From: Halorubrum trapanicum
GTDB lineage: Archaea; Halobacteriota; Halobacteria; Halobacteriales; Haloferacaceae
Length of the DNA: 64,000 bases
NCBI RefSeq assembly: GCF_002355655.1
Contig: NZ_AP017569.1
Span: 1,240,001 to 1,304,000 of the forward strand
Reading direction: 5' to 3'
Both the position numbers and the translations under genes were made by a program. Below the pieces are notes generated by a model that did not search any database, was not told where the DNA came from, and saw nothing but the letters and a program-made list of their open reading frames with translations. Of this stretch, positions 1-64,000 are shown one piece after another (position 1 is the first letter of the stretch; each line of letters begins with the position of its first letter).

Positions 1-918
1 GAATCGAAGGAAATCGTCCGTCAATCGATACAGTCCCCGGCCGTCAGGATCCGTTACCGGGTGTTCTCGCTCGAGGATCGCCAGCTGCGTGAGGTTCTGG
101 AGGTACCGGGAGAGACTGCTCGCGTCGCGGCCGATCTCGTTGGCGATCTCGGTGACACGCGTGGCGCCACCGGCGATGGCCTCGAGGATCGCCATGTACG
201 TCGCGGGCTCACGAAGCTCCTGCCGTAACAGGAACTCCGGCTCCTCGTACAGGAACTCGCCTTTCGAGAGGACGGCCCGCTCGACGTTCTCGAGGAGGCT
301 CCGCTCCGGGTCGAACTGTTCGAGATACGCGGGGACGCCGCCGAGGACGCTGTACACTTGGATCTGCGTCTCCAAATCCTCGTCTGGGAAGAACCCGCGA
401 ACGTCCGCGAACGAGAGCGGAGCGAGCTCCCACTGTCCGGTTCGGCGTCCGTACAACGGGCTCTCGTAGCTCAACACGCCCTCCTTCATCATCGAAATCG
501 ACGAGCCCAACAACACGAGCGAGACGTCCGTCCCCGCGAGCACGTCGTCGACGACGGTCTGAAACACCGACGGGACGGTGTCGTCTTCGGCGACGAGATA
601 CGAGAACTCGTCCAGCGCCACGACACACGGCCCGTCGACGCGGGCCGTGAGGTACCGGAACGCGTCGACGTACCCGTCGACGTCCGGCGTGACGTCGTCG
701 AACGCCTCGGCGCACTGCGCCGCGAACCGCCGGGCGTTGTGCGCCGCGCCCCGCTCGTCACAGAGGTAGTAGACCGAGGCGTCGTCGAGCGTCTCGAGCG
801 CTGTCGTCACCAGCGTTGTCTTCCCGACCCGCCGTCGGCCGTACACGACGAGTAGCTGTCGCTCCGCGCGCGTGAGATGCGACGTGAGCCACTCGAGCTC
901 CGCCTCTCGGTTTATCAT
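1..918 (-). CDS. Archaeal AAA-type ATP-binding protein with C-terminal DUF234/winged-helix region (3' end outside window)
   Basis: Reading the minus strand from an ATG at 918 gives an open frame of 306 codons that runs off the window without a stop, so the gene is partial at its C-terminus. A Walker A motif (YGRRRVGKTTLV) lies at residues 25-36 and a Walker B-like stretch (CVVALDEFSYL) near residue 100. A winged-helix segment around residues 245-290 (ITRVTEIANEIG-type) is followed by the start of the DUF234 region. This is the layout of the archaeal ATPase family often found in mobile or accessory DNA. The cellular role is not known for most members; DNA binding through the winged helix is an inference. 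It stands at the edge of a toxin-antitoxin-rich island. An ATG two codons upstream (924) does not exist, and the chosen start follows an AT-rich leader. Confidence 0.8.
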   Translation of the reverse strand, partial: MINREAELEWLTSHLTRAERQLLVVYGRRRVGKTTLVTTALETLDDASVYYLCDERGAAHNARRFAAQCAEAFDDVTPDVDGYVDAFRYLTARVDGPCVVALDEFSYLVAEDDTVPSVFQTVVDDVLAGTDVSLVLLGSSISMMKEGVLSYESPLYGRRTGQWELAPLSFADVRGFFPDEDLETQIQVYSVLGGVPAYLEQFDPERSLLENVERAVLSKGEFLYEEPEFLLRQELREPATYMAILEAIAGGATRVTEIANEIGRDASSLSRYLQNLTQLAILEREHPVTDPDGRGLYRLTDDFLRF

Positions 919-1123
919 TATGCGGGCGATAATATTATCGCGTTCATAATAGTCGTTCGGGTCAGCGATGACGTTCGCACTCTCGTTTCCACCCGGGGAC
1001 ACCCTCCGAAGTGACGGCCGTCTGCCGTCCTTCCGAATGTCGCTCGTTCCGACGAGCGACGGTGGTGTCCGTTGACGACGATCTCCGAGGTCGGCACCGT
1101 CGAACTCGAGAAGCCCCGTCCGG

Positions 1124-1465
1124 TCACGTCTCGGTGGGACGCGGCGTGTATCGGTGGAGCGCGTCGACGGTCTTCCGAACCACTTCCGGAGCCAGTTCGC
1201 CCTGCTGGTCGTCGAAGTCGCGATACTTGATCGTGGTCGCGTACCACGGCGAGACGTACGCGGCCACGTCAGATCCGCCTCGCATCCAGTCCTCGTCGGT
1301 GACGGCGATACCGTCCGGGTGTTCGGTCGTGGTCATCCCCACGACGAGACACTCGACGGCCGAGAACGGGTGGGCGTCTCCGCTGACGATAAGCCACGGT
1401 CGGTACGCCGGGTCAGACTTGTGCGGCGCCGGTCCCCACCAGACCTCGCCCTGCCGGTCACTCAT
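1124..1465 (-). CDS. PemK/MazF-like toxin (probable endoribonuclease)
   Basis: A 113-residue protein beginning MSDRQGEVWWGPAPHK, the typical opening of PemK/MazF/CcdB-fold toxins, where an early G-E-V-W-W strand precedes a proline-rich loop. The central R-P-W-L-I-V-S strand is also family-typical. Known members cleave mRNA; activity here is inferred from the fold. The start codon overlaps the 3' end of the upstream winged-helix gene by 8 nt (ATGAGTGA), so the two are almost certainly co-transcribed and translationally coupled. The protein is of usual length and shows no disruption. Confidence 0.75.
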   Translation of the reverse strand: MSDRQGEVWWGPAPHKSDPAYRPWLIVSGDAHPFSAVECLVVGMTTTEHPDGIAVTDEDWMRGGSDVAAYVSPWYATTIKYRDFDDQQGELAPEVVRKTVDALHRYTPRPTET

Positions 1466-1823
1466 CGGCTTGCTCGGCCTCGGACTCGACGCCGTGCCCC
1501 CATTCGTCGGGGTCTTCCGGACCGAGACGCTCCGACAGCGCGCGCGACCCGGCGAGCGCGGTGAGCGTCGTCTCGACGTCTTCGGCGTTGCCGACGGCCC
1601 AGTACTCGCCGCGGTGGCGGACGAGGCCCCGGTCCTCCAGTCGGGAAAGGACGACGCCGACGCTGCCGCGCGCGACGCCCGTTGCCTCGTGGATCTCCTT
1701 CGGCGTGTACGCCTTCTCGGGCGACCCGGCCAGGAAGGAGAGAATCGTCTCCGCGTTCGTCCGCCCGTCCGCCCGGAGGTCGCGACTCGACCCCTCTTCG
1801 AACCGGTCGATGTCGATGGGCAC
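1458..1823 (-). CDS. Winged-helix (MarR/TrmB-like) regulator, likely antitoxin partner of PemK-like toxin
   Basis: The conserved part starts at PIDIDRFEEG, so I choose the GTG at 1823, giving 121 residues; the open frame extends upstream to 2051 but that part has no family resemblance. A winged helix is visible at residues 25-75: a TPKEIHEATGVARGS recognition region, then SRLEDRGLVRHRGEYWAV as the wing. Haloarchaea often place this small regulator directly before a PemK-like gene, and the 8-nt overlap supports an antitoxin or autorepressor role. Three TTACAG repeats spaced 9 nt lie just upstream and may be its operator. The exact start is uncertain. Confidence 0.65.
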   Translation of the reverse strand: MPIDIDRFEEGSSRDLRADGRTNAETILSFLAGSPEKAYTPKEIHEATGVARGSVGVVLSRLEDRGLVRHRGEYWAVGNAEDVETTLTALAGSRALSERLGPEDPDEWGHGVESEAEQADE

Positions 1824-1843
1824 GCGCGTCGGTACGTTTGCAG

Positions 1844-1867
1844 CTGTAATAGCTGTAACGACTGTAA
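1844..1867 (-). promoter_or_regulatory. Three TTACAG direct repeats at 9-nt spacing upstream of the winged-helix/PemK pair
   Basis: CTGTAA occurs on the + strand at 1844-1849, 1853-1858 and 1862-1867, that is TTACAG on the coding strand of the downstream pair. The exact 9-nt spacing is close to one helical turn, so proteins bound at each copy would lie on nearly the same face. The repeats end about 20 nt before the chosen GTG. An operator for autoregulation is an inference; if the longer reading frame were used they would instead encode a short Thr/Ala/Val-rich stretch. Confidence 0.35.
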
Positions 1868-1992
1868 TCAAGATCGCGGTATCTGACGATTCCTCGTCCC
1901 AGGCCATCACCGACTGCTCGTCGCCGCTCGAACGGAGAAATGGGTGAAGGGGTTGCCGGTCGACAGACTCGTACGCAGCTCGGCTATCGTCG

Positions 1993-2240
1993 TCAGTCCC
2001 GAGCGTACTCGACATCGAGCGCGAGGTCCGCCGCGGTGTAGTGACGCTCAACCCCGCGCTCGCCGAGCAGCCGGTGGAATTCCTCCTTCGAGAGGCCGGC
2101 CAGCTCTCGTGCCTTCCCGAAGGAGAGATACTCCTCTCGGTACAGCGAGACGGCGAGCTCCTGCTTGACGATGGGCTCGCGGTCCGCCGGCGGTGCCGCG
2201 ATCGCGTCCAGCACCCCGGACGGCAGATCGATCCTATCTA
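1993..2240 (-). repeat. Duplicated UPF0175 segment (partner at 4742-4987)
   Basis: The DNA at 1993-2240 and 4742-4987 is nearly identical over about 245 bp in the same orientation, apart from a scatter of substitutions mostly in the second half of the gene. Similarity stops at both gene ends, so the unit of duplication was about one gene. The copies bracket the DUF433/DUF5615, nucleotidyltransferase and AbrB/PIN modules and could recombine to delete them. Confidence 0.7.
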
Positions 2241-2274
2241 TATAGACTAAGTCCGGCGCCTCAGCACTTAACAT
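1993..2274 (-). CDS. UPF0175 family protein (putative antitoxin), copy 1
   Basis: A 93-residue protein with the full UPF0175 pattern: E-L-A-V-S-L-Y central helix, then SFGKARELAGLSKEEF, a helix-turn-helix-like region, and a C-terminal VERHYTAADLALDVEYARD. Family members are usually antitoxins paired with a DUF3368/PIN toxin, but none is adjacent here: the downstream gene is the winged-helix/PemK pair. The start at 2274 is chosen because the equivalent of copy 2's ATG has become ATA. A diverged duplicate lies at 4742-4990. Confidence 0.75.
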   Translation of the reverse strand: MLSAEAPDLVYIDRIDLPSGVLDAIAAPPADREPIVKQELAVSLYREEYLSFGKARELAGLSKEEFHRLLGERGVERHYTAADLALDVEYARD

Positions 2275-2340
2275 CGCCGCTCAGACGGGAACCCCGACAG
2301 GAACTAGGTAGAAATCAGGAAACACGAAACACGCCGAAAA

Positions 2341-2356
2341 ACACAGTATTCTGTGT
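2341..2356. promoter_or_regulatory. Perfect 6-bp inverted repeat ACACAG-TATT-CTGTGT before the orphan RHH gene
   Basis: The two arms are exact complements and the 4-nt loop is TATT. The repeat sits 15 nt before the ATG at 2372. For a leaderless haloarchaeal transcript this is where the TATA element would lie, so a bound repressor would block transcription. Ribbon-helix-helix antitoxins bind this type of short palindrome as dimers, so autoregulation by the downstream product is a reasonable inference. Confidence 0.5.
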
Positions 2357-2371
2357 GTGCATAGATTCTGT

Positions 2372-2602
2372 ATGCCCAGTATCACGGTCAACGTGGACGA
2401 CGACCTCAAAACGCGCATGGAGAACCACCCCGAGATCAACTGGAGCGAGGTGACGCGACAGGCCATCCGCGAGAAGATCGAGACGCTGGAAGTGATGGAC
2501 GAACTCGCTTCCGAGAGCGAGCTCACCGAGAGCGACGTTCGGGAGATCGCCGACAGGATCAACGAGAGCGGGCGCGAGCGCGTGAACGAGGGATCGCCCT
2601 AG
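2372..2602 (+). CDS. Ribbon-helix-helix (CopG/VapB-type) antitoxin, orphan
   Basis: Starting at the ATG at 2372 gives 76 residues, MPSITVNVDDDLKTRMENHP, a clear RHH N-terminal beta strand followed by two helices (WSEVTRQAIREKI). The acidic C-terminal half would normally wrap a toxin. An upstream in-frame ATG at 2357 lies against the palindrome and adds a non-family MHRFC. No toxin gene follows on this strand; the next gene is convergent. It is therefore an orphan antitoxin or a stand-alone regulator. Confidence 0.7.
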   Translation: MPSITVNVDDDLKTRMENHPEINWSEVTRQAIREKIETLEVMDELASESELTESDVREIADRINESGRERVNEGSP

Positions 2603-2694
2603 TCCCGACGAACCAAGCTGACTGTCGGACTCACGCGAATCCCCGCGCCTGATGCCGTGAGAGATACTCAATAGCCGACGGGTCCTACCAGGTG

Positions 2695-3021
2695 CTACAG
2701 ATACTGAACCGATAGATCGTCTTCCGAGCGGTTCTGTAGGTGCTCGTCGACGACTTTCACGACGTCACCGATCTGTCGCCCGGCCTGTCGGACGTATATC
2801 AGTCCCCTGTGGGGCAGTTCCTGACCTTCGACGAGTGAGAGGAAGTCGTCGTCGAAGGTCAGCAAGGTCCAATCGTTCTCCACGGTGTATCGTAACTGTT
2901 CGCGGTCGGGTTCCCCCAGCGTCCCCTCATCTCTGGCGGTGTGTACGGTCCACCCGCGCCGACGGAGTCCGTCGGCGACGGGAATCCAGATACTCTCGTC
3001 GCAGTACAGCGGTCGCGTCAT
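2695..3021 (-). CDS. DUF5615 family PIN-like protein, probable toxin
   Basis: A 108-residue protein with the Mut7-C/PIN-like signature: an N-terminal LYCDESIWIPVADGLRRRG (first acidic site), VHTARDEGTLGEPD in the middle, and LLTFDDDFLSL containing the second acidic cluster. Such proteins are predicted RNases paired with DUF433 antitoxins, which is exactly the upstream neighbour; the pair overlaps by 4 nt (ATGA, 3018-3021). All expected acidic residues are present, so the toxin looks intact. Ribonuclease activity is inferred from the fold. Confidence 0.75.
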   Translation of the reverse strand: MTRPLYCDESIWIPVADGLRRRGWTVHTARDEGTLGEPDREQLRYTVENDWTLLTFDDDFLSLVEGQELPHRGLIYVRQAGRQIGDVVKVVDEHLQNRSEDDLSVQYL

Positions 3022-3248
3022 GCCGAGGCCGGCTCGGAGGACGACGACCGGAAGTCATCGATGTGGTCGTAGTAGTACGCGAGGGCTCGGTGAACGTCGC
3101 CGAGCGTGAGGTCGGGGTACAGCTGCGTGATCTCGTCGGGGCTGTACCCGCTGTGTTCGTACGCCGACGCGATGTCTTTCACGCGGATCCCCGTTTCTCC
3201 GACGGTCGGAGCCCCGTCGCTGTGGTCGCTATCCCGAACGATTCCCAT
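3018..3248 (-). CDS. DUF433 family antitoxin
   Basis: From the ATG at 3248 the product has 76 residues. It carries the DUF433 core: TGIRVKDIASAYEHSGYSP, then ITQLYPDLTLGDVHRALAYY, a helix-turn-helix-like module found in VapB-type antitoxins. It is followed with a 4-nt overlap by the DUF5615 toxin, forming a two-gene operon on the minus strand. The longer frame to 3359 adds only a non-conserved basic stretch that overlaps the leader of the divergent nucleotidyltransferase gene, so I reject it. Confidence 0.75.
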   Translation of the reverse strand: MGIVRDSDHSDGAPTVGETGIRVKDIASAYEHSGYSPDEITQLYPDLTLGDVHRALAYYYDHIDDFRSSSSEPASA

Positions 3249-3409
3249 ACCGGAGAATCGACTCGTACCGACTTGAAACGCATGGTCCAGCGAATCATCG
3301 TCGAGAAATCGCTTCGGACCGCTCCGCCAGCCACCAAACGGTTTTGTCCCCCGCCACACCGGTCTACGGCACGGCGGGAGCGAACCACGGGGAACCGCCC
3401 GTCGAGGGC

Positions 3410-3856
3410 GTGGACGTGGCGGCGATGCGGCGGTATCTCGCGGAGACGGACGTCCGATTCGCGGTCCTGTTCGGCTCGCGGGTCCGCGGCGACGGCCACG
3501 AGTCGTCCGACGTCGACGTCGCCCTCCGGTTCCCGGACGATTTGTCTCCCACGGAGCGGTTCCGCCGACGGAACCGGATCGACGCGGACCTCCAGAGTCA
3601 CGCGGACGCCTTCGTCGACGTGAGCGACATCGAAGACCTTCCCGTCCCGATCGCGCGCGCCGCCCTCCGGGACGGGATTCGGCTGGTCGGAGACGACCGG
3701 GACGTCGACGCCTATCGCGAGCGGGTCGAGGCCGAGTACGAGGAGACCGCCACCGAGCGGAGCGGGACCGCCGGGAGTTCGTCGATCGGCTCGCGAGGGG
3801 AGAGCAATAGACGGTCGACGCGGTTGTCGGAGTTGCTTGCTTCTCCCCCGTTATAA
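3410..3856 (+). CDS. MntA-type minimal nucleotidyltransferase, 3' end apparently frameshifted
   Basis: The core LFGSRVRGDGHESSDVDVAL contains the GSx10DxD motif of minimal nucleotidyltransferases, whose members act as antitoxins that AMPylate HepT toxins. I prefer the GTG at 3410; a TTG at 3344 and an ATG at 3425 are alternatives. After about residue 115 the frame becomes Ser/Arg-rich and atypical. The +1 frame from about 3755 reads a charged helix ending FVDRLARGEQ and stopping at 3808-3810, which looks like the original C-terminus. A one-base indel is therefore likely. No HepT gene follows, so the pair is broken. Confidence 0.6.
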   Translation: MDVAAMRRYLAETDVRFAVLFGSRVRGDGHESSDVDVALRFPDDLSPTERFRRRNRIDADLQSHADAFVDVSDIEDLPVPIARAALRDGIRLVGDDRDVDAYRERVEAEYEETATERSGTAGSSSIGSRGESNRRSTRLSELLASPPL

Positions 3857-3914
3857 CCGTTTTAACGGCGATAGTCCGACCCCCACAAGACTAAGGTATT
3901 ACGGGGGGTATTAC
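3848..3914 (+). promoter_or_regulatory. Promoter region of the AbrB/PIN operon with an inverted repeat and a GGTATTAC direct repeat
   Basis: CCGTT (3848-3852) and AACGG (3864-3868) form an inverted repeat around an AT-rich centre that includes TTATAA. Further down, GGTATTAC occurs at 3895-3902 and again at 3907-3914, 12 bp apart, ending 5 nt before the ATG at 3920. AbrB-fold antitoxins commonly bind such sites to repress their own operon. Binding is inferred, not shown. Confidence 0.4.
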
Positions 3915-3919
3915 TAGAT

Positions 3920-4180
3920 ATGAGCAAGTCTACGCGTGTCACTGAGAAGGGCCAGGCGACGATCCCTCACGAACTCCGCGAAAAGTACGACTTACAGCCC
4001 GGTGACGAGGTCGTCTGGATGGACACCGACGAGGGGATCGTCGTAAAGAAGCGCACCCGCACTGGTGGCCGTGGGATGCTCGTTCCCGAGGGCACCTCCG
4101 CGGAGAAGCGCGAGGAGATCGCAGCGGAACTGGGTCAGCGCGTCCGCGACCGCCGCGACCGTAACTATGAGGACGTTTGA
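3920..4180 (+). CDS. AbrB/MazE/SpoVT-family antitoxin
   Basis: An 86-residue protein whose N-terminus, STRVTEKGQATIPHELREKY, is the classic swapped-hairpin AbrB DNA-binding domain, followed by LQPGDEVVW. The C-terminal tail (residues 50-86) is charged and helical, suited to binding a toxin. The PIN gene begins one base after its stop, or 11 nt earlier at an alternative ATG, so the two form an operon. The direct repeats just upstream are a likely autoregulatory site. Confidence 0.85.
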   Translation: MSKSTRVTEKGQATIPHELREKYDLQPGDEVVWMDTDEGIVVKKRTRTGGRGMLVPEGTSAEKREEIAAELGQRVRDRRDRNYEDV

Positions 4181-4181
4181 G

Positions 4182-4604
4182 ATGGCGACGTACACGGCCG
4201 ACGCCGTCTCGCTACTGGCGTATCTCGTCGATGCGCTCCCGCAAGGGGCCGACCAGGCGTTCGCCGAGGCAGAAGCCGGGGAAACGGTCATCGAAGCACC
4301 GAGTACGGCTCTCGCCGAGGTACTGTACTCGGTCTCCCGCGACAAGGACGTCCGAGGGATCACACTCACCGGGACGCCCGAGGATGCCCGGCAGGCGTTG
4401 GTCGGAAACGGGCCGGTCTCGGTCGCCCCCGTCGACGAGCCGGAGCTGGCAACGTACGCGCAACTGCTGGACGAGTTCAGCATCCACGACGGGCTGATCG
4501 TCGCCAGCCACCGCGCACGGGAGACGGACGCGATCCTCACGACCGACGGTGTCATCCGCGACGCCGGGTACGAAACGATCTGGGAGTCAGTGGCCCGCGA
4601 CTGA
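4182..4604 (+). CDS. PIN-domain toxin (VapC-like)
   Basis: From the ATG at 4182 the product has 140 residues: MATYTADAVSLLAYLVDALP gives the first PIN aspartate, an acidic E-A-P-S-T-A-L-A-E-V region the second site, and FSIHDGLIVASHRARETDA the D/S-H-D-type third site, followed by LTTDGVI. An ATG at 4167 inside the antitoxin gene is also possible. PIN toxins cleave RNA in a metal-dependent way. Together with the AbrB antitoxin it forms a complete module, apparently intact. Confidence 0.8.
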   Translation: MATYTADAVSLLAYLVDALPQGADQAFAEAEAGETVIEAPSTALAEVLYSVSRDKDVRGITLTGTPEDARQALVGNGPVSVAPVDEPELATYAQLLDEFSIHDGLIVASHRARETDAILTTDGVIRDAGYETIWESVARD

Positions 4605-4741
4605 AGCCGTAGATTCGCTCGTATCGACGCCGTCAAATCGTCCGACGATGGCCGGCTCGACATCGTCGCTCCGACTGGCACCGAACTTGAACTGGCGGGT
4701 ACAATCGGCGACCGCGCGCGTTCCTCGACCGATGACGACCG

Positions 4742-4990
4742 TCAGTTCCGCGCGTACTCGACGTCGAGCGCGAGGTCCGCCGCGGTGTCGTGACGCTCGA
4801 CCTCCCGCTCGCCGAGCAGCCATTGGAATGCCGCCGTCGAGCGGCCGGCCAGCTCCCGTGCCGTCCCGAAGGAGAGGTACTCCGCTCGGTACAGCGAGAC
4901 GGCGAGCTCCTGCCGGACGATGGGCTCGCGGTCCGCCGGCGGTGCCGCGATCGCGTCCAGCACCCCGGACGGCAGATCGATGCTGCTCAT
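4742..4990 (-). CDS. UPF0175 family protein, copy 2 (diverging duplicate)
   Basis: From the ATG at 4990 the product has 82 residues, starting MSSIDLPSGVLDAIAAPPAD, which matches copy 1 (1993-2274) almost perfectly through the first half. The region corresponding to GLSKEEFHRLLGERGVERHY in copy 1 has changed at several conserved positions, for example GRSTAAFQWLL. No DUF3368/PIN toxin lies nearby. It may be a decaying or rewired antitoxin copy left by a local duplication. Confidence 0.65.
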   Translation of the reverse strand: MSSIDLPSGVLDAIAAPPADREPIVRQELAVSLYRAEYLSFGTARELAGRSTAAFQWLLGEREVERHDTAADLALDVEYARN

Positions 4991-5392
4991 ACCGACCAGT
5001 TCGACACCGCGGAACGTACTATCGCCGCTCAGGGGGTCACCACGAGGTCGGGTGTTCCACGAAGATCGCCACTGGGTCGAGCGCTTCCAGCGGGAAGTCG
5101 CATGGTGGCTTCGAGACCGCGATTCGTCGTCCACTCGCACCGATCGGGCCGAGAACCGGTCGAGCGAACCGAGCCATACGCACGCGCCCGCGAAGACAAA
5201 TCCGAAATCCACCCACCGACACCCCCGCAGCCGACTCCTTTTATACGATCCCGCAACCCCTGCCCACCCCCCTCGTTCCGAACCGCTTTTCGAAAACGGC
5301 CGTCGCACTCGCTTCGGAGGAGGTACCACACGGGACCGCAAACCGTGGAAGATCTCCGAACACTCATCCACCTCGCAAATACTCCCTCGAAT
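4991..5392. other. Non-coding region between UPF0175 copy 2 and the HEAR-repeat gene
   Basis: No convincing gene is visible in these 402 bases. The frame of the downstream gene stays open through it, but it has no start or family resemblance. A TTTTATAC element near 5235-5242 could be a TATA box for the downstream gene, which would imply a leader of about 130 nt. Confidence 0.4.
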
Positions 5393-5959
5393 ATGCCCCA
5401 GTACTCGGACGCGGACTTCCTCGAAGAGATCCGTCGCGTTGCCGATCTCTCTCATGTCGATGGTCCGCCGAGCGAACGGACGTTCGGCGATGAGGCGGAT
5501 ATGTCGGCACAGATTGTGCGGCGCCGCTTCGGCTCATGGCGAACTGCGATCGAACAGGCAGGGTTCGACTTTCACACACAGGCCGACAAGATCCCGCGTG
5601 ACAAGCTCGTCGCTGAACTCCGGTGGCTTCGTGACGAGGTGGGCCGGATCCCGACCGCCGAGCAGATGGACGAACACGGCGGGTACGCCTACATCACGTA
5701 CTACGAGCGCTTCGGGTCGTGGCGCGAGGCGCTCGACGCGGCCGGCTTCGATCCGGATCGCGGCCCCACGGACGCTGAGCTGCTTGCGGAACTCCATCGG
5801 CTGCGTGACGAACTGGAGAAGCGCCCCTCGATGAACGATATGACCGACCACGGCGCGTACGGGTGTAGTACGTACCAGCGACGGTTCGGCTCGTGGTCAG
5901 CGGCGCTCGAGGAAGCGTTCGATACTGAATCGGCGGATGAAAGCAGGGGGTCCGAGTGA
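5393..5959 (+). CDS. Homing-endonuclease-associated repeat (HEAR) protein without nuclease domain
   Basis: A 188-residue protein built of three repeats ending in RRFGSWRTAIEQAGF (about residues 40-56), ERFGSWREALDAAGF (about 103-118) and RRFGSWSAALEEAF (about 164-178). Each is preceded by a helical stretch of the type L-x-E-L-R-x-L-R-D-E. These repeats are helix-turn-helix-like DNA-binding units normally attached to HNH homing endonucleases. No HNH motif is present, so the protein may be a DNA-binding regulator or a remnant. The ATG at 5393 is chosen because upstream sequence in the same frame has no repeat structure. It lies just upstream of the S-layer gene in the same direction. Confidence 0.7.
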   Translation: MPQYSDADFLEEIRRVADLSHVDGPPSERTFGDEADMSAQIVRRRFGSWRTAIEQAGFDFHTQADKIPRDKLVAELRWLRDEVGRIPTAEQMDEHGGYAYITYYERFGSWREALDAAGFDPDRGPTDAELLAELHRLRDELEKRPSMNDMTDHGAYGCSTYQRRFGSWSAALEEAFDTESADESRGSE

Positions 5960-6395
5960 ACCCGGCGCGACGTGGCGCGCGTCTCGAAACCAACAGGGCA
6001 TCACTGTACCCTACCCAAGGAAAACGGTGTCATGCCCCGTTGCGGGCTCATACTTCCGTACACGGCCGGAAGTGGTAAGGATTGCGCTCTGCCGTCCTCG
6101 CCGTCGTCGGACGTTCGAGTGTCGTCTCCTCCGACAGACGAACGTATCGGAAATCAAAATCTGGTGTCTGACGCCCTCTATCGCTGTTTGGTAGGGGTTA
6201 TCACGACCCTACATAGACACAAAGTATTTACCAGAACCGGCACACGGTTCTAACGCAGTACCCCACCCGCATGCGTGAGAGCGAGTAACCCTGACCCAAG
6301 TCCGGTAGCGCCCTCGAGGTAATGTTGGTCGTCGACGATCGGGCATCAGGAGACGGAGAAAGCTGTCAACGCGACGCAGAACGAAACAACATACA
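5960..6395 (+). promoter_or_regulatory. S-layer gene promoter region with two inverted repeats around a TATA element and a long leader
   Basis: A TATA-like AAAGTATTTA lies at 6221-6230. Immediately upstream is GTAGGG (6191-6196) with its complement CCCTAC (6207-6212), and immediately downstream a 7-bp perfect inverted repeat, AGAACCG (6233-6239)/CGGTTCT (6245-6251). A start site near 6255 would give a leader of about 140 nt before the ATG at 6396, long for haloarchaea, though long leaders have been reported for S-layer genes. The rest of the region (5960-6190) holds no gene I can support. Confidence 0.5.
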
Positions 6396-9300
6396 ATGAC
6401 AAACGACAATACCACACGCTCGAAGGCCAACGCGGTCTTCTTTGCGGCGGTCATGGTTGTCTCCATGGTTGCGGCCGGCTTTGCGGTAGCGCCGGCAGCA
6501 GCGGTGACAGACTCCGACCTGACCGTCAACAACTTCTCGCCCCAGGAAGTGGACGAGGAGACGACGCGGACGCATAATCTAGACGTAACGATTCAGAACA
6601 TCAGCAACGCTTCGGGCCACACCTACGAAGTGGTCCTACCGGCTGGTGACTTCAACAGCACCGCAGTCGAGAGTGTAAACTCGGTTACCAACGGAACTGG
6701 TACGAACGTTTCCAGCGCCCTCGGTTCCCCGAATCCCTCCGGTGACACTCTCACGGTGCCTGTTGACACCTCCAGTGTCAATGCTTCTGAGCTCACCATC
6801 GACGTTGACGTGAACGTTGACTTCCCGAATGTCAACAGTGACACGTCGGCGCCGCTCACGGTGAACTTCAATGATGCTGATTCCTCGTCTGGCACTGTTG
6901 ATACGCCCGACGTGACCATCCTCGACACGGACAACAGCGGTGTCAATCCGTCCTACACCCCTGAATCGAACCTGTACTACTCCGGTCAGGAGATTGTAGT
7001 CGACGGACTCTCGAGTGGTACAGATTACCAGCTCCGCGAGGTTGACAGCCGGACCGACGAAGGAAACATCAGTACGAGCAGTCCGGTGGAGCAGTTCACC
7101 ACGAACGGGACTGGCGCGTACACGATCAACACTGGCGACCTCGAAACTGGTGACTACTTCCTCCGCGGCCCGGGTATCTCCGACGCAGAGGAAGAAGACA
7201 CCATCTTCGAGGTCTCCACGCAGAGCCTCTCCATCGACTGGGAAGAAGACAGCGTCGAAGAAGGTGAAGAGATCAACCTTGAAGTCGACTCCAACCGCGG
7301 GACCTACGACCTCAACGTGAGCGCGAGCGGTCTCGACGACACCGAGATCGAAACCATCTTCGAGGACAGCGTCAGCGACATTGACCTCGAAGACGAGGAC
7401 GAAGAGGTCGCTACGCTCGTCGGCATCTCTGACGGTGACTTCGCGGCGAACTTCACCGACATCGATGCGGGCGAGTACGACTTCGAATTCGAAGTGCCCG
7501 ACACCGAAGCTCAGGACACCGCCACGCTCAACGTGACGGAGGCTGAGGACGGCGAGGGCGACATCGCCGACTCGGTCATCGAACAGCAGGGTGACGTTGC
7601 CGCTATCACCGTCGAACTCGACAACACCGACACGGGCACGCTCGTGATCGGTAACGAAGAAGACGACGGCTACCAAGCGAACATCACCGTTGAAGACGAC
7701 GAAGACGACGAAGTCGTCGTCCTCTTCAACACGTACGCTGCCGGCACCCTCGCCGATGGGACTGACGCAGACACCATCGTCTACACCGAAGACGAGGATG
7801 CAAACGTTCAGCTCGACAACGAGACGGACCTGACCGACATCCTCGACACGGGTACGTACGACGTGTCGGTCGGCCCGTACACGGGTGATGACCGCTTCGA
7901 GAACACTATCGACGACCCGGACTCCATCTCCTCGCTCACGATCGAAGAGCGCGGTGACTCGGAGCTTGCTCTCTGGCGGACCAGCGAGAGCGTCGAGTCC
8001 GACATCACTGAGGAACTGGACGACGAGAACGAGAGCGCGACGGTCTCGCTGATTAACGAGGCTGTCGAGGGCGACCTGGTCACGCAGACCAGCTCGCTCG
8101 CCATCGACGAGGACGGCGACCGCAGCGACGTGCTCGTCCACCAGTATACCGCACCTGGTCTGGAAGGGCCGCTTGCGAGCGCCAGCGGTGAGAACCTCGG
8201 CAGCGCCGAGAGCACCGCCGCGCTCTACGAGCTGCTCCAGCAGAACAACAGCGTGTACACTGGCGAAAACGCCGCAGACGGCGAGCAGGACCAGCTCGAG
8301 CTGGTCATGGAGCTGGATAACCCCGGCCCGAACGAGCCGACCACGTCCATCGACGTGAACGAGCTCGCTAACGATGAGATCGGATCCGCGAGCGCGTTCT
8401 CGGACGTGTTCACGGTCGTCTACGACGACCAGACGGACACCTACTACATCGTCACCAACATTGACGAACTGAACAACGTTGTTGACGAGGACCGTCAGAT
8501 CGAAGATGAGGACCAGTACGAGGTCCAGATCAACGTTCAGGACGCGCGTCTCCTCGACCTCCTCGAAGAGGCCGATGCAGACGACTTCGAAGAGGAGTTC
8601 GTCGAGACGTCGGCCTCGTTCACGGCTGAGGCAGCCGAGGGCGAGTTCGACAACGAAGACTCGATTCAGGTGACGAACGCCGAGAATCAGTCCATCACGG
8701 GTACGACCAACGTCGCGCCCGGGACTGAACTCGACGTTCGCGTCCGCAGCGACGACGACGCCTCGACGAGCTTCATCCAGAACGATGAAGACATCGTCGT
8801 GACGCCGGAAGGCACGTGGACGGCAACGTTCGACTTCAGCGAGGCGGCAGTTGGCGACAACTTCACCGCTGAGGTCCGTCAGGCTGCCTTCACGGCTGAG
8901 TCCGACGGTCAGGTCGTCGAGCAGGTCGAAGAGCCCGCGGTCTTCGAGGTCTCGGACCTGAGCCCGGCTGAGGCAACCGCTACGGCTGGTGACTCGGTCG
9001 ACGTTTCGGCGACGATCGAGAACACCGGCGGTCGCGAGGCGACTCAGGATGTCGCGCTCACGCTTGACGGCGACGAGCTCGACACGACTGAAGTCACCCT
9101 CGCGCCCGGCGACACCACCACCGTCGAGTTCACGGCTGACACGTCCGGTCTCGAAGCCGGCGATTACACGCACGGCATCGCGACCGACGACGATGAGGCC
9201 ACGGGTACGCTGACCATCGAAGCCGCGGACGGCTCCGACGGTAGCGACGGTTCCGACGGCTCCGACGGTAGTGACGGATCCGACGGCTCCGACGGTTCCG

Positions 9301-9431
9301 ACGGCTCCGACGGTTCCGACGGCTCCGACGGCTCCGGCGAGACCGACGACGGAACGCCCGGCTTCGGTGCGCTCGTCGCACTCGTCGCGCTCATCGCCGC
9401 TGCGCTGCTCGCGACCCGCCGCAACGAGTAA
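6396..9431 (+). CDS. csg: S-layer cell-surface glycoprotein with PGF-CTERM anchor
   Basis: A 1011-residue secreted protein. The signal peptide (residues 1-36) runs through VFFAAVMVVSMVAAGFAVAP to AAAVTDSD, the usual cleavage region. The mature part is very acidic, beta-rich and contains many N-x-S/T sequons (for example NISNASG, NVSSALG), fitting N-glycosylated S-layer proteins. Near the C-terminus, a CARDB-like domain (residues 850-940) is followed by 12 Asp-Gly-Ser repeats and TPGFGALVALVALIAAAL, the PGF-CTERM signal processed by archaeosortase A with lipid attachment. It forms the cell wall lattice. The linker is Ser/Asp/Gly instead of the Thr-rich type known from Haloferax. Its GC is lower than that of flanking housekeeping DNA, in keeping with high expression and exchange. 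Confidence 0.93.
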   Translation: MTNDNTTRSKANAVFFAAVMVVSMVAAGFAVAPAAAVTDSDLTVNNFSPQEVDEETTRTHNLDVTIQNISNASGHTYEVVLPAGDFNSTAVESVNSVTNGTGTNVSSALGSPNPSGDTLTVPVDTSSVNASELTIDVDVNVDFPNVNSDTSAPLTVNFNDADSSSGTVDTPDVTILDTDNSGVNPSYTPESNLYYSGQEIVVDGLSSGTDYQLREVDSRTDEGNISTSSPVEQFTTNGTGAYTINTGDLETGDYFLRGPGISDAEEEDTIFEVSTQSLSIDWEEDSVEEGEEINLEVDSNRGTYDLNVSASGLDDTEIETIFEDSVSDIDLEDEDEEVATLVGISDGDFAANFTDIDAGEYDFEFEVPDTEAQDTATLNVTEAEDGEGDIADSVIEQQGDVAAITVELDNTDTGTLVIGNEEDDGYQANITVEDDEDDEVVVLFNTYAAGTLADGTDADTIVYTEDEDANVQLDNETDLTDILDTGTYDVSVGPYTGDDRFENTIDDPDSISSLTIEERGDSELALWRTSESVESDITEELDDENESATVSLINEAVEGDLVTQTSSLAIDEDGDRSDVLVHQYTAPGLEGPLASASGENLGSAESTAALYELLQQNNSVYTGENAADGEQDQLELVMELDNPGPNEPTTSIDVNELANDEIGSASAFSDVFTVVYDDQTDTYYIVTNIDELNNVVDEDRQIEDEDQYEVQINVQDARLLDLLEEADADDFEEEFVETSASFTAEAAEGEFDNEDSIQVTNAENQSITGTTNVAPGTELDVRVRSDDDASTSFIQNDEDIVVTPEGTWTATFDFSEAAVGDNFTAEVRQAAFTAESDGQVVEQVEEPAVFEVSDLSPAEATATAGDSVDVSATIENTGGREATQDVALTLDGDELDTTEVTLAPGDTTTVEFTADTSGLEAGDYTHGIATDDDEATGTLTIEAADGSDGSDGSDGSDGSDGSDGSDGSDGSDGSDGSDGSGETDDGTPGFGALVALVALIAAALLATRRNE
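9228..9335 (+). repeat. Twelve-unit 9-bp microsatellite encoding (Asp-Gly-Ser)12 in the S-layer linker
   Basis: Twelve consecutive 9-nt units of the pattern GAC-GGN-Ser, with the Ser codon alternating TCC, AGC and AGT. Length changes of whole units would keep frame, so the linker between the surface lattice and the membrane anchor could vary between strains. Serines may be O-glycosylated, which is inferred from other S-layer linkers. Confidence 0.85.
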
Positions 9432-9802
9432 CATCGTTGCCTAACGGTCGCGACTCGTAGCTTCCAACCATCGGCCCTCGCGGGCCGACCCACACGCGGT
9501 CTTTCTTTATCGCGCTCGACTCACACTCCGAGCGACAGCACTACCGACCGCAGTGTTGTTCGGAGCCATATCTATTTATTCGGCACAAGTAACCGATACT
9601 TGTCGACGACGCGTTCCGAGACCCAGCGTACGTCGTATCCCGTGGCATCGGCTCGACGCTCGGCGTGTCGTCGGCTTTCGATACCAGTTTCGGAGCGGTT
9701 CAACGATCTTTCTCCGGCTTCAGACGGAGCAGGATCTCAATTTCCGTAACAGGACTGAAAGAAAAATTGGACTGTGCTCACGCGTGCCCCCGTGCGACGC
9801 AA
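9432..9802. other. Intergenic region after the S-layer gene
   Basis: This 371-base stretch holds no gene. Just after the stop is a pyrimidine run (GTCTTTCTTTATCGC, about 9498-9512) that could end transcription. An AT-rich TATCTATTTATT near 9569-9580 resembles a TATA box but has no gene downstream on the + strand. The following 200 bases have no open frame with family resemblance. Confidence 0.4.
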
Positions 9803-10420
9803 TCAGCTCTCAGTGAACAGCCCGTCTACAATTGTCTCAATAAGCGCGTCTTCAACGTGGTCATAGTCGATCTCGTTGCTCGATCCGATGGGCGCGTTTT
9901 GCGACCGTACGGTAAACACGATCGAGGTGAATAACTGATCAATCAGGGCTGGGTCGTCATAGCGGAACGACTCGAGCTCTGCCCACCGCTCAGAAAAGGT
10001 GAGGGCCACACTACTACATTGCTCTTCGACGAATGGTTTCTCCATTTCCGCCGCTGCGAGCCGGTCTTGGAGTTCTCGCAACTCTCCCTCGACAATTAAC
10101 GCGGAGATGAGCGGATTCGATTGGACTTCGTTGAAGGTTGTCTCGAGAACCAGCTGTACCTCTTCTCGCGGGGTCTCTCCTTCGGCAACGGTTTCAGCAA
10201 TCTTCTTTTCAAGCTCTTCTCGCTCCCGTAGGAGTACCCTGAAGTACAGTTCCTCTTTTGAATCAAAGAATTGATAAAATGTGCTTGTACCAATATCGGC
10301 CTCGGCTGTCAGGTCGCTGATTCGAGTCCGGTCGAAGCCATACTGCGCAAACAACTCTCGCCCAGCCTCAATCAATTGAGAACGAATTCGCTCCTTCTCT
10401 TGGTCGCTAAATCGGCTCAT
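9803..10420 (-). CDS. TetR/AcrR-family transcriptional regulator
   Basis: From the ATG at 10420 the product has 205 residues. The N-terminal TetR DNA-binding domain is clear: ELFAQYGFDRTRISDLTAEA, then DIGTSTFYQFFDSKEELYF as the recognition helix and following turn. The C-terminal two thirds are helical ligand-binding sequence. A GTG at 10474 would add 18 basic residues. It is divergent from an operon encoding a COG1361 surface protein and an RND exporter, the usual arrangement for a TetR repressor controlling an efflux system. The intergenic inverted repeats are likely operators. Confidence 0.88.
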   Translation of the reverse strand: MSRFSDQEKERIRSQLIEAGRELFAQYGFDRTRISDLTAEADIGTSTFYQFFDSKEELYFRVLLREREELEKKIAETVAEGETPREEVQLVLETTFNEVQSNPLISALIVEGELRELQDRLAAAEMEKPFVEEQCSSVALTFSERWAELESFRYDDPALIDQLFTSIVFTVRSQNAPIGSSNEIDYDHVEDALIETIVDGLFTES

Positions 10421-10475
10421 TTGTCTGCCGATTGAGCGTCGCTTCTTGACTGACTTTCCCGCATCGGTTGCCACT

Positions 10476-10509
10476 TAGAATTCTATGAACAAAGCGTTTA
10501 TCAATTTGT
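10476..10509. promoter_or_regulatory. Candidate TetR operators between the divergent regulator and exporter operon
   Basis: Two symmetrical sequences lie side by side: the 10-bp perfect palindrome TAGAATTCTA (10476-10485) and ACAAA (10489-10493) with its complement TTTGT (10505-10509) around an AT-rich 11-nt centre containing GTTTATCA. The second has the 15-21 bp span expected for a TetR dimer and covers a possible TATA element for either gene. Binding is inferred. Confidence 0.5.
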
Positions 10510-10634
10510 GAGCCTGCGAACTAGTGTACGTCAAATGAGCGAGTCAAAGGACGTGGCTGTTGGACTACGACCTGTAGGCGGCGAAACACATCTCGAACAG
10601 ACCTCGAGGGGCGGCCGAACTGCGGGGGGTTCCC

Positions 10635-12317
10635 GTGACACAGCGGTCGATTCTTACCGTGTTCGTGACGGCTCTCCTGCTCACCAGCGGGACGGTTGGC
10701 GTCGTCGCTGGGGCGACAGCCTCGAATCCGACAGTTGGTGACACAGCGACCACAGATCTTTCTGCCCCGACCGCGGCTGGGTCACCCCTTCAACCACAAG
10801 CAACGGGTCTTGTTCGCGGCTCTCCGGACCTGTCTGTGCTGATTTCCCAGAATGAGGTTACCCCGGGACGGATAAACGAGGTAACACTCCAAGTTGTCAA
10901 CGACGGTGAGGTTGATCTGGGAACACCGCAGTCCCGAAGCATCGTCACTACCGCACGTAGCGTTCGACTCACCGCGACGAGCGATGACTCACCGCTTTCG
11001 GTCGAAACGGGGACAGTCGCACTTGGTGCTGTGGCGGAAGAGGCCCCCCGAGAAGTTCCGGTAGCGGTAAGCGTGCCAAACGGCACCGAACCGGGGAATT
11101 ACGAGCTTGAGGTCGAACTCGAATACTCCTATACAAGTCAGTACAGTAGCGGTGTTACCTACGACCGTGAGGAGACAGTCACCGCTGATGTCGATGTCAC
11201 GGTAACTGACGACGCACGGTTCAGAATTGTCGATATCACCACTAATTCGCAGGTTGGCGACCAGGGGACACTCGAAGCCACGGTTAAGAACGTTGGCGCA
11301 ACGGCTGCGTACGAGACGACTGTCGCACTTGAATCTTCAAGCGCTGGACTCACGCTCGGAGAGCGGACCGCAGATACAGCCCTCGTCGGATCACTTTCGC
11401 CGGGAGAATCCGTTACTGTCCCGTACAATGTCGCTTTCGCGTCAACTGCGCCGGACAGACAGTATGCTATCTCCGGGCAAGTCTCGTTTGAAACATCGGA
11501 TGGCATCTCTCACGTCGATCAAGGGCTCTCAGCAGGAGTGACACCCCTTGCGGAGCAGACGTTTGCCTTAGAGGATATTGAGTCGACACTGCGTGTCGGC
11601 GAAGACGGTGAGATAACCGGTACTGTAGTCAATACCGGCCCGGTTCCGGCCGATAACGTCGTCGTCCAATATACGGATACGTCTCAAAGCATTCTTCCGA
11701 TCGAGCAGTCAGCGGCGGTCGGGCCACTCGATGCGGGTGAATCGTCAGCGTTCACGCTGCCGCTTTCGATTGGTGGCGAAGCCGAGTCGGGACTCCGAAC
11801 AGTTGATTTTGCGGTCCAGTACCGCAACGACGACGGCGAAGCGCGCGCCTATAGTGATGTCGCCGTCAACGCCGAGGTTGCGCCGGAACGAGACGCGTTC
11901 AGCGTCGCGATCGCGAACCAGACCATCGAGGCTGGCGGAACTCGCACGGTTGAAGTGACCGTAACGAACAATCTCGGAGAGCCCGCAAGCGATCTTGAGG
12001 CACGGCTGTTCGCCAACGACCCACTTGCGACCGGCGACACCGATACGGGATACGTCCAGTCGCTTGCGGCCGGCGAGTCGACAACAATGACGTTTGAACT
12101 GACTACGACTGGGTCCGCAACACCCGGGAGTACGTACCCCATCTCACTTGACTTCCGATATGACGATGTTGATGGAGACAGCCACCTTTCTGATACCTAT
12201 CGGGCCCCGATCGACGTGACAGCGAGCGAAGGCGGCGGACTCCCGATTCCCATCATCGTCGTCGCACTGCTCATGGTAGGCACCGCCGCGCTTGTCATCT
12301 ACCGGAGGCGGCAGTAA
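10635..12317 (+). CDS. COG1361-type secreted surface protein with C-terminal membrane anchor
   Basis: Begins with a GTG at 10635. Residues 1-27 form a signal peptide (ILTVFVTALLLTSGTVGVVAG). The 560-residue protein has several CARDB/NEW3-like Ig repeats (for example EVTLQVVNDGEVDLGTPQSR and EVTVTNNLGEPASDLEARLF) and ends with a single membrane helix (IPIIVVALLMVGTAALVIYR) and a basic tail. COG1361 proteins often precede archaeal RND or ABC exporters. The exporter gene starts 3 nt after its stop, so the two form an operon, presumably acting together at the cell surface. The role of the Ig part, as an external adaptor or ligand binder, is not known. Confidence 0.85.
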   Translation: MTQRSILTVFVTALLLTSGTVGVVAGATASNPTVGDTATTDLSAPTAAGSPLQPQATGLVRGSPDLSVLISQNEVTPGRINEVTLQVVNDGEVDLGTPQSRSIVTTARSVRLTATSDDSPLSVETGTVALGAVAEEAPREVPVAVSVPNGTEPGNYELEVELEYSYTSQYSSGVTYDREETVTADVDVTVTDDARFRIVDITTNSQVGDQGTLEATVKNVGATAAYETTVALESSSAGLTLGERTADTALVGSLSPGESVTVPYNVAFASTAPDRQYAISGQVSFETSDGISHVDQGLSAGVTPLAEQTFALEDIESTLRVGEDGEITGTVVNTGPVPADNVVVQYTDTSQSILPIEQSAAVGPLDAGESSAFTLPLSIGGEAESGLRTVDFAVQYRNDDGEARAYSDVAVNAEVAPERDAFSVAIANQTIEAGGTRTVEVTVTNNLGEPASDLEARLFANDPLATGDTDTGYVQSLAAGESTTMTFELTTTGSATPGSTYPISLDFRYDDVDGDSHLSDTYRAPIDVTASEGGGLPIPIIVVALLMVGTAALVIYRRRQ

Positions 12318-12320
12318 CTG

Positions 12321-14789
12321 ATGGCACTCAGTGATCGGATCGAGGCGGGCGTCCGACGGCTTAATGACGCCATCGTCGACCGGCCACGGCAAGTGATTGC
12401 CGTGTTCCTCGTGCTCACTGTCGTGTTCGCCGGTGGGATGGGACTCGTCAGTACCGACACCGGAGCAACTGATGCGTTCACTGAGGGACTTGACGAACAG
12501 GAAGCACTCGACGCGGTCAATCAAGAGTTCGACGATCCGTTTGAAGCAGACAGTGAGTCCACGCAGCTCATCCATACCGGTGGGAATGTCCTCACGAAAG
12601 AGGCACTCACACGAGAGTTGCGGCTACTCGAGGATATCTCACAGCGTGATGACCTCCGGGTCGGATCGGTGAACGGTCCCGCCACGGTTGTTGCGACCAC
12701 GCTCGACCCGTCAGCAACGACGATCGCAGAACAGCGGCGTGCGGTCGAGTCAGCCAGTCCGACCGCGGTCCGTCGGACTGTTCGTCAACTGTCTCAAAGT
12801 CCGCAGTTCAGTCGGTCACTGTCGACCGATTTCAACCCGACAGCTGTCAGCGCGTCGGCATCGATCACAGTCGTGTCTCACGATGTTCCCGCCGGCTTCT
12901 CGAATCTTCAGGAACTCCAGACCACTATCCAGTCGATTACTAACGATTACCCGGCTGATATTCGGGCCTTTGGAACTGGTATAACCAACGCCGAAACGGC
13001 GAACGTCATTGGTGACTCGCTGACGATCGTCATGCCGGTCGTGGTTCTGCTCCTGCTGATATTCTTGGTCGTCGCCTATCGCGATCCGATTGATCTCTCG
13101 TTAGGATTGCTATCGCTGCTGATGACCGTCATCTGGACGTTCGGCTTCCTAGGATTCTCTGGGATCCCGTTTAGCCAACAGATGATCGCTGTCCCGGTGT
13201 TGTTGCTCGCGGTCGGGGTTGACTTTGGAATCCATATCATCAACCGCTATCGTGAGGAGACGGTCAAAGGCTACCAAGCCGTTGAGGCGATGCGAGAAGC
13301 GAATAATCAGCTGATGATCGCCTTCATTATCGTCACCGTCACGACGGTGTTTGGATTCGGCGCCAACGTCGTCTCCGACCTCGGCCCGATCCGCGATCTC
13401 GGTATCGCCTCGGCGATCGGGATCATCTTCACGTTCCTGATTTTCGGCTTGTTCCTGCCAGCAGCGAAGCTTGAAGTTGACAAACTACGCGACGCGTACG
13501 GCGTTCCGGAATTCAACTCGGCACCGATCTCATCGAGCGACTCCACGCTGGGTCGGTTACTAACCTTCCCAACACAGGTTAGTCAGTACGCGCCGATCGC
13601 GTTCGTCGTGGTGCTGCTTATTACCGGCGGGATGGCAACTGCCTATGGCAGCGGTGTTGACACCTCTTTCGAAACGGAAGATTTCCTCCCTCCCGAGGAG
13701 TTACCCGAGTACGTTACGGCGCTTCCAGAGCCGTTTGCGCCCAGTGAATACACCGTCACGGAAACCATCTCGCTGTTACAGGATCGCTTCTCTACCAGCC
13801 AAGACCAATCCGTGACAATATATGTTGAAGGAAACTTCGAAGAGGAACACGCCTTAGAGGCGCTCGTCGCTCCGAACGAAAATCCGCCTGAAGCACTTGC
13901 CGTTGGCGACGGTGGCCGTGCTCGGCCGACGAGCATCGTCACGGTGATCCAGTCACAGGCCGAACGCGACCCTGAATTTGGCCGTCTCGTTGCCCGTAGT
14001 GATGTCGACGGGAACGGGGTTCCCGATCGGAATCTTGAGCTGATCTACGATGAGTTGTTCGCGTCATCGGCCGGCGACCGGGCCGCACAGTACCTCACTC
14101 CGGATCGGCGGAACGCTCAGATCGACTACGCCATCGACGCGAGTGCGAGCCAAGGCGAGGCCGCTGCTGATGCGCGACAATTCGCCGAGAACTTCCGCCT
14201 CGAGGCGACAGCGACGGGACAACTCGTGGTGTTCGATGCGGTCACGGACATTATCTTCAACTCAGCAATTCAGGGGCTGGTCCTCGCGATGGGGCTGACT
14301 GGCGTCTTCCTGATCATCTCATACGGGGTCTTAGAAGGGAAACCACTGCTCGGGATTGTGAACCTGTTCCCAATTGTAATCGCCATCGCATTCCTCCTCG
14401 GAACGATGCGAGCTCTTGGGCTGTCACTCAACGCCTTGACTGCGACAATCCTCTCTATCTCGATTGGACTCGGGATTGCCTACTCTGTTCACGCAACACA
14501 CCGGTTCATCGACGAGTACAACGAGAACGCAGACGCGCTCGAATCGATGATAATCACCTTCTCTGGGACCGGTGGTGCGTTGCTCGGCAGTATGCTTACC
14601 ACGTCGCTCGGGACCGGTGCGCTTGCGTTGGCAATTACCCCTGTCCTTGGGGACTTCGGCTTACTGATGGCGTTGAGCGTAATCTACTCATTTATCTTCA
14701 CCATCGTTGCGCTCCCGCCGGCCGTTCTGTTGTGGGAACGATATCAGAGCGCCTTGTCGGATACTGTCCTGTCCCCGTCTTCCCCCTGA
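12321..14789 (+). CDS. RND-superfamily (MMPL/HAE3-type) transporter
   Basis: An 822-residue membrane protein with the two-fold RND plan. It has one N-terminal helix (VIAVFLVLTVVFAGGMGLV), a large external loop, then helices from about residue 230 to 385 including a sterol-sensing-like core (FGIHIINRYREE). A second helix, external loop and C-terminal bundle follow, with the matching IGLGIAYSVHATHRFIDEY. The two GxxxD/HxxNRYRE-type motifs in helix 4 of each half are characteristic of MMPL/Patched-like proteins driven by ion gradients. The substrate is unknown; lipids or amphiphiles are plausible. Co-transcribed with the COG1361 protein and probably repressed by the divergent TetR protein. Confidence 0.88.
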   Translation: MALSDRIEAGVRRLNDAIVDRPRQVIAVFLVLTVVFAGGMGLVSTDTGATDAFTEGLDEQEALDAVNQEFDDPFEADSESTQLIHTGGNVLTKEALTRELRLLEDISQRDDLRVGSVNGPATVVATTLDPSATTIAEQRRAVESASPTAVRRTVRQLSQSPQFSRSLSTDFNPTAVSASASITVVSHDVPAGFSNLQELQTTIQSITNDYPADIRAFGTGITNAETANVIGDSLTIVMPVVVLLLLIFLVVAYRDPIDLSLGLLSLLMTVIWTFGFLGFSGIPFSQQMIAVPVLLLAVGVDFGIHIINRYREETVKGYQAVEAMREANNQLMIAFIIVTVTTVFGFGANVVSDLGPIRDLGIASAIGIIFTFLIFGLFLPAAKLEVDKLRDAYGVPEFNSAPISSSDSTLGRLLTFPTQVSQYAPIAFVVVLLITGGMATAYGSGVDTSFETEDFLPPEELPEYVTALPEPFAPSEYTVTETISLLQDRFSTSQDQSVTIYVEGNFEEEHALEALVAPNENPPEALAVGDGGRARPTSIVTVIQSQAERDPEFGRLVARSDVDGNGVPDRNLELIYDELFASSAGDRAAQYLTPDRRNAQIDYAIDASASQGEAAADARQFAENFRLEATATGQLVVFDAVTDIIFNSAIQGLVLAMGLTGVFLIISYGVLEGKPLLGIVNLFPIVIAIAFLLGTMRALGLSLNALTATILSISIGLGIAYSVHATHRFIDEYNENADALESMIITFSGTGGALLGSMLTTSLGTGALALAITPVLGDFGLLMALSVIYSFIFTIVALPPAVLLWERYQSALSDTVLSPSSP

Positions 14790-15113
14790 GAGGCTCGTTC
14801 CAGGTTCAGTGCTGGGGGTGAATTGCCTCGGGGTCTCCCCCCGTGGTGTTCGCCTCGACAGGCTGTCTCTCATGTCTGTTTTATAATACTCTTCTGCTGG
14901 TTTCTGTGGCAAAAATTAGCATGGACAGCATAGATTGAAGTAAGTCTCTCATCGATCACCACGTGCCGGACGCTGTCATGCGACGACTACTGACAGTTGC
15001 CGTGGCACGGAACTCGCAGTCGAGTCGCGTGACGGTGTCTGGTACTATCCTGGCAAACGGCTCTCCGCTGAAACCGTTCGCTTCCACCGTTGACACGATG
15101 TGATTTTCCCCGG
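14790..15113. other. Convergent intergenic region after the RND transporter
   Basis: No gene is supported. A CT-rich stretch and a TTTTATAATACTC block near 14879-14891 may serve as terminator or stray promoter. Around 15000-15100 one frame reads like the remains of an eroded coding sequence (ESRDGVWYYPGKRLSAETV) that soon meets a stop; I do not recognise its family. Confidence 0.35.
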
Positions 15114-16061
15114 TTACTGCGTGCTACAGTCTTGATCTCGCGCGTCAATTCCTTGCTTGACGTGGTCGTCGGCCTGCTCTACCTCACCGTTCTGACTATC
15201 AATAGCTGCCTCGATGAACTGTTCACTCGATTCCCGCATCGATTCAGCCACACAGGTCTGTTCAATGAAGACTTCCCGGGCGGATGCCGGTACTGCTGAT
15301 TCAGCGCTCCGGTACCGGGAGCGGGCTGTATCAAACCGGCCACTCGCTTCGACAAATGTCACGTCTACTTCCTGATACTCCATCCGGTTGTACGCCTCTA
15401 CTCCAGCCCAGTATACCCCGAGCCCCTCGTAATACGGGTATGTTGCGTGAGCATAGCGCTGATACGTATCAATTAACGCACTCAGATTCCCGTATAGTTC
15501 TCTGATTTCTGTCCGATTAACCGCACTTGTATCAATGAGGTTTGTGTTAACCTCCTCTAGGCGTGTCTGTGTGGCCGAGATTATCTCTAGAGCCGCTATG
15601 AGGAGCTCCTCTGCGGCCCTGATTTCCTCTGTGGCGTTTTCATACCGCTCTGTTTCACGATAAGCCTGGGCGGCCGAGATCGTGTTCAGCGCTTCTTCGA
15701 CTCTCTTGAGTTCCGTAGTTAGTTCCTTTAGTGCCGTCACATAGGTGCGATACGCCTGTATTTCGACACTCGAGTCTGTGTCAGGGTTGTTGGCGACACG
15801 GTCAATTGCCGTTTGCGCGTTATCGAGCGTGAGCGCAATCTCACTTGTCTGAATTGAGACACGAGGACTGCGAGTAAATGAAAGAGCGGTCTCCTCAGCA
15901 AGACGTTCTGTCGCACGGTCGATGTAGTTCTCAACTTCCGTGATGGTACTCCCACCGCTCGGCTCATCTGTACCACCGGGCAAAACCTCTCCAGATAAGC
16001 ATCCCGCCAGTGGTATCGCCACCCCACTGGCCAGCACAGAGAGAGCCTTCCTCCGCTTCAT
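15114..16061 (-). CDS. Tat-exported lipoprotein with helical (coiled-coil) mature region
   Basis: Starting at the ATG at 16061 the product begins MKRRKALSVLASGVAIPLAGC: twin arginines, a hydrophobic stretch and a lipobox with Cys21, so Tat export and lipid anchoring on the outer face are expected. The mature 294 residues are almost wholly helical with heptad-like patterns (LEEVNTNLIDTSAVNRTEIR). I see no enzymatic motif. The open frame 5' of this ATG adds 14 residues that would place non-basic sequence before the signal. The function is unknown. Confidence 0.8.
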   Translation of the reverse strand: MKRRKALSVLASGVAIPLAGCLSGEVLPGGTDEPSGGSTITEVENYIDRATERLAEETALSFTRSPRVSIQTSEIALTLDNAQTAIDRVANNPDTDSSVEIQAYRTYVTALKELTTELKRVEEALNTISAAQAYRETERYENATEEIRAAEELLIAALEIISATQTRLEEVNTNLIDTSAVNRTEIRELYGNLSALIDTYQRYAHATYPYYEGLGVYWAGVEAYNRMEYQEVDVTFVEASGRFDTARSRYRSAESAVPASAREVFIEQTCVAESMRESSEQFIEAAIDSQNGEVEQADDHVKQGIDARDQDCSTQ

Positions 16062-16183
16062 GCCCTTATGTCGGCTGCCACACCAAATAAAAGCGAGCTT
16101 CATAGAATCGACTATTTAGTTTTCGACCAGCGCGATTCGCACCTGCTTCGACTCACTCGCGTCCTACTCCCCGTTTTCACCTT

Positions 16184-16333
16184 GGTCGCCTGTACCGCAA
16201 CCGGACACGGCGACGCGACCACGCATCGGCCGCGCTCGTCCGCGACTCGATGGAGGACTGTACGCCGAGGGCGTGGCGACCGTGTGGGTCACCTCCCCTA
16301 CGTGTTGTCGGCACACTGGTTGGTCCGGAGTAA
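16184..16333 (+). pseudogene. Decayed TnpB (IS200/IS605-family OrfB) fragment
   Basis: About 150 bp reads in three successive frames as a piece of haloarchaeal TnpB: GRLYRNRTRRRDHASAALV then RDSMED in one frame, LYAEGVATVWV in the next, and GHLPYVLSAHWLVRS in a third. The RRRDHA-x-x-ALV and VATVxVG-x-L-x-VL-x-x-HW pattern is the region before the C-terminal zinc finger of TnpB. At least two frameshifts and loss of both ends show it is dead. It marks an old insertion between the lipoprotein and the orphan antitoxin. Confidence 0.6.
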
Positions 16334-16486
16334 CTGAGACGACACCTCTGTTCTGAGCGTCTCGCTCGTTTATTAAGCGTCTCGTCACGACTCCCTCGAC
16401 GCCGCCCGCGCCGCGTTCGACGACGCCGAGAGCGACTCGTGATTCGGCTCGGGACTAAGGCCTCGGTAAGAAAGCTGGATAAAGGG

Positions 16487-16750
16487 TTAGTTCGTCTCGA
16501 CGCCGAGCCGTTCCCGAGCCACGTCCGTGGACATGGTCCGTCCTGCCGCCACGTCCGCGTAGCCCTCAGCGACACCTTCCTGCGCTTCCGACGTTAGAAT
16601 TGGCTCCGTGGCATCGCGTAGCATCTCACGGATGAACTCCGAGCGGCTAGTGTACTCCCGCTTTGCGGCCAGTTTGTCGATGTCCTCCACTAACCGCTTC
16701 GGGACTTTCACGTCGAGTTTCACCATGTCGTCGTCCGAGTCCTGGTTCAT
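16487..16750 (-). CDS. Ribbon-helix-helix (CopG/ParD-type) protein, orphan antitoxin
   Basis: An 87-residue protein with an RHH domain at residues 9-45 (VKLDVKVPKRLVEDIDKLA, then EYTSRSEFIREMLRDA). The C-terminal part is acidic and includes VAEGYADVAAGRTMST, a pattern seen in ParD-like proteins. No toxin gene accompanies it; downstream lies the TnpB remnant. Either a stand-alone regulator or the survivor of a broken toxin-antitoxin pair. Confidence 0.75.
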   Translation of the reverse strand: MNQDSDDDMVKLDVKVPKRLVEDIDKLAAKREYTSRSEFIREMLRDATEPILTSEAQEGVAEGYADVAAGRTMSTDVARERLGVETN

Positions 16751-16823
16751 GCTGCGCAGTACGTGAGCGTACGAAAAGAAACTGCTGCGCAGCCGTCCTG
16801 CGGTCGGTTGCTGGCGCGACTCC

Positions 16824-17279
16824 CTACTCCTCGTCGCGCTCGACGACGACCGTCCGCCCGGTCAGCGTCTCGGGCGTGAAGCGGTAGAGACTGATGTCGA
16901 GGTCCGGCTTGTCGTCCGCCCAGATCTCGAAGAGCGGGCGCTGCGTCTCGCCGTACTGCGCGATCGTCTCCGGGGTGAGCTCGTCGAGGTCGACCCGTTC
17001 GAGGGCGCCGACGCCGACGACGCTCGCGTACTCGTCGTCCTCGTCCTCGTACACCACGATCCGGGCCTGCGGCGTCGACGCGAGGAACTCGCGCTTCTCG
17101 CTGTCGGGCGTCGACACCAGCCGGAGGTATAACGCGCGCTCGTCGGCGTCGTACCCGTAGGAGATCGGGATGGCGTACGGCGCGTCGTCGCGCGCGAGCG
17201 CGAGGACCCCCGTCTCGTGGCGGGACAGGTGCGCGTCCACCTCGGCCGGCGTCATCTCGACCTCGCTGTTCGTCGGCAT
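16824..17279 (-). CDS. Pyridoxamine 5'-phosphate oxidase-like FMN-binding protein
   Basis: Starting at the ATG at 17279 gives 151 residues. The split-barrel pattern is clear: VDAHLSRHETGVLALARDD, then PYAIPISYGYDADERALYLR and a later RIVVYEDEDDEYASVVGVG. Haloarchaea have many such small flavin-reductase-like proteins (HugZ/PPOX class) of unknown substrate. It ends in an acidic tail. An upstream in-frame ATG at 17315 adds 12 residues overlapping the promoter. It is transcribed alone. Confidence 0.8.
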   Translation of the reverse strand: MPTNSEVEMTPAEVDAHLSRHETGVLALARDDAPYAIPISYGYDADERALYLRLVSTPDSEKREFLASTPQARIVVYEDEDDEYASVVGVGALERVDLDELTPETIAQYGETQRPLFEIWADDKPDLDISLYRFTPETLTGRTVVVERDEE

Positions 17280-17465
17280 ACCCCGAATTTCTTCGCACGG
17301 CGGCTTAAAGGGCACGAGACGGTGCGGACGTGGGGGGAGAACGAGGGGATGATCGGCGACGCGGTGCGGGACCGCGTGGCGGTGTCGACGACGCGGCGCA
17401 GGGACCGAGAGGCGGTGTCGACGACGCGGCGCAGGGAGCGCGGGGCGGCCGCTTCGCGGTCGCGC

Positions 17466-17624
17466 TCAGCTGATCGCCGGCGCCTCGCCGACGTCCTCCT
17501 CGGTGATCGGCGCCCCGCAGACGACGCAGCCCGTCTCGAGCAGCGTCGCCCGCATCGCGTCGTCCACCTCGATCGAGCGCCGACACTCCGGGCAGACGAA
17601 GGTGTGGGTGGATCGCCCCGTCAT
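17466..17624 (-). CDS. Small zinc-ribbon protein (DUF7560-like)
   Basis: A 52-residue protein with two CxxC pairs, FVCPECRRSIEVDD and TGCVVCGAPITEEDV, which would bind one zinc ion. Many haloarchaeal genomes carry such miniature zinc ribbons; their role is unknown, perhaps protein or nucleic-acid contacts. The ATG at 17624 starts a compact protein consistent with this class. It lies directly downstream of the HTH_10 regulator on the same strand with a 74-nt gap. Confidence 0.7.
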   Translation of the reverse strand: MTGRSTHTFVCPECRRSIEVDDAMRATLLETGCVVCGAPITEEDVGEAPAIS

Positions 17625-17698
17625 ACCCGTGGGTACGACCCCCACGCCCATCAAACGGGATTCGGATTCTCGGAGCTTCGGAATGTGATGATCGATCC

Positions 17699-18331
17699 TC
17701 AATCCAGCAGCGCGCCGAACAGCTTCCGCTGGGCGGCCGCAACGTGCTCCGTGAACGTCGAGCGGCCGATCCCCAGCGACTCGGCCACCTCGCCGGCGTT
17801 GGCCCCCTTCGGGTGGTCGAAGTAGCCCGCCTCGTAGGCGGCCGCCAACACCTCGCGCTGGCGCTCCGTCAGCTCGCTCCGGTCGACGGTGACGAGGTCC
17901 GACTCCGTCGGCGTCGTCGTCGACTGGAGCAGGCGCAACACCTCCATGTCCGAACATCCCTCGCGGAACGCCTCCAGCACGGACCGCAGCGTCGGCAGGT
18001 CGCTCGCGTGGAAGGTGAGCCGGAGCCGCCCGTCGCGGATCGTCGCCTCCGACACGGGCGTCTCGTGGCGGTCGAGGACGGCGAACGGCGAGTCGGGGTC
18101 GACGTCCGCGTCGAACCGGTACGCCGCCCGGCCGCCGTAGTCGAAGACGACCTCGACCCCCTCGGGGACCGCGAGGTCGGCGTCCGCGATGAACTCGACG
18201 ACCACGCGCTCGCGGTCGTCCGCGGGCGTGCAGCGCGTGACCTCGGTGACCGGCGTCGCCCCGTCGACGACCCCGTCGAACGGGGACAGCGCGGTCGGTA
18301 GCGAGACCTCCGCCCGGATTCCCGATCCCAT
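17699..18331 (-). CDS. Bacterio-opsin-activator-type regulator (HTH_10)
   Basis: A 210-residue protein with a C-terminal HTH_10 domain (ELTERQREVLAAAYEAGYF, then AGEVAESLGIGRSTFTEHV). The N-terminal 130 residues form a beta-rich sensor part of the BAT type (VTEVTRCTPADDRERVVVEF). HTH_10 proteins are transcription activators in haloarchaea. It is divergent from another HTH gene across a 115-bp spacer with a TATA element and an inverted repeat, so mutual control is likely. The ATG at 18331 is chosen because the frame upstream enters the shared promoter. Confidence 0.85.
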   Translation of the reverse strand: MGSGIRAEVSLPTALSPFDGVVDGATPVTEVTRCTPADDRERVVVEFIADADLAVPEGVEVVFDYGGRAAYRFDADVDPDSPFAVLDRHETPVSEATIRDGRLRLTFHASDLPTLRSVLEAFREGCSDMEVLRLLQSTTTPTESDLVTVDRSELTERQREVLAAAYEAGYFDHPKGANAGEVAESLGIGRSTFTEHVAAAQRKLFGALLD

Positions 18332-18446
18332 CTCGTTCGTCCGTACCCGCCCCGGGCAAAAACGTTGGCGGGCGCGCGGCCGCGGTATAAAACCCCCCGC
18401 ATATGATGGGCCACCGTTCGGGGTGGTGGAGCCCCTCTCTACAGAT
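18332..18446. promoter_or_regulatory. Shared divergent promoter with TATA element and inverted repeat
   Basis: A TATAAAA lies at 18386-18392 and the AT-rich CATATGATGGG just after it. CCACC (18411-18415) and GGTGG (18425-18429) form an inverted repeat, about 20 nt past the TATA and 18 nt before the ATG at 18447. A site here would overlap the start of transcription for the + strand gene and suggests a binding site for one of the two flanking regulators. Confidence 0.45.
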
Positions 18447-18830
18447 ATGAAACGCCCCCCGCGCACGACCGACGCGACGACGACCGAGGGAGACGACGCG
18501 CTGGACGCCACGTTCGAGGCGCTCGCCGACGCCGACTGCCGGGCGATCCTCGCGGCGGCGGCGACGCCGAAGACGACAAGCGAGCTCGCCGAGGACTGCG
18601 ACATCGCGCTCTCGACCGCCTACCGGAAGGTCGAGCTGCTGAGCGAGACGCCGCTGCTCGCGGAGGGAGTCCGGTTCGACCCGGACGGCGACCACGCCGC
18701 CGAGTACGTCCGCGACGCCGAAGACGCCGCGATCGAACTCGGCGACGACGGCGTGGCGCTCACGGTCGACGACGGGGGGACCGACCCCCTCGCCGCCGCG
18801 CTCGATTCCCCCGGCGTCTCGGCCGACTGA
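18447..18830 (+). CDS. ArsR-like helix-turn-helix protein
   Basis: A 127-residue acidic protein with one winged-helix domain at residues 20-70: FEALADADCRAILAAAATPK, then TSELAEDCDIALSTAYRKVE as the recognition helix, and a wing PLLAEGVRFDPDGDHAAEYV. The remaining C-terminal part is acidic and without a recognisable domain. Its gene is divergent from the HTH_10 regulator, an arrangement often seen in haloarchaea. The target genes are not known. Confidence 0.82.
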   Translation: MKRPPRTTDATTTEGDDALDATFEALADADCRAILAAAATPKTTSELAEDCDIALSTAYRKVELLSETPLLAEGVRFDPDGDHAAEYVRDAEDAAIELGDDGVALTVDDGGTDPLAAALDSPGVSAD

Positions 18831-18859
18831 CCGCCGTTCCCGGCGACGGCGAGCCGCAG

Positions 18860-18919
18860 CGCCGCCCCGCCACCGTCACTGCGCCGCCCCGCCACCGTCA
18901 CTGCGCCGCCCCGCCACTG
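18860..18919 (+). repeat. 22-bp tandem repeat, about 2.7 copies
   Basis: The 22-nt unit CGCCGCCCCGCCACCGTCAC followed by TG occurs exactly at 18860-18881 and 18882-18903, with a third, partial copy from 18904. It lies between the HTH gene and the PAS kinase gene in sequence without coding potential. It looks like simple slippage duplication. Confidence 0.8.
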
Positions 18920-19015
18920 CCACCGCCACCGCCCCGCCACCGCGCCGCGGGGCTGCGTTTCGAATCTGATAATTGAACGGTCAAGGTTTTACACCAGTTC
19001 GCGGTCGTGTCCGAT

Positions 19016-20725
19016 ATGTCTCGCTCGCCGGAGCCAGAGACCCTCATCGATCTCGCGCAAGACAAAATCGCGGTGATCGACGAGGCGGGCCGGTTCCGGT
19101 ACCTCAACGCGGCCACCAGCAACCTGCTCGGCTTCGACCCGGACGAGCTGGTCGGGACGGACGCGTTCGACCTGGTTCACCCCGACGACGTCGACCGCGT
19201 CCGGGCGGCGTTCGAGGCGCTCGTCGCCGACGGCACGCGGCCGGACGCCCCGCTGGAATACCGTTACGAGACCGCCGACGGCGACTGGGTGTGGTTCCGC
19301 ACCCGCGTGTTTCCGCCGGCGGAGACCGGCCTCGACGGCTACGCGCTGAGCTCTCGCGACATCACCCTCGAAGTCGAGTCCCGGCGGCGCCTGGAGACCA
19401 TCGCCTCGACGTCGCCGGACGTGCTGTGGATGTTCGGCGCCGACTGGAGCGAACTGCTGTTCGTCAACGGCGCGATCGAGTCGGTGTTCGGGATCGACCC
19501 CGAAACCCTCGAGCGCCGGCCGCGAGCGTTCTTGGAGGCCGTCCACCCCGACGACCGGGCGGACGTCGAGTGCGCGATGGAGCGGCTCTCCGCCGGCGAT
19601 CCGACGAATCTCGACTACCGGATCGGCTCCCCGGACGGGCCGACAACTTGGGTCAGGGTGCCCGCGCGCCCCGTGCGGGAGGACGGCGAGGTCGTCGCCG
19701 TCACCGGGTTCGCCCGCGACGTCACCGACGAGTACCGCCGCGAGCGCCAGCTCACGGTGATGGACAACCTGCTCCGGCACACCATCCGCAACGACATGAA
19801 CATCGTCGACGGCACCGCGGAGCGGATCGCCGACCGGGTCGACGACGCCGTCGCCGCGGCGTCGACGGCGACAGAGACGGACGACGCGGTCCCCCCGGAC
19901 GTCGACCTGGCCGAACTCGCCGCCGACCTGATCGACCACGCGGAGACGGTCCGCCGGGTCGCCGACGACCTGCTCACCACGGCCGAGAAGCAGCGCGGGG
20001 TGATCGACCTCCTCCGGGAGCACGAGTCGCCCCAGCCGCTCCGGGTCGCGCCGCTCGTCGAGCGCGCGGTGGCGGACGCCGTCGACGACGCGGGCGAGGC
20101 GCCCGCCGACGTCACCGTCTCCTGTCCCGACGACGTGCGCGCGTTCACGCACCCGGAGCTCGACTACGCGATCGCCGAGCTGATCGAGAACGCGATCGAA
20201 CACGCCGAGGGGGCGGCGACGGTCGAGATCGAGGTCACGGCGCCCGCCGACCGCGTCGAGATCGCGGTCCGCGACGACGCGCCCCCCATCCCGGCGGCCG
20301 AGCGCGACCCGATCACGGACCGGTGGAAGATGGACGACCTCAGACACACCGGCGGGATGGGGCTGTGGCTCGTCTACTGGATCGCGGACCGCTCCGGGGG
20401 GGACCTCGCGTTCGACGCCGGCGCCGACGGCAACGAGGTGACGATCAGCGTCCCCGACGCCGACGGCGAGCCCTCCTTCCCGGCGGCCGACCGCGGCCCG
20501 CCGCCGGCCTCCGAAGTCCGGCCGGCCGCGGCTGAACCGGACGGCGGCGCGACGGCGCCGGCCGCCGGCTCCGAGGCGGTCGCGCCCGAGTCCGCCGGCC
20601 CCGAACCCGACGAGCGCGACCCCGCCGACGGTGAGCCCGCGGCGGGCCGCGAGTCGACCGGGGACCGCGAGCCGACCGGAGACCGCACCCCCGACGACCC
20701 CGACGCCGCCCCCGGTCCGCCGTGA
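19016..20725 (+). CDS. Soluble PAS/PAS sensor histidine kinase
   Basis: About 569 residues with no membrane helix. Two PAS domains (about residues 12-125, IAVIDEAGRFRYLNAATSNL; about 130-240, VLWMFGADWSELLFVNGAIE) are followed by a HisKA-like H-box (LLRHTIRNDMNIVDG, near 250). The ATPase domain has its N-box (LIENAIEHAEG) and G-box (GMGLWLVYWIADRSGGDL). After the kinase comes a roughly 100-residue Pro/Ala/Asp-rich tail of low complexity. It autophosphorylates in response to a cytoplasmic cue and passes phosphate to an unknown response regulator; none is adjacent. A GTG three codons upstream (19007) is an alternative start. Confidence 0.88.
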   Translation: MSRSPEPETLIDLAQDKIAVIDEAGRFRYLNAATSNLLGFDPDELVGTDAFDLVHPDDVDRVRAAFEALVADGTRPDAPLEYRYETADGDWVWFRTRVFPPAETGLDGYALSSRDITLEVESRRRLETIASTSPDVLWMFGADWSELLFVNGAIESVFGIDPETLERRPRAFLEAVHPDDRADVECAMERLSAGDPTNLDYRIGSPDGPTTWVRVPARPVREDGEVVAVTGFARDVTDEYRRERQLTVMDNLLRHTIRNDMNIVDGTAERIADRVDDAVAAASTATETDDAVPPDVDLAELAADLIDHAETVRRVADDLLTTAEKQRGVIDLLREHESPQPLRVAPLVERAVADAVDDAGEAPADVTVSCPDDVRAFTHPELDYAIAELIENAIEHAEGAATVEIEVTAPADRVEIAVRDDAPPIPAAERDPITDRWKMDDLRHTGGMGLWLVYWIADRSGGDLAFDAGADGNEVTISVPDADGEPSFPAADRGPPPASEVRPAAAEPDGGATAPAAGSEAVAPESAGPEPDERDPADGEPAAGRESTGDREPTGDRTPDDPDAAPGPP

Positions 20726-20832
20726 GGTTCGCCGGGCGGCCGACCGAAACCCGATCGATCGTTCACCATAGGACCCGATTTCGAAGAACCTCCCACCGAT
20801 CTTAAGCCGACGCTTCGCGTACTCTCGGGTTG

Positions 20833-23007
20833 ATGGGTACGCTCAACGAGCTGTTCGACCCGGACCGGGTCGCCGTCGTCGGCGCGACCGCCCGCGAGGG
20901 CGCCGTCGGCCGCGCCGTCACGTCGAATCTCCTCGACGACTTCGACGGCGACACGGTCCCCGTCAACCCGAACTACGACGCGGTGCTCGGCACGCCGTGC
21001 GTCGACGACGTCGCCGACGCGGACGCCGACGTCGCGGTGATCGTCGTCCCCCCCTCGATCGTCTTAGACGCCATCGAGGCGTGCGGCGAGGCGGGGGTCC
21101 GCAACGTCGTCGTGATCACCGCCGGGTTCGGCGAGACCGGAGAGGACGGAGCGGCGAGGGAGCGTCGCCTCGCGGAGCTAGCCGACGAGTACGACCTCAA
21201 CCTCGTCGGCCCCAACAGCCTGGGGATCATGTCGACCCCATCGGGGATGAACGCGACGTTCGGCCCCGAGAACGCCCTCCCCGGCGGGCTCTCCTTCATG
21301 AGCCAGTCCGGGGCGTTCGTCACCGCGGTCCTCGACTGGGCCAACGACAACGGGATCGGGTTCAAGGACGTGGTGTCGCTCGGGAACAAGGCCGTTCTCG
21401 ACGAGACGGACTTCGTCGACCACTGGGGCGACGACGAGGAGACCGACGTGATAATCGGCTACCTCGAAGGGATCGAGGACGGCCGCGAGTTCATCGAGAC
21501 CGCCCGCGAGACGACCCAGGACACCCCGATCGTCGCCGTGAAGTCGGGGCGGACGAGCGCCGGCGCGCAGGCCGCCTCCTCGCACACCGGCACGCTCGCG
21601 GGCTCCGACAAGGCGTACGAGGCCGGCCTCGACCAGGCGGGCGTCATCCGCGCGGAGTCGGTCGACGAGCTGTTCGACTCGGCGGGCATCCTCGGGAGCC
21701 AGCCGCTGCCCGACACCGACAGCGTCGCGATCGTCACCAACGCCGGCGGCCCCGGCGTGATGGCGACCGACGCGGTCGGCGACGCCGACCTCGACATGGC
21801 GTCGTTCACGGGCGAGACGAGCGACGCGCTCGCCGCGTCGATGCCGGAGGAGGCGAACATCCACAACCCGGTCGACGTGATCGGCGACGCCGACGTGGAG
21901 CGGTTCCGCGAGGCCCTCGAAATCACCGTCGCCGACGACAACGTCGGCGCCGCCCTCGTGCTGGCCGCGCCCACGGCGACGATCGATTTCGCGGACCTCG
22001 CGGACGCGATCGAGTCGGTCAGCGACGAGATGGACGCGCCCATCGCCGCCTGCCTGATGGGCGGCGACCGGACCCGCGAGCCGAAGCAGCAGCTCCAGGC
22101 GAAGGGGATCCCCTGTTACTTCGACCCCGCTCGCGGGATCGAGAGCCTCGCGACGCTCGCGCGCTACCGCGACATCAAGTCGCGCGAGTACGCGCCCCCC
22201 ATGTCCTTCGACGTCGACCGCGAGCGCGCACGCGAGATCCTCGGGACGGTGCGCGACCGCGACGACAACCGCTTGGGCGTCGAGGCGATGGAGCTGCTCG
22301 ACGCGTACGGTATCCCCACGCCCGCCGGCGAGATCGTCGACTCGCCCGAGCGCGCCCGCGAGGTCGCCGCGGGCGTCGACGGCGACGTGGTGATGAAGAT
22401 CGTCTCGCCGGACATCCTGCACAAGTCCGACATCGGCGGCGTCGCCGTCGGCGTCGCGGACGACGACGTGGGCGACACCTACGAGGACCTGGTCACCCGC
22501 GCGCGCAACTACCAGCCGGACGCGACCGTCCTCGGCGTCCAAGTGCAGGAGATGGTGGATCTCGACGACGGCGTCGAGACCATCGTCGGGATGAACCGCG
22601 ACCCGCAGTTCGGCCCGCTGCTGATGTTCGGGCTCGGCGGCATCTTCGTGGAGGTGATGGAGGACACCACCTTCCGCGTCGCCCCGGTCTCCGAGCCCGA
22701 GGCGCGCGAGATGACCGAGGAGATCCAGTCGGCGCCGCTGTTGCGCGGCGCCCGCGGCCGCGACCCGGTCGACGTCGACGCCGTGATCGAGACGATCGGC
22801 CGGCTCTCGCAGCTGGTCACCGACTTCCCGGCGATCCTCGAACTCGACATCAACCCGCTCGTCGCACTGCCCGACGACGACGGCGGCACGAACGCCGCCG
22901 CCGTCGACGTGAGACTCACCGTCGACCCGGAGGCCCTCGACCCGCCGGGAGCCGACGCGGAGACCGATCCGAAGCCGCTCGACGCGGAGGAACCCACCGA
23001 TGACTGA
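20833..23007 (+). CDS. acd: ADP-forming acetate/acyl-CoA synthetase, fused alpha-beta subunits
   Basis: A 724-residue protein. The N-terminal CoA-binding domain (LFDPDRVAVVGATAREG) and succinyl-CoA-ligase-like domains include the phosphorylated-histidine loop AASSHTGTLAGSD near residue 253. The C-terminal ATP-grasp domain holds VVMKIVSPDILHKSDIGGVA. The enzyme turns acyl-CoA plus ADP and phosphate into acid plus ATP, the main acetate-forming, energy-conserving step of haloarchaea. The gene overlaps by 8 nt with the phosphotransacetylase-like gene, so they form an operon. The ATG at 20833 follows an in-frame TTG. Confidence 0.93.
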   Translation: MGTLNELFDPDRVAVVGATAREGAVGRAVTSNLLDDFDGDTVPVNPNYDAVLGTPCVDDVADADADVAVIVVPPSIVLDAIEACGEAGVRNVVVITAGFGETGEDGAARERRLAELADEYDLNLVGPNSLGIMSTPSGMNATFGPENALPGGLSFMSQSGAFVTAVLDWANDNGIGFKDVVSLGNKAVLDETDFVDHWGDDEETDVIIGYLEGIEDGREFIETARETTQDTPIVAVKSGRTSAGAQAASSHTGTLAGSDKAYEAGLDQAGVIRAESVDELFDSAGILGSQPLPDTDSVAIVTNAGGPGVMATDAVGDADLDMASFTGETSDALAASMPEEANIHNPVDVIGDADVERFREALEITVADDNVGAALVLAAPTATIDFADLADAIESVSDEMDAPIAACLMGGDRTREPKQQLQAKGIPCYFDPARGIESLATLARYRDIKSREYAPPMSFDVDRERAREILGTVRDRDDNRLGVEAMELLDAYGIPTPAGEIVDSPERAREVAAGVDGDVVMKIVSPDILHKSDIGGVAVGVADDDVGDTYEDLVTRARNYQPDATVLGVQVQEMVDLDDGVETIVGMNRDPQFGPLLMFGLGGIFVEVMEDTTFRVAPVSEPEAREMTEEIQSAPLLRGARGRDPVDVDAVIETIGRLSQLVTDFPAILELDINPLVALPDDDGGTNAAAVDVRLTVDPEALDPPGADAETDPKPLDAEEPTDD

Positions 23008-24061
23008 CACACCCACCACACTCGTCACCGCGACCGGAGACAGCGCCGGAAAGACAGCGATCACCGTCGCCCTCGCGCGGCTCGCCGCCGACCGCGACCG
23101 CAGCGTCGGCTACATGAAACCGAAGGGCACCCGGCTCCAGTCGAACGTCGGGAAGACGCTCGACCAGGACCCCATGCTCGCCCGCGAGGTGCTCGGCTTA
23201 GACGCCGAGATGCACCAGATGGAGCCCGTCGTCTACTCGCCGACGTTCGTCGAGGGCGCGGTCCGCGGCACCGAGGACCCGGACGCCTTGCGCGACCGGA
23301 TCCGCGAGGAGTACGACGACATCGCGGCCGACAACGACCGGGTGTTCGTCGAGGGCGGCGGGCGCTGGACCACCGGCGGCGTCGTCGACCTCACCGACGT
23401 CGACGTCGCGGAGCTGCTCGACGCGCGGGTCGTCCTCGTCGCGGAGTACGGCTCGCCGAACGACTTAGACGAGGTGCTGGCGGCCGCCGACGCGTTCGGC
23501 GACCGCCTCGCCGGAGTCGTCTTCAACAAGGTGTCCGACGACGCCTTCGAGTCGCTCGATCAGGACGGGATCCCGTTCCTCGAATCGAAGGGGATCACCG
23601 TCTTCGGCGCGATCCCCCACGAGAAGGCGCTCGCGGGCGTCACGGTCGGGGAGCTCGCCGACGAGCTGGGCGCCGAACTGCTCACCGACGCGCCCACCGA
23701 CGCGTTCGTCGAGCGCTTCCTCGTCGGCGCGATGGGCGGCGACGAGGCGCTCCGCTACTTCCGGCGCGCCCGCGACGCCGCCGTCATCACCGGCGGCGAC
23801 CGCGCGGACGTCCAGACGGCGGCGCTGGAAGCCTCCGGGGTCGCGTGTCTCGTCTTGACCGGCGGCCACCGTCCCTCGGGCGCGGTGTTGGGCAAGGCCG
23901 CGGACGCCGGCAAGCCGGTGCTCGCCGTCAACACCGACACGGTCACCGCCATCGACCGCGCCGAGGAGATCGTCCGCGGCGGGCGCACGCGCGACGTCCG
24001 GACGGTCGATCGGATGGCCGAGCTGCTCGGCGACCACGTCGACGTGGACGCGCTGGTCTGA
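23000..24061 (+). CDS. Phosphotransacetylase-family N-terminal-type protein (P-loop plus DRTGG domain)
   Basis: A 353-residue protein beginning with a dethiobiotin-synthetase-like P-loop (TLVTATGDSAGKTAI), then a substrate-type region (SVGYMKPKGTRLQ) and a C-terminal DRTGG domain (about residues 215-320). Bacterial Pta has these two parts before its catalytic domain, which is absent here. It is co-transcribed with the ADP-forming acyl-CoA synthetase with 8-nt overlap, so a regulatory or CoA/acetyl-phosphate-sensing role for that enzyme is a reasonable guess. The biochemistry is unknown. Confidence 0.85.
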   Translation: MTDTPTTLVTATGDSAGKTAITVALARLAADRDRSVGYMKPKGTRLQSNVGKTLDQDPMLAREVLGLDAEMHQMEPVVYSPTFVEGAVRGTEDPDALRDRIREEYDDIAADNDRVFVEGGGRWTTGGVVDLTDVDVAELLDARVVLVAEYGSPNDLDEVLAAADAFGDRLAGVVFNKVSDDAFESLDQDGIPFLESKGITVFGAIPHEKALAGVTVGELADELGAELLTDAPTDAFVERFLVGAMGGDEALRYFRRARDAAVITGGDRADVQTAALEASGVACLVLTGGHRPSGAVLGKAADAGKPVLAVNTDTVTAIDRAEEIVRGGRTRDVRTVDRMAELLGDHVDVDALV

Positions 24062-24115
24062 GCCGGCGATCCCCCGGGCCGTTCGCCCGCTCGCCCCGTC
24101 CGGGCCGCCTGCGGT

Positions 24116-24175
24116 CTGCGGTCGCGGTCGCCTGCGATCCGCGGTCGCGGTCGCCCGCGATCCGTGATCGTCTGA
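24116..24175 (+). repeat. Imperfect direct repeats rich in GCGGTCGCGGTCGCC
   Basis: After the operon stop, GCGGTCGCGGTCGCC with T or C and GCGATCCG occurs twice, about 27 nt apart, followed by a third partial copy (GCGATCCGTGATCG). It sits just before the promoter of the next gene. No function can be assigned; replication slippage is the simple explanation. Confidence 0.5.
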
Positions 24176-24210
24176 CGTACTGTTTTCACGGTGGACGACG
24201 TACCCCGCCT

Positions 24211-25314
24211 ATGACCAGTCTCTCGGAGGCGTACGGCGGACGGGGGCGCTCCGGGGTCGACCCGCGGCGGCTGTACCTCGGCGTGGGGTCGTTCGTCGCG
24301 GGCGCGTTACTCGTCGTCGCGGGGATCCTCGCGGCGGCCGAGGTGGCGGTGCCGGCCAGCTACTCCGCGGGCGCGGCCCGGGAGCTCGGCGGGAGCCTCG
24401 GCGGGGTCGGCGTCCCGCTCGTGTTGCTCGGCGTGATGGCCGTGCTGCCGGCCGACCGCAGCACCTACACCGCGGCGATCGTCGGCGCGGTCGTCATGGG
24501 GCTCGGCGTCGCGCTGTTCACGTACGCGTACCCGGAGCGGTGGGTCGGCGGGCCGCGCCCCGAGCTCCGGAACCTCACCCTCCACACCGCGGGCGTCTAC
24601 TTCCTCGGCGCCGCGACGACGCTGTGGAGCGTGTTCGTCGGCGTCGCGAACTTCAAGACCCGCAACGACCCCGGCGGCACCGTCTCGATGGAAGTGACCC
24701 ACAAGGGGGAGACGAAGGTGGTCGAGGTCCCCCGCGACCAGCTGGGGAGCCGCGGCGGCGTGGGCCTCCTCGGCGGCACCCCCGACGGCGACGTCGAGAC
24801 GCAGACGAACCGCCCGGACGACGCGAACCAGCCTGCGCGCGACGCGAACCAGTCCGCGCGCGACGCGAACCAGCCGGCGGATCGAGACGCCACCGGCGCG
24901 GCGGCCAGCTCCGGGACGACCGCCGGCACCGGTGCGTCGGGCCCCACCGGCGGCCGGTCGAGCGGCGCGGGAGGCACCGGCGCGGGCGGGCGGACGAGCG
25001 ACGCGGGCCGGTCCGGAACGGGCGGATCCCCCGCGCCCGGCTCGGCGGGCGTGAGCGACGGCGGCAGCGCAGACACCGACATCTCCTCGCCGCTCGACGA
25101 GGCGGGGCCGGAGGGCCCCGACTCGCCGTCAACGCCGGAGTCCGCGCCCTCGCCCGACTCGCCCGCCGCGCGCGACGGCCCGGGCGACACCTACTGCGGC
25201 AACTGCGCGAAGTTCGATTACGTCCGGACCGACGACGGCATGCGGCCCTACTGCGCGCACTACGACGAGCTGATGGACGACATGGAGGCGTGCGACTCCT
25301 GGACGCCGCGGTGA
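24211..25314 (+). CDS. Haloarchaeal membrane protein with C-terminal zinc-binding module (DUF7139-like)
   Basis: A 367-residue protein. Four membrane helices are visible in residues 20-150 (LGVGSFVAGALLVVAGILAA; LVLLGVMAVLP; AAIVGAVVMGLGVALF; GVYFLGAATTLWSVFVGVA). A long Gly/Ser/Asp-rich linker containing three DANQ(P/S)ARD-type repeats (about 206-230) leads to a C-terminal cysteine cluster (TYCGNCAKFDYVRTDDG then YCAHYDELMDDMEAC), likely one zinc site in the cytoplasm. Many haloarchaea have this protein; its function is unknown. It is convergent with the DUF373 gene. Confidence 0.8.
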   Translation: MTSLSEAYGGRGRSGVDPRRLYLGVGSFVAGALLVVAGILAAAEVAVPASYSAGAARELGGSLGGVGVPLVLLGVMAVLPADRSTYTAAIVGAVVMGLGVALFTYAYPERWVGGPRPELRNLTLHTAGVYFLGAATTLWSVFVGVANFKTRNDPGGTVSMEVTHKGETKVVEVPRDQLGSRGGVGLLGGTPDGDVETQTNRPDDANQPARDANQSARDANQPADRDATGAAASSGTTAGTGASGPTGGRSSGAGGTGAGGRTSDAGRSGTGGSPAPGSAGVSDGGSADTDISSPLDEAGPEGPDSPSTPESAPSPDSPAARDGPGDTYCGNCAKFDYVRTDDGMRPYCAHYDELMDDMEACDSWTPR

Positions 25315-25346
25315 GCGCCGTCCGCTCTTTTCCGCCGTTCCGCGTT

Positions 25347-26456
25347 TCAGACCGGTTCCGCCGACGGGAGCTGCGACTCCGCGACGGCGAACGCGAGCGT
25401 GCTCAACACGCCGATGAGCGTCCCGGCCGCGAGCGCCAGCGCCAGCTCCGAGAGACCCAGCGCCGTCACGCCGGGCGCGTCCGGGAGGAAAAAGCCGGAG
25501 ACGGCGAACAGCACGACGGCGATGGCGGCCACGTAGAAGGGGGCGTTGAGGTAGCGCCACCGGAACCGGCCGGCGAGGTACTCGTCGGTGATCTGTCCCA
25601 GGCTGGAGGTGACGCCGGCGACGCCGAGCCACTGGACGAACCCGTGGACGAACGCGGCGAGGGCGGTGCCGACGGCGAGCGAACTCCCCTGCGCGGTCCG
25701 GACGACGTCGACGGTGTCGACCCCCTGGACCCCGCCGACGACGACCAAGGCGAGCGCGACGACGTAGGTGACGAGCGTCACGCGGCCGGTGTACAGCACG
25801 TTGCGGACGCTCTCGGCGGCGCCGTCGACCGTGTCTTCCAGTCCCAGCCCGCGGAACAGCGAGTAGAGCCCGACCGCGCCCGAGAGGATCCCCAGCACGG
25901 CCGCGCCCGCGACGTCGAAGAGGTTGGCGACGACGACCAGCGGGTAGATGAGGAGGACGACGCCCAGCGGGATGAGGATCGTCCCGCGGGTCTCCGGGTC
26001 GGCGAGCACCTGTTTGATCGTGTAGTAGAGCGACTCGAGGTCCTGCGCCTGCCGGACGACGACCCGGCGCATCCCGTCGATCGGCATCCGCGACCGGATC
26101 ACGGGGAGGACGGACTCGTCTTGGGCGCCGTCGGTGATCACGACCGCGGACACCTCCTCGCCGGTCGACAGCTCGGCGAGCACGCGGTCGACCTCCTGGC
26201 CGACCGCGCGGTTCGCCTTCACGTCCGCGCCGTCGACGCCGGTGACGGCCGCGACCTCGACGGCCTCGCCCTCGGCGGCCAGCTCGTCGTGGACGTTGAC
26301 GCCCTGGAATAAGACGTTCACGTCGGAGTCCTCGGGGTCGGCGGTCGCGAGCGCGACCGCGGCCTCGGTGACGTCGTCGGCGCCGATGACGGGGGTGGGG
26401 ATCCCCGTCTTCCGGCCGAGGTCGTCGTCGAGGTCGACGCAGAGGACGAGCAGCAT
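25347..26456 (-). CDS. DUF373 family membrane protein
   Basis: A 369-residue archaeal protein. The N-terminal half (residues 1-150) is cytoplasmic and alternates strands and helices, starting MLLVLCVDLDDDLGRKTG. The C-terminal half has seven or so membrane helices (ILIPLGVVLLIYPLVVVANL; VVALALVVVGGVQG; AVVLFAVSGFF). The family is conserved across Euryarchaeota with no known biochemical activity. It is monocistronic or read with the lipoprotein gene upstream, about 90 nt away. Confidence 0.88.
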   Translation of the reverse strand: MLLVLCVDLDDDLGRKTGIPTPVIGADDVTEAAVALATADPEDSDVNVLFQGVNVHDELAAEGEAVEVAAVTGVDGADVKANRAVGQEVDRVLAELSTGEEVSAVVITDGAQDESVLPVIRSRMPIDGMRRVVVRQAQDLESLYYTIKQVLADPETRGTILIPLGVVLLIYPLVVVANLFDVAGAAVLGILSGAVGLYSLFRGLGLEDTVDGAAESVRNVLYTGRVTLVTYVVALALVVVGGVQGVDTVDVVRTAQGSSLAVGTALAAFVHGFVQWLGVAGVTSSLGQITDEYLAGRFRWRYLNAPFYVAAIAVVLFAVSGFFLPDAPGVTALGLSELALALAAGTLIGVLSTLAFAVAESQLPSAEPV

Positions 26457-26548
26457 CGTTCGAGGCTACGCGGGGGGACGGCATATGTTTTCGGCTCGGG
26501 TTGCGCCCGGCGAACCCGGCGACCGCGCCGGTCCGAACGCTCGCTCCG

Positions 26549-27268
26549 TCACTCCTCCTCGTTGGGCTCGTGTTCGAGCCCGTTCATCATCCGGCGGACG
26601 TTCTCGCCGTCGCTGAACGCGGCCGGATACGCCGCCAGCGGGAGGACGAAGTCGCTGCCGGCCTCGACCGGCTCGCCGATGTGAAGCTCCAGCTCGGTGG
26701 TCACGCCCGTTCCCTCGATCTCCGCGTCGGCCGTGTACACGACGACCTCGGCATCCGAACCGAGCACCTCCGTCGAGTACTCCGAGCCGCGTTCGAGGTC
26801 GCCGACGCCCTCGTAGCGGCTCAGGATGAGCTCGGCGCGCTCGCGGGTATCCATCTCGGCGATCGGGTTGAGCGCCCGCCCGAGCACCTCGATCTGCGGC
26901 GTCGTCACCGCGGCGAACACGGCGGCCTGGTAGCGCTCGCCGAACAGCTCGACGGCCTTGTCGTACTCGGCGACGGTGTTCGTCACGCGCACCTCGCGGG
27001 TCCGTCCGGCCACCTCCACCTCCCGAGCGATCACCTCGTCGGTCACCTCGTTGAGGTCGTACCCGCTCTCGTCGAGGGTCGCGTCGCCCACTGTCGCGGT
27101 ACCGGCGGCGAACTCCGCGGGCCCGTCGCCGGTCGCGACGTCGAGCGCGGTGCAGCCGGCGAGGCTTGCGAGGCCGACCGCGCCGCCGACGGCGAGCGCC
27201 CGGCGGCGCGTGACCGCGTCGCTCGGTGTCTCGTTCTCGGCGTCGTCGTCGGTCGGATCTCGGTCCAT
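26549..27268 (-). CDS. Tat lipoprotein (DUF6517-like)
   Basis: From the ATG at 27268 the product has 239 residues. A charged leader precedes a twin-arginine signal (TRRRALAVGGAVGLASLAGC) with a lipobox, so it should be exported folded and anchored by Cys at about residue 38. The mature part is a beta-rich domain with REVRVTNTVAEYDKAVELF in its centre. Haloarchaea commonly encode this lipoprotein; the function is unknown. It is transcribed toward DUF373. Confidence 0.82.
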   Translation of the reverse strand: MDRDPTDDDAENETPSDAVTRRRALAVGGAVGLASLAGCTALDVATGDGPAEFAAGTATVGDATLDESGYDLNEVTDEVIAREVEVAGRTREVRVTNTVAEYDKAVELFGERYQAAVFAAVTTPQIEVLGRALNPIAEMDTRERAELILSRYEGVGDLERGSEYSTEVLGSDAEVVVYTADAEIEGTGVTTELELHIGEPVEAGSDFVLPLAAYPAAFSDGENVRRMMNGLEHEPNEEE

Positions 27269-27489
27269 GCCCGCCACTGGCGGCGGCGGGGGTACATACT
27301 TTGTGTTCGGGCGAACGCCGCTGCGGGCGCCGCCGAGCGCTCGGTCGTCCGCGTGCGGACCTGTGGCCGCCGTCGTCCGGGCGCGGGCCGCGCGACCGCC
27401 GTCGTCCGAACACGTCGCCGTGACAACCGATCTCGCCCGACTCCGCGCTTCGCACGCTTTTTCACGTCGCGGCCGGTAGAAGGGGGTAG

Positions 27490-28485
27490 ATGATCTCCAA
27501 GGGCTGTGAACAGTGCGCCAAGGGCGGGAAGATGGTGCTTTTCGTCTACGGGTACTGCGACCAGCGGGACTGCTTCTACTGCCCCCTCGGAGAGAACCGG
27601 AAGAACGTCACCGACGTGTACGCCAACGAGCGGAAGGTCGAGTCCGACGAGGACGTGATCGAGGAGGCCAAGCGCATGAGCGCGCTCGGCACCTCGATCA
27701 CCGGCGGCGAGCCGCAGGAGGCGATGGCGAAGACGACCCGGTACCTCGAACTGCTGAAAGACGAGTTCGGCGAGGACCACCACACGCACCTCTACACCGG
27801 AATTACGGGCGGCCGCGAGAACATGCGGAAGCTCTCGGAGGCCGGCCTCGACGAGATCCGCTTCCACCCGCCCGTCGAGCTGTGGGGCGACATGCACGGC
27901 ACCGAGTGGGAGGAGATCCTCCATATCGCCCGTGAAGAGGGGCTCACGCCCGCCTTCGAGATCCCCGGAATTCGCGCGGAGCCGGAGTTCTTGGAGTTCT
28001 TAGACGAGGGCGCCGCGGAGTTCTGTAATATCAACGAGTTCGAGATGTCCGACGGGAACTACCGCCGGATGCAAGAGGAGGGGTTCGAGCTCCAGGAGGG
28101 GCACATGTCCGCGGTCGAGGGGTCGAAGGACGCCATCCTCGAAGAGATGGCGAGCCACGAGAAGGTGTACTTCTGCACCTCGGTGTTCAAAGACGCCGCC
28201 CAACACCGCAACCGCCTGAAGCGGATGGCGAAGAACATCCGTCGCGAGTTCGACGAGGTGACGGACGACGGGACCTTGGTCTACGGGAAGGCGTTCGCCG
28301 ACCGCGATCGCTTCGAGTCGCTCGGCGTCCCCGAGGAGTTCTACACGGTGAAGTCGGACCACGTCGAGGTCGCGTGGTGGCTCTTAGAGGAGATGGTCGA
28401 GGACGGTGACCTCGACGAGGGCGAGATCGTCGAGCAGTACCCGACCGTCGACGGCACCGTCGTCGAACGCACCCCGGTCGCCTGA
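27490..28485 (+). CDS. Radical SAM protein (COG2108-like) with unusual cysteine spacing
   Basis: A 331-residue protein. The iron-sulfur motif reads GYCDQRDCFYCPLGENRK, so cysteines are spaced CX4CX2C instead of the usual CX3CX2C. A GTSITGGEPQE stretch follows (GGE SAM-binding motif), then IRFHPPVELWGDMHG. An extra N-terminal pair, CEQCAKGG at residues 5-12, could bind a further metal. COG2108 proteins are archaeal and related to pyruvate-formate-lyase activases, with unknown reaction. The gene stands alone and is followed by a T-rich terminator-like region (28490-28520). The start is firm, with a promoter AT tract before it. Confidence 0.85.
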   Translation: MISKGCEQCAKGGKMVLFVYGYCDQRDCFYCPLGENRKNVTDVYANERKVESDEDVIEEAKRMSALGTSITGGEPQEAMAKTTRYLELLKDEFGEDHHTHLYTGITGGRENMRKLSEAGLDEIRFHPPVELWGDMHGTEWEEILHIAREEGLTPAFEIPGIRAEPEFLEFLDEGAAEFCNINEFEMSDGNYRRMQEEGFELQEGHMSAVEGSKDAILEEMASHEKVYFCTSVFKDAAQHRNRLKRMAKNIRREFDEVTDDGTLVYGKAFADRDRFESLGVPEEFYTVKSDHVEVAWWLLEEMVEDGDLDEGEIVEQYPTVDGTVVERTPVA

Positions 28486-28566
28486 AGCGGTCGTTTTCGG
28501 GTTTTGCGTCGACTTTTCGCTTACGTCCGATCGAATTACCACCGCGTCGCCACTGGTTTGCTGTGC

Positions 28567-28999
28567 GGTGGCGCGTGCCTGCGAGGCCGCGTTGCGGCCG
28601 AGCCGCGAGGGACCGGAGGTCCCTCTGGAAGCCGGCGCGAAGCGCCGGCGACAGCACCGCGCGAGGGACGCCGCGAACGCCCGGAGGGCGTGAGCGGCGA
28701 GGTTGGGGAGGTGTGAGGTGTGGTCGCCGTGCTGTGCGGGGTGGGACTCAAAGGGGCAGTCGCGAGGACGAAGCTCGGCGACGCAAGCACCGCAGGGAGC
28801 GAGTGAAACGAGCGACTGAGGAGCGCAGCGAGCCGCGCGAGTCCTCGCGACTGGGGCTTTGGAGGTGTTCGCTGCCGATCCACGGCCAGTCATTTATAAG
28901 CGAGCGGCTGGGGCTTTGTCGGTGTTCGCCGCCGATTCGCAGTCACCATTTTATAAGCGAGCGGCTAGGGATTTGGCGGCGTTCACCGTCGAGCAGTAG
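28567..28999 (+). repeat. Dispersed structured element, copy A (+): helices P1-P3 and three tail units
   Basis: The 582-bp gap between the radical SAM and rubredoxin-like genes is filled by this element. It begins GGTGGCGCGTGCC. Helix P1 is GGCCGC 28585-28590 with GCGGCC 28594-28599. P2 is CGCCGC 28669-28674 with GCGGCG 28694-28699, with an inner ACGCCC/GGGCGT. The conserved block GGGACTCAAAGGGGCAG (28743-28759) leads into P3, a 13-bp perfect long-range pairing of 28757-28769 with 28841-28853. Three tail units centred on 28852, 28909 and 28966 recur at exactly 57 bp, each of the last two preceded by TTTATAA. Extra hairpins occur between P1 and P2. No coding capacity is conserved. Confidence 0.7.
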
Positions 29000-29067
29000 T
29001 TGAATATCCTCCACGTGGCGTGCTATCTGCTCCCACACTTATAGGGGATCAGCGCGTACGGCCGCGT

Positions 29068-29364
29068 ATGGCTTCCGAAGAACCCGTCTTCGCGAACGTG
29101 AGCATCGGACAGGAGGTGTACAACGAGGACGGCGAGCGCCTCGGGTCGATCCGGGGGGTCGACGACGACGGCTTCTACGTCGCGTCGCCGTCGGACACGG
29201 ACACGCTGGCGCTCACTGACGCGCGCGACGTGTTCGGGACCGCGTACGTGATGTGGCGCTGCTGGGAGTGCGGCGAGATGGGCGAGATCGGCGACCAGCT
29301 CCCCGCGAACTGCCCGAACTGCGACGCGCCCCGCGAAGAGCTGTACTACTGGGCCGAGGACTGA
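29068..29364 (+). CDS. Rubredoxin-like zinc/iron protein (DUF7130-like)
   Basis: A 98-residue protein. The first 65 residues form a small PRC-barrel-like domain (VSIGQEVYNEDGERLGSIRG). It ends with a rubredoxin-type knuckle pair, MWRCWECGEMGEIGD and ANCPNCDAPREELYYW, giving four cysteines for one metal. Such proteins are widespread in haloarchaea; electron transfer or zinc binding are the options. The ATG at 29068 follows the tail of element A closely; an upstream ATG (29020) adds a non-conserved stretch. Confidence 0.82.
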   Translation: MASEEPVFANVSIGQEVYNEDGERLGSIRGVDDDGFYVASPSDTDTLALTDARDVFGTAYVMWRCWECGEMGEIGDQLPANCPNCDAPREELYYWAED

Positions 29365-29404
29365 GACGACGACGGCGGGAACCCCGCCTGTTCTCGTCGT
29401 TTAT

Positions 29405-29795
29405 TTATAAACGGCTAACCGCGTCGGCGCGGCGAACACCATCGAAGCCCCAGCCGCTCGGCCGTACGCTACTGGTGTTTATAAATATCTGATCGAGACG
29501 AACATCGTCGAAGCCCCAGCCGCGAGGCGGCCGCACACTCGCTGCGCTCCTCGGTCGCTCGTTTCACTCGCTCCCTGCGGTGTTGCCGGCGGCGGAGCCG
29601 CCGGCTTTCCGTGGCGCGTAGCGCCACGCTACTTACGTCGTCTGCGGCCGCCTCGCGGCTGCCCCTTCGAGTCCCGCCCCCGCACGGCGACCGCACCTCA
29701 CGCCTCCCCAGCCTCGCGGTTCGCGCTCTTCGAGCGCTCACCGCGTCCCTCGCACGTTCTCCTCGCGGCCTGTCGGCCGCTCGGAGGCGCGCGCC
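29405..29795 (-). repeat. Dispersed structured element, copy B (-): helices P1-P3 and two tail units
   Basis: Read on the minus strand it begins GGCGCGCGCC at 29795. P1 pairs + strand 29765-29770 with 29775-29780. P2 pairs CGCGGT 29715-29720 with ACCGCG 29740-29745, with an inner GCGCTC/GAGCGC. P3 is a perfect 19-bp pairing of 29643-29661 with 29517-29535. Between the P3 arms is an insertion with two strong hairpins (about 29583-29632). Tail units are centred on 29518 and 29452, with TTTATAA after each. It fills the gap between the rubredoxin-like gene and the TatA-like gene and points toward copy A. Confidence 0.7.
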
Positions 29796-29810
29796 GGCCG
29801 TTTCGGGCGC

Positions 29811-30095
29811 TTACGAGCTCTCCTCTTCCTCCTTGAGCTCGTCCGACTCGTCGCCGACCTGCTCGCGGAGGCGCTTGACCTCCGTCTCCAGTTCCGCGAT
29901 CCGGTCGTCGTCAGCCGTCTCGCTGTCCGCCGTCTCTGCGTCCGCCGTCTCGTCCTCGGCGCGCGTCGCGAGGTACACCACCGCGCCCGCGACGAGGACG
30001 AGCGGCACGCCGAACAGGAGGGCGGCGACGATCAGGATTATCAGGAGTTCGGGCCCGACGGGGATACCGCCGAACGCGGGGACCAGAGAGACCAT
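29811..30095 (-). CDS. Small membrane protein with coiled-coil tail (TatA-like N-terminus)
   Basis: A 94-residue protein. Residues 8-46 contain GGIPVGPELLIILIVAALLFG then a longer hydrophobic run (LVLVAGAVVYLATRA), and residues 62-90 form an acidic coiled coil (IAELETEVKRLREQVGDE). The GG-x-P-x-GPELLIIL start resembles TatA, but the amphipathic helix typical of TatA is replaced by the acidic coil, and the hydrophobic part is about twice as long. It could be a TatA paralogue or an unrelated membrane scaffold. Confidence 0.7.
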   Translation of the reverse strand: MVSLVPAFGGIPVGPELLIILIVAALLFGVPLVLVAGAVVYLATRAEDETADAETADSETADDDRIAELETEVKRLREQVGDESDELKEEEESS

Positions 30096-30155
30096 ACGCC
30101 GCCCACTCGGTCCGGCAACTAAAACGGTCGGGGCGACGAGCCGTCGCCCCTCGGC

Positions 30156-31484
30156 TCAGTCCGCGTCCACGAAGTCCCCGAGGTTCGCCTGAAGCCCGGC
30201 CGCCATCGTCGACTTCCGCCGGAGCCGGCCGAGGGAGACGGGGAGCTGGTCGGCGACGCCGCGGACCGCCTCGCCGAACGTCTCCGCGGCCCCGAACTCG
30301 CCCTCGAACGCGTTCCGGACCGCCTCCCGCACCTGCCAGACGCCGACCGGCCCCCAGTAGTCGTCGGAGACGTGGCGTAAGACGAGCGCCTTCGCCTGCC
30401 GCCCGCGGTCGTCGAGGTGCTCTAAGACGCCCAGCCGAGACGCGTAGTAGGCGCCCGCCGTCTCCTCGACGTAGCCGGTCCGCCCCTCGCGCCCCTCGCT
30501 CGCGGCCGCGAGGTACACCCCGGCCTCGGGGTCGGGGTTCCAGATCGAGCCGGGCGATTTCATCTCGACGAGCTCGTACTCCCACCGCCCCGGGACGAGG
30601 ATCACCCAGAACGCGTTGCCGAGGTACTCGTTGCGGTGGACCTCGATCCGGTCGACCGCGGGGTTGTCGCGGATCGAGCCGCGGAGGAACTGGCCGACCG
30701 TGTCGTCGACGGCCGTGATCGACCAGCGCGTCGGGACCAGGCGGCGGTTCTCGCCGCGCCCGAGCGCGCCAGCCGAGAGGATCGTGTTGATCTCGTACAC
30801 GTCGAACCCGCGGCGGTAGAGGTACGTCATCGCCCCCTCCGCGCGCCAGTCGTCGTCCTCCAAGGTCTTCTTCACCGGTCGCGGGACGTGCGGATTCTCG
30901 CCCAGGTCGGCAGAGCGGGCCGCCGCCCGCGGCCCGGTCGGCGTCTTGATGTCCTCCGTGCCGACCTCGAAGTCGAGGTCCGGGCGGCCGTCGAGCCCGA
31001 TCTCCACGTCGACCGGGCGGTCCGCGATGGCGACCTCCCGTTGAACGCCGAGCCAGCCGTCCCACGCGTCGTGGACGCTCTCGGCCGGGCCGCTCCCGCC
31101 GCCGACCGACTTCACCCCGCCGGTCGCACCGGCGTCCGCGACGTCGACGCCGCGCGTCGAGTTGAGCAGGCTCGTCCGACGGTCGAACACGTCGGAAATC
31201 GAGACGCCCTCGTCGTACCACGCCGCGGAGGTCTCGAACGCCGCCGCGCGCTCCTCGCGGCCGACCGGGGATAACAGTCCGGTCGAGACGTTCGGGTAGT
31301 CCGCGCGGCCGACGAAGATGGAGGGCGAGACGCTCCCGACGACGGCGTCGTCGGAGACGTGTTCGTCGAAGCGCCGCTCGAAGGAGTCGAGGTGGTCTAA
31401 GATTCCGTAGTCCTTCTCGGCGGCGAGGCGCCGCCGCTCGGCGCGCTCGTTCGCCTCGAACTCGATGAACTCGTCGAGCCGCAT
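30156..31484 (-). CDS. nreA: Archaeal DNA repair protein NreA
   Basis: A 442-residue protein with the Nre signature: PSIFVGRADYPNVSTGLLSP near residue 53, then a DVFDRRTSLLNSTRG stretch and a conserved WSITAVDDTVGQFLRG region in the second half. The C-terminus, QANLGDFVDAD, fits a PCNA-interacting (PIP) motif of QxxLxxF type. In Haloferax and other archaea Nre proteins act with PCNA in DNA damage repair. The N-terminal zinc-finger form (NreB) is absent, so this is the NreA class. Transcribed on the minus strand downstream of TFB. Confidence 0.9.
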   Translation of the reverse strand: MRLDEFIEFEANERAERRRLAAEKDYGILDHLDSFERRFDEHVSDDAVVGSVSPSIFVGRADYPNVSTGLLSPVGREERAAAFETSAAWYDEGVSISDVFDRRTSLLNSTRGVDVADAGATGGVKSVGGGSGPAESVHDAWDGWLGVQREVAIADRPVDVEIGLDGRPDLDFEVGTEDIKTPTGPRAAARSADLGENPHVPRPVKKTLEDDDWRAEGAMTYLYRRGFDVYEINTILSAGALGRGENRRLVPTRWSITAVDDTVGQFLRGSIRDNPAVDRIEVHRNEYLGNAFWVILVPGRWEYELVEMKSPGSIWNPDPEAGVYLAAASEGREGRTGYVEETAGAYYASRLGVLEHLDDRGRQAKALVLRHVSDDYWGPVGVWQVREAVRNAFEGEFGAAETFGEAVRGVADQLPVSLGRLRRKSTMAAGLQANLGDFVDAD

Positions 31485-31613
31485 TCGGATCGGCGTTGGC
31501 GGCGCGGCGGCTTGAACGTTTCCGGCGCGACGGGACGCGAAGCGCGGCGCGGAGACAACGGAGGAGAAGCCGAGGAAGACCGGAGGAAGGCAGGCCGTGA
31601 GAAGCCGACGCCC

Positions 31614-32609
31614 CTAGCTGTGGATGCCCATCGCCTCGATCTGCTCTTGGTACCGGTTGCGGATGGTGACCTCGGTGACCTGCGCGACGTCGGCGACCTC
31701 GCGCTGGGTCTTCTTCTCGTTGCAGAGCAGCGAGGCGGCGTAGATGGCGGCGGCGGCGTAGCCGGTGGGCGACTTCCCGGAGAGGAGACCCTGTTCGGCG
31801 GTCGTCTCGATGATCTCGTTGGCCTTCGACTGGACCTCCTCGGAGAGCTCCAGCTCCGAGGAGAACCGCGGGACGTACTTCTTCGGGTCGACCGGGCGCA
31901 TCTCCAACCCGAGCTCCTGGGAGATGTAGCGGTAGGTGCGACCGATCTCCTTGCGGTCGACGCGGGACACCTCGGAGATCTCCTCTAAGCTGCGCGGGAT
32001 CCCCTCCTTGCGGCAGGCGGCGTACAGCGCGGCCGTGGAGACGCCCTCGATGGAGCGGCCCCGGATGAGGTCCTCGTTGAGCGCGCGTCGGTAGATGACG
32101 GACGCGACCTCGCGTACCGAGCGCGGGACGCCGAGCGCCGAGGCCATCCGGTCGATCTCCGAGAGCGCGAACTGGAGGTTGCGCTCGCCGGCGTCTTTCG
32201 TCCGGATGCGCTCCTGCCACTTGCGGAGGCGGTGCATCTGCGACCGCTTCTTCGAGGAGATTGACCGACCGTAGGCGTCCTTGTCCTTCCAGTCGATCGT
32301 CGTCGTCAGCCCCTTGTCGTGCATCGTCTTCGTCGTCGGGGCGCCGACGCGCGACTTCTCCTGCCGCTCCGAGTGGTTGAACGCGCGCCACTCCGGGCCG
32401 GGATCGATCTGCTCGTCCTCGATGATCATCCCCGTCTCCTCGTGTATCAGCTCCCCGTCGGCCGTCCGGGTGAGGTCCTCCGGATCGAAGTCCTCCGGGT
32501 CCAGCTCGTCGATGTCCTCGACCTCCTCGACGTCGATCTCGTCTTCCTCGGCGTCTTCGTCCCCCACGCGCTGCCGGTCGTGATCCCGTTGCCGGGTGGG
32601 CCGTGTCAT
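31614..32609 (-). CDS. tfb: Transcription initiation factor IIB (TFB) lacking zinc-ribbon cysteines
   Basis: A 331-residue protein. Two cyclin folds fill residues 130-325 ([40 protein letters not shown]), ending with an HTH ([20 protein letters not shown]). The B-finger/linker region is intact ([15 protein letters not shown] to [15 protein letters not shown]). The N-terminal zinc ribbon position (about residues 25-70) has no cysteine; it is very acidic ([20 protein letters not shown]). It recruits RNA polymerase to TBP-bound promoters. Haloarchaea encode several TFBs, and this acidic-ribbon form is one of the paralogues. Confidence 0.9.
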
Positions 32610-32750
32610 CGCATTTATATAGTATCCAAACGGTTTAACTTAAAAGTTCGTTACTATGCGGGAGAGTACCACGGATGGAGCGCTCCCGGTCGGTCTCGTG
32701 CGGACAGCGGACGGACAGCCCTTTGTTCGCCGGGCGCGGAGCCCGGACGA

Positions 32751-33347
32751 ATGCCGACGATCGACTGCGACCCGACCGCCGCGCGCGAGCGGCTCGCGGG
32801 CGAGGGCGTCCGGATCGACGAGGGGAACACCCCCCACGAGCGGTGGCGCGCCGAGCGCGACGGGGCCGTCGCGGTCGCGTACGACGACAAGGTCGTCGTC
32901 CAGGGGAGCGACCCCACCCGACTGACCGCCCTGCTGCGCGACGGCGGCGGCCGCGCGCACGTCTACTTCGACGGCGCCTCCCGCGGGAACCCGGGGCCGG
33001 CCGCGGTCGGCTGGTGTCTGGTCACGTCCGACGGCGTCGTCGCCGAGGGCGGCGAGCGGATCGGCCGCGCGACGAACAACCAGGCCGAGTACGCCGCGCT
33101 GATCCGCGCGCTGGAGGCGGCCGACGAGTACGGCTTCGACGAGATCGACGTCCGGGGGGACTCCCAGCTCACCGTCAAGCAAGTCCGCGGCGAGTGGGAC
33201 GCCAACGACCCGGAGCTCCGCGAGCGCCGCGTCCGAGCCCGGGAGCTACTGGAGCGGTTCGATCGGTGGTCGATCGCCCACGTACCGCGGGAGATAAACG
33301 AGCGCGCCGACGATCTGGCGAACGAGGCACTCGATGACGCGAACTGA
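32751..33347 (+). CDS. rnhA: Ribonuclease HI (archaeal/type 1) with N-terminal extension
   Basis: A 198-residue protein. The RNase H fold starts at AHVYFDGASRGNPGPAAVGW (first catalytic Asp), then NNQAEYAALIRALEAA (Glu), VRGDSQLTVKQVRGEW (Asp) and REINERADDLANEAL (last Asp/His region), so all metal ligands are present. It removes RNA from RNA-DNA hybrids. The first 67 residues form an extra small domain seen in haloarchaeal RNase HI. It is divergent from TFB and overlaps the next gene by 14 nt, forming an operon. Confidence 0.92.
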   Translation: MPTIDCDPTAARERLAGEGVRIDEGNTPHERWRAERDGAVAVAYDDKVVVQGSDPTRLTALLRDGGGRAHVYFDGASRGNPGPAAVGWCLVTSDGVVAEGGERIGRATNNQAEYAALIRALEAADEYGFDEIDVRGDSQLTVKQVRGEWDANDPELRERRVRARELLERFDRWSIAHVPREINERADDLANEALDDAN

Positions 33348-34104
33348 CGACGACCCGCCGGAGTGGGCGAAGGAACGGGCGCGAGAGATGATGGCGGCGG
33401 AGAACGACGAGGGAGCGGACGCCCCCGCCGACGCGGACGACCCCGCGAGCGCCGCGGAGTCGCCCGACCGCGACGAGGAGCGCGTCCCCGACGTGCCGGT
33501 CGAGGCCGTCGACGAGGCGGAGCGGCTCACGCGGCTCGCCCGCGAGGCCGAGTCCGCGGAGCCGACGCCGGAGATCGAGCAGGCGGCCGACCAGTACCGG
33601 GAGCGCCGCGACGCGCTCGCGGCCGAGTACGGCTACACCGCCAGGATCCGCGACGAGGACGACGCGCTCGTGTTGTACCCCGACGAGTGGATGGACGAGG
33701 GGACGGTACAGCTCGACCGCGTCGGGGACACCGACCGCGCGGTCGAGGTGTCGCTGTCCGGCCCCGGCGACGCCGACCGCTACCGCGAGGTGGCCGCGTA
33801 CAACGAGGCGGTCGCCGAGGCGGTCGCCGAGCGCGAGGCCGAGGTCCACGCCCGGACCGCGGAGACGTTCGCGACGTTCATGAGCAACCACTACGTCCGC
33901 CCGGTCGACGACGCCACGCCGAAGATGCGCGCCGAGTTCCGCGAGGAGTACCTGGTCCGGAACGGGTGGCCGACCGACGAACAGCTCGACGCCGTCGACG
34001 AGTCGCTGTCCGTGATCGAGTCGGTCGCCGGCGACGTGGACGAATCCGTCGCCGTCGAGACCTTCGACGGCGAAGAATCGGCCACCGACGGCGACTCGGC
34101 GTAG
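33334..34104 (+). CDS. rnhA-operon protein (DUF7108-like)
   Basis: A 256-residue acidic protein starting inside the end of rnhA (14-nt overlap), which implies translational coupling. A disordered acidic N-terminus (residues 10-50) leads to a helical region (EIEQAADQYRERRDALAAEY) and a beta-rich part (LVLYPDEWMDEGTVQLDRVG). The final part contains RAEFREEYLVRNGWPTDEQL. It is found beside RNase HI in most haloarchaea, so a linked role in hybrid removal or replication is possible, but no activity is known. Confidence 0.82.
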   Translation: MTRTDDDPPEWAKERAREMMAAENDEGADAPADADDPASAAESPDRDEERVPDVPVEAVDEAERLTRLAREAESAEPTPEIEQAADQYRERRDALAAEYGYTARIRDEDDALVLYPDEWMDEGTVQLDRVGDTDRAVEVSLSGPGDADRYREVAAYNEAVAEAVAEREAEVHARTAETFATFMSNHYVRPVDDATPKMRAEFREEYLVRNGWPTDEQLDAVDESLSVIESVAGDVDESVAVETFDGEESATDGDSA

Positions 34105-34199
34105 CGGTCGCTCGGCGGAGAGAGAACGCGGCTTTCGCCGCGCCGTGTGCCAAAAGGTCGGTCGTTGGTCGGTGCCGTCCGGGCCGCGCGGGCGCCGCC

Positions 34200-34550
34200 T
34201 TACTCGAGCAGCGCCCGGACCTCGTCCGCGCGCGTCTCGTCGGTGACGAACCGGTCGAGGACCCACTCGATCTGGCCGAGGACGACGTCGTGGCCCTCGT
34301 CGGTGAGTTCGTACTGGTTCGTCCGCTTGTCGAGTTCGCTCTTCTCGACGAGCCCGTGGTCGACGAGGTCGTCGAGGTTGGGGTAGAGCCGGCCGTGGTT
34401 CACTTCGGAGCCGTAGTACGCCTCCAGCTCCCGCTTGATGGCGAGGCCGTACATCGGCTCCTCGGCGAGGATGGTGAGGATGTTCTGTTGGAACGCCGTG
34501 AGATCGCTCGCGGCCGTCGATTCATCAGTGACTGTTTGTGCCTCTGACAT
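34200..34550 (-). CDS. PadR-family winged-helix regulator, probably RosR-type
   Basis: From the ATG at 34550 the product has 116 residues: SDLTAFQQNILTILAEEPMY, then GLAIKRELEAYYGSEVNHGR and LYPNLDDLVDHGLVEKSELD, the PadR winged helix, with a C-terminal dimer helix. It closely resembles the RosR oxidative-stress regulator of Halobacterium and Haloferax, which as I recall also lies beside the pyrophosphatase gene. RosR controls hundreds of genes under redox stress. A TATA element (ACTATAAG, about 34573-34580 on the minus strand) lies just upstream. Confidence 0.82.
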   Translation of the reverse strand: MSEAQTVTDESTAASDLTAFQQNILTILAEEPMYGLAIKRELEAYYGSEVNHGRLYPNLDDLVDHGLVEKSELDKRTNQYELTDEGHDVVLGQIEWVLDRFVTDETRADEVRALLE

Positions 34551-34904
34551 GCCTAACAGGAGGGGACCCGAACTTATAGTCTTTCTCAACAATCACGATC
34601 GTAGCGATGCGTAACCTCTAACGTTTGTCCGGATCTCTGGGTATCGACGGTCTCTCGGCGGACGCTCGTCCGATCCGGCGGCGGAGCGCGTTCGACTGAT
34701 CGGTTCCGTTTTCGGCCGATAGGCCGACGGATCGTCGGTCGCGCCCCGCGTACGGCACGCGATCGAAACCGGGCGATCGGGCGTTCGACCGGTTCCGTTC
34801 CCGTGCCGCAGGCTCCCCGTCGCTGCGTCGCCGACGCCGACCCTGTCGTTGTGCCCGTGCGATCCCGAAAGGACTTTGCCCGACATCGACCGATCAACGG
34901 GCAC
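34551..34904. other. Divergent intergenic region between the PadR gene and ppa
   Basis: This 354-base stretch holds the PadR promoter near 34570 and several CGATCG-type symmetrical bases (ACGATCGTAGCGATGCGT, about 34596-34613). No open frame in it is convincing; the frame extending ppa upstream (to 34803) has no family resemblance. A short AT tract just before ppa could hold its promoter. Confidence 0.4.
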
Positions 34905-35438
34905 ATGGTCAACCTCTGGGAGGATCTCGAGACGGGACCGAACGCGCCGGACGAGATCTACGCCGTCGTCGAGTGTCTCAAAGGCGAGCGGAACAAGTAC
35001 GAGTACGACAAGGACATCCCCGGCGTCGTGCTCGACCGCGTGCTCCACTCGAACGTCCACTACCCGTACGACTACGGCTTCATTCCGCAGTCGTACTACG
35101 ACGACGAGGACCCCTTCGACGTGATGGTGCTCGTCGAGGACCAGACGTTCCCCGGCTGCGTCGTCGAGGCCCGCCCCGTCGCCATGATGAAGATGGACGA
35201 CGACGGCGAGCAGGACGACAAGGTGATCGCGGTGCCGACCGAGGACCCCCGGTTCGACCACATCGAGGACCTCGAGGACATCCCCCAGCAGACCCTCGAC
35301 GAGATAGACGAGTTCTTCGCGACCTACAAGAACCTCGAGGCCGGCAAGGAGGTCGAAACGCTCGGCTGGGAGGACAAGGCGGCGGCCAAGGAGGCCATCG
35401 AACACGCGCAGGACCTGTACGACGAGCAGGTCGCCTAA
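34905..35438 (+). CDS. ppa: Inorganic pyrophosphatase (family I)
   Basis: A 177-residue protein, standard size. Active-site pieces are all present: ECLKGERNKYEYDKDIPGVV, YPYDYGFIPQSYYDDEDPFD (metal-binding aspartates), VMVLVEDQTFPGCVV and the later DDKVIAVPTEDPRF. It hydrolyses pyrophosphate to drive biosynthesis in the cytoplasm. The ATG at 34905 fits the usual N-terminus MVNLWEDLETG. The gene is transcribed alone, divergent from the PadR regulator. Confidence 0.95.
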   Translation: MVNLWEDLETGPNAPDEIYAVVECLKGERNKYEYDKDIPGVVLDRVLHSNVHYPYDYGFIPQSYYDDEDPFDVMVLVEDQTFPGCVVEARPVAMMKMDDDGEQDDKVIAVPTEDPRFDHIEDLEDIPQQTLDEIDEFFATYKNLEAGKEVETLGWEDKAAAKEAIEHAQDLYDEQVA

Positions 35439-35535
35439 CGCCGATATAACCCGAGCGCATCCGTCGCCCACGTCCGAATGCGTTATGCCTATGGGTAATT
35501 TTTAGGGCGGGAGTCGCGTACGATCGCGCAGAACC

Positions 35536-35664
35536 ATGAGCGCCACCACGCCCTCCGTCGGCATCGATCACCCGACGGTCGTGCCCGCGAACTTCGACCC
35601 GGACGACGACGCGGCGGTCGAGACGGCCGCCGAGGACGAGGCCGCCGCGAGCGACGACGCGTAG
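35536..35664 (+). CDS. Possible 42-residue acidic microprotein
   Basis: An ATG at 35536 opens 42 codons: MSATTPSVGIDHPTVVPANF, then an Asp/Glu/Ala-rich tail. A TATA-like TTATGCC and a TAATTTTTAGGG stretch lie 30-60 nt upstream, so a leaderless or short-leader transcript is possible. The acid-rich composition and codon bias match expressed haloarchaeal proteins, but the sequence is short and I know no family. It is convergent with the HTH regulator gene. Confidence 0.45.
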   Translation: MSATTPSVGIDHPTVVPANFDPDDDAAVETAAEDEAAASDDA

Positions 35665-35682
35665 CGGCCGCCGCTCCCCTTC

Positions 35683-36480
35683 TCAGGCGCGTTCGACGAC
35701 CGCGGAGAGCCGCGTCGCGTCGTCTCGGAGCGACGCGAACGCGTCGTCGACCCAGTCGACCACCGTCTCCTCGGTCGATTCGAGCACGCACCGCGGGTTG
35801 TTCCGCTCGTCGTACGCGGTCACGCACGCGACGTCGTCACACCGGACGAGCCCGTACTCGATCGGTTCGGCGCTCACGTACACCTCGGCGCCGTCGTCGT
35901 TCAGCGCGCGGTCGGTCGCCGGCCCGAACTCCGTGACCGACGTGTCGACCACGTCGCGGTCGATGATCAGTTCCACGTTCGCGCCGCCGTCCAGCGCCGC
36001 GGCCGCCGCGTCGTTGAACTGCTGGAGGACGACGGGAGAGACGGCCCGGATCTCGGCCCCGCCGCTCTCGCGCAGGAGCTCCGTGAGCCGGTCGACGGCC
36101 GCCAGCGGGTTCTGGTCGGACGCCACCGTGAGGTCGCTGTCGGGGATCCCCTCCGCGGGGAAGTCGACGCCGACGCGCTCGACGGTCTCCGCGAACCGCC
36201 CGTAGCGGTCGGCGCGCTCGACCTCGGTCAGCAGCGTCTCGTACGCGTCGTGGACTCGCTCCCCGGTCGGCGTCACCCGGTAGTCGGCGTCGCGTTTCAC
36301 CACCCAGTCCCGCTCGCGGAACCCCGCGAGGATCCGTTGGACCGTCGTTCGGGTGGCGTCGACCGCGTCGGTCAACTCCGCGGGGCGCCGCGGATCCTCG
36401 CGCAGCGCCCGGAGTATCGCGACCCGAACGGGCGAGCCGGCGAGGTACTGTGCGCCGTCGTGTCCGTCCTCGGCCCTCAT
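35683..36480 (-). CDS. Winged-helix regulator with FilR1/DUF1724-type C-terminal domain
   Basis: A 265-residue protein. The N-terminal winged helix is clear: YLAGSPVRVAILRALREDPR, then ELTDAVDATRTTVQRILAGF. The C-terminal domain resembles DUF1724 (methanogenesis regulator FilR1 type): a AEIRAVSPVVLQQFNDAAAA stretch and NVELIIDRDVVDTSV, followed by EYGLVRCDDVACVTAYDERN. Such proteins are widespread haloarchaeal regulators of unknown effector. The start at the ATG at 36480 is preceded by a short AT tract. It stands alone. Confidence 0.87.
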   Translation of the reverse strand: MRAEDGHDGAQYLAGSPVRVAILRALREDPRRPAELTDAVDATRTTVQRILAGFRERDWVVKRDADYRVTPTGERVHDAYETLLTEVERADRYGRFAETVERVGVDFPAEGIPDSDLTVASDQNPLAAVDRLTELLRESGGAEIRAVSPVVLQQFNDAAAAALDGGANVELIIDRDVVDTSVTEFGPATDRALNDDGAEVYVSAEPIEYGLVRCDDVACVTAYDERNNPRCVLESTEETVVDWVDDAFASLRDDATRLSAVVERA

Positions 36481-36574
36481 CGTATGATCCCTGTGTACGG
36501 GTACCGCCCTGTTAATCGTACCGCGTCGCGGAGCGGGTCGCCGCGCTCGGGTCGCGGCCCGCCCGTCGGCCGCG

Positions 36575-36823
36575 TCAGTCCCGGTATCGGAATGACACGA
36601 CGGTGCCGACGGTGTCCTCGCCGGCGATGCGCTCCGTGGTCACCGTCACGGCCGCGAGCGCGTCCGCGCCGAGCGCCTCCTCGATCACCGCCCGGAGCGC
36701 GTCGGGGTCGGCGCCCTCCTGGATCACCGGCACGCGGACCTGTCGGCGGTTGACCGCGACGTCGCCGAGGTCGTACTCGGTGTGCTCGAACGCCTCTCGG
36801 ATCGCGGCTTCGATGTCGGTCAT
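36575..36823 (-). CDS. Conserved haloarchaeal protein of unknown function
   Basis: From the ATG at 36823 the product has 82 residues: MTDIEAAIREAFEHTEYDLG, then RRQVRVPVIQEGADPDALRA and TVGTVVSFRYRD. It looks like one alpha/beta domain with a helix at each end. I do not recognise a family with known activity. An upstream in-frame ATG at 36907 adds 28 residues with basic composition and is unlikely. It lies between the DUF1724-type regulator and the AT-rich CHAT locus. Confidence 0.65.
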   Translation of the reverse strand: MTDIEAAIREAFEHTEYDLGDVAVNRRQVRVPVIQEGADPDALRAVIEEALGADALAAVTVTTERIAGEDTVGTVVSFRYRD

Positions 36824-37040
36824 GGCACGGTCCGTTCCGCGCCGCGCGGTGAAAAAACGCGGTCTCTCGATCTGCCGCGGCGGTGCGGACAGCGTTTCCG
36901 GGTCCACGATGTCGGGTACTGGATAGATACCGCTTATCTGCCGCTCTGCCAGTTTAATACAATCATTTCTAACTTTAAATATCTACTATATTCAGCCGCA
37001 GAACAATCTTAATATTTATTTATCCTGATACTTTTCGAAT

Positions 37041-37172
37041 ATGCACGAAAGTGTGGCAGATTACGTGGCAGAGCACCCGAAGATGGCCGGCGTCCTGTTC
37101 ACCGCCCTCCTGCTGCTGACGCAGGCGGCGCCCGCGGCGGCGAATATGGCTGCTACGAACCCTGGTCCTTAA
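37041..37172 (+). CDS. 43-residue membrane/secreted mini-peptide (DUF7503-like)
   Basis: An ATG at 37041 encodes MHESVADYVAEHPKMAGVLF, then TALLLLTQAAPAAANMAATN and PGP. The layout is a short amphipathic start, one hydrophobic helix ending in Ala-rich sequence that looks like a signal-peptidase site, and a tail of about nine residues. Haloarchaea carry many such peptides (DUF7503 type) with no known role. The upstream 100 bases are strongly AT-rich with several TATA-like tracts (for example TTTATTTATCC just before the ATG). Its stop overlaps by 4 nt the stop of the convergent CHAT gene. An exported peptide, pore or protease substrate are all possible. Confidence 0.65.
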   Translation: MHESVADYVAEHPKMAGVLFTALLLLTQAAPAAANMAATNPGP

Positions 37173-39376
37173 TCGATAACAAACTCGTCACTCCAAGTTA
37201 ACTCATCGTCAATAAAAATCGGTACTGTCTCAAGCTCGAGGAAACTCTTGAGTTTGCTCTTCTGAACACTTTCTATGGATATCCTTGTAGGGATGTAGTG
37301 GTTGTCTGACTCTCCTGACATATTCATTTTTGTAAGAGAACCTTTCCCGTAGGGGCCATTCGGAAACATTTCCGCAACCAATTCCCATGAGTCCCCAGAT
37401 CCGTTCGAAATGTCAAGCACAACTACAGATCCACTCCGGCTCTGACAGATCGTCGTCCCCCCGTCGCCGACAACGATGTACTGGTGACCCGTAATCAACT
37501 CCCGTTTCGCCACGTGAAGCGCGGTCCGGAGGTTGAACCCGCTGTTCATCAGGCGGGCGATGATCCGGCCGAGCGTCGTCGCGGGCGAGTTCGCCACGTC
37601 GGAGAGGGTGACGATGCCGCCGCGCGAGCCGCGGTGGACTAAGGCCTCACCCTGCTGGTAGGACTGGCAGGCGTTGAGCAGGAAGGCGCTGACGCCGATC
37701 TCGAGGTCCTCGTCGGTCAGGTCCAGGTACTCCTCGGCGCACTGCATCCCGCGGTCGTCGACGTGGCCGATGTAGTGGAGGAAGTCGATGTCGGACTCGA
37801 GCGTCTCGCGCATCTCCTCGCGGGTGAGGTCGTGGCGCACCTCGATGTCGAACTGGACCATGTCGCGGAGCCCGTACAGGTCGGCGACGTTCCCCTCCTC
37901 GCGCATCTGGTCGTCGTTACAGACCACGAGGACGGAGATGCGCGACTGCTCGACCTGCCCGGCTTCGAGCCGGCGGTGGTACGCGTCGAGCGTCGCCTTG
38001 TTGGCGTCGAGCGGGACGCCGTCGCCGACCCACGCGTGCTCGACGGTGTCGACCGGCTCCGGCCGGACGAAGTCGGTCTGGGCTGCGACGGCGCCGCGGT
38101 TCTCGGTCGCGTCTGCGCCGCGGGTGGCTCCCGGGATCGCTGCTCCCGCGCCCGCACCACCGCGCACGAACTCGCCGTCGTCGAGGCCGCCGCTGTCGGG
38201 GTCGACGACGGCACGTCCGCCGTCGAGGCCGACGCCGCCGGCAGGGACCTCCCGCCTCGTGGCCGCCGACGAGCTTCGGTCCGCGCCGCCGAAGAAGCCG
38301 ACGCCGACTCCCCCGTCGTCGTCCACCGGCGTGACGGTCTCCGGCGAGCGGACGATCGACAGCTCGCCGGCGACGAACGGGAGCATCTCCACATTTCCCG
38401 GGTGGGGACGGACGTCGGTCGTCAGGGTCCACTGCGGGAGCTCGGGCTCGACCGCCTCGAAGGGCACCTCGAGGTACTCGCCGAGCCGCTCTGCGAGCGG
38501 GAGGTCGTACAGCCGCTCCCAGTCGAGGTCGAGGTCGGTCGCCTCGCGCTCGTGGAGGTCGACCGGGTAGAACCCCTCCGTGCGGGCGAGACAGTCCATG
38601 TGGAACGACTGTCTGAGCACCTGCGCGGTCCGTTCCTCGAACCCCGGTTCGAGCGGGTACGTCCACCCTTCGCCCTCGATTCGCGGAGCGTCGCCGGGGA
38701 CGACGTCGGCGGCGAAGTAGTACGCCAGCGAGACGACGGGGTAGAGGTAGCGGTACTCGGGCGGGACGACGATCCGCACGCCGCTCTCGACCGGCTCGAC
38801 CCGCTCGGGGACGCGGAACTCCTCGCCGGGCTCGATGAGGGGAGGATGGCCCCGCAGGGTCGGGAACGACCGCTCAGGACTGGTCGTCTGGAGCGCCGAC
38901 CCGAGCAGCGAGACGGCGTCCATCAGCGACTCCGGATCGGTCGGCGTGGTGATCGTCCCCGCCGGCGTCTGGTGGAGCGACCGGAACCCGAGCCCGACCG
39001 TGCCCGGCGTGTTGAGGTCGATCCGAGTCGTCCGGTCGGTCGTGGACACGGAGAAGCCGGCGTCGAAGGTGAGGTACAGCTTCGTCGGCGCGGGGTTTAT
39101 ACCGACGTGATAGGTCCCGTCAGGCATCTCGTAGCAGTCCCCGTGGGTCAGGAGTACTCCGTCGCCGTCTCGTGTCTCGACGACCGCGACGCGCGGGATC
39201 TCGATCGCGCCGGTCTCGACCGCGACGCTGGCGTCGACCGGGAAGTAGTGGTCCGACTCGGGCCGTCGGCGCGGCTCGACCGGCCGGTCGGTGTACACCT
39301 CGAACTGCGTGTTCTCGATGTGGTCGGTGACGGTGATCCCGTCGGCCTCGCGCAGCGGGTCGATGTCGATGCTCAT
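37169..39376 (-). CDS. CHAT-domain (caspase-like) protease of haloarchaeal type
   Basis: From the ATG at 39376 the product has 735 residues. Residues 1-330 form a beta-rich region with conserved charged patches, then a variable Gly/Asp linker (about 340-420). The peptidase region (about 470-650) has the His of the dyad in DIDFLHYIGHVDDRG and the Cys in SAFLLNACQSYQQGEALVHR, followed by GGIVTLSDVANSPATTLGRI, the CHAT/caspase clan CD pattern. The last roughly 95 residues (37169-37460) are AT-rich, unlike the GC-rich rest. CHAT proteases often work with effector or pore proteins in cell-death defence. The convergent 43-residue peptide gene is a possible partner. Confidence 0.75.
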   Translation of the reverse strand: MSIDIDPLREADGITVTDHIENTQFEVYTDRPVEPRRRPESDHYFPVDASVAVETGAIEIPRVAVVETRDGDGVLLTHGDCYEMPDGTYHVGINPAPTKLYLTFDAGFSVSTTDRTTRIDLNTPGTVGLGFRSLHQTPAGTITTPTDPESLMDAVSLLGSALQTTSPERSFPTLRGHPPLIEPGEEFRVPERVEPVESGVRIVVPPEYRYLYPVVSLAYYFAADVVPGDAPRIEGEGWTYPLEPGFEERTAQVLRQSFHMDCLARTEGFYPVDLHEREATDLDLDWERLYDLPLAERLGEYLEVPFEAVEPELPQWTLTTDVRPHPGNVEMLPFVAGELSIVRSPETVTPVDDDGGVGVGFFGGADRSSSAATRREVPAGGVGLDGGRAVVDPDSGGLDDGEFVRGGAGAGAAIPGATRGADATENRGAVAAQTDFVRPEPVDTVEHAWVGDGVPLDANKATLDAYHRRLEAGQVEQSRISVLVVCNDDQMREEGNVADLYGLRDMVQFDIEVRHDLTREEMRETLESDIDFLHYIGHVDDRGMQCAEEYLDLTDEDLEIGVSAFLLNACQSYQQGEALVHRGSRGGIVTLSDVANSPATTLGRIIARLMNSGFNLRTALHVAKRELITGHQYIVVGDGGTTICQSRSGSVVVLDISNGSGDSWELVAEMFPNGPYGKGSLTKMNMSGESDNHYIPTRISIESVQKSKLKSFLELETVPIFIDDELTWSDEFVID

Positions 39377-39527
39377 GGGGACTCGCCGCGGCGGTCGTCG
39401 GGGCGGGCGTGAACCGACGCCGCGGGGGGTAGTACCGTCCGGTTGGGCGATAGCGGCGATAAAGCTTGCGTCGGTCGGATCGCCGCGGACCGAACGGATA
39501 AAGTCCCGGCCGCCCCATCTCCGCGTA

Positions 39528-40484
39528 ATGATAACGCTGGGAACGGCCCGCGCCTCTCCGGGCGAGACGGACACGGGCCGTCTCGAGGTGGGGGAGATGC
39601 GGGACGGGAGCCCCGTCCGGCTGCCGGTCGCCGCGATCAACGGTGCGACCGACGGGCCGACGCTGTACGTCCAGGCGGTGAGCGACGGCGACGAGCTGAA
39701 CGGCTTAGGCGTCGTCAACCGCGTCGTCCCACGGCTCGACCCGGCCGAGCTGTCGGGGTCCGTCCTCGTCGTCGGCATCGTGAACCACTTCGCGTTCCAG
39801 GCCGCCGAACACCGCAACCCCGTCGACGACCGGAAGATGAACCGCGGCTACCCGGGCGACGCGGACGGGACGACGAGCGAGCGGATCGCCCACCAGACGT
39901 TCCAGGTCGCCAAGCGCGCGGACTACATCCTCGACCTCCACCAGGGGTCGACGAGCCGGATGATAAACGAGACGCGCGTGCGCTGCGGCGTCCGCCACCG
40001 CCTCCACGGGGACTGTTTAGAGCTCGCGAAGGCGTTCGGCTGCGGGCACGTCCTCGACATCAAGGGCCCGGACGGCCAGCTCGCTAGGGCCGGTCCGGAG
40101 CACGGCATCCCCACCGTCGACCCGGAGCTCGGCGGCTGCGTCGGCTGGGACGAGGAGTCGATTCAGTACGGCGTCGAGGGCGTGTTCAACGTGCTCCGCC
40201 ACTACGGGTTCCTCGACGGCGACGCATCCCTCGAATCGCAGACGCGCGCCCGCGGATTCGACCAGTACGGCTCGCCGGCCGGCGGCTTAGTCCGCTTCGA
40301 GCGCGAGCTCGGCGAGCGCGTCTCGGCCGGCGACGTCCTCTTCGAGGTGACCGACACGTTCGGCGCCTTGGAAGGCCGCGTCACCGCCGACACCGACGGA
40401 ATCTTCTGGCGGACGCGCCGGCTCCCGCAGGTGGCCGCCGGCGAGTACGTCTGCTCGATCGGGACCAACGTCGACGAGTACTGA
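39528..40484 (+). CDS. Succinylglutamate desuccinylase/aspartoacylase-like zinc deacylase
   Basis: A 318-residue protein. The M14-type core shows AEHRNPVDDRKMNRGYPGDA and YILDLHQGSTSRMINETRVR (zinc His/Glu ligands), VPVAAINGATDGPTLYVQAV earlier. The C-terminal barrel follows (GLVRFERELGERVSAGDVLF). The family removes acyl groups from amino acids; the substrate here is unknown. Its stop shares the A of TGATG with the threonine synthase start, so they form an operon. The ATG at 39528 follows an AT tract on the far side of the divergent CHAT gene. Confidence 0.85.
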   Translation: MITLGTARASPGETDTGRLEVGEMRDGSPVRLPVAAINGATDGPTLYVQAVSDGDELNGLGVVNRVVPRLDPAELSGSVLVVGIVNHFAFQAAEHRNPVDDRKMNRGYPGDADGTTSERIAHQTFQVAKRADYILDLHQGSTSRMINETRVRCGVRHRLHGDCLELAKAFGCGHVLDIKGPDGQLARAGPEHGIPTVDPELGGCVGWDEESIQYGVEGVFNVLRHYGFLDGDASLESQTRARGFDQYGSPAGGLVRFERELGERVSAGDVLFEVTDTFGALEGRVTADTDGIFWRTRRLPQVAAGEYVCSIGTNVDEY

Positions 40485-41719
40485 TGGGGTCCTCTGACGA
40501 ATCGGATCGGGGAGCGCGCGCTCCCCGCCGGCTCCGCTGTGCCGAGTGCGGCGAGACGTACCGCGACCGCTGGCGCTGTCGGTGCGGCGCGCCCCTCGAT
40601 TTCGCCGCCCCGCCGACCCCTGAGGGTGCGGCGCCCGATTCAGGGTCGTTCGACGTGCGCGACGGCCTGTGGGCGTTCGACGACTTCCTCGCCGTCGGCG
40701 ACGACCCCCGAGCCCGGGTGACGCTCGGCGAGGGGATGACGCCGCTCGTCGACGCGGACGCGGGGACGTCGGACGGCGCCGCCCGAGACGACGACGCTCC
40801 CCCGTGGAACGCGTCGTTCAAGCTGGAGTACGTCTTCCCGACCGGCTCGTTCAAGGACCGCGGCGCGACCGCGACGCTGACCCGAGCCCGCGAGCTGGGC
40901 GTCGAGCGCGTCGTCGAGGACTCCTCGGGCAACGCGGGCGCCGCGATCGCGACGTACGCCGCCCGCGCCGGGATCGCGGCCGAGATCTACGTCCCCGCCG
41001 ACGTCAAGGAGTCGAAGCTCACGGCGATCCGCCGCGCCGGCGCCGAGCCGGTCCGGATCGAGGGGAGCCGTCAGGACGTGACGGACGCCTGCGTCGCGGC
41101 GCTCGCTGAGGGCGACTCGGGCGCGAGCGGCTCGGGCGCGGGCGAGGACGGCGACCAGTCGCCGACCGACGCCTGGTACGCCAGCCACGCCTGGAACCCG
41201 GCGTTCTTCGAGGGGACCGCCACGGTCGCGTACGAGATCGCCTACCAGCGCGGCTGGGACGCCCCCGACGCCGTCGTAACGCCGCTCGGCCACGGGACGC
41301 TCTTTCTCGGCGCCTACCGCGGATTCCGGCGGCTCGAACGGGCCGGCTGGATCGACTCGGTCCCGCGGCTCTACGGCGCGCAGGCGGCAGGCGTCGCGCC
41401 CGTCGTGCGAGCGCTTCACGGCCCCGACGCCGCCGACCCGGACGGCGCGGTCAACGAGGCGGCCGACGGGATCCAGATCGCCGAACCGGTCCGCGACCGC
41501 GAGATCCGGGCGGCGATCGACGCGACCGGCGGCGACGCGCTCGCCGTCACCGAGGCAACCGCGACGCGCGAGCTCGACCGGCTCCACGCCGCCGGCTTCT
41601 ACACGGAGCCGACCTGCGCGGTCGCGCCCGCCGCGCTGCGGACCCTCCGTGACCGCGGCGAGATCGGTCCCGACGAGGACGCCGTCGTGCCGCTGACGGG
41701 GAGCGGCCTGAAGGGCTGA
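40484..41719 (+). CDS. thrC: Threonine synthase (PLP-dependent)
   Basis: A 411-residue protein. The first 45 residues include a zinc ribbon (LRCAECGETYRDRWRCRCG). The PLP lysine lies in FPTGSFKDRGATATLTRARE, and the phosphate loop is VVEDSSGNAGAAIATYAARA. A later VVPLTGSGLKG closes the fold. It converts O-phosphohomoserine to threonine, though some haloarchaeal paralogues may act on other substrates. An acidic Gly/Ser insert (GDSGASGSGAGEDGD, about residues 208-222) is unusual. Coupled to the deacylase upstream. Confidence 0.87.
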   Translation: MGSSDESDRGARAPRRLRCAECGETYRDRWRCRCGAPLDFAAPPTPEGAAPDSGSFDVRDGLWAFDDFLAVGDDPRARVTLGEGMTPLVDADAGTSDGAARDDDAPPWNASFKLEYVFPTGSFKDRGATATLTRARELGVERVVEDSSGNAGAAIATYAARAGIAAEIYVPADVKESKLTAIRRAGAEPVRIEGSRQDVTDACVAALAEGDSGASGSGAGEDGDQSPTDAWYASHAWNPAFFEGTATVAYEIAYQRGWDAPDAVVTPLGHGTLFLGAYRGFRRLERAGWIDSVPRLYGAQAAGVAPVVRALHGPDAADPDGAVNEAADGIQIAEPVRDREIRAAIDATGGDALAVTEATATRELDRLHAAGFYTEPTCAVAPAALRTLRDRGEIGPDEDAVVPLTGSGLKG

Positions 41720-41801
41720 GCCGGGCGCTCTGCCCGGTGCGCGCGGGACGGCGACCGGCCGCACCGTTACCCCTATTCGATCGGCGGTACTCGGTTCTCA
41801 C

Positions 41802-42698
41802 ATGGAGGTGCTCGTCTACGGCGCCGGCGCGCTCGGGAGCCTCGTGGGCGGGCTGCTGGCGCGCGAACACGACGTGACGCTCGTCGGGCGCGACCCGCAC
41901 ATGCGGACGATCCGCGAGGACGGGCTCCGGATCGACGGCGAGGTGGACGCGCGGGTCTCCCCGCGGGCGCTCACCGACGGGACGCACCGCGCGGCCGACC
42001 TCGCACTCGTCACGACGAAGGCGTACGACACCGACGCGGCGGCGCGGGCGCTCGCCACCGGCGAGTACGACGTGGTCTGCTCGCTCCAGAACGGGCTCAC
42101 CGAGGGGCGGCTGGTCGCCGCGCTCGACGCGACGGTGCTCGCCGGCACCGCGAGCTACGGCGCCCGGTTCGCGGAACCCGGCCGCGTCACCTGTACCGGC
42201 GTCGGTGAGGTGACGGTCGGCGCGCTCTCCGGCGGCGCGAGCCCCGCCGCCGACAGGGTCGGCGCGGCCTTCGACGCGGCCGGTATCGAGGCGGTCGTCG
42301 CCGAGGATATGCCGGTGCGCCGCTTCGAGAAGCTCGCGGTCAACGCCGGGATCAACGGCCCCTCGGCGCTCGCCCGAACCGAGAACGGCCCGACGCTCGA
42401 CGGCCCCGCGAGCGGGGTCGCCCGCGAGGCCGCCCGCGAGACGGCCCGCGTCGCCCGGGCGGTCGGGGTCGACCTCCCCGACGAGCGGGCGGTCGAGGCC
42501 GTCGAGCGCGTCGCCGCCGACACCGCCGCCAACCGGTCGTCCATGTACGAGGACGTTGCGAACGGACGACGCACCGAGGTCGACGCGATCTACGGCGCGG
42601 TCGCCGAACGGGCGGACCGCCACGGCGTCTCGGCCCCGACCTGTCGGACGATCGGGTCGCTGATCCGCGGCTGGGAGGCGGCGCGCGGGCTGCGGTGA
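41802..42698 (+). CDS. panE: 2-dehydropantoate 2-reductase (ketopantoate reductase)
   Basis: A 298-residue protein of usual length. The N-terminal dinucleotide fold opens with MEVLVYGAGALGSLVGGLLA, then DLALVTTKAYDTDAAARALA. The C-terminal catalytic part includes RRFEKLAVNAGINGPSALAR (Lys and Asn of the active site) and NRSSMYEDVANGRRTEVDAI. It reduces ketopantoate to pantoate on the route to coenzyme A. It is transcribed alone, 82 nt after threonine synthase. Confidence 0.9.
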   Translation: MEVLVYGAGALGSLVGGLLAREHDVTLVGRDPHMRTIREDGLRIDGEVDARVSPRALTDGTHRAADLALVTTKAYDTDAAARALATGEYDVVCSLQNGLTEGRLVAALDATVLAGTASYGARFAEPGRVTCTGVGEVTVGALSGGASPAADRVGAAFDAAGIEAVVAEDMPVRRFEKLAVNAGINGPSALARTENGPTLDGPASGVAREAARETARVARAVGVDLPDERAVEAVERVAADTAANRSSMYEDVANGRRTEVDAIYGAVAERADRHGVSAPTCRTIGSLIRGWEAARGLR

Positions 42699-42761
42699 GC
42701 GGGGCGCCGCCTGCGCTGTAGGCGCGGCGGCCGGAGAAAAGCGAGCGGGGCGGCTACGTTC

Positions 42762-42983
42762 TCAACACCACTCCTCGAGGACGGTCGCGTCGGTCTCGTC
42801 GACCGACACCCACGCGTCCTCCCGCGAGACGTCCGCGATGACGAGCTCCGGTCGCGACGACGAGGAGTCGATGGACGCCATCACGTCCGGCTCGTTCCCG
42901 GCGTCGAGCGCCGGGTCCGTCGGCAGCGCCGTCCGACGGCGGTCGGGGTCCGGGTCGTCCCAAGGGGTGGAACTCCGTGACAT
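42762..42983 (-). CDS. Small haloarchaeal protein (DUF7556-like)
   Basis: From the ATG at 42983 the product has 73 residues: a charged N-terminus, then VMASIDSSSSRPELVIADVS, REDAWVSVDETDATVLEEWC. The C-terminal Cys and the A-W-V-S-V-D-E pattern are typical of this family, which has no known function. Its promoter shows a TATA element (CTTATACG on the minus strand, about 43004-43011) and a perfect inverted repeat 4 nt before the ATG, so it is a regulated small gene. Confidence 0.7.
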   Translation of the reverse strand: MSRSSTPWDDPDPDRRRTALPTDPALDAGNEPDVMASIDSSSSRPELVIADVSREDAWVSVDETDATVLEEWC

Positions 42984-42986
42984 GGT

Positions 42987-43001
42987 TGTGAATAGTTCAC
43001 A
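42987..43001. promoter_or_regulatory. Perfect TGTGAA-TAG-TTCACA inverted repeat at the DUF7556-like gene start
   Basis: Six-base arms with a 3-nt centre lie directly before the ATG at 42983 (minus strand) and just downstream of its likely TATA element. A protein bound here would block a leaderless transcript. It resembles a compact dimer site for an unknown repressor. Confidence 0.5.
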
Positions 43002-43283
43002 GTACGTATAAGAGTTGCGAACGCGCGCGGAGTCGGTCGTCGAATCGGGGATTCCGGGTACTGCCCGCCGACGTATCTCCCGAAAAACCGCCGCTCGGGC
43101 GATGATATGCCCGAACGTGTCGAGTTTCTCATCGGCTCTCGGGTCTCGGTACCACGCCCGCGGACGGGGCGGTCGCCGCGCTCGGGCGGACGGAGGCGGA
43201 CGCCGCCGCTCGACGCCGCGGGTCGGCGGTCCGGCTCCGCACACCTTCGCAGTATACAAGAGGTGGCACGCTGAAAGACGGGC
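43002..43283. other. Intergenic region before the CBS-domain gene
   Basis: No gene is visible. The DUF7556-like promoter lies at its left end; a TATACAAGAGG stretch near 43253-43263 may serve the CBS gene on the right, which would then have a leader of only about 5-10 nt. Confidence 0.4.
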
Positions 43284-44132
43284 ATGAACGTCGCAGACGC
43301 CATGACGCCCCGGTCGGAGCTCGTCGTCGTCGAGATCCCCGGGAGCCGGAACGACGTGTTGGAGTACATCCAGGAGCACGGGTTCTCCTCGGTCCCGGTC
43401 GTGAAGGACGTCGACGGCGACGAGGTGTACCGCGGGCTCGTCACGCGCGACGACCTGATCGACCAGCCGGACGAGGACCAGCTCGCGCTGCTGATGCGCG
43501 AGGTCCCGACCGCGGGGGCCGCCGACGACATCGTCGACGCCGCGCGGACGATGGTCGCGGAGGGGTCGCGGCGGCTCCCCGTGGTCGACGGCGACGAGCT
43601 CGTCGGCATCCTCACCGTCACCGACGTTGTGCGGGCGATCGCCCGCGGCGAGGTCGACGGCGAGACCGAGGTGGGCGAGCTCGCGACGCGCGAGGTCAAC
43701 GCGACCCACGCGGGGACGCCGCTGCCGGTCGCCGAGCGCGAGATCGCGCTCTCCGGCGTCCCGTACGCGGTCGTCCTCGACGACGAGGCCGCGGTCGCCG
43801 GGATGCTCACCGAGGTCGACATCTTAGCGGTCGCCCGCGTCGTCGAGGGCGAGGCGAGTACCGGCGACTCGATCGCCGAGGAGGACTCCGAGTGGTCTTG
43901 GGAGGGGATCAAGGCGACCGGCGCCCGTTACCTCCCGACCCGGAACGTCGAGATCCCGGCGGAGGCGGTCCGCCACTTCATGACCGCGGACCTCGTCACC
44001 GTCAACGCCACGCGGACGGCCAAGGAGGTGGCACAGGAGCTCATCAGCAACGACATCGAGCAGGTCCCGCTCGTCTCGGGCACCGACCTCGACGGGATCG
44101 TCCGGGACGTCGACCTGCTGGAGGGGCTGTAG
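43284..44132 (+). CDS. Four-CBS-domain protein
   Basis: A 282-residue protein with four CBS motifs in two pairs. They begin with MNVADAMTPRSELVVVEIPG and GFSSVPVVKDVDGDEVYRGL, then SRRLPVVDGDELVGILTVTD; the second pair ends with VRHFMTADLVTVNATRTAKE and EQVPLVSGTDLDGIVRDVDL. CBS pairs bind adenosine nucleotides and usually regulate a partner. Its stop abuts the start of glycyl-tRNA synthetase with no gap, so the two are co-transcribed; the functional link is unknown. Confidence 0.88.
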   Translation: MNVADAMTPRSELVVVEIPGSRNDVLEYIQEHGFSSVPVVKDVDGDEVYRGLVTRDDLIDQPDEDQLALLMREVPTAGAADDIVDAARTMVAEGSRRLPVVDGDELVGILTVTDVVRAIARGEVDGETEVGELATREVNATHAGTPLPVAEREIALSGVPYAVVLDDEAAVAGMLTEVDILAVARVVEGEASTGDSIAEEDSEWSWEGIKATGARYLPTRNVEIPAEAVRHFMTADLVTVNATRTAKEVAQELISNDIEQVPLVSGTDLDGIVRDVDLLEGL

Positions 44133-45929
44133 ATGGCCGCGGACGCGCTCGCCGAACTCGCGAAGCGCCGCGGGTTCTTCTTCGGCTCGAACGGCGCGTA
44201 CGGCGGCACCGCCGGCTTCTACACGTTCGGCCCGCAGGGCGCCGCCCTCAAGCGGAACGTCGAGGACGCGTGGCGAGACCGGTTCACTATCCGCGAGGGG
44301 AACCGCGAGATCGAGGCGCCGACGGTGATGCCCGAGGCCGTCTTCGAGGCCTCCGGCCACCTGGAGGGGTTCGACGACATGCTCGTCGAGTGCCCCGAGT
44401 GCGGCGCGTCCCACCGCGCCGACCACCTCGTCGAGGACGCCACTGAGATCGAGGACGCCGAGGCGCTCCCCGGCGAGGAGGTCGCCGAGCTCATCGCCGA
44501 CAACGGGATCGCCTGTCCGGCCTGCGGCACCGAGCTCGCCGGTCAGCCGGTCGAGGCGTTCAACCTCATGTTCGCCACCGACATCGGTCCCGGCGACGCC
44601 CAGCCCGGCTACCTCCGCCCGGAGACCGCGCAGGGCATCTTCGTCGAGTTCCCTCGATTGAAGGAGTACGCCCGCGGGAACCTCCCGTTCGGCATCACCC
44701 AGATCGGCCCCGCCTACCGCAACGAGATCTCGCCGCGCGGCGGCCTCCTCCGCCTGCGCGAGTTCACGCAGGCCGAGCTCGAGCAGTTCATCGACCCCGA
44801 GGAAGACGAGCCGCCGCTCGACCGCGTCCGCGACGTCGAGGTCCGGCTGTACCCCGCGACCGAGCAGGAGGCCGACGACGGCGACTACCTCGACACGACG
44901 GTCGGCGAGGCGGTCGACGAGGGCGTCATCGGCTCCCCGTGGGTCGGCTACTACCTCGGCGTCGCGCAGGAGTGGTACGAGCGCGTCGGCGTCGACCTCG
45001 ACCGGTTCCGCTTCCGCCAGCACCTCGCCGGCGAGCGCGCCCACTACGCGGCCGACTGCTGGGACGCCGAGAGCGAGGTCGGCGGCGACTGGATCGAGAT
45101 CGCCGGCTTCGCCTACCGCGGCGACTACGACCTCTCGAAGCACGACGAGTACGGCGACGACTCGTTCACGGTGTTCAAGCGCTACGACGAGCCGAAGACC
45201 GTCGAGCGGGCGACCGTCGACCCCGACATGTCCGTTCTCGGGCCCGAGTTCGGCGGCGACGCCGCCGCGGTCGCCGAGGCGCTCGAATCGCTCGCCGAGC
45301 GCGACCCGGACGCCTTCGAGGGCGACACCGTCGAGGTGACGCTCGGTGACGGCGACCGCGAGGTCGAGGTCGACGCCGACGTGGCGAACTTCTCGGTCGA
45401 GGAGACCACCGAGAGCGGCGAGCACATCACCCCGCACGTCGTCGAGCCGTCGTTCGGCGTCGGCCGCACCGTCCAGACGCTGCTCGCGCACGCCTACAGC
45501 GAGGACGAGGTCGACGGCGAGGAGCGCACCTACCTCTCCCTCGAACCCGAGGTCGCGCCGCAGGACGCCGCCGTCTTCCCGCTGGTGACCAACGACGAGC
45601 GCCTCACCGCGCTCGCCGACGAGGTCGCGGCCGACCTGCGGGCGGCGGGCCTCGCGGTCGCGTACGACGACTCCGGCTCGATCGGCCGCCGCTACCGCCG
45701 GCAGGACGAGGTCGGCACGCCGTTCTGCGTCACGGTCGACCGCGACGGGATCGAGGGCGACGGCCCGGACACCGTCACGCTCCGCGAGCGCGACTCCGCG
45801 GCGCAGGTCCGGATCCCGGTCGCCGACCTCGCCGACGAGCTGACCGCGCTGCGCGGGGGCGAGCCGTTCGCGTCGGTGGCGGACCGGTACGACGCGGTCG
45901 ACACCGACGTCGAGACGGCGGGGAACTGA
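44133..45929 (+). CDS. glyS: Glycine--tRNA ligase (dimeric archaeal/eukaryotic type)
   Basis: A 598-residue class II synthetase. Motif 1 lies near GFYTFGPQGAALKRNVEDAW. A zinc knuckle insert shows VECPECGASHRADHL and IACPACGTELAG. Motif 2 is FGITQIGPAYRNEISPRGGL and motif 3 is HVVEPSFGVGRTVQTLLAHA. The C-terminal anticodon-binding domain follows (QDAAVFPLVTNDERLTALAD). It charges tRNA-Gly in the cytoplasm. It starts immediately after the CBS gene and is followed 3 nt later by a membrane-protein gene, forming a three-gene operon. Confidence 0.95.
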   Translation: MAADALAELAKRRGFFFGSNGAYGGTAGFYTFGPQGAALKRNVEDAWRDRFTIREGNREIEAPTVMPEAVFEASGHLEGFDDMLVECPECGASHRADHLVEDATEIEDAEALPGEEVAELIADNGIACPACGTELAGQPVEAFNLMFATDIGPGDAQPGYLRPETAQGIFVEFPRLKEYARGNLPFGITQIGPAYRNEISPRGGLLRLREFTQAELEQFIDPEEDEPPLDRVRDVEVRLYPATEQEADDGDYLDTTVGEAVDEGVIGSPWVGYYLGVAQEWYERVGVDLDRFRFRQHLAGERAHYAADCWDAESEVGGDWIEIAGFAYRGDYDLSKHDEYGDDSFTVFKRYDEPKTVERATVDPDMSVLGPEFGGDAAAVAEALESLAERDPDAFEGDTVEVTLGDGDREVEVDADVANFSVEETTESGEHITPHVVEPSFGVGRTVQTLLAHAYSEDEVDGEERTYLSLEPEVAPQDAAVFPLVTNDERLTALADEVAADLRAAGLAVAYDDSGSIGRRYRRQDEVGTPFCVTVDRDGIEGDGPDTVTLRERDSAAQVRIPVADLADELTALRGGEPFASVADRYDAVDTDVETAGN

Positions 45930-45932
45930 GGG

Positions 45933-46556
45933 GTGACCCTCCCGGACGCCGCGTGGCGCGAGCGCGTGGAGTTCGAGCGGCGGCTCGTCCACGCGAGCGG
46001 CACCCTCTACCCGGTCCCGTACCTGCTGGGCTGGATCTCTTGGGAGACGACCGGGCGGCTGATGATCCTCAGCGTCGTCGTCGCGGGGGTCCTCGAAGCG
46101 CTGCGGCTCTCCGGCTCCGTGGGCCCGCTCGAACCGCTGTACGACGCGCTCGTCCGCGAGTACGAGGCCGACGGGATCGCGGGCTACGCGCTGTACCAGG
46201 TCGGGATGGCCGCGGCCGCGCTTACGTTCGCGCCGGTGTTCGCCGTGCCCGCGATGTGGATGCTCTCGGTCGGCGACCCGATAAGCGGCGGCCTCGGCGA
46301 GAACGCGGCGACGGAGCCCAAGCGGCTCTCCGTGGTGGCGGCGATGGTGTTCGTCTGCTTCGGGATCGCCGTCCCGTACGCGATCCCCGAGTTCGGCCCC
46401 GACCCCGGCGTGATCGTCGCGCTCGCGGGGGCGATCCCCGCGGCAATCGCCGACGGGCTCCCGCCGCTCGTCCGCGGCGTGGCCGTCGACGACAACCTCA
46501 CCATCCCGCCGGCGGCCGCGGGCGGAATGTTCCTCGCGGCGTCGCTGATCGCGTAG
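45933..46556 (+). CDS. Dolichol-kinase/CDP-diglyceride-synthetase-like membrane protein
   Basis: Begins with a GTG at 45933, 3 nt after glyS. The 207-residue protein has about six membrane helices (VPYLLGWISWETTGR; ILSVVVAGVLEALRL; LYQVGMAAAALTFAPVF; VAAMVFVCFGIAVPYAI). The SVGDPISGGLGENAATEPKR segment is the CTP-dependent polyprenol-kinase-like motif (GDPxxGxxG). It may phosphorylate a polyprenol or dolichol for N-glycosylation, fitting the S-layer found in this window; this is inferred. Confidence 0.8.
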   Translation: MTLPDAAWRERVEFERRLVHASGTLYPVPYLLGWISWETTGRLMILSVVVAGVLEALRLSGSVGPLEPLYDALVREYEADGIAGYALYQVGMAAAALTFAPVFAVPAMWMLSVGDPISGGLGENAATEPKRLSVVAAMVFVCFGIAVPYAIPEFGPDPGVIVALAGAIPAAIADGLPPLVRGVAVDDNLTIPPAAAGGMFLAASLIA

Positions 46557-46616
46557 AGGACGATCGAGCGAACGGGCACGGAAGCGCCGTCGCTCTCCGA
46601 ACGGGACTGAGAGAAG

Positions 46617-46701
46617 CGCCGAGGCGGAGATTTGAACTCCGGTGTCCGAATGGACAGTAGATTTCGAATCTACCGCCTTGGCCAGGCTAGGCTACCTCGG
46701 C
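46617..46701 (-). tRNA. tRNA-Ser (CGA anticodon)
   Basis: The minus strand from 46701 reads GCCGAGGTAGCCTAGCCTGG and ends in the paired CCTCGGC with a G discriminator at 46617. The anticodon stem/loop is GGTAGATTCGAAATCTACT, giving anticodon CGA for serine. A long variable arm (GTCCATTCGGAC) and a TPsiC arm with GTTCAAATC confirm the serine type. It has 85 nt and no intron. CCA is not encoded. Confidence 0.95.
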
Positions 46702-46764
46702 TCGTCTCGTCGTTGGCCGGTTCCGCTGTTATGCGTTTCGATCGCTTTCGCGCGGTCCGCGGTC

Positions 46765-46830
46765 CGGCGTCGTCCCGGTCGGCGCCCGGCGTCGTCCCGG
46801 TCGGCGCCCGGCGTCGTCCCGGTCGCTCGC
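46765..46830 (+). repeat. 22-bp tandem repeat, three copies, upstream of moxR
   Basis: The unit CGGCGTCGTCCCGGTCGGCG, ending CC, occurs exactly at 46765-46786 and 46787-46808 and with a changed end at 46809-46830. It lies in the leader between the tRNA and the MoxR gene and does not encode a conserved peptide. The 22-bp period is the same as in the repeat at 18860, but the sequences are unrelated. Confidence 0.8.
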
Positions 46831-46895
46831 CGCCGCCGGCTCGGTCGGCGCCCGCCGCCGGCAACGCTTTTCGGCCCGGCCCCCGTGCGGTCGGT

Positions 46896-47858
46896 ATGGA
46901 CGTCCCCGAAGCGGCCGACGCCTGTTCCCGCGTCGTCGACGAGGTCGGCGGCGCGGTCGTCGCCGACCGCGAGTTCCTCGACCGCGTCACGCTCGGCATC
47001 CTCGCCCGCGGCCACGTCCTCTTAGAGGACGTGCCCGGCACCGGCAAGACCCTCTCCGCGCGCTCGTTCGCGACCGCGCTCGGCTTGGAGTTCTCCCGGA
47101 TCCAGTTCACCCCGGACCTCCTGCCCGCCGACGTCACCGGGACCAACGTGTTCGACGAAAGCGACGGCTCCTTCTCCTTTTCCCCCGGGCCGATCTTCGC
47201 GAACGTCGTGCTCGCCGACGAGATCAACCGCGCGCCGCCGAAGACCCAGGCTGCCCTGCTGGAGGCGATGGAGGAGGGGCAGGTGACCGTTGACGGCGAC
47301 ACCCACGAGCTGCCGAGCCCGTTCTACGTCATCGCGACCCAGAACCCGGTCGAGAGCGAGGGGGCCTTCCCGCTGCCGGAGGCGCAGCTCGACCGGTTCA
47401 CGATCAAGACCTCGATCGGCTACCCGGATGAGGACGGCGAGTTAGAGCTGCTTCGCCGGCGCGCCGGCCGCGTCGAGCAGTCGCCGACGGTCGACCGCGT
47501 CCTCGACCCCGACGCCGTGGCCGCGCTGCGGGAGGTGCCCGAGTCCGTCCGGGTGGAGGACGACCTGCTGCGCTACGCGGCGTCGCTCGCGCGGGCGACC
47601 CGCGAGGACCGCCGCGTCGAGGCCGGCGTCTCCCCCCGCGGCACGCAGCGCCTCTTCGAGACCGCCCGCGCGGCGGCGGTGATCGCCGGCCGCGAGTTCG
47701 TCACGCCGGACGACGTGAAGCGCGTCGCGGAGCCGACGCTCGCCCACCGGCTCGTGTTGACGCCCGACGCCGCGGTCAACGACGTCGACGAGCGCGACGT
47801 GATCGCCGACGTGCTCGACCGGGTCGCGGTGCCGACGGTCGAGGCGCCGGAGGCGTGA
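46896..47858 (+). CDS. MoxR-family AAA+ ATPase
   Basis: From the ATG at 46896 the product has 320 residues, standard for MoxR. Walker A is LLEDVPGTGKTLSARSFATA, Walker B VVLADEINRAPPKTQAALLE, with a sensor-1 VIATQNPVESEG and PEAQLDRFTIKTSIGYPDED. The C-terminal lid has VSPRGTQRLFETARAAAVIA. MoxR ATPases help assemble or activate metal- or VWA-containing complexes. Usual partners (DUF58, VWA) are missing downstream, where a mobile insertion and convergent pyrE follow. Confidence 0.9.
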   Translation: MDVPEAADACSRVVDEVGGAVVADREFLDRVTLGILARGHVLLEDVPGTGKTLSARSFATALGLEFSRIQFTPDLLPADVTGTNVFDESDGSFSFSPGPIFANVVLADEINRAPPKTQAALLEAMEEGQVTVDGDTHELPSPFYVIATQNPVESEGAFPLPEAQLDRFTIKTSIGYPDEDGELELLRRRAGRVEQSPTVDRVLDPDAVAALREVPESVRVEDDLLRYAASLARATREDRRVEAGVSPRGTQRLFETARAAAVIAGREFVTPDDVKRVAEPTLAHRLVLTPDAAVNDVDERDVIADVLDRVAVPTVEAPEA

Positions 47859-47879
47859 GGCGTCAGTTTAAAAAGAAGC

Positions 47880-48461
47880 GGCTTTGTTGAAAATCTCAGA
47901 AGCTGACAGTTTCACTCCCTCAATCGCTCAGTACAGGCGACCCACAGATCGTTCGGTACAGCGACCGAATCAACCTACACAACTTCTTATAAGTCGTCGA
48001 AGTCAGCAACGGTAGTCGCCATGCCGAGAAACATCAACCCAAACCCAGCGGCACCTGCCGGGATCGAGCTCTGTAGGAGGAATCCGCCGGTGAACGCACT
48101 AACACCGCCAACAATAGCTCCACGCTTCCTTGCCGGGGCGGCCTCACGAGAGAGAGAAATAAACGTTCGGCGATGTGCTATCATTATTGAACTCACAGCC
48201 ACATAGAGCGGTAATAGTGAGATTGTAAGCAAGTGATCTGTCGCAGCGAATTCTGCGACGGATGCCGTAACTAACAGTCCAACAAGTAGTGACACAGCGT
48301 ACCGGAGGGCACGACGCATATCCCGAACTGTGGTTACTGCGGCTAAAAAACCATCTGTGTTACATACACTGGCCGACTGGTTTTTCCGGTTATTATGCAG
48401 TTCTCATCGAACGGCTGTTTCAGATGAGAATATGTCTGAAGAATAGGATTTTAACAAAGCC
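47880..48461. mobile_element. 582-bp inverted-repeat-bounded insertion carrying one small membrane-protein gene
   Basis: The left end GGCTTTGTTGAAAATCTC starts at 47880. The right end, read inward from 48461, is GGCTTTGTTAAAATCC, the same apart from one gap and one base. These termini resemble those of haloarchaeal IS6-type elements as I recall them. The 8 bases outside each end, AAAGAAGC (47872-47879) and GAAGAAGC (48462-48469), match at 7 of 8 positions, as expected for an 8-bp target duplication. The interior is distinctly AT-rich and has no transposase, only a 110-residue membrane-protein gene. It separates moxR from pyrE. Confidence 0.65.
47987..48319 (-). CDS. Small multi-helix membrane protein carried in the insertion
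   Basis: A 110-residue protein starting MRRALRYAVSLLVGLLVTAS with three to four hydrophobic helices (LLTISLLPLYVAVSSIMIA; GGVSAFTGGFLLQSSIPAG; AGFGLMFLGMATTVADF) and a basic stretch AHRRTFISLSREAAPARKRG between helices 2 and 3. Codon usage is AT-richer than all neighbours, which fits transfer with the surrounding inverted-repeat element. I do not recognise a family. It could be a cargo gene or a reassigned host gene. Confidence 0.6.
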   Translation of the reverse strand: MRRALRYAVSLLVGLLVTASVAEFAATDHLLTISLLPLYVAVSSIMIAHRRTFISLSREAAPARKRGAIVGGVSAFTGGFLLQSSIPAGAAGFGLMFLGMATTVADFDDL

Positions 48462-48475
48462 GAAGAAGCTGCGAA

Positions 48476-49024
48476 CTACTCGTCGTCTCGCTCCGCCAGC
48501 AGCTCCGTCGCCGTGAGCAGCGACTCCAGCTCCACGTCGTGCTCGGCGAGCAGCTCCGCGGCGCCCTCCTCGCGGTCGACGACGACCAGCACGCGGTCGA
48601 CCGCCGCGCCCGCCTCGCGGAGCGCCTCGACCGCGTCGACCGCCGACTGCCCCGTCGTGGCGATGTCCTCGATCACGACCACCTCCTCGCCGTCGTCGAG
48701 TCGGCCCTCGATCCGGTTGCCCGTGCCGTACTCCTTCGCCTGCTTTCGCGCGATGACGTACGGGCGACCCAGCTCGGCGGCCGTGACGGCCACCAGCGGC
48801 ACCGCGCCCAGCGCGACGCCCGCCAGCTTCGCGTCCGTGTCCGCGAGGCGGTCGGCGAACGCCTCGCTCACGAGCCGGAGGGCGTCCGGATCGGTCTCGA
48901 AGAGGTACTTGTCCACGTAGTAGTCGCTCGTGCCGCCGTGCGACAGCTCGAACTCGCCGAACCGGACGGCGTCGGCCGCGGTGAGCGCGGCGATCAGCTC
49001 GCGTCGTCGGTCGTCGTCGGTCAT
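48476..49024 (-). CDS. pyrE: Orotate phosphoribosyltransferase
   Basis: From the ATG at 49024 the product has 182 residues. The PRPP-binding motif is [20 protein letters not shown]. The N-terminal region carries [20 protein letters not shown] and [20 protein letters not shown], and [20 protein letters not shown] forms the flexible catalytic loop. It joins orotate and PRPP to form OMP in pyrimidine synthesis. It is convergent with moxR, with the mobile insertion ending 14 nt past its stop. Disruption gives 5-FOA resistance in haloarchaea generally. Confidence 0.95.
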
Positions 49025-49085
49025 ACGGGGAAACGGGCCGCCGGCGACAATAAACGGGTCGGAACGCGCGGACGCCGCGGGTCGG

Positions 49086-52000
49086 CTACCGCTCCGCCTC
49101 GTCGGCGAACTCCGGCCCGCCCCCCTCTGCCGCCGGGAGGACGAGCGCCACGGTCGTCCCCTCGCCGTCGATCCCGGTGTCGAACCGGATCTCGCCGCCG
49201 TACGCCTCCACGACCCAGGCGGCAATCCACAGCCCGACGCCGGTGTTGTGCCGGAGCTGCGTCACCTCGCGGTCCCCGGTGATCACCTCCCGAACCGCGG
49301 TCGCGATCCCCGGTCCGTCGTCGGCGACTCGCAGCGTCACCGCCCCGGCGTCCGGGTCGCGCTCGGCGCTCACCGCGACGCGCGGGGCGTCGCCCCCGTG
49401 TTCGACGGCGTTCTCCACGAGGTGGTCGACCGCGATCGAGAGGCGGTCGTCCCCGCGCACCGCCAGCCCCTCCGGCACGTCGGCGGTGATCCGGGCGTCC
49501 GCGCGTTCGCTCGCGTGGCGCTCGACGACCTCCGCGACGACGGCGCCCACGTCGATCGGCTCCGGGTCGGTGACGTACCCGTTCTCGACGACGCGACGGA
49601 GGGTGGCGGCTCCCTCGGCGACGCCGCTCAGCCGCTTGCCGGTGGCCTCGATCCGCTCAGCGAACTCACGGATTCGATCGTCGTCGGTCCGATCGGCGAT
49701 CTCGGCGGCGAAGCCGAACACGACGTTCAGCTCGTTTCGCAGGTTGTGTCTGAGGATCCGGTTGACGATCCGGACGTACCGCTCGCGGCGCTTCCGGTCG
49801 GTGATGTCGGTGTAGATGCCGAACGCCCGGCGGGTCCCCTCGGTCTCGTAGCTGAACCCGCGGAAGAGGAACTCGCGCGTCCCGTCGACGGTCTGCCGGC
49901 GCACCTCCTCGGTCGCGAACCCGCGTTCGCGGACCAGCGAGTCGAGGTCCGTCGCCACGACCCCGCCGCGCTCCTCGGGGTCACCGAGCCGGTCGTCGTG
50001 GATGTCCAACGCGCCGATCGACCGGCCGCGGAGCGTCGCCTCGTCCACGCCGAACTGCGTCTCGAACGCGGGGTTGGCCCCGTCGATGACGGTCTCCTCG
50101 TCCTCTAAGATGACCTCCATCACCGGGTCCGGGATCCGGTCGAACAGCCGCCGGAAGCGGTCGCGCTCGGCGGACAGCTCCGTGCGCGTCCGGCGGAGGT
50201 CGGTCGTGTCGGACAGCGACCCGACGACGCCGGCCCCGCGGTCGGAGAGCCGCGACAGCCGCAGTTCGCCGTGTCGCGGCCGGCGGTCGCCGTCGCGGTC
50301 GGCGGTCAGGTCGACCGTCCGGGTCGGCTCCGGCGTCCCGCCGGCCTCGGTCGCCGCGTCGGTGAGCGCCGCGACCGCGTCGGCGACCCGGGGCGCGTCG
50401 GCCTCGTCGACGAACGCGTCGAGCGGTTCCCCGGCGACGTCGTCGAGGTCGTCGGCGCCGATCCACGCGAGGAACGGCGCGGTGGCGTAGCTGACGGCGC
50501 CGTCGCCGTCGAGCACGCACACCATGTCGTCGACGTTCTTGAGCGCGTCCTCGTAGGTGCGGAGCCGGCGGCGGCGGTCGGCGGCGTCCATCGCGGCGAC
50601 CGCGTTCGTCGCCAGCAGTTCGAGGACTGAGACGTCGCTCTCGTCGAAGGCGTTCGGCTCGACGGCGCCGACGATGAACGCGCCGTGCCCGCCGAGCGGA
50701 ACCGCCGCGACGGAGCGCATCCCGTGGTACGACCGCCCGTCGTCGACCGCCGCGAGGTCGTCTTCCACCCGCGGTTCCCCCGTCTCGAACACCCCGCCGG
50801 TGAGCCCCTCGCCGGGGCGGCGCGGCCCGCGGCTGTCCGCGAACCGGTCGCCGAGCCCGTCGCTCGTGGCGACCAGCCGGAGGCGATCCGTCTCGGGATC
50901 GTACAGCCGGACGCCGCTGATCTCGTAGCCGAGGACCTCGTCGGCGGCCTCGATCAGCCGGTCCGCGACCGCCTCCCTGTCGTCGGCGCGCTGGATTCGT
51001 TCGACGGTGCCGAGGAGCCGTTCGAGGATGCGCTCGCGGCGCTTCCGCTCCGAGGCGTCCGCGAAGAACACGGAGAGCCCGTCGGGCGAGGGGTACGCGG
51101 TCACCTCGGTCCACAGGTCGAGCGGCTCGTAGCGGTCCTCGAACGAGACCGGCTCCTGCGTCTCCATCGCCCGGCGGTAGTTCTCCTCGTACTCCTCGCC
51201 GATCGCGGCCGGGAACTCCTCCCAGACGTCGGCGCCGAGCAGCTCGTCCGGCTCGCGGTCGAGCAGCGACGCCGCCTTCTCGTTGACGTAGGTGAACCGC
51301 CAGTCGGCGTCGAGCGCGAAGAACGCGTCGTCGATCCGTTCGAGGGTGTCCTCGAACCGCTCGACCGCCGCCTCGCGCTCCTCGCGGGCGATCCGCCGCT
51401 CGATCGCGCGTCCCAGCCAGTCGGCGAGCAGCTCGACGAACAGCCGCTCCGACTCGTCGAACGGGCGGTCGCGGCGCTCGGGGTCGAGGAAACAGAGCGT
51501 CCCGTACGTCTCGCCGTCGACGACGACCCGCCCGCCGACGTAGCTGCCGAAGCCGAACGCCTCGTAGGCCGGGTCGTCCCCGAGGCCCGCGGCCTCGGGG
51601 TCCGTGAACGCGACCACGTCGTCGCTCCGCACCGTCCGCTGGCAGTAGGTCAGTTCGAGCGGGATCGTCCCGTCGTCGTCGAGGTCGCGCTCGCCGAGCG
51701 AGTCCAGCAGCCCCGTCCCGTCGCTGTACCGCCGGAGTTCGAGCCGGTCGCCGTCGACCCGCGAGGAGTAGCCGATCGACAGCCCGAGCCGGTCGCGGCC
51801 CAGCTCCAGCAGCCGGTCGAGCTTCTCGTCGAGGTCGGTCGTCCGGTCCGAGACGACCCGGATGAACGGTTCGAGGACCGGCTCCTCCTCGGCGTCCCGC
51901 TCACGCACGCGTCTCTCATCCGATCCCTCGGCCAGCCTGTCAGCGAGCGTCTCGCCGTCGGCCGCGAGCCGCCGCCCGGAGACGTACTCGACCCCGAGCC

Positions 52001-52436
52001 GGCTCGCGTCGATGCCGGCGTCGGGGCGGTCTCGCACCGAGTAGGCGAGTACCGTCGCGTCCGGGTAGCGGTCGCTGACCGCCCCGAGGCGGTCGAGCGC
52101 GACCGCGTCGCTCCCGGCCGCGAGGTCGGCGTTCGCGGCGCCCCCGCCGCTCGGTCCGGACCCGCCGTCGCCGCTCGGTCCGGGTCCGCCGCCGTTCAGC
52201 TCGGACGCAGCGTCGTCACCGAGGTCCCCGTCGTCGTCGCACAGTCGGACGACGACGCGCTCCGGACCGGCGGCCGCGTCCGAGTCGGCGTCCGCGTCCG
52301 GGCGGCCGGTCGCGCCCGAATCCGCGTCCCCGTCGCCCGCGACGTCGCCCGCTCGGCGGACGCGCGTCTCCTCGGGGAGCGCTCCCCAGGCGGCGTCGAC
52401 GGGCTCGCCGACGTGAAGCGTCGACTCAGCGGTCAT
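49086..52436 (-). CDS. Large soluble multi-sensor histidine kinase (GAF/PAS)
   Basis: A 1116-residue protein with no membrane segments. In order: an acidic, degenerate receiver-like N-terminus (about 1-190), a GAF domain (about 200-350, [20 protein letters not shown]), PAS (about 360-475), a second GAF (about 480-640), PAS (about 645-775) and PAS (about 785-905, [20 protein letters not shown]). The kinase core follows, with H-box [21 protein letters not shown]-box [11 protein letters not shown] and G-box [19 protein letters not shown]. It should integrate several cytoplasmic cues. No response regulator is adjacent. Confidence 0.88.
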
Positions 52437-52726
52437 CCGTGACGAGTACGTTCCGCGGCGGTCGTCCGCGACGAGGGCGGTCCGCGGCGGTCATTCCCGC
52501 CGCGGCCCCCTCGTCTCACGCGCTCGGCCGGGCGCCCGGCGGGGGCCCGTCGCACGCTCGGGGCCGGTGCTTCCAGCGGTCATCGGTTCGCTCATCGCGC
52601 CTGCTACGGACGGCCCCCTGATAATCGTTCCCTCCGATTTTTCGGATCTGAGAGCGCCGTCCGGCGACCGCCTCGGCGGCGATCGTCCCGACACGATTTA
52701 GGCGGCCCGCTCACAACGGGCCGGTA

Positions 52727-54214
52727 ATGAGTACGCAGGCCGCGACGGCGGACCGGACAGTCGTGATCGGGCTGGAGGTCCACGTCCAGCTCGAGACCGA
52801 CACGAAGATCTTCTGCGGCTGCTCGACGGAGCCCGGAGACGACGAGGCGCCGAACACGCGCACCTGCCCGACCTGCCTCGGGCTGCCGGGCGCGCTCCCC
52901 GTCCTCAACGAGGCCGCCGTCGAGGCCGCCGTGAAGGTGGGGAAGGCGATCGACGCCGACATCCCCGAGACGACGACGTTCCACCGGAAGAACTACTACT
53001 ACCCCGACCTCCCGAAGAACTTCCAGCTCACCCAGTACGACGCGCCGATCTGCCAGTCGGGCGAGTTAGAGGTCCGCGTCGACGGCGAGCCGCGGGCGAT
53101 CGGGATCACCCGCGCGCACCTCGAAGAGGACCCCGGGAGCCTCCAGCACGCGGGCGGCTCCATCGAGTCGGCGACGCACACCCTCGTCAACTACAACCGC
53201 GCCGGCACGCCGCTCATGGAGATCGTCACGGAGCCGGACTTCCGCTCGCCGGCCGAGACGCGCGCGTTCCTCGCGAAGCTGGAGGAGGTCCTCGAATACC
53301 TCGGCGTCTTCGACCCCGGCCGCGACGGCAGCCTGCGCGTCGACGCCAACGTCTCCCTCGTCCCCGACGAGCACGTCGCGGACGACGGGACGATCGACGC
53401 CGACGCGCTCGACGACGTGAGCCGCGCCGAGGTGAAGAACATCTCCAGTCACAAGGGCGCCGAGCAGGCGCTCGCCTACGAGGTCACCAGACAGGAGAAC
53501 GTCCTCCGGCGCGGCCGCGAGATCGAACAGGAGACCCGTCACTGGGACGAGGACCGCGGCGTCACCGTCGGGATGCGCTCGAAGGAGGCGGAGAAGGACT
53601 ACCGCTACTTCCGCGAGGGCGACCTCCCCGCCTTGGAGGTGGCCGACTGGAAGGAGCAGATCGCGATCCCGGAGCTGCCCGACGCCCGCCGCGAGCGCTT
53701 CCGCGAGGAGTACGGGCTCGACCGCGAGGCCGCCTCGAAGCTCACCTCCACGAAGGCGGTCGCGGACTTCTTCGAGGACGTGGCGAGCGAGTTCGACCCC
53801 GACCTCGCCGCGACGTGGGTCGCCGACAACCTGCTCGGCGAGCTCAACTACCGCGAGATGGAGATCACCGACGTCGAGGACAGGCTCGACGAGTTCACGC
53901 GCCTGATCGAACTCGTCGCGGCCGACGAGCTGACCGTCAAGAACGCCGAGGAGGTCGTCCTCCGCGAGATGCTCGACGAGGGCGACGACCCCGAGACCGT
54001 CATCGAGCGCGAGGGGCTCGGGAAGGCCGAGAGCGGCGAGGTCGAGGCCGCGGTCGCGGCCGCCATCGACGAGAACCCCGACGCCGTCGCCGACTACCGC
54101 GACGGCGACGAGGGCGCGATCAACTTCCTCGTCGGCCAGGTGATGCAGGCGACGGGCGGCAGCGCCGACCCCGGCCAGGTGAACGGCCTGCTCCGCGAGG
54201 AGCTGGACGGCTGA
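52727..54214 (+). CDS. gatB: Aspartyl/glutamyl-tRNA amidotransferase subunit B
   Basis: A 495-residue protein. The kinase/amidase-acceptor domain opens with VIGLEVHVQLETDTKIFCGC, a zinc site TRTCPTCLGLPGALPVLNEA and RKNYYYPDLPKNFQLTQYDA. The helical and C-terminal tail (YqeY-like) domains include ADNLLGELNYREMEITDVED and FLVGQVMQATGGSADPGQVN. With GatA and GatC it converts misacylated Asp-tRNA(Asn) or Glu-tRNA(Gln). The other subunits are not in this window. It is divergent from the large kinase and is followed by element C. Confidence 0.95.
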   Translation: MSTQAATADRTVVIGLEVHVQLETDTKIFCGCSTEPGDDEAPNTRTCPTCLGLPGALPVLNEAAVEAAVKVGKAIDADIPETTTFHRKNYYYPDLPKNFQLTQYDAPICQSGELEVRVDGEPRAIGITRAHLEEDPGSLQHAGGSIESATHTLVNYNRAGTPLMEIVTEPDFRSPAETRAFLAKLEEVLEYLGVFDPGRDGSLRVDANVSLVPDEHVADDGTIDADALDDVSRAEVKNISSHKGAEQALAYEVTRQENVLRRGREIEQETRHWDEDRGVTVGMRSKEAEKDYRYFREGDLPALEVADWKEQIAIPELPDARRERFREEYGLDREAASKLTSTKAVADFFEDVASEFDPDLAATWVADNLLGELNYREMEITDVEDRLDEFTRLIELVAADELTVKNAEEVVLREMLDEGDDPETVIEREGLGKAESGEVEAAVAAAIDENPDAVADYRDGDEGAINFLVGQVMQATGGSADPGQVNGLLREELDG

Positions 54215-54325
54215 GACGGGGCCGACCTCGAACGATTTCGGGAGCGGACTAATCGGATCTGTGGCGGCGATACGGTATTTAAATACACATGAGCTGCGGC
54301 GACGATAGCTTATAAAAGACGATTT

Positions 54326-54715
54326 GGTCGGCGCGTGCCCGTGAGCGGCCGCCACTGGCGGCCGCGAACGGCACCGCGCGAGGGAGTCGGCGGTCCGGAG
54401 CAACGCGGAGGACCGCCGACGAGGCTGGGGAGGCGTGAGGTGCCGTGCGGAGCGGTGCGGGGCGGGACTCAAAGGGGCAGTCGCGAGGACGAAGCACGGC
54501 GACGGAAGCACCGCAGCGAGTGAGCGGAGCGAACGAGCGAGGAGCGCACCGAGCCGCGCGAGTCTTCGCGACTGGGGCTTTGGAGGTCTTCGCCGCCGAT
54601 GTGCCAACACCCATTTATAAATGAGCGACTGGGGCTTTGGAGGTCTTCGCCGTCGATCTCCGGTCAATTGTTTATAAGCGAGTATTCGAGGATTTGGAGT
54701 GGTTCACCGCGGAGG
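54326..54715 (+). repeat. Dispersed structured element, copy C (+): helices P1-P3 and three tail units
   Basis: The 563-bp gap between gatB and samp2 is mostly this element. It starts at GGTCGGCGCGTGCC, 12 nt after a CTTATAAAAG TATA-like box. P1 is 9 bp (54345-54353 with 54357-54365), P2 11 bp (54386-54396 with 54410-54420) and P3 13 bp (54478-54490 with 54562-54574, one G-U). The conserved block GGGACTCAAAGGGGCAG precedes P3. Tail units centred on 54573, 54630 and 54687 again repeat at exactly 57 bp with TTTATAA between them. No conserved open frame runs through it. Confidence 0.7.
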
Positions 54716-54777
54716 CTACGTACTATTGAGCGCGCCGAAACCGTGCGATTGACGCCGCCGCGCCCGCTACGGCGCTC

Positions 54778-55011
54778 ATGGACGTGACCGTCGAGGTCGT
54801 CGGCGAGGGGACCGCCGAGTACAGCCTCCCCGCCGACGCGACGTACGACGACCTGATCCGCGAGGCGGGCTACCACCCGCAGGAGGCGTCGGCGCTGGTC
54901 GACGGCTCGCCGGTCCCGGGCGACCGCGTCGTCGACGCCGAGCGGGTCCGGGTCCTCCGATTGATAAAGGGCGGCGCGACGGACGGCGACGCGACGGACG
55001 GCGACGCGTGA
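54778..55011 (+). CDS. SAMP2-like ubiquitin-fold modifier with residues beyond the diglycine
   Basis: A 77-residue protein. MDVTVEVVGEGTAEYSLPAD, then YDDLIREAGYHPQEASALVD and RVRVLRLIKGG match small archaeal modifier 2 of Haloferax, a beta-grasp protein attached to lysines and also used in tRNA thiolation. Unlike the known protein, which ends at LIKGG, this one continues for 11 residues (ATDGDATDGDA) made of a near-perfect DNA repeat. The tail would have to be removed before activation by the E1-like enzyme UbaA. Its stop overlaps the next start by 4 nt. Confidence 0.8.
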   Translation: MDVTVEVVGEGTAEYSLPADATYDDLIREAGYHPQEASALVDGSPVPGDRVVDAERVRVLRLIKGGATDGDATDGDA

Positions 55012-55496
55012 CCGACGAGTACGATCTCCCCGGCCCGCCCGGCGACGTGACCGTCGAGCCCGCAGTCCCCGACGACCGCCTCGACGTCCTCCGAATTCTC
55101 GACGCGGCGATGCTGGAGACCGACGCGGACGCGGTCGACGACCGGATCGCGGCCGGCGACGTCCTCGTCGCGCGCTCGACGCGGACCGGCGGCGTCGTCG
55201 GCGCCTTAGTCGCCGTGCGACCCGCCTCGGACCGGCTTCACGTCGACGCCGTCGCCGTCAGGCGGGCGCGACGCGGTCGGGGGATCGGCTCCGCGCTCGT
55301 CGCGGCCGCGGTCGACCGAGGTAAATCAGATCCCGCGATCGAGGCCGTCACTGCCCGGTTCGACGCCGATCTGCGGGCGTTCTACGAGGCGCTGGGGTTC
55401 ACGATCCGGTCGGAGGAAGCGGCGGGAGACGCCGCGGACCGAGGCTCGGATCGCCTCGACGGGAAACTGTCGGTGGGCGGCCGCGAGTCGGCGTGA
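55008..55496 (+). CDS. GNAT-family N-acetyltransferase
   Basis: A 162-residue protein beginning with a GTG at 55008 inside the end of the SAMP2 gene. The acetyl-CoA site is RRARRGRGIGSALVAAAVDR, preceded by the beta-4 strand LHVDAVAVRRAR, and followed by ADLRAFYEALGFTIRSEEAA, the C-terminal GNAT strand/helix. It transfers an acetyl group to an unknown amine; overlap with the modifier gene suggests a linked role, perhaps at protein N-termini or lysines, which is inferred. The C-terminal 25 residues are disordered and acidic. Confidence 0.85.
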   Translation: MTDEYDLPGPPGDVTVEPAVPDDRLDVLRILDAAMLETDADAVDDRIAAGDVLVARSTRTGGVVGALVAVRPASDRLHVDAVAVRRARRGRGIGSALVAAAVDRGKSDPAIEAVTARFDADLRAFYEALGFTIRSEEAAGDAADRGSDRLDGKLSVGGRESA

Positions 55497-55574
55497 ACCG
55501 ACCGTAAGCGGCGCGTCCGACTCGCGGCTGACTGATCTTTTTCAGTATGGTATGAGTACACATGTTCCCCACAG

Positions 55575-56024
55575 ATGATGCCCTCAGCGCCCGGCTCGCC
55601 CGACCCCGGTAGCATCGACGTCGAAGCGGTGGACTCGATCGACGGTCCCCGGCTCCGATCGACCGCGTCCGCGGACGACAGCCCGAGCACCGCGGACCGG
55701 CCCGCCGCGGACCGACGCGTCCGCGGCGACGCCTCCGAGACCGAGCGCGACCTCCCCGAGGACCGCGTCGAGCGGCTCGCGGACGAAGTGGCCGCGCTCG
55801 AAGCGGAGGTCGCGGCGCTGGAGGCGGAAGTCGAGTCGAAGGAGCGGCAGCGCCAGCAGGTGATCGACAACTACGAGTCGATCGTCGCGGCCCGACGGGC
55901 GCCCGACCGCCCGTCCGAAACGGACGCCGCGGCGCCGGAGCCGAGCGACGGACGGGGACTCCTCGCCGCGGTCGCGTCCGGCGTCGGACGGGTCGCGGGG
56001 CGGCTGCGACCCGGCCGCGAGTAG
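55575..56024 (+). CDS. Coiled-coil protein of unknown function
   Basis: A 149-residue protein. The first 60 residues are Asp/Ser/Ala-rich and likely disordered. Residues 65-100 form a heptad-patterned coiled coil (DEVAALEAEVAALEAEVESK) and the C-terminus is basic and Gly-rich (LLAAVASGVGRVAGRLRPGR), perhaps contacting membrane or nucleic acid. No family was recognised. A TATA-like TCAGTATGGTATGAG lies about 35 nt upstream. The second ATG at 55578 is equally possible. Confidence 0.6.
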   Translation: MMPSAPGSPDPGSIDVEAVDSIDGPRLRSTASADDSPSTADRPAADRRVRGDASETERDLPEDRVERLADEVAALEAEVAALEAEVESKERQRQQVIDNYESIVAARRAPDRPSETDAAAPEPSDGRGLLAAVASGVGRVAGRLRPGRE

Positions 56025-56118
56025 CCGCCCGCTGCCGGCCTTCCGGCGAACCCGACCGCGGAGACGGCCCGCGCCCGCATTCGACGTTCATTTCCCGGTC
56101 GCCCCCGTCGTTACGGGT

Positions 56119-56181
56119 ATGAGCGCTACTTCGCCCTCGATTTCGGCGACTCCCTTCCGAGCCGCGGTGATCGAGACATGA
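56119..56181 (+). CDS. Possible 20-residue leader peptide overlapping rlmE
   Basis: An ATG at 56119 opens 20 codons (MSATSPSISATPFRAAVIET) whose TGA overlaps the rlmE ATG by ATGA. This is the coupling pattern of real haloarchaeal operons. The frame is short and can be chance, but the position just before the methyltransferase start would let it set translation of rlmE. Confidence 0.3.
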   Translation: MSATSPSISATPFRAAVIET

Positions 56182-56969
56182 GCGGCAAAGACGACTACTA
56201 CAACCGATCCAAGCAACAGGGGTACCGCGCCCGGTCCGCCTACAAGCTGAAACAGCTCGACGAGGAGGCGGACCTCCTCAACCCCGGCGACACCGTGGTC
56301 GACCTCGGCGCCGCGCCCGGCGGGTGGCTTCAGATCGCCGCCGAGGAAGTCGGCGAGTCGGGGACCGTCGTCGGCGTCGACCTCCAGCGCATCGACGAGT
56401 TCGACGACCACGAGGTCGAGACGATCCGCGGCGACATGACCGAGGAGCGCACCCGCCACTACCTGCGCGAGGCGGTCGGCGAGGGCGGCGCGGACGCGGT
56501 CCTCTCGGACATGGCGCCGAACATGACCGGCGAGTACAACCTCGACCACGCCCGGTCGATCCACCTCGCGCGGCAGGCGTTCGACGCCGCCGACGAGCTG
56601 CTCGCCCCCGGCGGCGACTTCGTCGTGAAGGCCTTCCAGGGCGAGGACCTCGACGCCTTCCGCGACGACGTGAGCGAGTCGTTCCAGTACGTGCGGACCG
56701 TCTCGCCGCCCGCCTCGCGGGACGCCTCCTCGGAGGTGTACCTCGTCGCGAAGGGGTACACGACCTCGCCGGTCGCCGAGGGTGACCGCGTCGAGGTGAC
56801 GGTCGAGGAGGAGGGCGACGAGGGCGACGGCATCGCCTACGTCGAGGGGTACACGCTGTTCGTCGACGGCGACGTGGGCGAGACGCTGACGGTCGAGGTC
56901 ACCGACGTCAAGCCGCGGTTCGGCTTCGCCGAGCCCGTCGACGGGGACGGCTCGGACGCGTCGAACTGA
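56178..56969 (+). CDS. rlmE: 23S rRNA 2'-O-methyltransferase (FtsJ/RlmE) with C-terminal TRAM domain
   Basis: A 263-residue protein. The SAM-binding motif is VVDLGAAPGGWLQIAAEEVG, with SAYKLKQLDEEADLLNPGDT (first catalytic Lys), DAVLSDMAPNMTGEYNLDHA (Asp), GGDFVVKAFQGEDLDAFRDD (Lys) and SSEVYLVAKG (Glu), the full K-D-K-E set. Residues 195-255 form a TRAM RNA-binding domain, the usual archaeal addition. It methylates a 23S rRNA ribose. The ATG at 56178 fits the conserved start MSGKDDYYNRSK. Confidence 0.93.
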   Translation: MSGKDDYYNRSKQQGYRARSAYKLKQLDEEADLLNPGDTVVDLGAAPGGWLQIAAEEVGESGTVVGVDLQRIDEFDDHEVETIRGDMTEERTRHYLREAVGEGGADAVLSDMAPNMTGEYNLDHARSIHLARQAFDAADELLAPGGDFVVKAFQGEDLDAFRDDVSESFQYVRTVSPPASRDASSEVYLVAKGYTTSPVAEGDRVEVTVEEEGDEGDGIAYVEGYTLFVDGDVGETLTVEVTDVKPRFGFAEPVDGDGSDASN

Positions 56970-57112
56970 GCCGTCGCGGTCGGGCGACCGCTCGCGACGG
57001 CGGCGCCGCGGCCGCCCGACCGCTCGCCAGCCGACCGGGCCCGGGGGCGCCGCTATCAGCCGGGATAATTCGACTCTGATTCTTATATACCCCCGCGGGC
57101 GAGTGACGACGA

Positions 57113-59701
57113 ATGAACAGCGACGACGCGAGGGCTCGTTCCGAGAGCGGTTCCGCCGACGGGGACGGCTCGACGGCATCGACGGACGCGGACCGTTCGG
57201 CGGCATCGACGGACGCGGACCGTTCGGCGGCATCGACGGACGCGGACGCGACCACCGACGGCGGGGTCGCGTCCGACGAGACGGCGGCGGCCTCCAGCGC
57301 CGCCGCGGGCGGCGACGTTCCCGTTTCGGCGTTCCGCGAGGCCGCGGAACGGTTGACCGACGGCGACCTCGGAGCGCGGTTCCCGGCCGAGGAGGCGGAC
57401 GGCGAGGCGGCGGCGCTGGCGGCGACGCTCAACGAGTTCGTCGACGGGGTCGCCGAGACCGTCTCCGCCGTCGACGGCTTCGGCGACGAGGTGGCGGGCG
57501 CGACCGAACACGTCCGGTCGAACGTCGACCGCGCGAAGGCGCAGAGCGACGAGGTGTACGCCGCGGTCGACGACATCGAGGCGGCCGCGACCCGCCAGCG
57601 CGACGACATCGCGGCCGCGACGAGCGAGCTCCAGACCGTCTCGGCCGCCACCGAGGAGGTCGCCGCCTCCGCGGACGAGGTGGCCGAGACCGCGGCCGGC
57701 GTCGCCGAACGGACCGACGAGGGGACCGACGCCGCGACCGCCGCCATCGAGGAGCTCCGCGTCGTCGACGAGCGGACCGAGGAGGCCCTCGAACGGGTCG
57801 AGACGCTCGAGTCGGAGGTCGCGGCGATCGAGGACGTCACCGACCTGATCCAGGACATCGCCGACGAGACGAACATCCTCGCGCTCAACGCGTCGATCGA
57901 GGCCGCCCGCGCCGGCGAGGCCGGCGCCGGCTTCGAGGTGGTCGCCGAGGAGGTCAAGAGCCTCGCCGAGGAGGCGCGGGACGCCACGAGCGAGATCGAG
58001 TCGTCGATCCGGTCGGTGCGCGCCGAGACGGACGCGACCGTCGACGAGATGGCCGAGATGCGCGAGCGCGCCGACGAGGGGATAACCACCGCCGAGGAGG
58101 CGCTGGAGGCGTTCACCGACCTCGCCGCCGACGTCGAGGAGACGACGAGCGGCGTCGAGGAGATCCGCGACGCCACCGACGACCAGGCGACCTCGATCGA
58201 GGCGGTGGTCGACGCGGTCGAGTCGGTCGGCGACCTCGCCGAGGAGACGGCCGCCGACGCCGGCGACGCCACCGCGGTCGCGCACGCGCAGAAGACGTCG
58301 CTTGCGGAGGTGGCGGCCGGGGCGTCGACGCTCGCCGACCGGACCGGCACCCTCGACGACGCGCTCGACGCCTACGACGCGGACGGCACGGCGGCCGACG
58401 ACGCGGTCGTCCTCGACTTCTGGCACGCGTTCGGCGGCCGCAAGGCCCGGCTCCTCGACGAGTTCGCGGCCGAGTTCGCCGCCGAGACTGACGGGATCGC
58501 GGTCCGGCCCTCCTCGAAGGGGAGCTACCGCGGCGTGTTCGAGGCGACGCTCGCGGCGGCGGACCGGGGCGACCCGCCAGCGATCGCGCACCTCTACGAG
58601 ATCGGCACCCAGCGCGCGCTCGACAGCGGGGCGTTCACGCCCGTCGAGCGCCTCCTCGACGCGGGCGGCGCCGGCAGCGTCGGAGGGACCGACGCGGGGG
58701 TCGGGCCGACCGACGCCGCGGGCGGCCCGGGTTCGGGGTTCTCGCCCGACGACCTGCTCGACCCCGTGGCCAACTACTACCGGACCGACGGCGTCCTCCA
58801 CTCGATGCCGTTCAACGCGTCGACGCCCGTGCTGTACTACGACCGCGCGGCGTTCGAGCGCGCCGGGTTGGACCCCGACGACCCGCCGGAGACGTTCGAC
58901 GAGGTCCGCCGCTGCGCGGAGCGGCTCGTCGAGCGCGGCGCGACGGAGACGGGAATCACGTTCGCGACGTACTCGTGGTTCGTCGAGCAGTGGTTCGCCG
59001 AGGCCGGCGAGCCGCTCGTCGACGCCGACAACGGGCGGGGCGGCACGCCGACCGAGAGCCGGCTCGACGGGCCGGTCGGCGAGCGGGTCTACCGCTGGAT
59101 CGCCGACATGGCGGCCGACGGCCTCTACCACGACCCCGGCATCGAGGCCCGCGGGCAGGCCCGCGAGGCGTTCCACGAGGGGCGCGCCGGGATGCTGATC
59201 GGCTCAACCTCCGCGATGGTCGACGTCCGGGAGGGGGCCTCCTTCCCCGTCGGGGTCGGCTACTTCCCGGTCGCGGACGAGCGGCACGGCGTCGTCGTCG
59301 GCGGCGGGTCGCTGTGGGTCGCGGACGGCGCGTCGACGGCCGAGCAGCGCGCGGCCGCGGCGTTCCTCGGCTGGCTCGCGGCGCCGGAGCGGCAGGCGCG
59401 CTGGCACCGCGAGACCGGCTACTTCCCGGTCCACGAGGGCGCGGTCGACCGGCTCGACCGCGACGGGTGGTTCGACGAGAACCCCGGTTACCGCACCGCG
59501 ATAAACCAGTTGCTCGACGCCGAGGACGCGGTCGCCACGACCGGCGCCCGGATCGGCCCGTTCGATACGGTCCGGACGCTCGTCGCCGAGGCGTCCGTCG
59601 ACGCCCGCGAGCACGGGGTCGACTCCGCGGTCGAACGGCTCGCCGACAGCACCGCCCTGCAGCTCGAACGGTACGCCGAGGAGCGCGCCGACGGCTCGTA
59701 G
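57113..59701 (+). CDS. Soluble methyl-accepting-type transducer fused to a UgpB-like solute-binding domain
   Basis: An 862-residue protein with no signal peptide or membrane helix. A low-complexity start has three STDADRSAA-type repeats (residues 20-47). Residues 75-430 form an MCP signalling coil with the hairpin tip LIQDIADETNILALNASIEA and GAGFEVVAEEVKSLAEEARD, plus a HAMP-like start. From about residue 437 the sequence becomes a sugar/glycerol-phosphate-binding protein (VVLDFWHAFGGRKARLLDEF; GDPPAIAHLYEIGTQRALDS; LHSMPFNASTPVLYYDRAAF) to the end. MCPs drive the CheA kinase; binding proteins normally sit outside the cell. Here both parts should be cytoplasmic, so it may sense an internal phosphorylated sugar. 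The gene stands alone. Confidence 0.85.
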   Translation: MNSDDARARSESGSADGDGSTASTDADRSAASTDADRSAASTDADATTDGGVASDETAAASSAAAGGDVPVSAFREAAERLTDGDLGARFPAEEADGEAAALAATLNEFVDGVAETVSAVDGFGDEVAGATEHVRSNVDRAKAQSDEVYAAVDDIEAAATRQRDDIAAATSELQTVSAATEEVAASADEVAETAAGVAERTDEGTDAATAAIEELRVVDERTEEALERVETLESEVAAIEDVTDLIQDIADETNILALNASIEAARAGEAGAGFEVVAEEVKSLAEEARDATSEIESSIRSVRAETDATVDEMAEMRERADEGITTAEEALEAFTDLAADVEETTSGVEEIRDATDDQATSIEAVVDAVESVGDLAEETAADAGDATAVAHAQKTSLAEVAAGASTLADRTGTLDDALDAYDADGTAADDAVVLDFWHAFGGRKARLLDEFAAEFAAETDGIAVRPSSKGSYRGVFEATLAAADRGDPPAIAHLYEIGTQRALDSGAFTPVERLLDAGGAGSVGGTDAGVGPTDAAGGPGSGFSPDDLLDPVANYYRTDGVLHSMPFNASTPVLYYDRAAFERAGLDPDDPPETFDEVRRCAERLVERGATETGITFATYSWFVEQWFAEAGEPLVDADNGRGGTPTESRLDGPVGERVYRWIADMAADGLYHDPGIEARGQAREAFHEGRAGMLIGSTSAMVDVREGASFPVGVGYFPVADERHGVVVGGGSLWVADGASTAEQRAAAAFLGWLAAPERQARWHRETGYFPVHEGAVDRLDRDGWFDENPGYRTAINQLLDAEDAVATTGARIGPFDTVRTLVAEASVDAREHGVDSAVERLADSTALQLERYAEERADGS

Positions 59702-59762
59702 CGTCGCCGCCGATATGGGGAAGCTGCCGACCCCGCGGAACCGAAACCGACCGCTCGGCCGT

Positions 59763-60377
59763 TCAGCGCTCCCGACGCGTCCACTCGCGCAGCGTGAACC
59801 GGTCGTACGCCGTCTCCGCCGCGATCTCCCACTCGCTCTCGTCCCACTCGGGGTAGTACGTGTCCCCCTCGTAGACGCCGTCGACGTGGCTGAGGACCAT
59901 CCCGTCGAGGTGCGGCTGGAACAGCTCGTAGATCCCGCCCCCGCCGAGGACGTAGACGGGGTCGTCGGTCCCGCCGGCGGTGTCGGTCCCGCCGGGGTCC
60001 GTCGACTCCTCGGGTATCGGATCCGCCTCGGCGGCGACCCGGTCCGCGTCGGCGCCCGCTCCGGCCGCCTCGGCGTCCGCCGTCGGGGCGGCCGTTCCGA
60101 CGAGGTCGCGGGCCAGGTCGATCGCCGTCTCGACGTCGTTCGCGACGACCGCGGTCGGGGCGTCCACCGCCTCGACGCTCCGGCTCACGACGATCTGCCG
60201 GCTGCCGGGGAGGTCGTCGCGCATCGAGTCGAAGGTGCGGCGGCCGAGGATTACCGGCGAGCCCGCGACGCGCTCGCGGTACTGCCGAACGTCCGCCTCG
60301 ATGTGGGGCCACGGTACCTCCCCCTCGTTCCCGATCACCCGGTTCTCCGCGAGCGCGGCGACGCTGACGAGTCTCAC
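59763..60377 (-). CDS. folA: Dihydrofolate reductase with a low-complexity insert
   Basis: Begins with a GTG at 60377 (204 residues; typical haloarchaeal forms have about 160). The start [20 protein letters not shown] holds the active-site segment, then [20 protein letters not shown] (NADPH binding) and [20 protein letters not shown]. Between about residues 99 and 143 lies an Ala/Asp/Gly-rich insert ([20 protein letters not shown]) before the GGGGIYE loop. It makes tetrahydrofolate. Active-site pieces are intact, so the insert is probably a tolerated surface loop. Confidence 0.88.
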
Positions 60378-60483
60378 GGGTCGGATACGGGACGGAGGGG
60401 CAAAAGCGGCGCGTCGGGTTCGGGGGTCGAGGCCGGACGGGCGAGCGGACTCGGCCGCCGGAACCCGACAGGGGAGGGAGGCC

Positions 60484-61542
60484 TCAGCCGTCGAGGCCGA
60501 GCAGGTCGAACGGGTAGCCGTTGTCCAGTTCGTCGGCGCGCTCGTAGACGACGCGCGCGGCCGCCACGTCCTGGATCGCGAGCCCGGTCGAGTCGAAGAC
60601 GCTGACGCCGCGCACGCCGTCGGCGTCGGCCGGCGTCCCGGGGGTGCCCGGACGGCCCGCACGGCGGCCGACGACGATCTCGCCGATCTCGCCGTAGATG
60701 TCGTCGTCGGTGAGCGTCCCCGCGGCGTAGGGGACGTTGATCTCGCCGGAGTGGGTGCACTGCTCGTGGTCGTCGATGACGACGGTGGCGTCGAGGAGGA
60801 GTTCGTCCGCGAGCTCGTGTTTCCCCGCCGCGTCCGCGCCCATCGCGTTAATGTGGGTGTGTTCGCCCACGTCGTCGGGGCCGACGATCGGGTCCTCGAC
60901 GGGCGTCACCGTCGAGAGCACGTCGCAGTGGCCGGCCTCGGCGACCGAGCCCGCGCGCACGTCGAACCGGTCCTCGAAGGCGTCGACGAAGTCGGCGACG
61001 CGCTCCTCGTCGAGGTCGCTCACGACGACCTCCTCGATGTCTCGCACCGTCGAGATCGCCTCCAGCTGCGTGTACGACTGGACGCCCGCGCCGACGATCC
61101 CCAGGCTCGTCGCGTCGGGGACCGCGAGGTGGTCGGTCGCGACCGCGGCGGCCGCGCCGGTGCGTTTCATCGTCAGCGTCGTCCCGTCGAGGACCGCGAG
61201 CGGGAACGCCGTCTCCGGGTCCGAGTAGATCATCGTCCCCATCACCGTCGGGAGGTCGTGGTCGGCGGGGTTGTCGGTGTGAACGTTCACCCACTTGATC
61301 CCGGCCGCGTCCCAGCCGTCGCCGGTCGCGGTCTCCTCGGCGACGTCCTCCTCGCGCACGTCGAGGTACGCCGGCATCGACCGGAAGTCGCCGTTGTACT
61401 CGGGGAGGTCGATGTACGACTTCGCCGGCATCTTGGCGTCGCCGCGCTCGTAGGCCGTGAACGCGCCGCGGACCGCGTCGATCACGCGGTCCATCTCGGC
61501 GTTCTCGTCGACGTCGTCCGCGTTGAGAAGCAGCGTCTGCAT
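60484..61542 (-). CDS. Ornithine cyclodeaminase/alanine dehydrogenase family enzyme
   Basis: A 352-residue protein. The substrate region has [20 protein letters not shown] and [20 protein letters not shown]; the NAD-binding fold begins [20 protein letters not shown], with [20 protein letters not shown] and [20 protein letters not shown]. Members of this family act on ornithine, alanine or related amino acids. The archaeal form in Archaeoglobus is an alanine dehydrogenase; the substrate here is unproven. It lies between DHFR and glycerate kinase on the same strand with small gaps, so read-through is possible. Confidence 0.88.
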
Positions 61543-61562
61543 GTCGCAGAATTTGCCAGCCG

Positions 61563-63092
61563 CTACTTAGTGTCTTCCGAAGACGCGCCGGGGCCTTCCG
61601 AACGGGCGTCGGGACTCGCCGAACGGGCGTCGCGCTCGGCGACCACGATCGCCCGCAGGTCGTTGACGTTCGTCCCGGTCGGCCCGGTCCGGAGCAGCGC
61701 GCCAGCCGCGTCGAGCGCCGGGTACGCGTCGTTCGCGTCGAGGGCGTCCACGGCCGCCTCGCGGGCCAGCGGGCTCCCGGTGTCGCCGTCACCGTCGCCG
61801 CCGTCGGAGCCCCCCCCAACGAGGCGGTCGTCGACCAGCGCCCCCGCGGCGTCCGTGGCGCCGTCGATCCCGTCGGTGTCGACGCTCGCGACGGCGACCG
61901 CGGCCGCGTCGCCGGTCCCCACGCCGATCGCCCCCGCGCCGCCGAGTTCGACCGCGGCCGACAGCGCGAACTCCTGATTCGGGCCGCCCGCGCCGGCGTC
62001 GTCGCCGAGCGTCACCGTCACCTCGCCGGCCGAGAGGAGGACCGCGGGCGGTTCGACCGGCTCGCCGGCCGCGCGGCACTCCTCGGCGACCGCCGCGTGC
62101 GTCTTCGCCGCCTCGCGCGCCTCGCCGCGCACCCGCGAGGAGAGGACGAGCGGCTCGTACCCGCGCGCCGCGGCGACCTCCCGAGCGGCGCCGAGGGCGG
62201 TGCGCGCGCTCGCGACGATCCGGACGTCGACGCCGTCGCCGTCGAACGGGGGATCGCCCGGTCCCGGGGTCTCCGCGAGGTCGCCCACGGCGCCGCGTTC
62301 CAGCCGGTCGGTGACGGCCGCCGGCGCGTCGATCCCGTGTCGGTCGAGGACCGCGAGCGCGTCCGCGTAGGTCGTCGGATCGGGCGACAGCGGGCCGCTC
62401 GCGATCACGGCCGGGTCGTCGCCGGTCACGTCGCTTATCGCGAGCCCGAGGACGTCGGCGGGCGCGGCCGCCCGCGCCAGCCGCCCGCCCTTCACCGCCG
62501 AGAGGTGCTTTCGGACCGCGTTGATCTCGTCGATGGCCGCGCCGCTCGCCAGCAGCGCCTCGGTCGTCTCGCGGAGGTCGGCGAGTCCGATCCCCTCGGC
62601 GGGCGCGGCCAGCAGCGCGCTCCCGCCGCCGGTGAGCAGCCCGACCACGAGGTCGTCCGCGCCGGCGTCGGCCGCGACCTCGCGGACTTCTCGGGCGCTC
62701 TCGACGCCCGCCTCGCTCGGGGTGGGGTGGTCGCCGGGGAGGACCGAGATGCGATCGGTGTCGGTCGGGTCGTCCGTGACGACCGCGCCGCCGTCGATTC
62801 GGTCGCCGAGGAGCTCCTCGACCGCGGCCGCGAAGTGGCCCGCCGCGTTGCCCGCGCCGACGACGAGGGCGCGGTCGTAGGTAGCGAGGTCGTAGGTGGC
62901 CGTTGCGTCGTCGACGCCGGTGACCGTCAGGACGCCGTCGTCGAGGGAGAGGGCGTCCGCGACGACGCGTTCAGGGTGCGCGGCCTCGATCCCCGCGGTG
63001 ACGCAGTCGAGCGCGAGCTCGCGGGCCGGGTCGCTCGCGTGTCGCTCGCGCTCGGCGACGGTCACGGCGGTGTCGGCGGACTGATCGGGCAT
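61563..63092 (-). CDS. Glycerate 2-kinase (MOFRL/DUF4147 type)
   Basis: A 509-residue protein. The N-terminal part includes LVVGAGNAAGHFAAAVEELL, GDHPTPSEAGVESAREVREV and VGLLTGGGSALLAAPAEGIG, then EINAVRKHLSAVKGGRLARA, typical of MOFRL glycerate kinases. The C-terminal MOFRL domain has PNQEFALSAAVELGGAGAIG. A Gly/Asp stretch (GGGSDGGDGDGDTGS) lies in the C-terminal half. It phosphorylates glycerate to 2-phosphoglycerate in modified sugar breakdown or glycerol use. It ends 20 nt before the start of the cyclodeaminase-like gene. Confidence 0.88.
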   Translation of the reverse strand: MPDQSADTAVTVAERERHASDPARELALDCVTAGIEAAHPERVVADALSLDDGVLTVTGVDDATATYDLATYDRALVVGAGNAAGHFAAAVEELLGDRIDGGAVVTDDPTDTDRISVLPGDHPTPSEAGVESAREVREVAADAGADDLVVGLLTGGGSALLAAPAEGIGLADLRETTEALLASGAAIDEINAVRKHLSAVKGGRLARAAAPADVLGLAISDVTGDDPAVIASGPLSPDPTTYADALAVLDRHGIDAPAAVTDRLERGAVGDLAETPGPGDPPFDGDGVDVRIVASARTALGAAREVAAARGYEPLVLSSRVRGEAREAAKTHAAVAEECRAAGEPVEPPAVLLSAGEVTVTLGDDAGAGGPNQEFALSAAVELGGAGAIGVGTGDAAAVAVASVDTDGIDGATDAAGALVDDRLVGGGSDGGDGDGDTGSPLAREAAVDALDANDAYPALDAAGALLRTGPTGTNVNDLRAIVVAERDARSASPDARSEGPGASSEDTK

Positions 63093-63144
63093 CGGTTGGG
63101 TCGCCTCGCTCGGGATGCGCGCCGGCGCCCCAAGAGCGTTCTGG

Positions 63145-63490
63145 CGTTATAAATAGTTGCTACCAGACTGACGGACGACACCGTCAAAGCCCCAGTCGCT
63201 CGGCTCTACGTATTTACTTATAAATCTCCGATCGACACGGCCACCGCCGAAGCCCCAGTCGCGAGGCGGGCGCACGCTCGTTGCGTTCCTCGCTCAGTCG
63301 CTGACGCTCCTTCGCTGCGGTACTTACGTCCCCTGCGCCCGCCTCGCGACTGCCCCTTCGAGTCCCACCCGACCGCACAGCACCGCAGCCTCACACCTCC
63401 CCAGCCTCGTCGCTGGCGCCGACGGCGCCAGCGACTCCCTCGCGCGGACGACTCGCGCCCTGTCGGGCGCTCGTCGGCGCGCGCCACCGC
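63145..63490 (-). repeat. Dispersed structured element, copy D (-): helices P1-P3 and two tail units
   Basis: Read on the minus strand it starts near GGTGGCGCGCGCC (about 63488-63476), just after a perfect CTTTTATAAAAG (63496-63507). P1 pairs 63455-63460 with 63465-63470 around the same 4-nt loop as copy B. P2 is 12 bp (63409-63420 with 63424-63435) and P3 19 bp perfect (63334-63352 with 63256-63274). The conserved block reads GGGACTCGAAGGGGCAG. Tail units are centred on 63257 and 63194, each followed by a TATAA-type box. It fills the 490-bp gap between glycerate kinase and the permease gene. Confidence 0.7.
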
Positions 63491-63582
63491 ATCCTCTTTT
63501 ATAAAAGCCGCAGCGCTCGCCCGTGGGTATCTATAAGCTCAAAAGGCGGTGTGCGGAAATATCACGCGGCTCGTCGGCCGTT

Positions 63583-64000
63583 TTAGAGGATGACGCCGCG
63601 CGTCTGGAGCACGTAGTAGGCCGCGAGCAGCGCCGCGATGACGTACTGCCCGAGCGCGACCTCGTCGTACTCGCCGACCGCGACCTTGATCAGCGGGTAG
63701 GCGACGATGCCGGCCGCGAGCCCGTCGGCGATGGAGTAGGCGAACGGCATCACGGTGACCGTGAGCCCCGCGGAGACGGCCCACGCCGGGTCCGTCCAGT
63801 CGACCTCGACGAGCCCCTGGAGCATCATCACGCCGACGACGATCAGCGCGATGAAGGAGGCGTACGCCGGGATCGCGGCCACGAGCGGGATCAGGACGAG
63901 CGACGCGAGGAAGAGCAGCGCGACGACCAGCGCCGTCAGGCCGGTCCGGCCGCCCTCCTCGACGCCGGTCGACGACTCGATGTACGTCGTCACCGTGGAG
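63583..64000 (-). CDS. NCS2-family (AzgA-like) nucleobase permease, C-terminal part
   Basis: Only the last 139 or so codons are inside the window; the 5' end lies beyond 64000. VTTYIESSTGVEEGGRTGLT is the conserved TM10-region motif of purine permeases of the AzgA subfamily, followed by four to five membrane helices (VVALLFLASLVLIPLVAAIP; FIALIVVGVMMLQGLV; YVIAALLAAYYVLQTRG). It imports purines or guanine/hypoxanthine, driven by protons or sodium. Nothing suggests a break in the part that is visible. Confidence 0.88.
   Translation of the reverse strand, partial: STVTTYIESSTGVEEGGRTGLTALVVALLFLASLVLIPLVAAIPAYASFIALIVVGVMMLQGLVEVDWTDPAWAVSAGLTVTVMPFAYSIADGLAAGIVAYPLIKVAVGEYDEVALGQYVIAALLAAYYVLQTRGVIL

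Follow-up and report, generated by a model that had tools for sequence, protein, structure and literature searches.

A signalling hairpin and a binding domain in one frame

The window analyzed here is a stretch of 64,000 nucleotides from the genome of Halorubrum trapanicum (3.08 Mb, three contigs). It holds a gene whose product, which we refer to as the receptor, is composed of a variable tail, a weak HAMP-like segment, a full-length MCP hairpin, a 12-residue linker and a complete UgpB-type solute-binding (SBP) domain. Pfam recognized both halves within the one frame, as MCPsignal (residues 206-374; E = 1.3e-37, 129.7 bits against a cut-off of 34.6) and SBP_bac_8 (residues 451-792; E = 1.6e-37, well past the cut-off), in agreement with an earlier sequence-only reading that had proposed an MCP coil fused to a UgpB-like domain. 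The features of the locus are as follows.

57083..57089, + strand: TATA-box-like TTATATA, ending 23 bases 5' of the ATG (read from the sequence; putative promoter element)
57113..59701, + strand: MCP-SBP fusion gene, complete, 862 aa, ATG start (open reading frame, GC3 profile, orthologues)
57113..57319, + strand: N-terminal tail, residues 1-69, acidic and low-complexity (predicted disordered; varies between orthologues)
57158-57247, + strand: tandem repeat of 27 bp (9 aa) inside the tail (sequence)
57320..57448, + strand: HAMP-like segment, residues 70-112 (Pfam HAMP E = 1.9e-4, sub-threshold)
57404..58366, + strand: MCP signalling hairpin, residues 98-418 (Pfam MCPsignal; helix 98-418 in the model)
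57653..57658, + strand: candidate methylation pair E181-E182 in SAATEEVAAS (consensus scan)
57869..57964, + strand: tip of the hairpin, TNILALNASIEAARAGEAGAGFEVVAEEVKSL, residues 253-284, where CheA/CheW make contact (mostly invariant across orthologues)
58136..58141, + strand: candidate methylation pair E342-E343 in AADVEETTSG (consensus scan, orthologue alignment)
58358..58405, + strand: flexible linker from hairpin to binding domain, about residues 416-431 (pLDDT below 50 at 416-427)
58403..59602, + strand: solute-binding domain of UgpB type, residues 431-830; no signal peptide and no lipobox (Pfam, structure matches)

Third-position GC was 0.88-0.99 along the entire frame, in both halves and in the linker, and 57113-59701 is thus coding end to end. 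The spacing of TTATATA suggests that the gene has its own promoter and a leaderless, near-leaderless or short-leader transcript. A search for RNA families near the gene returned none. Its immediate neighbours in Halorubrum are rlmE, a dihydrofolate reductase and an ornithine-cyclodeaminase-like/alanine dehydrogenase gene; these are conserved only within the genus, and a functional link to them was dropped.

The signalling half carries the hairpin tip and methylation-helix patterns that the sequence-only reading had described. The tip motif, TNILALNAxIxAARAGExGxGFxVVAxEVKxLA, was mostly invariant in 32 orthologues, in which the E181-E182 columns held E/Q and E, respectively. The two predicted methylation pairs (181/182 and 342/343) lie at equal distances of ∼80 residues on either side of the tip, taken as about residue 262, one pair on each hairpin helix. 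A third match to the methylation consensus, at residue 744, falls inside the SBP domain and was taken as chance. With helices of ∼160 residues each way, the hairpin fits the 44-heptad (44H) class, as judged from its length; this class is dominant in archaea according to a 2022 archaeal census (PMC9680633). The HAMP-like segment, a feature absent from the earlier reading, has a DGDL motif conserved in orthologues (G84 and L86 nearly invariant), with helices nearby at residues 71-82 and from 98 in the predicted structure. The structure continues as a single helical region over residues 98-418, followed by a low-confidence linker (residues 416-427); the drawing of the hairpin as one straight helix is a limit of single-chain prediction.

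No export or membrane signal in the receptor

The highest mean hydropathy over 19 residues (KD19) was 0.95, which shows that the receptor has no transmembrane segment. A scan of the 862 residues found neither a lipobox nor an N-terminal twin-arginine (RR) motif, and only a single Cys. An in-frame stop two codons 5' of the ATG closes the frame, making a missed N-terminal helix impossible, and together with the hydropathy scan it rules out such a helix for the H. trapanicum protein. These absences point to a soluble, cytoplasmic receptor. The stand-alone relatives of the SBP domain carry export signals: a Tat-type RR motif and a lipobox in those haloarchaeal ones read to their start, and a lipoprotein signal in those from Chloroflexi.

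The original claim that the protein has no signal peptide or membrane helix holds for H. trapanicum and for most of the family, but not for all of it, since the Halohasta/Halonotius clade includes four orthologues, namely L029, L032, L037 and L038, with a hydrophobic segment near the N terminus (KD19 1.84-2.22). Weaker stretches of this kind occur in L039, L043 and L046 of the same clade. If real, the Halohasta/Halonotius segment may be a membrane tether placed ahead of the MCP hairpin, which would still require the binding domain on the MCP side.

The fusion fits a single origin within haloarchaea

With the SBP domain as query, a scan across 84,980 species genomes yielded 74 related loci. Fused loci, with MCP and SBP matches in one frame and the MCP always first, numbered 51 (our own included); the orthologues with the same domain order, for which the earlier reading had suggested a search, keep both halves in one gene. 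The named genera with the fusion are Halorubrum, Halobiforma, Halomicrobium, Haloarcula (with Halomicroarcula), Halapricum, Halohasta, Halonotius and Haloferax (n = 8). The frame is broken in L009 and L060, and L013 and L016 run off their contigs. Among 341 sampled haloarchaeal genomes, 59 (about 17%) encode the fused protein, two of them in broken or cut form. The fused SBPs make up one clade, with the free SBPs across the branch (support 97/87; 98% of bootstraps), which fits one fusion event.

We give virtually no credence to an assembly or annotation artefact, in which two adjoining genes were read as one or a chimera was formed: apart from the broken frames in two relatives, the reading is refuted by an uninterrupted frame with uniform GC3 and by 51 orthologous fusions that include complete single-contig genomes and whose SBPs are a single clade.

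The search found no fused gene on plasmids. The matches on Halobacterium salinarum plasmids belong to transport SBPs that stand alone.

Glycerol genes near the receptor in relatives

Outside Halorubrum, glpK and/or glpABC lay near the fused gene in 19 of 33 loci, in several arrangements; the count covers the flanks available, and contig ends truncate several of the loci lacking glp genes. In Haloarcula and close relatives the receptor sits exactly between divergent glpABC and glpK, as in L033 (coordinates of that locus; glp genes named by NCBIfam).

1967-3343, - strand: glpC
3340-4626, - strand: glpB
4604-6334, - strand: glpA
6654-9227, + strand: receptor (fused MCP-SBP)
9356-10888, + strand: glpK

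The Halohasta/Halonotius receptor gene comes after glpA/glpK and genes for a membrane-like protein and an orc1/cdc6-like ATPase; at the Halohasta locus L029 genes for PTS enzyme I, dhaM and dhaL lie 3' of it. One genome (G117), of a genus in which further fused receptors occur and which is likely Haloferax by sequence, has the receptor ∼2.3 kb from a divergent glpK, and L031 shows yet another order. The linkage was not seen at the Halorubrum, Halapricum, Halobiforma and most Haloferax loci. In H. trapanicum itself an intact glpCBA-glpK cluster, without the receptor, is found at about 570-578 kb of contig C1, ∼720 kb away.

ABC permease genes adjoin most of the free SBPs (20 loci); beside the fused genes, no ABC partner genes were found at any fused locus. 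GlpK itself is present in 294 of the 341 haloarchaeal genomes, too common for its co-occurrence with the receptor to be a strong test of the ligand. GlpK went unmatched in two genomes with the fusion, G108 and the fragmented assembly G020. With GlpK in most sampled species and the receptor in ∼17%, glycerol use alone does not demand the receptor.

Chemotaxis machinery

The sequence-only reading had also suggested a search for che genes elsewhere in the genome. These are present: cheB, cheA (with a CheW-like domain), cheR and cheF form one cluster at 2.10 Mb of contig C1, and seven other MCPs match in the same genome. CheF was found in all 59 genomes with the fused receptor vs. 150 of the 282 others (Fisher p ∼8e-15, uncorrected for shared ancestry). 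Of the genomes carrying only a free SBP, 33 of 45 have CheF.

A UgpB-type fold with a conserved ligand pocket

The C-terminal half is a complete binding domain related to UgpB, as first read from the sequence. The best match among solved structures by sequence was E. coli UgpB (4aq4; E = 1.4e-56). The predicted fold is two-lobed (pLDDT mostly 83-97), and the top Foldseek matches were the UgpB structures 6x84, 9lff and 4aq4 (target TM-score 0.85-0.93), followed by a dinucleotide-binding protein and the GPC-binding UgpB of M. tuberculosis. The NCBIfam UgpB model (NF008211) matched residues 428-828 with E = 1.5e-65 and 221.5 bits, below its cut-off of 411, and by this curated rule the domain is UgpB-like rather than UgpB. 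The UgpB structures matched by the predicted fold are G3P- or G1P-bound.

In Phaeobacter UgpB, the ligand phosphate is contacted by Tyr64, Ser143, Ser266 and Tyr342 and the hydroxyls by Gly303, Arg393 and Glu88, and Trp188 and Trp191 form a clamp (PMC12718374). We checked this numbering on the aligned sequence and mapped it onto the receptor (all on the + strand; positions by alignment, roles from PMC12718374; E. coli/Phaeobacter UgpB numbering).

58526..58528, + strand: Y472 = Y42/Y64, phosphate
58598..58600, + strand: E496 = E66/E88, glycerol hydroxyl
58820..58822, + strand: S570 = S121/S143, phosphate
58967..58969, + strand: T619 at the W169/W188 position, first clamp tryptophan lost (alignment)
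58976..58978, + strand: W622 = W172/W191, second clamp tryptophan kept
59204..59206, + strand: S698 = S247/S266, phosphate
59303..59305, + strand: G731 = G284/G303, glycerol
59420..59422, + strand: Y770 = Y323/Y342, phosphate
59573..59575, + strand: R821 = R374/R393, glycerol hydroxyl

Eight UgpB ligand residues (Y42, E66, S121, W172, S247, G284, Y323 and R374) were identical in all 51 fused domains. In a 32-row alignment, 68 of the 400 SBP columns were invariant, and all eight ligand positions are among them (hypergeometric p ∼5e-7). Free transport SBPs conserve the pocket residues to the same degree, and these residues therefore indicate the chemistry that is bound, not a ligand specific to the receptor. 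Taken with the glp neighbourhood, the pocket points to a glycerol phosphate, or else a glycerophosphodiester, as the probable ligand, and away from phosphorylated sugars as a class.

Proposed function

We propose, as the reading we lean toward, that the receptor is a soluble cytoplasmic protein of haloarchaea that reads glycerol phosphate, most likely the G3P made by GlpK, and so mediates a metabolism-dependent taxis to glycerol. Beyond the features described above, we infer which ligand is bound, that lobe closure acts as the signal and in which direction the response runs, as well as the taxis to glycerol. Glycerol entering the cell would be phosphorylated by GlpK to glycerol-3-phosphate, and this compound (or G1P, or a glycerophosphodiester) would close the two lobes of the C-terminal SBP domain, which is predicted to hang on its 12-residue linker where the hairpin opens at its base, beside the HAMP-like segment. 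The closure could travel along the hairpin and, at the tip, alter CheA activity via CheW; CheR and CheB would tune the two methylation sites for adaptation, and CheY-P would act on the archaellum through CheF. A cell so equipped would follow glycerol gradients by way of its own glycerol catabolism and not by the solute outside.

The main alternative, that the receptor senses glycerophosphodiesters or other products of phospholipid breakdown in the cytoplasm (glycerophosphocholine-like compounds, archaeal lipid headgroups) and not G3P, turns on the tryptophan clamp. The double clamp is tied to G1P/G3P binding, marks these binders against those of GPC and dinucleotides, and arose in UgpB after its split from them (PMC12718374). 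The receptor keeps W172 but not W169: all fused domains have N (40/51) or T (11/51) at the latter position while retaining the phosphate and glycerol residues. The free SBPs of haloarchaea likewise show N at this position, and most of those from Chloroflexi show L. The clamp is thus incomplete, as in glycerophosphodiester and dinucleotide binders, which stand high in the Foldseek ranking, and the preferred ligand may exceed G3P in size. However, specificity is not settled by a change at one position, and the neighbours in relatives are genes of glycerol and dihydroxyacetone use (glpK, glpABC, dhaL, dhaM), not phosphodiesterases; we consider this alternative unlikely.

Less probable still is a readout of G1P, or of the general glycerol-phosphate pool, that would report on lipid synthesis or energy and drive an energy- or growth-linked taxis instead of glycerol taxis. 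The affinity of UgpB is similar for G1P and G3P (PMC12718374), and G1P, as the archaeal lipid backbone, is made in every cell. A constitutive lipid precursor would nevertheless make a poor gradient signal, and the neighbourhood favours the catabolic GlpK and GlpABC.

The distance of the SBP domain from any ABC transporter might also be read as a sign that it binds no small molecule and acts as a scaffold or docking site, for GlpK or for an SBP-interacting protein; we think this quite improbable given the invariance of the eight ligand-contact positions, which a scaffold does not require.

Returning to glycerol-phosphate sensing, the evolutionary counterpart is a proposal to which we give about even chances: that an exported-type SBP moved inside once, fused behind an MCP hairpin, and became an internal gauge of glycerol phosphate, letting the cell navigate to glycerol via the product of glycerol kinase. 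The sequence-only reading took the protein for a chemoreceptor in which a normally extracellular domain operates within the cell, and this remains the best account now that neither an artefact nor a missed membrane helix explains the locus. If true, a transport-type binding protein has been turned into an internal chemotaxis sensor, to our knowledge the first SBP domain to be shown working as a cytoplasmic chemoreceptor input.

In hypersaline waters, glycerol from algae ranks among the major carbon sources, and the literature we found names no glycerol receptor for haloarchaea. The fused family offers a candidate gene that can be named, which adjoins glpK in genera amenable to genetics and has a predicted pocket, and is therefore directly testable. 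It also carries a warning, as automatic annotation can take such receptors for transport proteins through their SBP match.

Comparison with known systems

Taxis mediated by binding proteins is familiar in haloarchaea from the BasT/BasB and CosT/CosB systems of H. salinarum, in work cited as Kokoeva 2002 in the archaeal census (PMC9680633). BasB and CosB are separate binding proteins outside the cell that signal to a two-TM transducer. In contrast, the SBP of our receptor is covalently fused and predicted to be cytoplasmic, a single soluble protein in place of a BasB/BasT-type pair (TM counts of the BasT and CosT transducers are given in PMC3579733). Closer in logic is Car (Htr11), the cytoplasmic arginine receptor of the same species, which responds to a nutrient once it has been imported (PMC3579733); it shares with our receptor a soluble haloarchaeal transducer, the same Che machinery and internal nutrient reading, but has a different ligand and is not described in that work as carrying an SBP domain.

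The order of domains, with the signalling part first and the ligand domain last, had been singled out as the reverse of the usual layout. It is unusual but not new, given that C-terminal ligand domains are known from TlpD and from the archaeal census. TlpD, a cytoplasmic protein whose MA domain precedes a C-terminal CZB domain (PMC12871147), resembles our receptor in its order and in the predicted location; its CZB is a zinc-binding helical bundle on a short MA domain lacking methylation sites, whereas in the receptor a long hairpin with predicted methylation sites bears a two-lobed SBP. The text of the 2022 census includes SBP_bac in its list of chemoreceptor inputs and notes soluble receptors with the input domain at the C terminus, and gives no ligand, neighbourhood or mechanism for the SBP_bac receptors (PMC9680633); the MCP-SBP architecture has thus probably been counted there before.

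The UgpB proteins of E. coli and Phaeobacter, together with the GPC-binding UgpB of M. tuberculosis, share the fold and all phosphate and glycerol contacts. They are exported transport proteins, whereas the receptor domain is predicted to be cytoplasmic, is fused to an MCP, and lacks both ABC partners and W169. Our literature search found no description of the receptor family, its pocket, its glp linkage or its function. Cytoplasmic receptors themselves are already known; this probable one stands apart by its unusual input domain, of an exported type, and by its specific predicted ligand.

Variable N terminus of the receptor family

The N-terminal tail of the receptor, predicted to be disordered and variable in length among close relatives, contains a 9-residue repeat encoded by a short array:
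window 57158-57247: 3.3 tandem copies of a 27-bp unit

A hydrophobic N-terminal segment (residues ~25-70 of the receptor frame) was observed in four loci of the Halohasta/Halonotius clade (L029, L032, L037, and L038). Its flanks are conserved as MxLRxS ... GLFSRxWG, and segment and flanks alike are limited to this sub-clade. The segment is possibly a membrane tether, acquired or lost inside the family.

Conserved neighbors of glpK

Two types of gene recur at the glpK cluster; the examples are from the Haloarcula-type locus L033, the Halohasta/Halonotius locus L029, locus L096, and the own-genome locus L095:
L033:10892-11974 (+): membrane-like protein, ~360 aa
L095:8534-9667: its own-genome orthologue
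L033:12037-13212 (+), L029:5183-6349 (+), L096:13160-14359 (+), L095:9946-11154 (+): orc1/cdc6-like AAA ATPase

The membrane-like protein, conserved immediately 3' of glpK in many haloarchaea, had no match in Pfam or NCBIfam and is a candidate glycerol channel or transporter. The conserved ATPase adjoins the glpK cluster in all four loci and scored far under the curated cut-offs for replication initiators; it may be a regulator.

Other genes in the genome and window

Three further genes were noted:
own genome C1:2646024-2647367 (-): further MCP (L003)
window 49086-52436 (-): large protein, 1116 aa
window 59763-60662 (-): dihydrofolate reductase HdrA

The match of the L003 MCP to the query contains one in-frame TGA; the locus could be a pseudogene or two neighboring genes. 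The HdrA match is split in two by an acidic low-complexity insert (~45 residues) that breaks up the domain; its listed start probably lies too far 5'. By its sequence, the 1116-aa protein looks like a multi-PAS/GAF histidine kinase.
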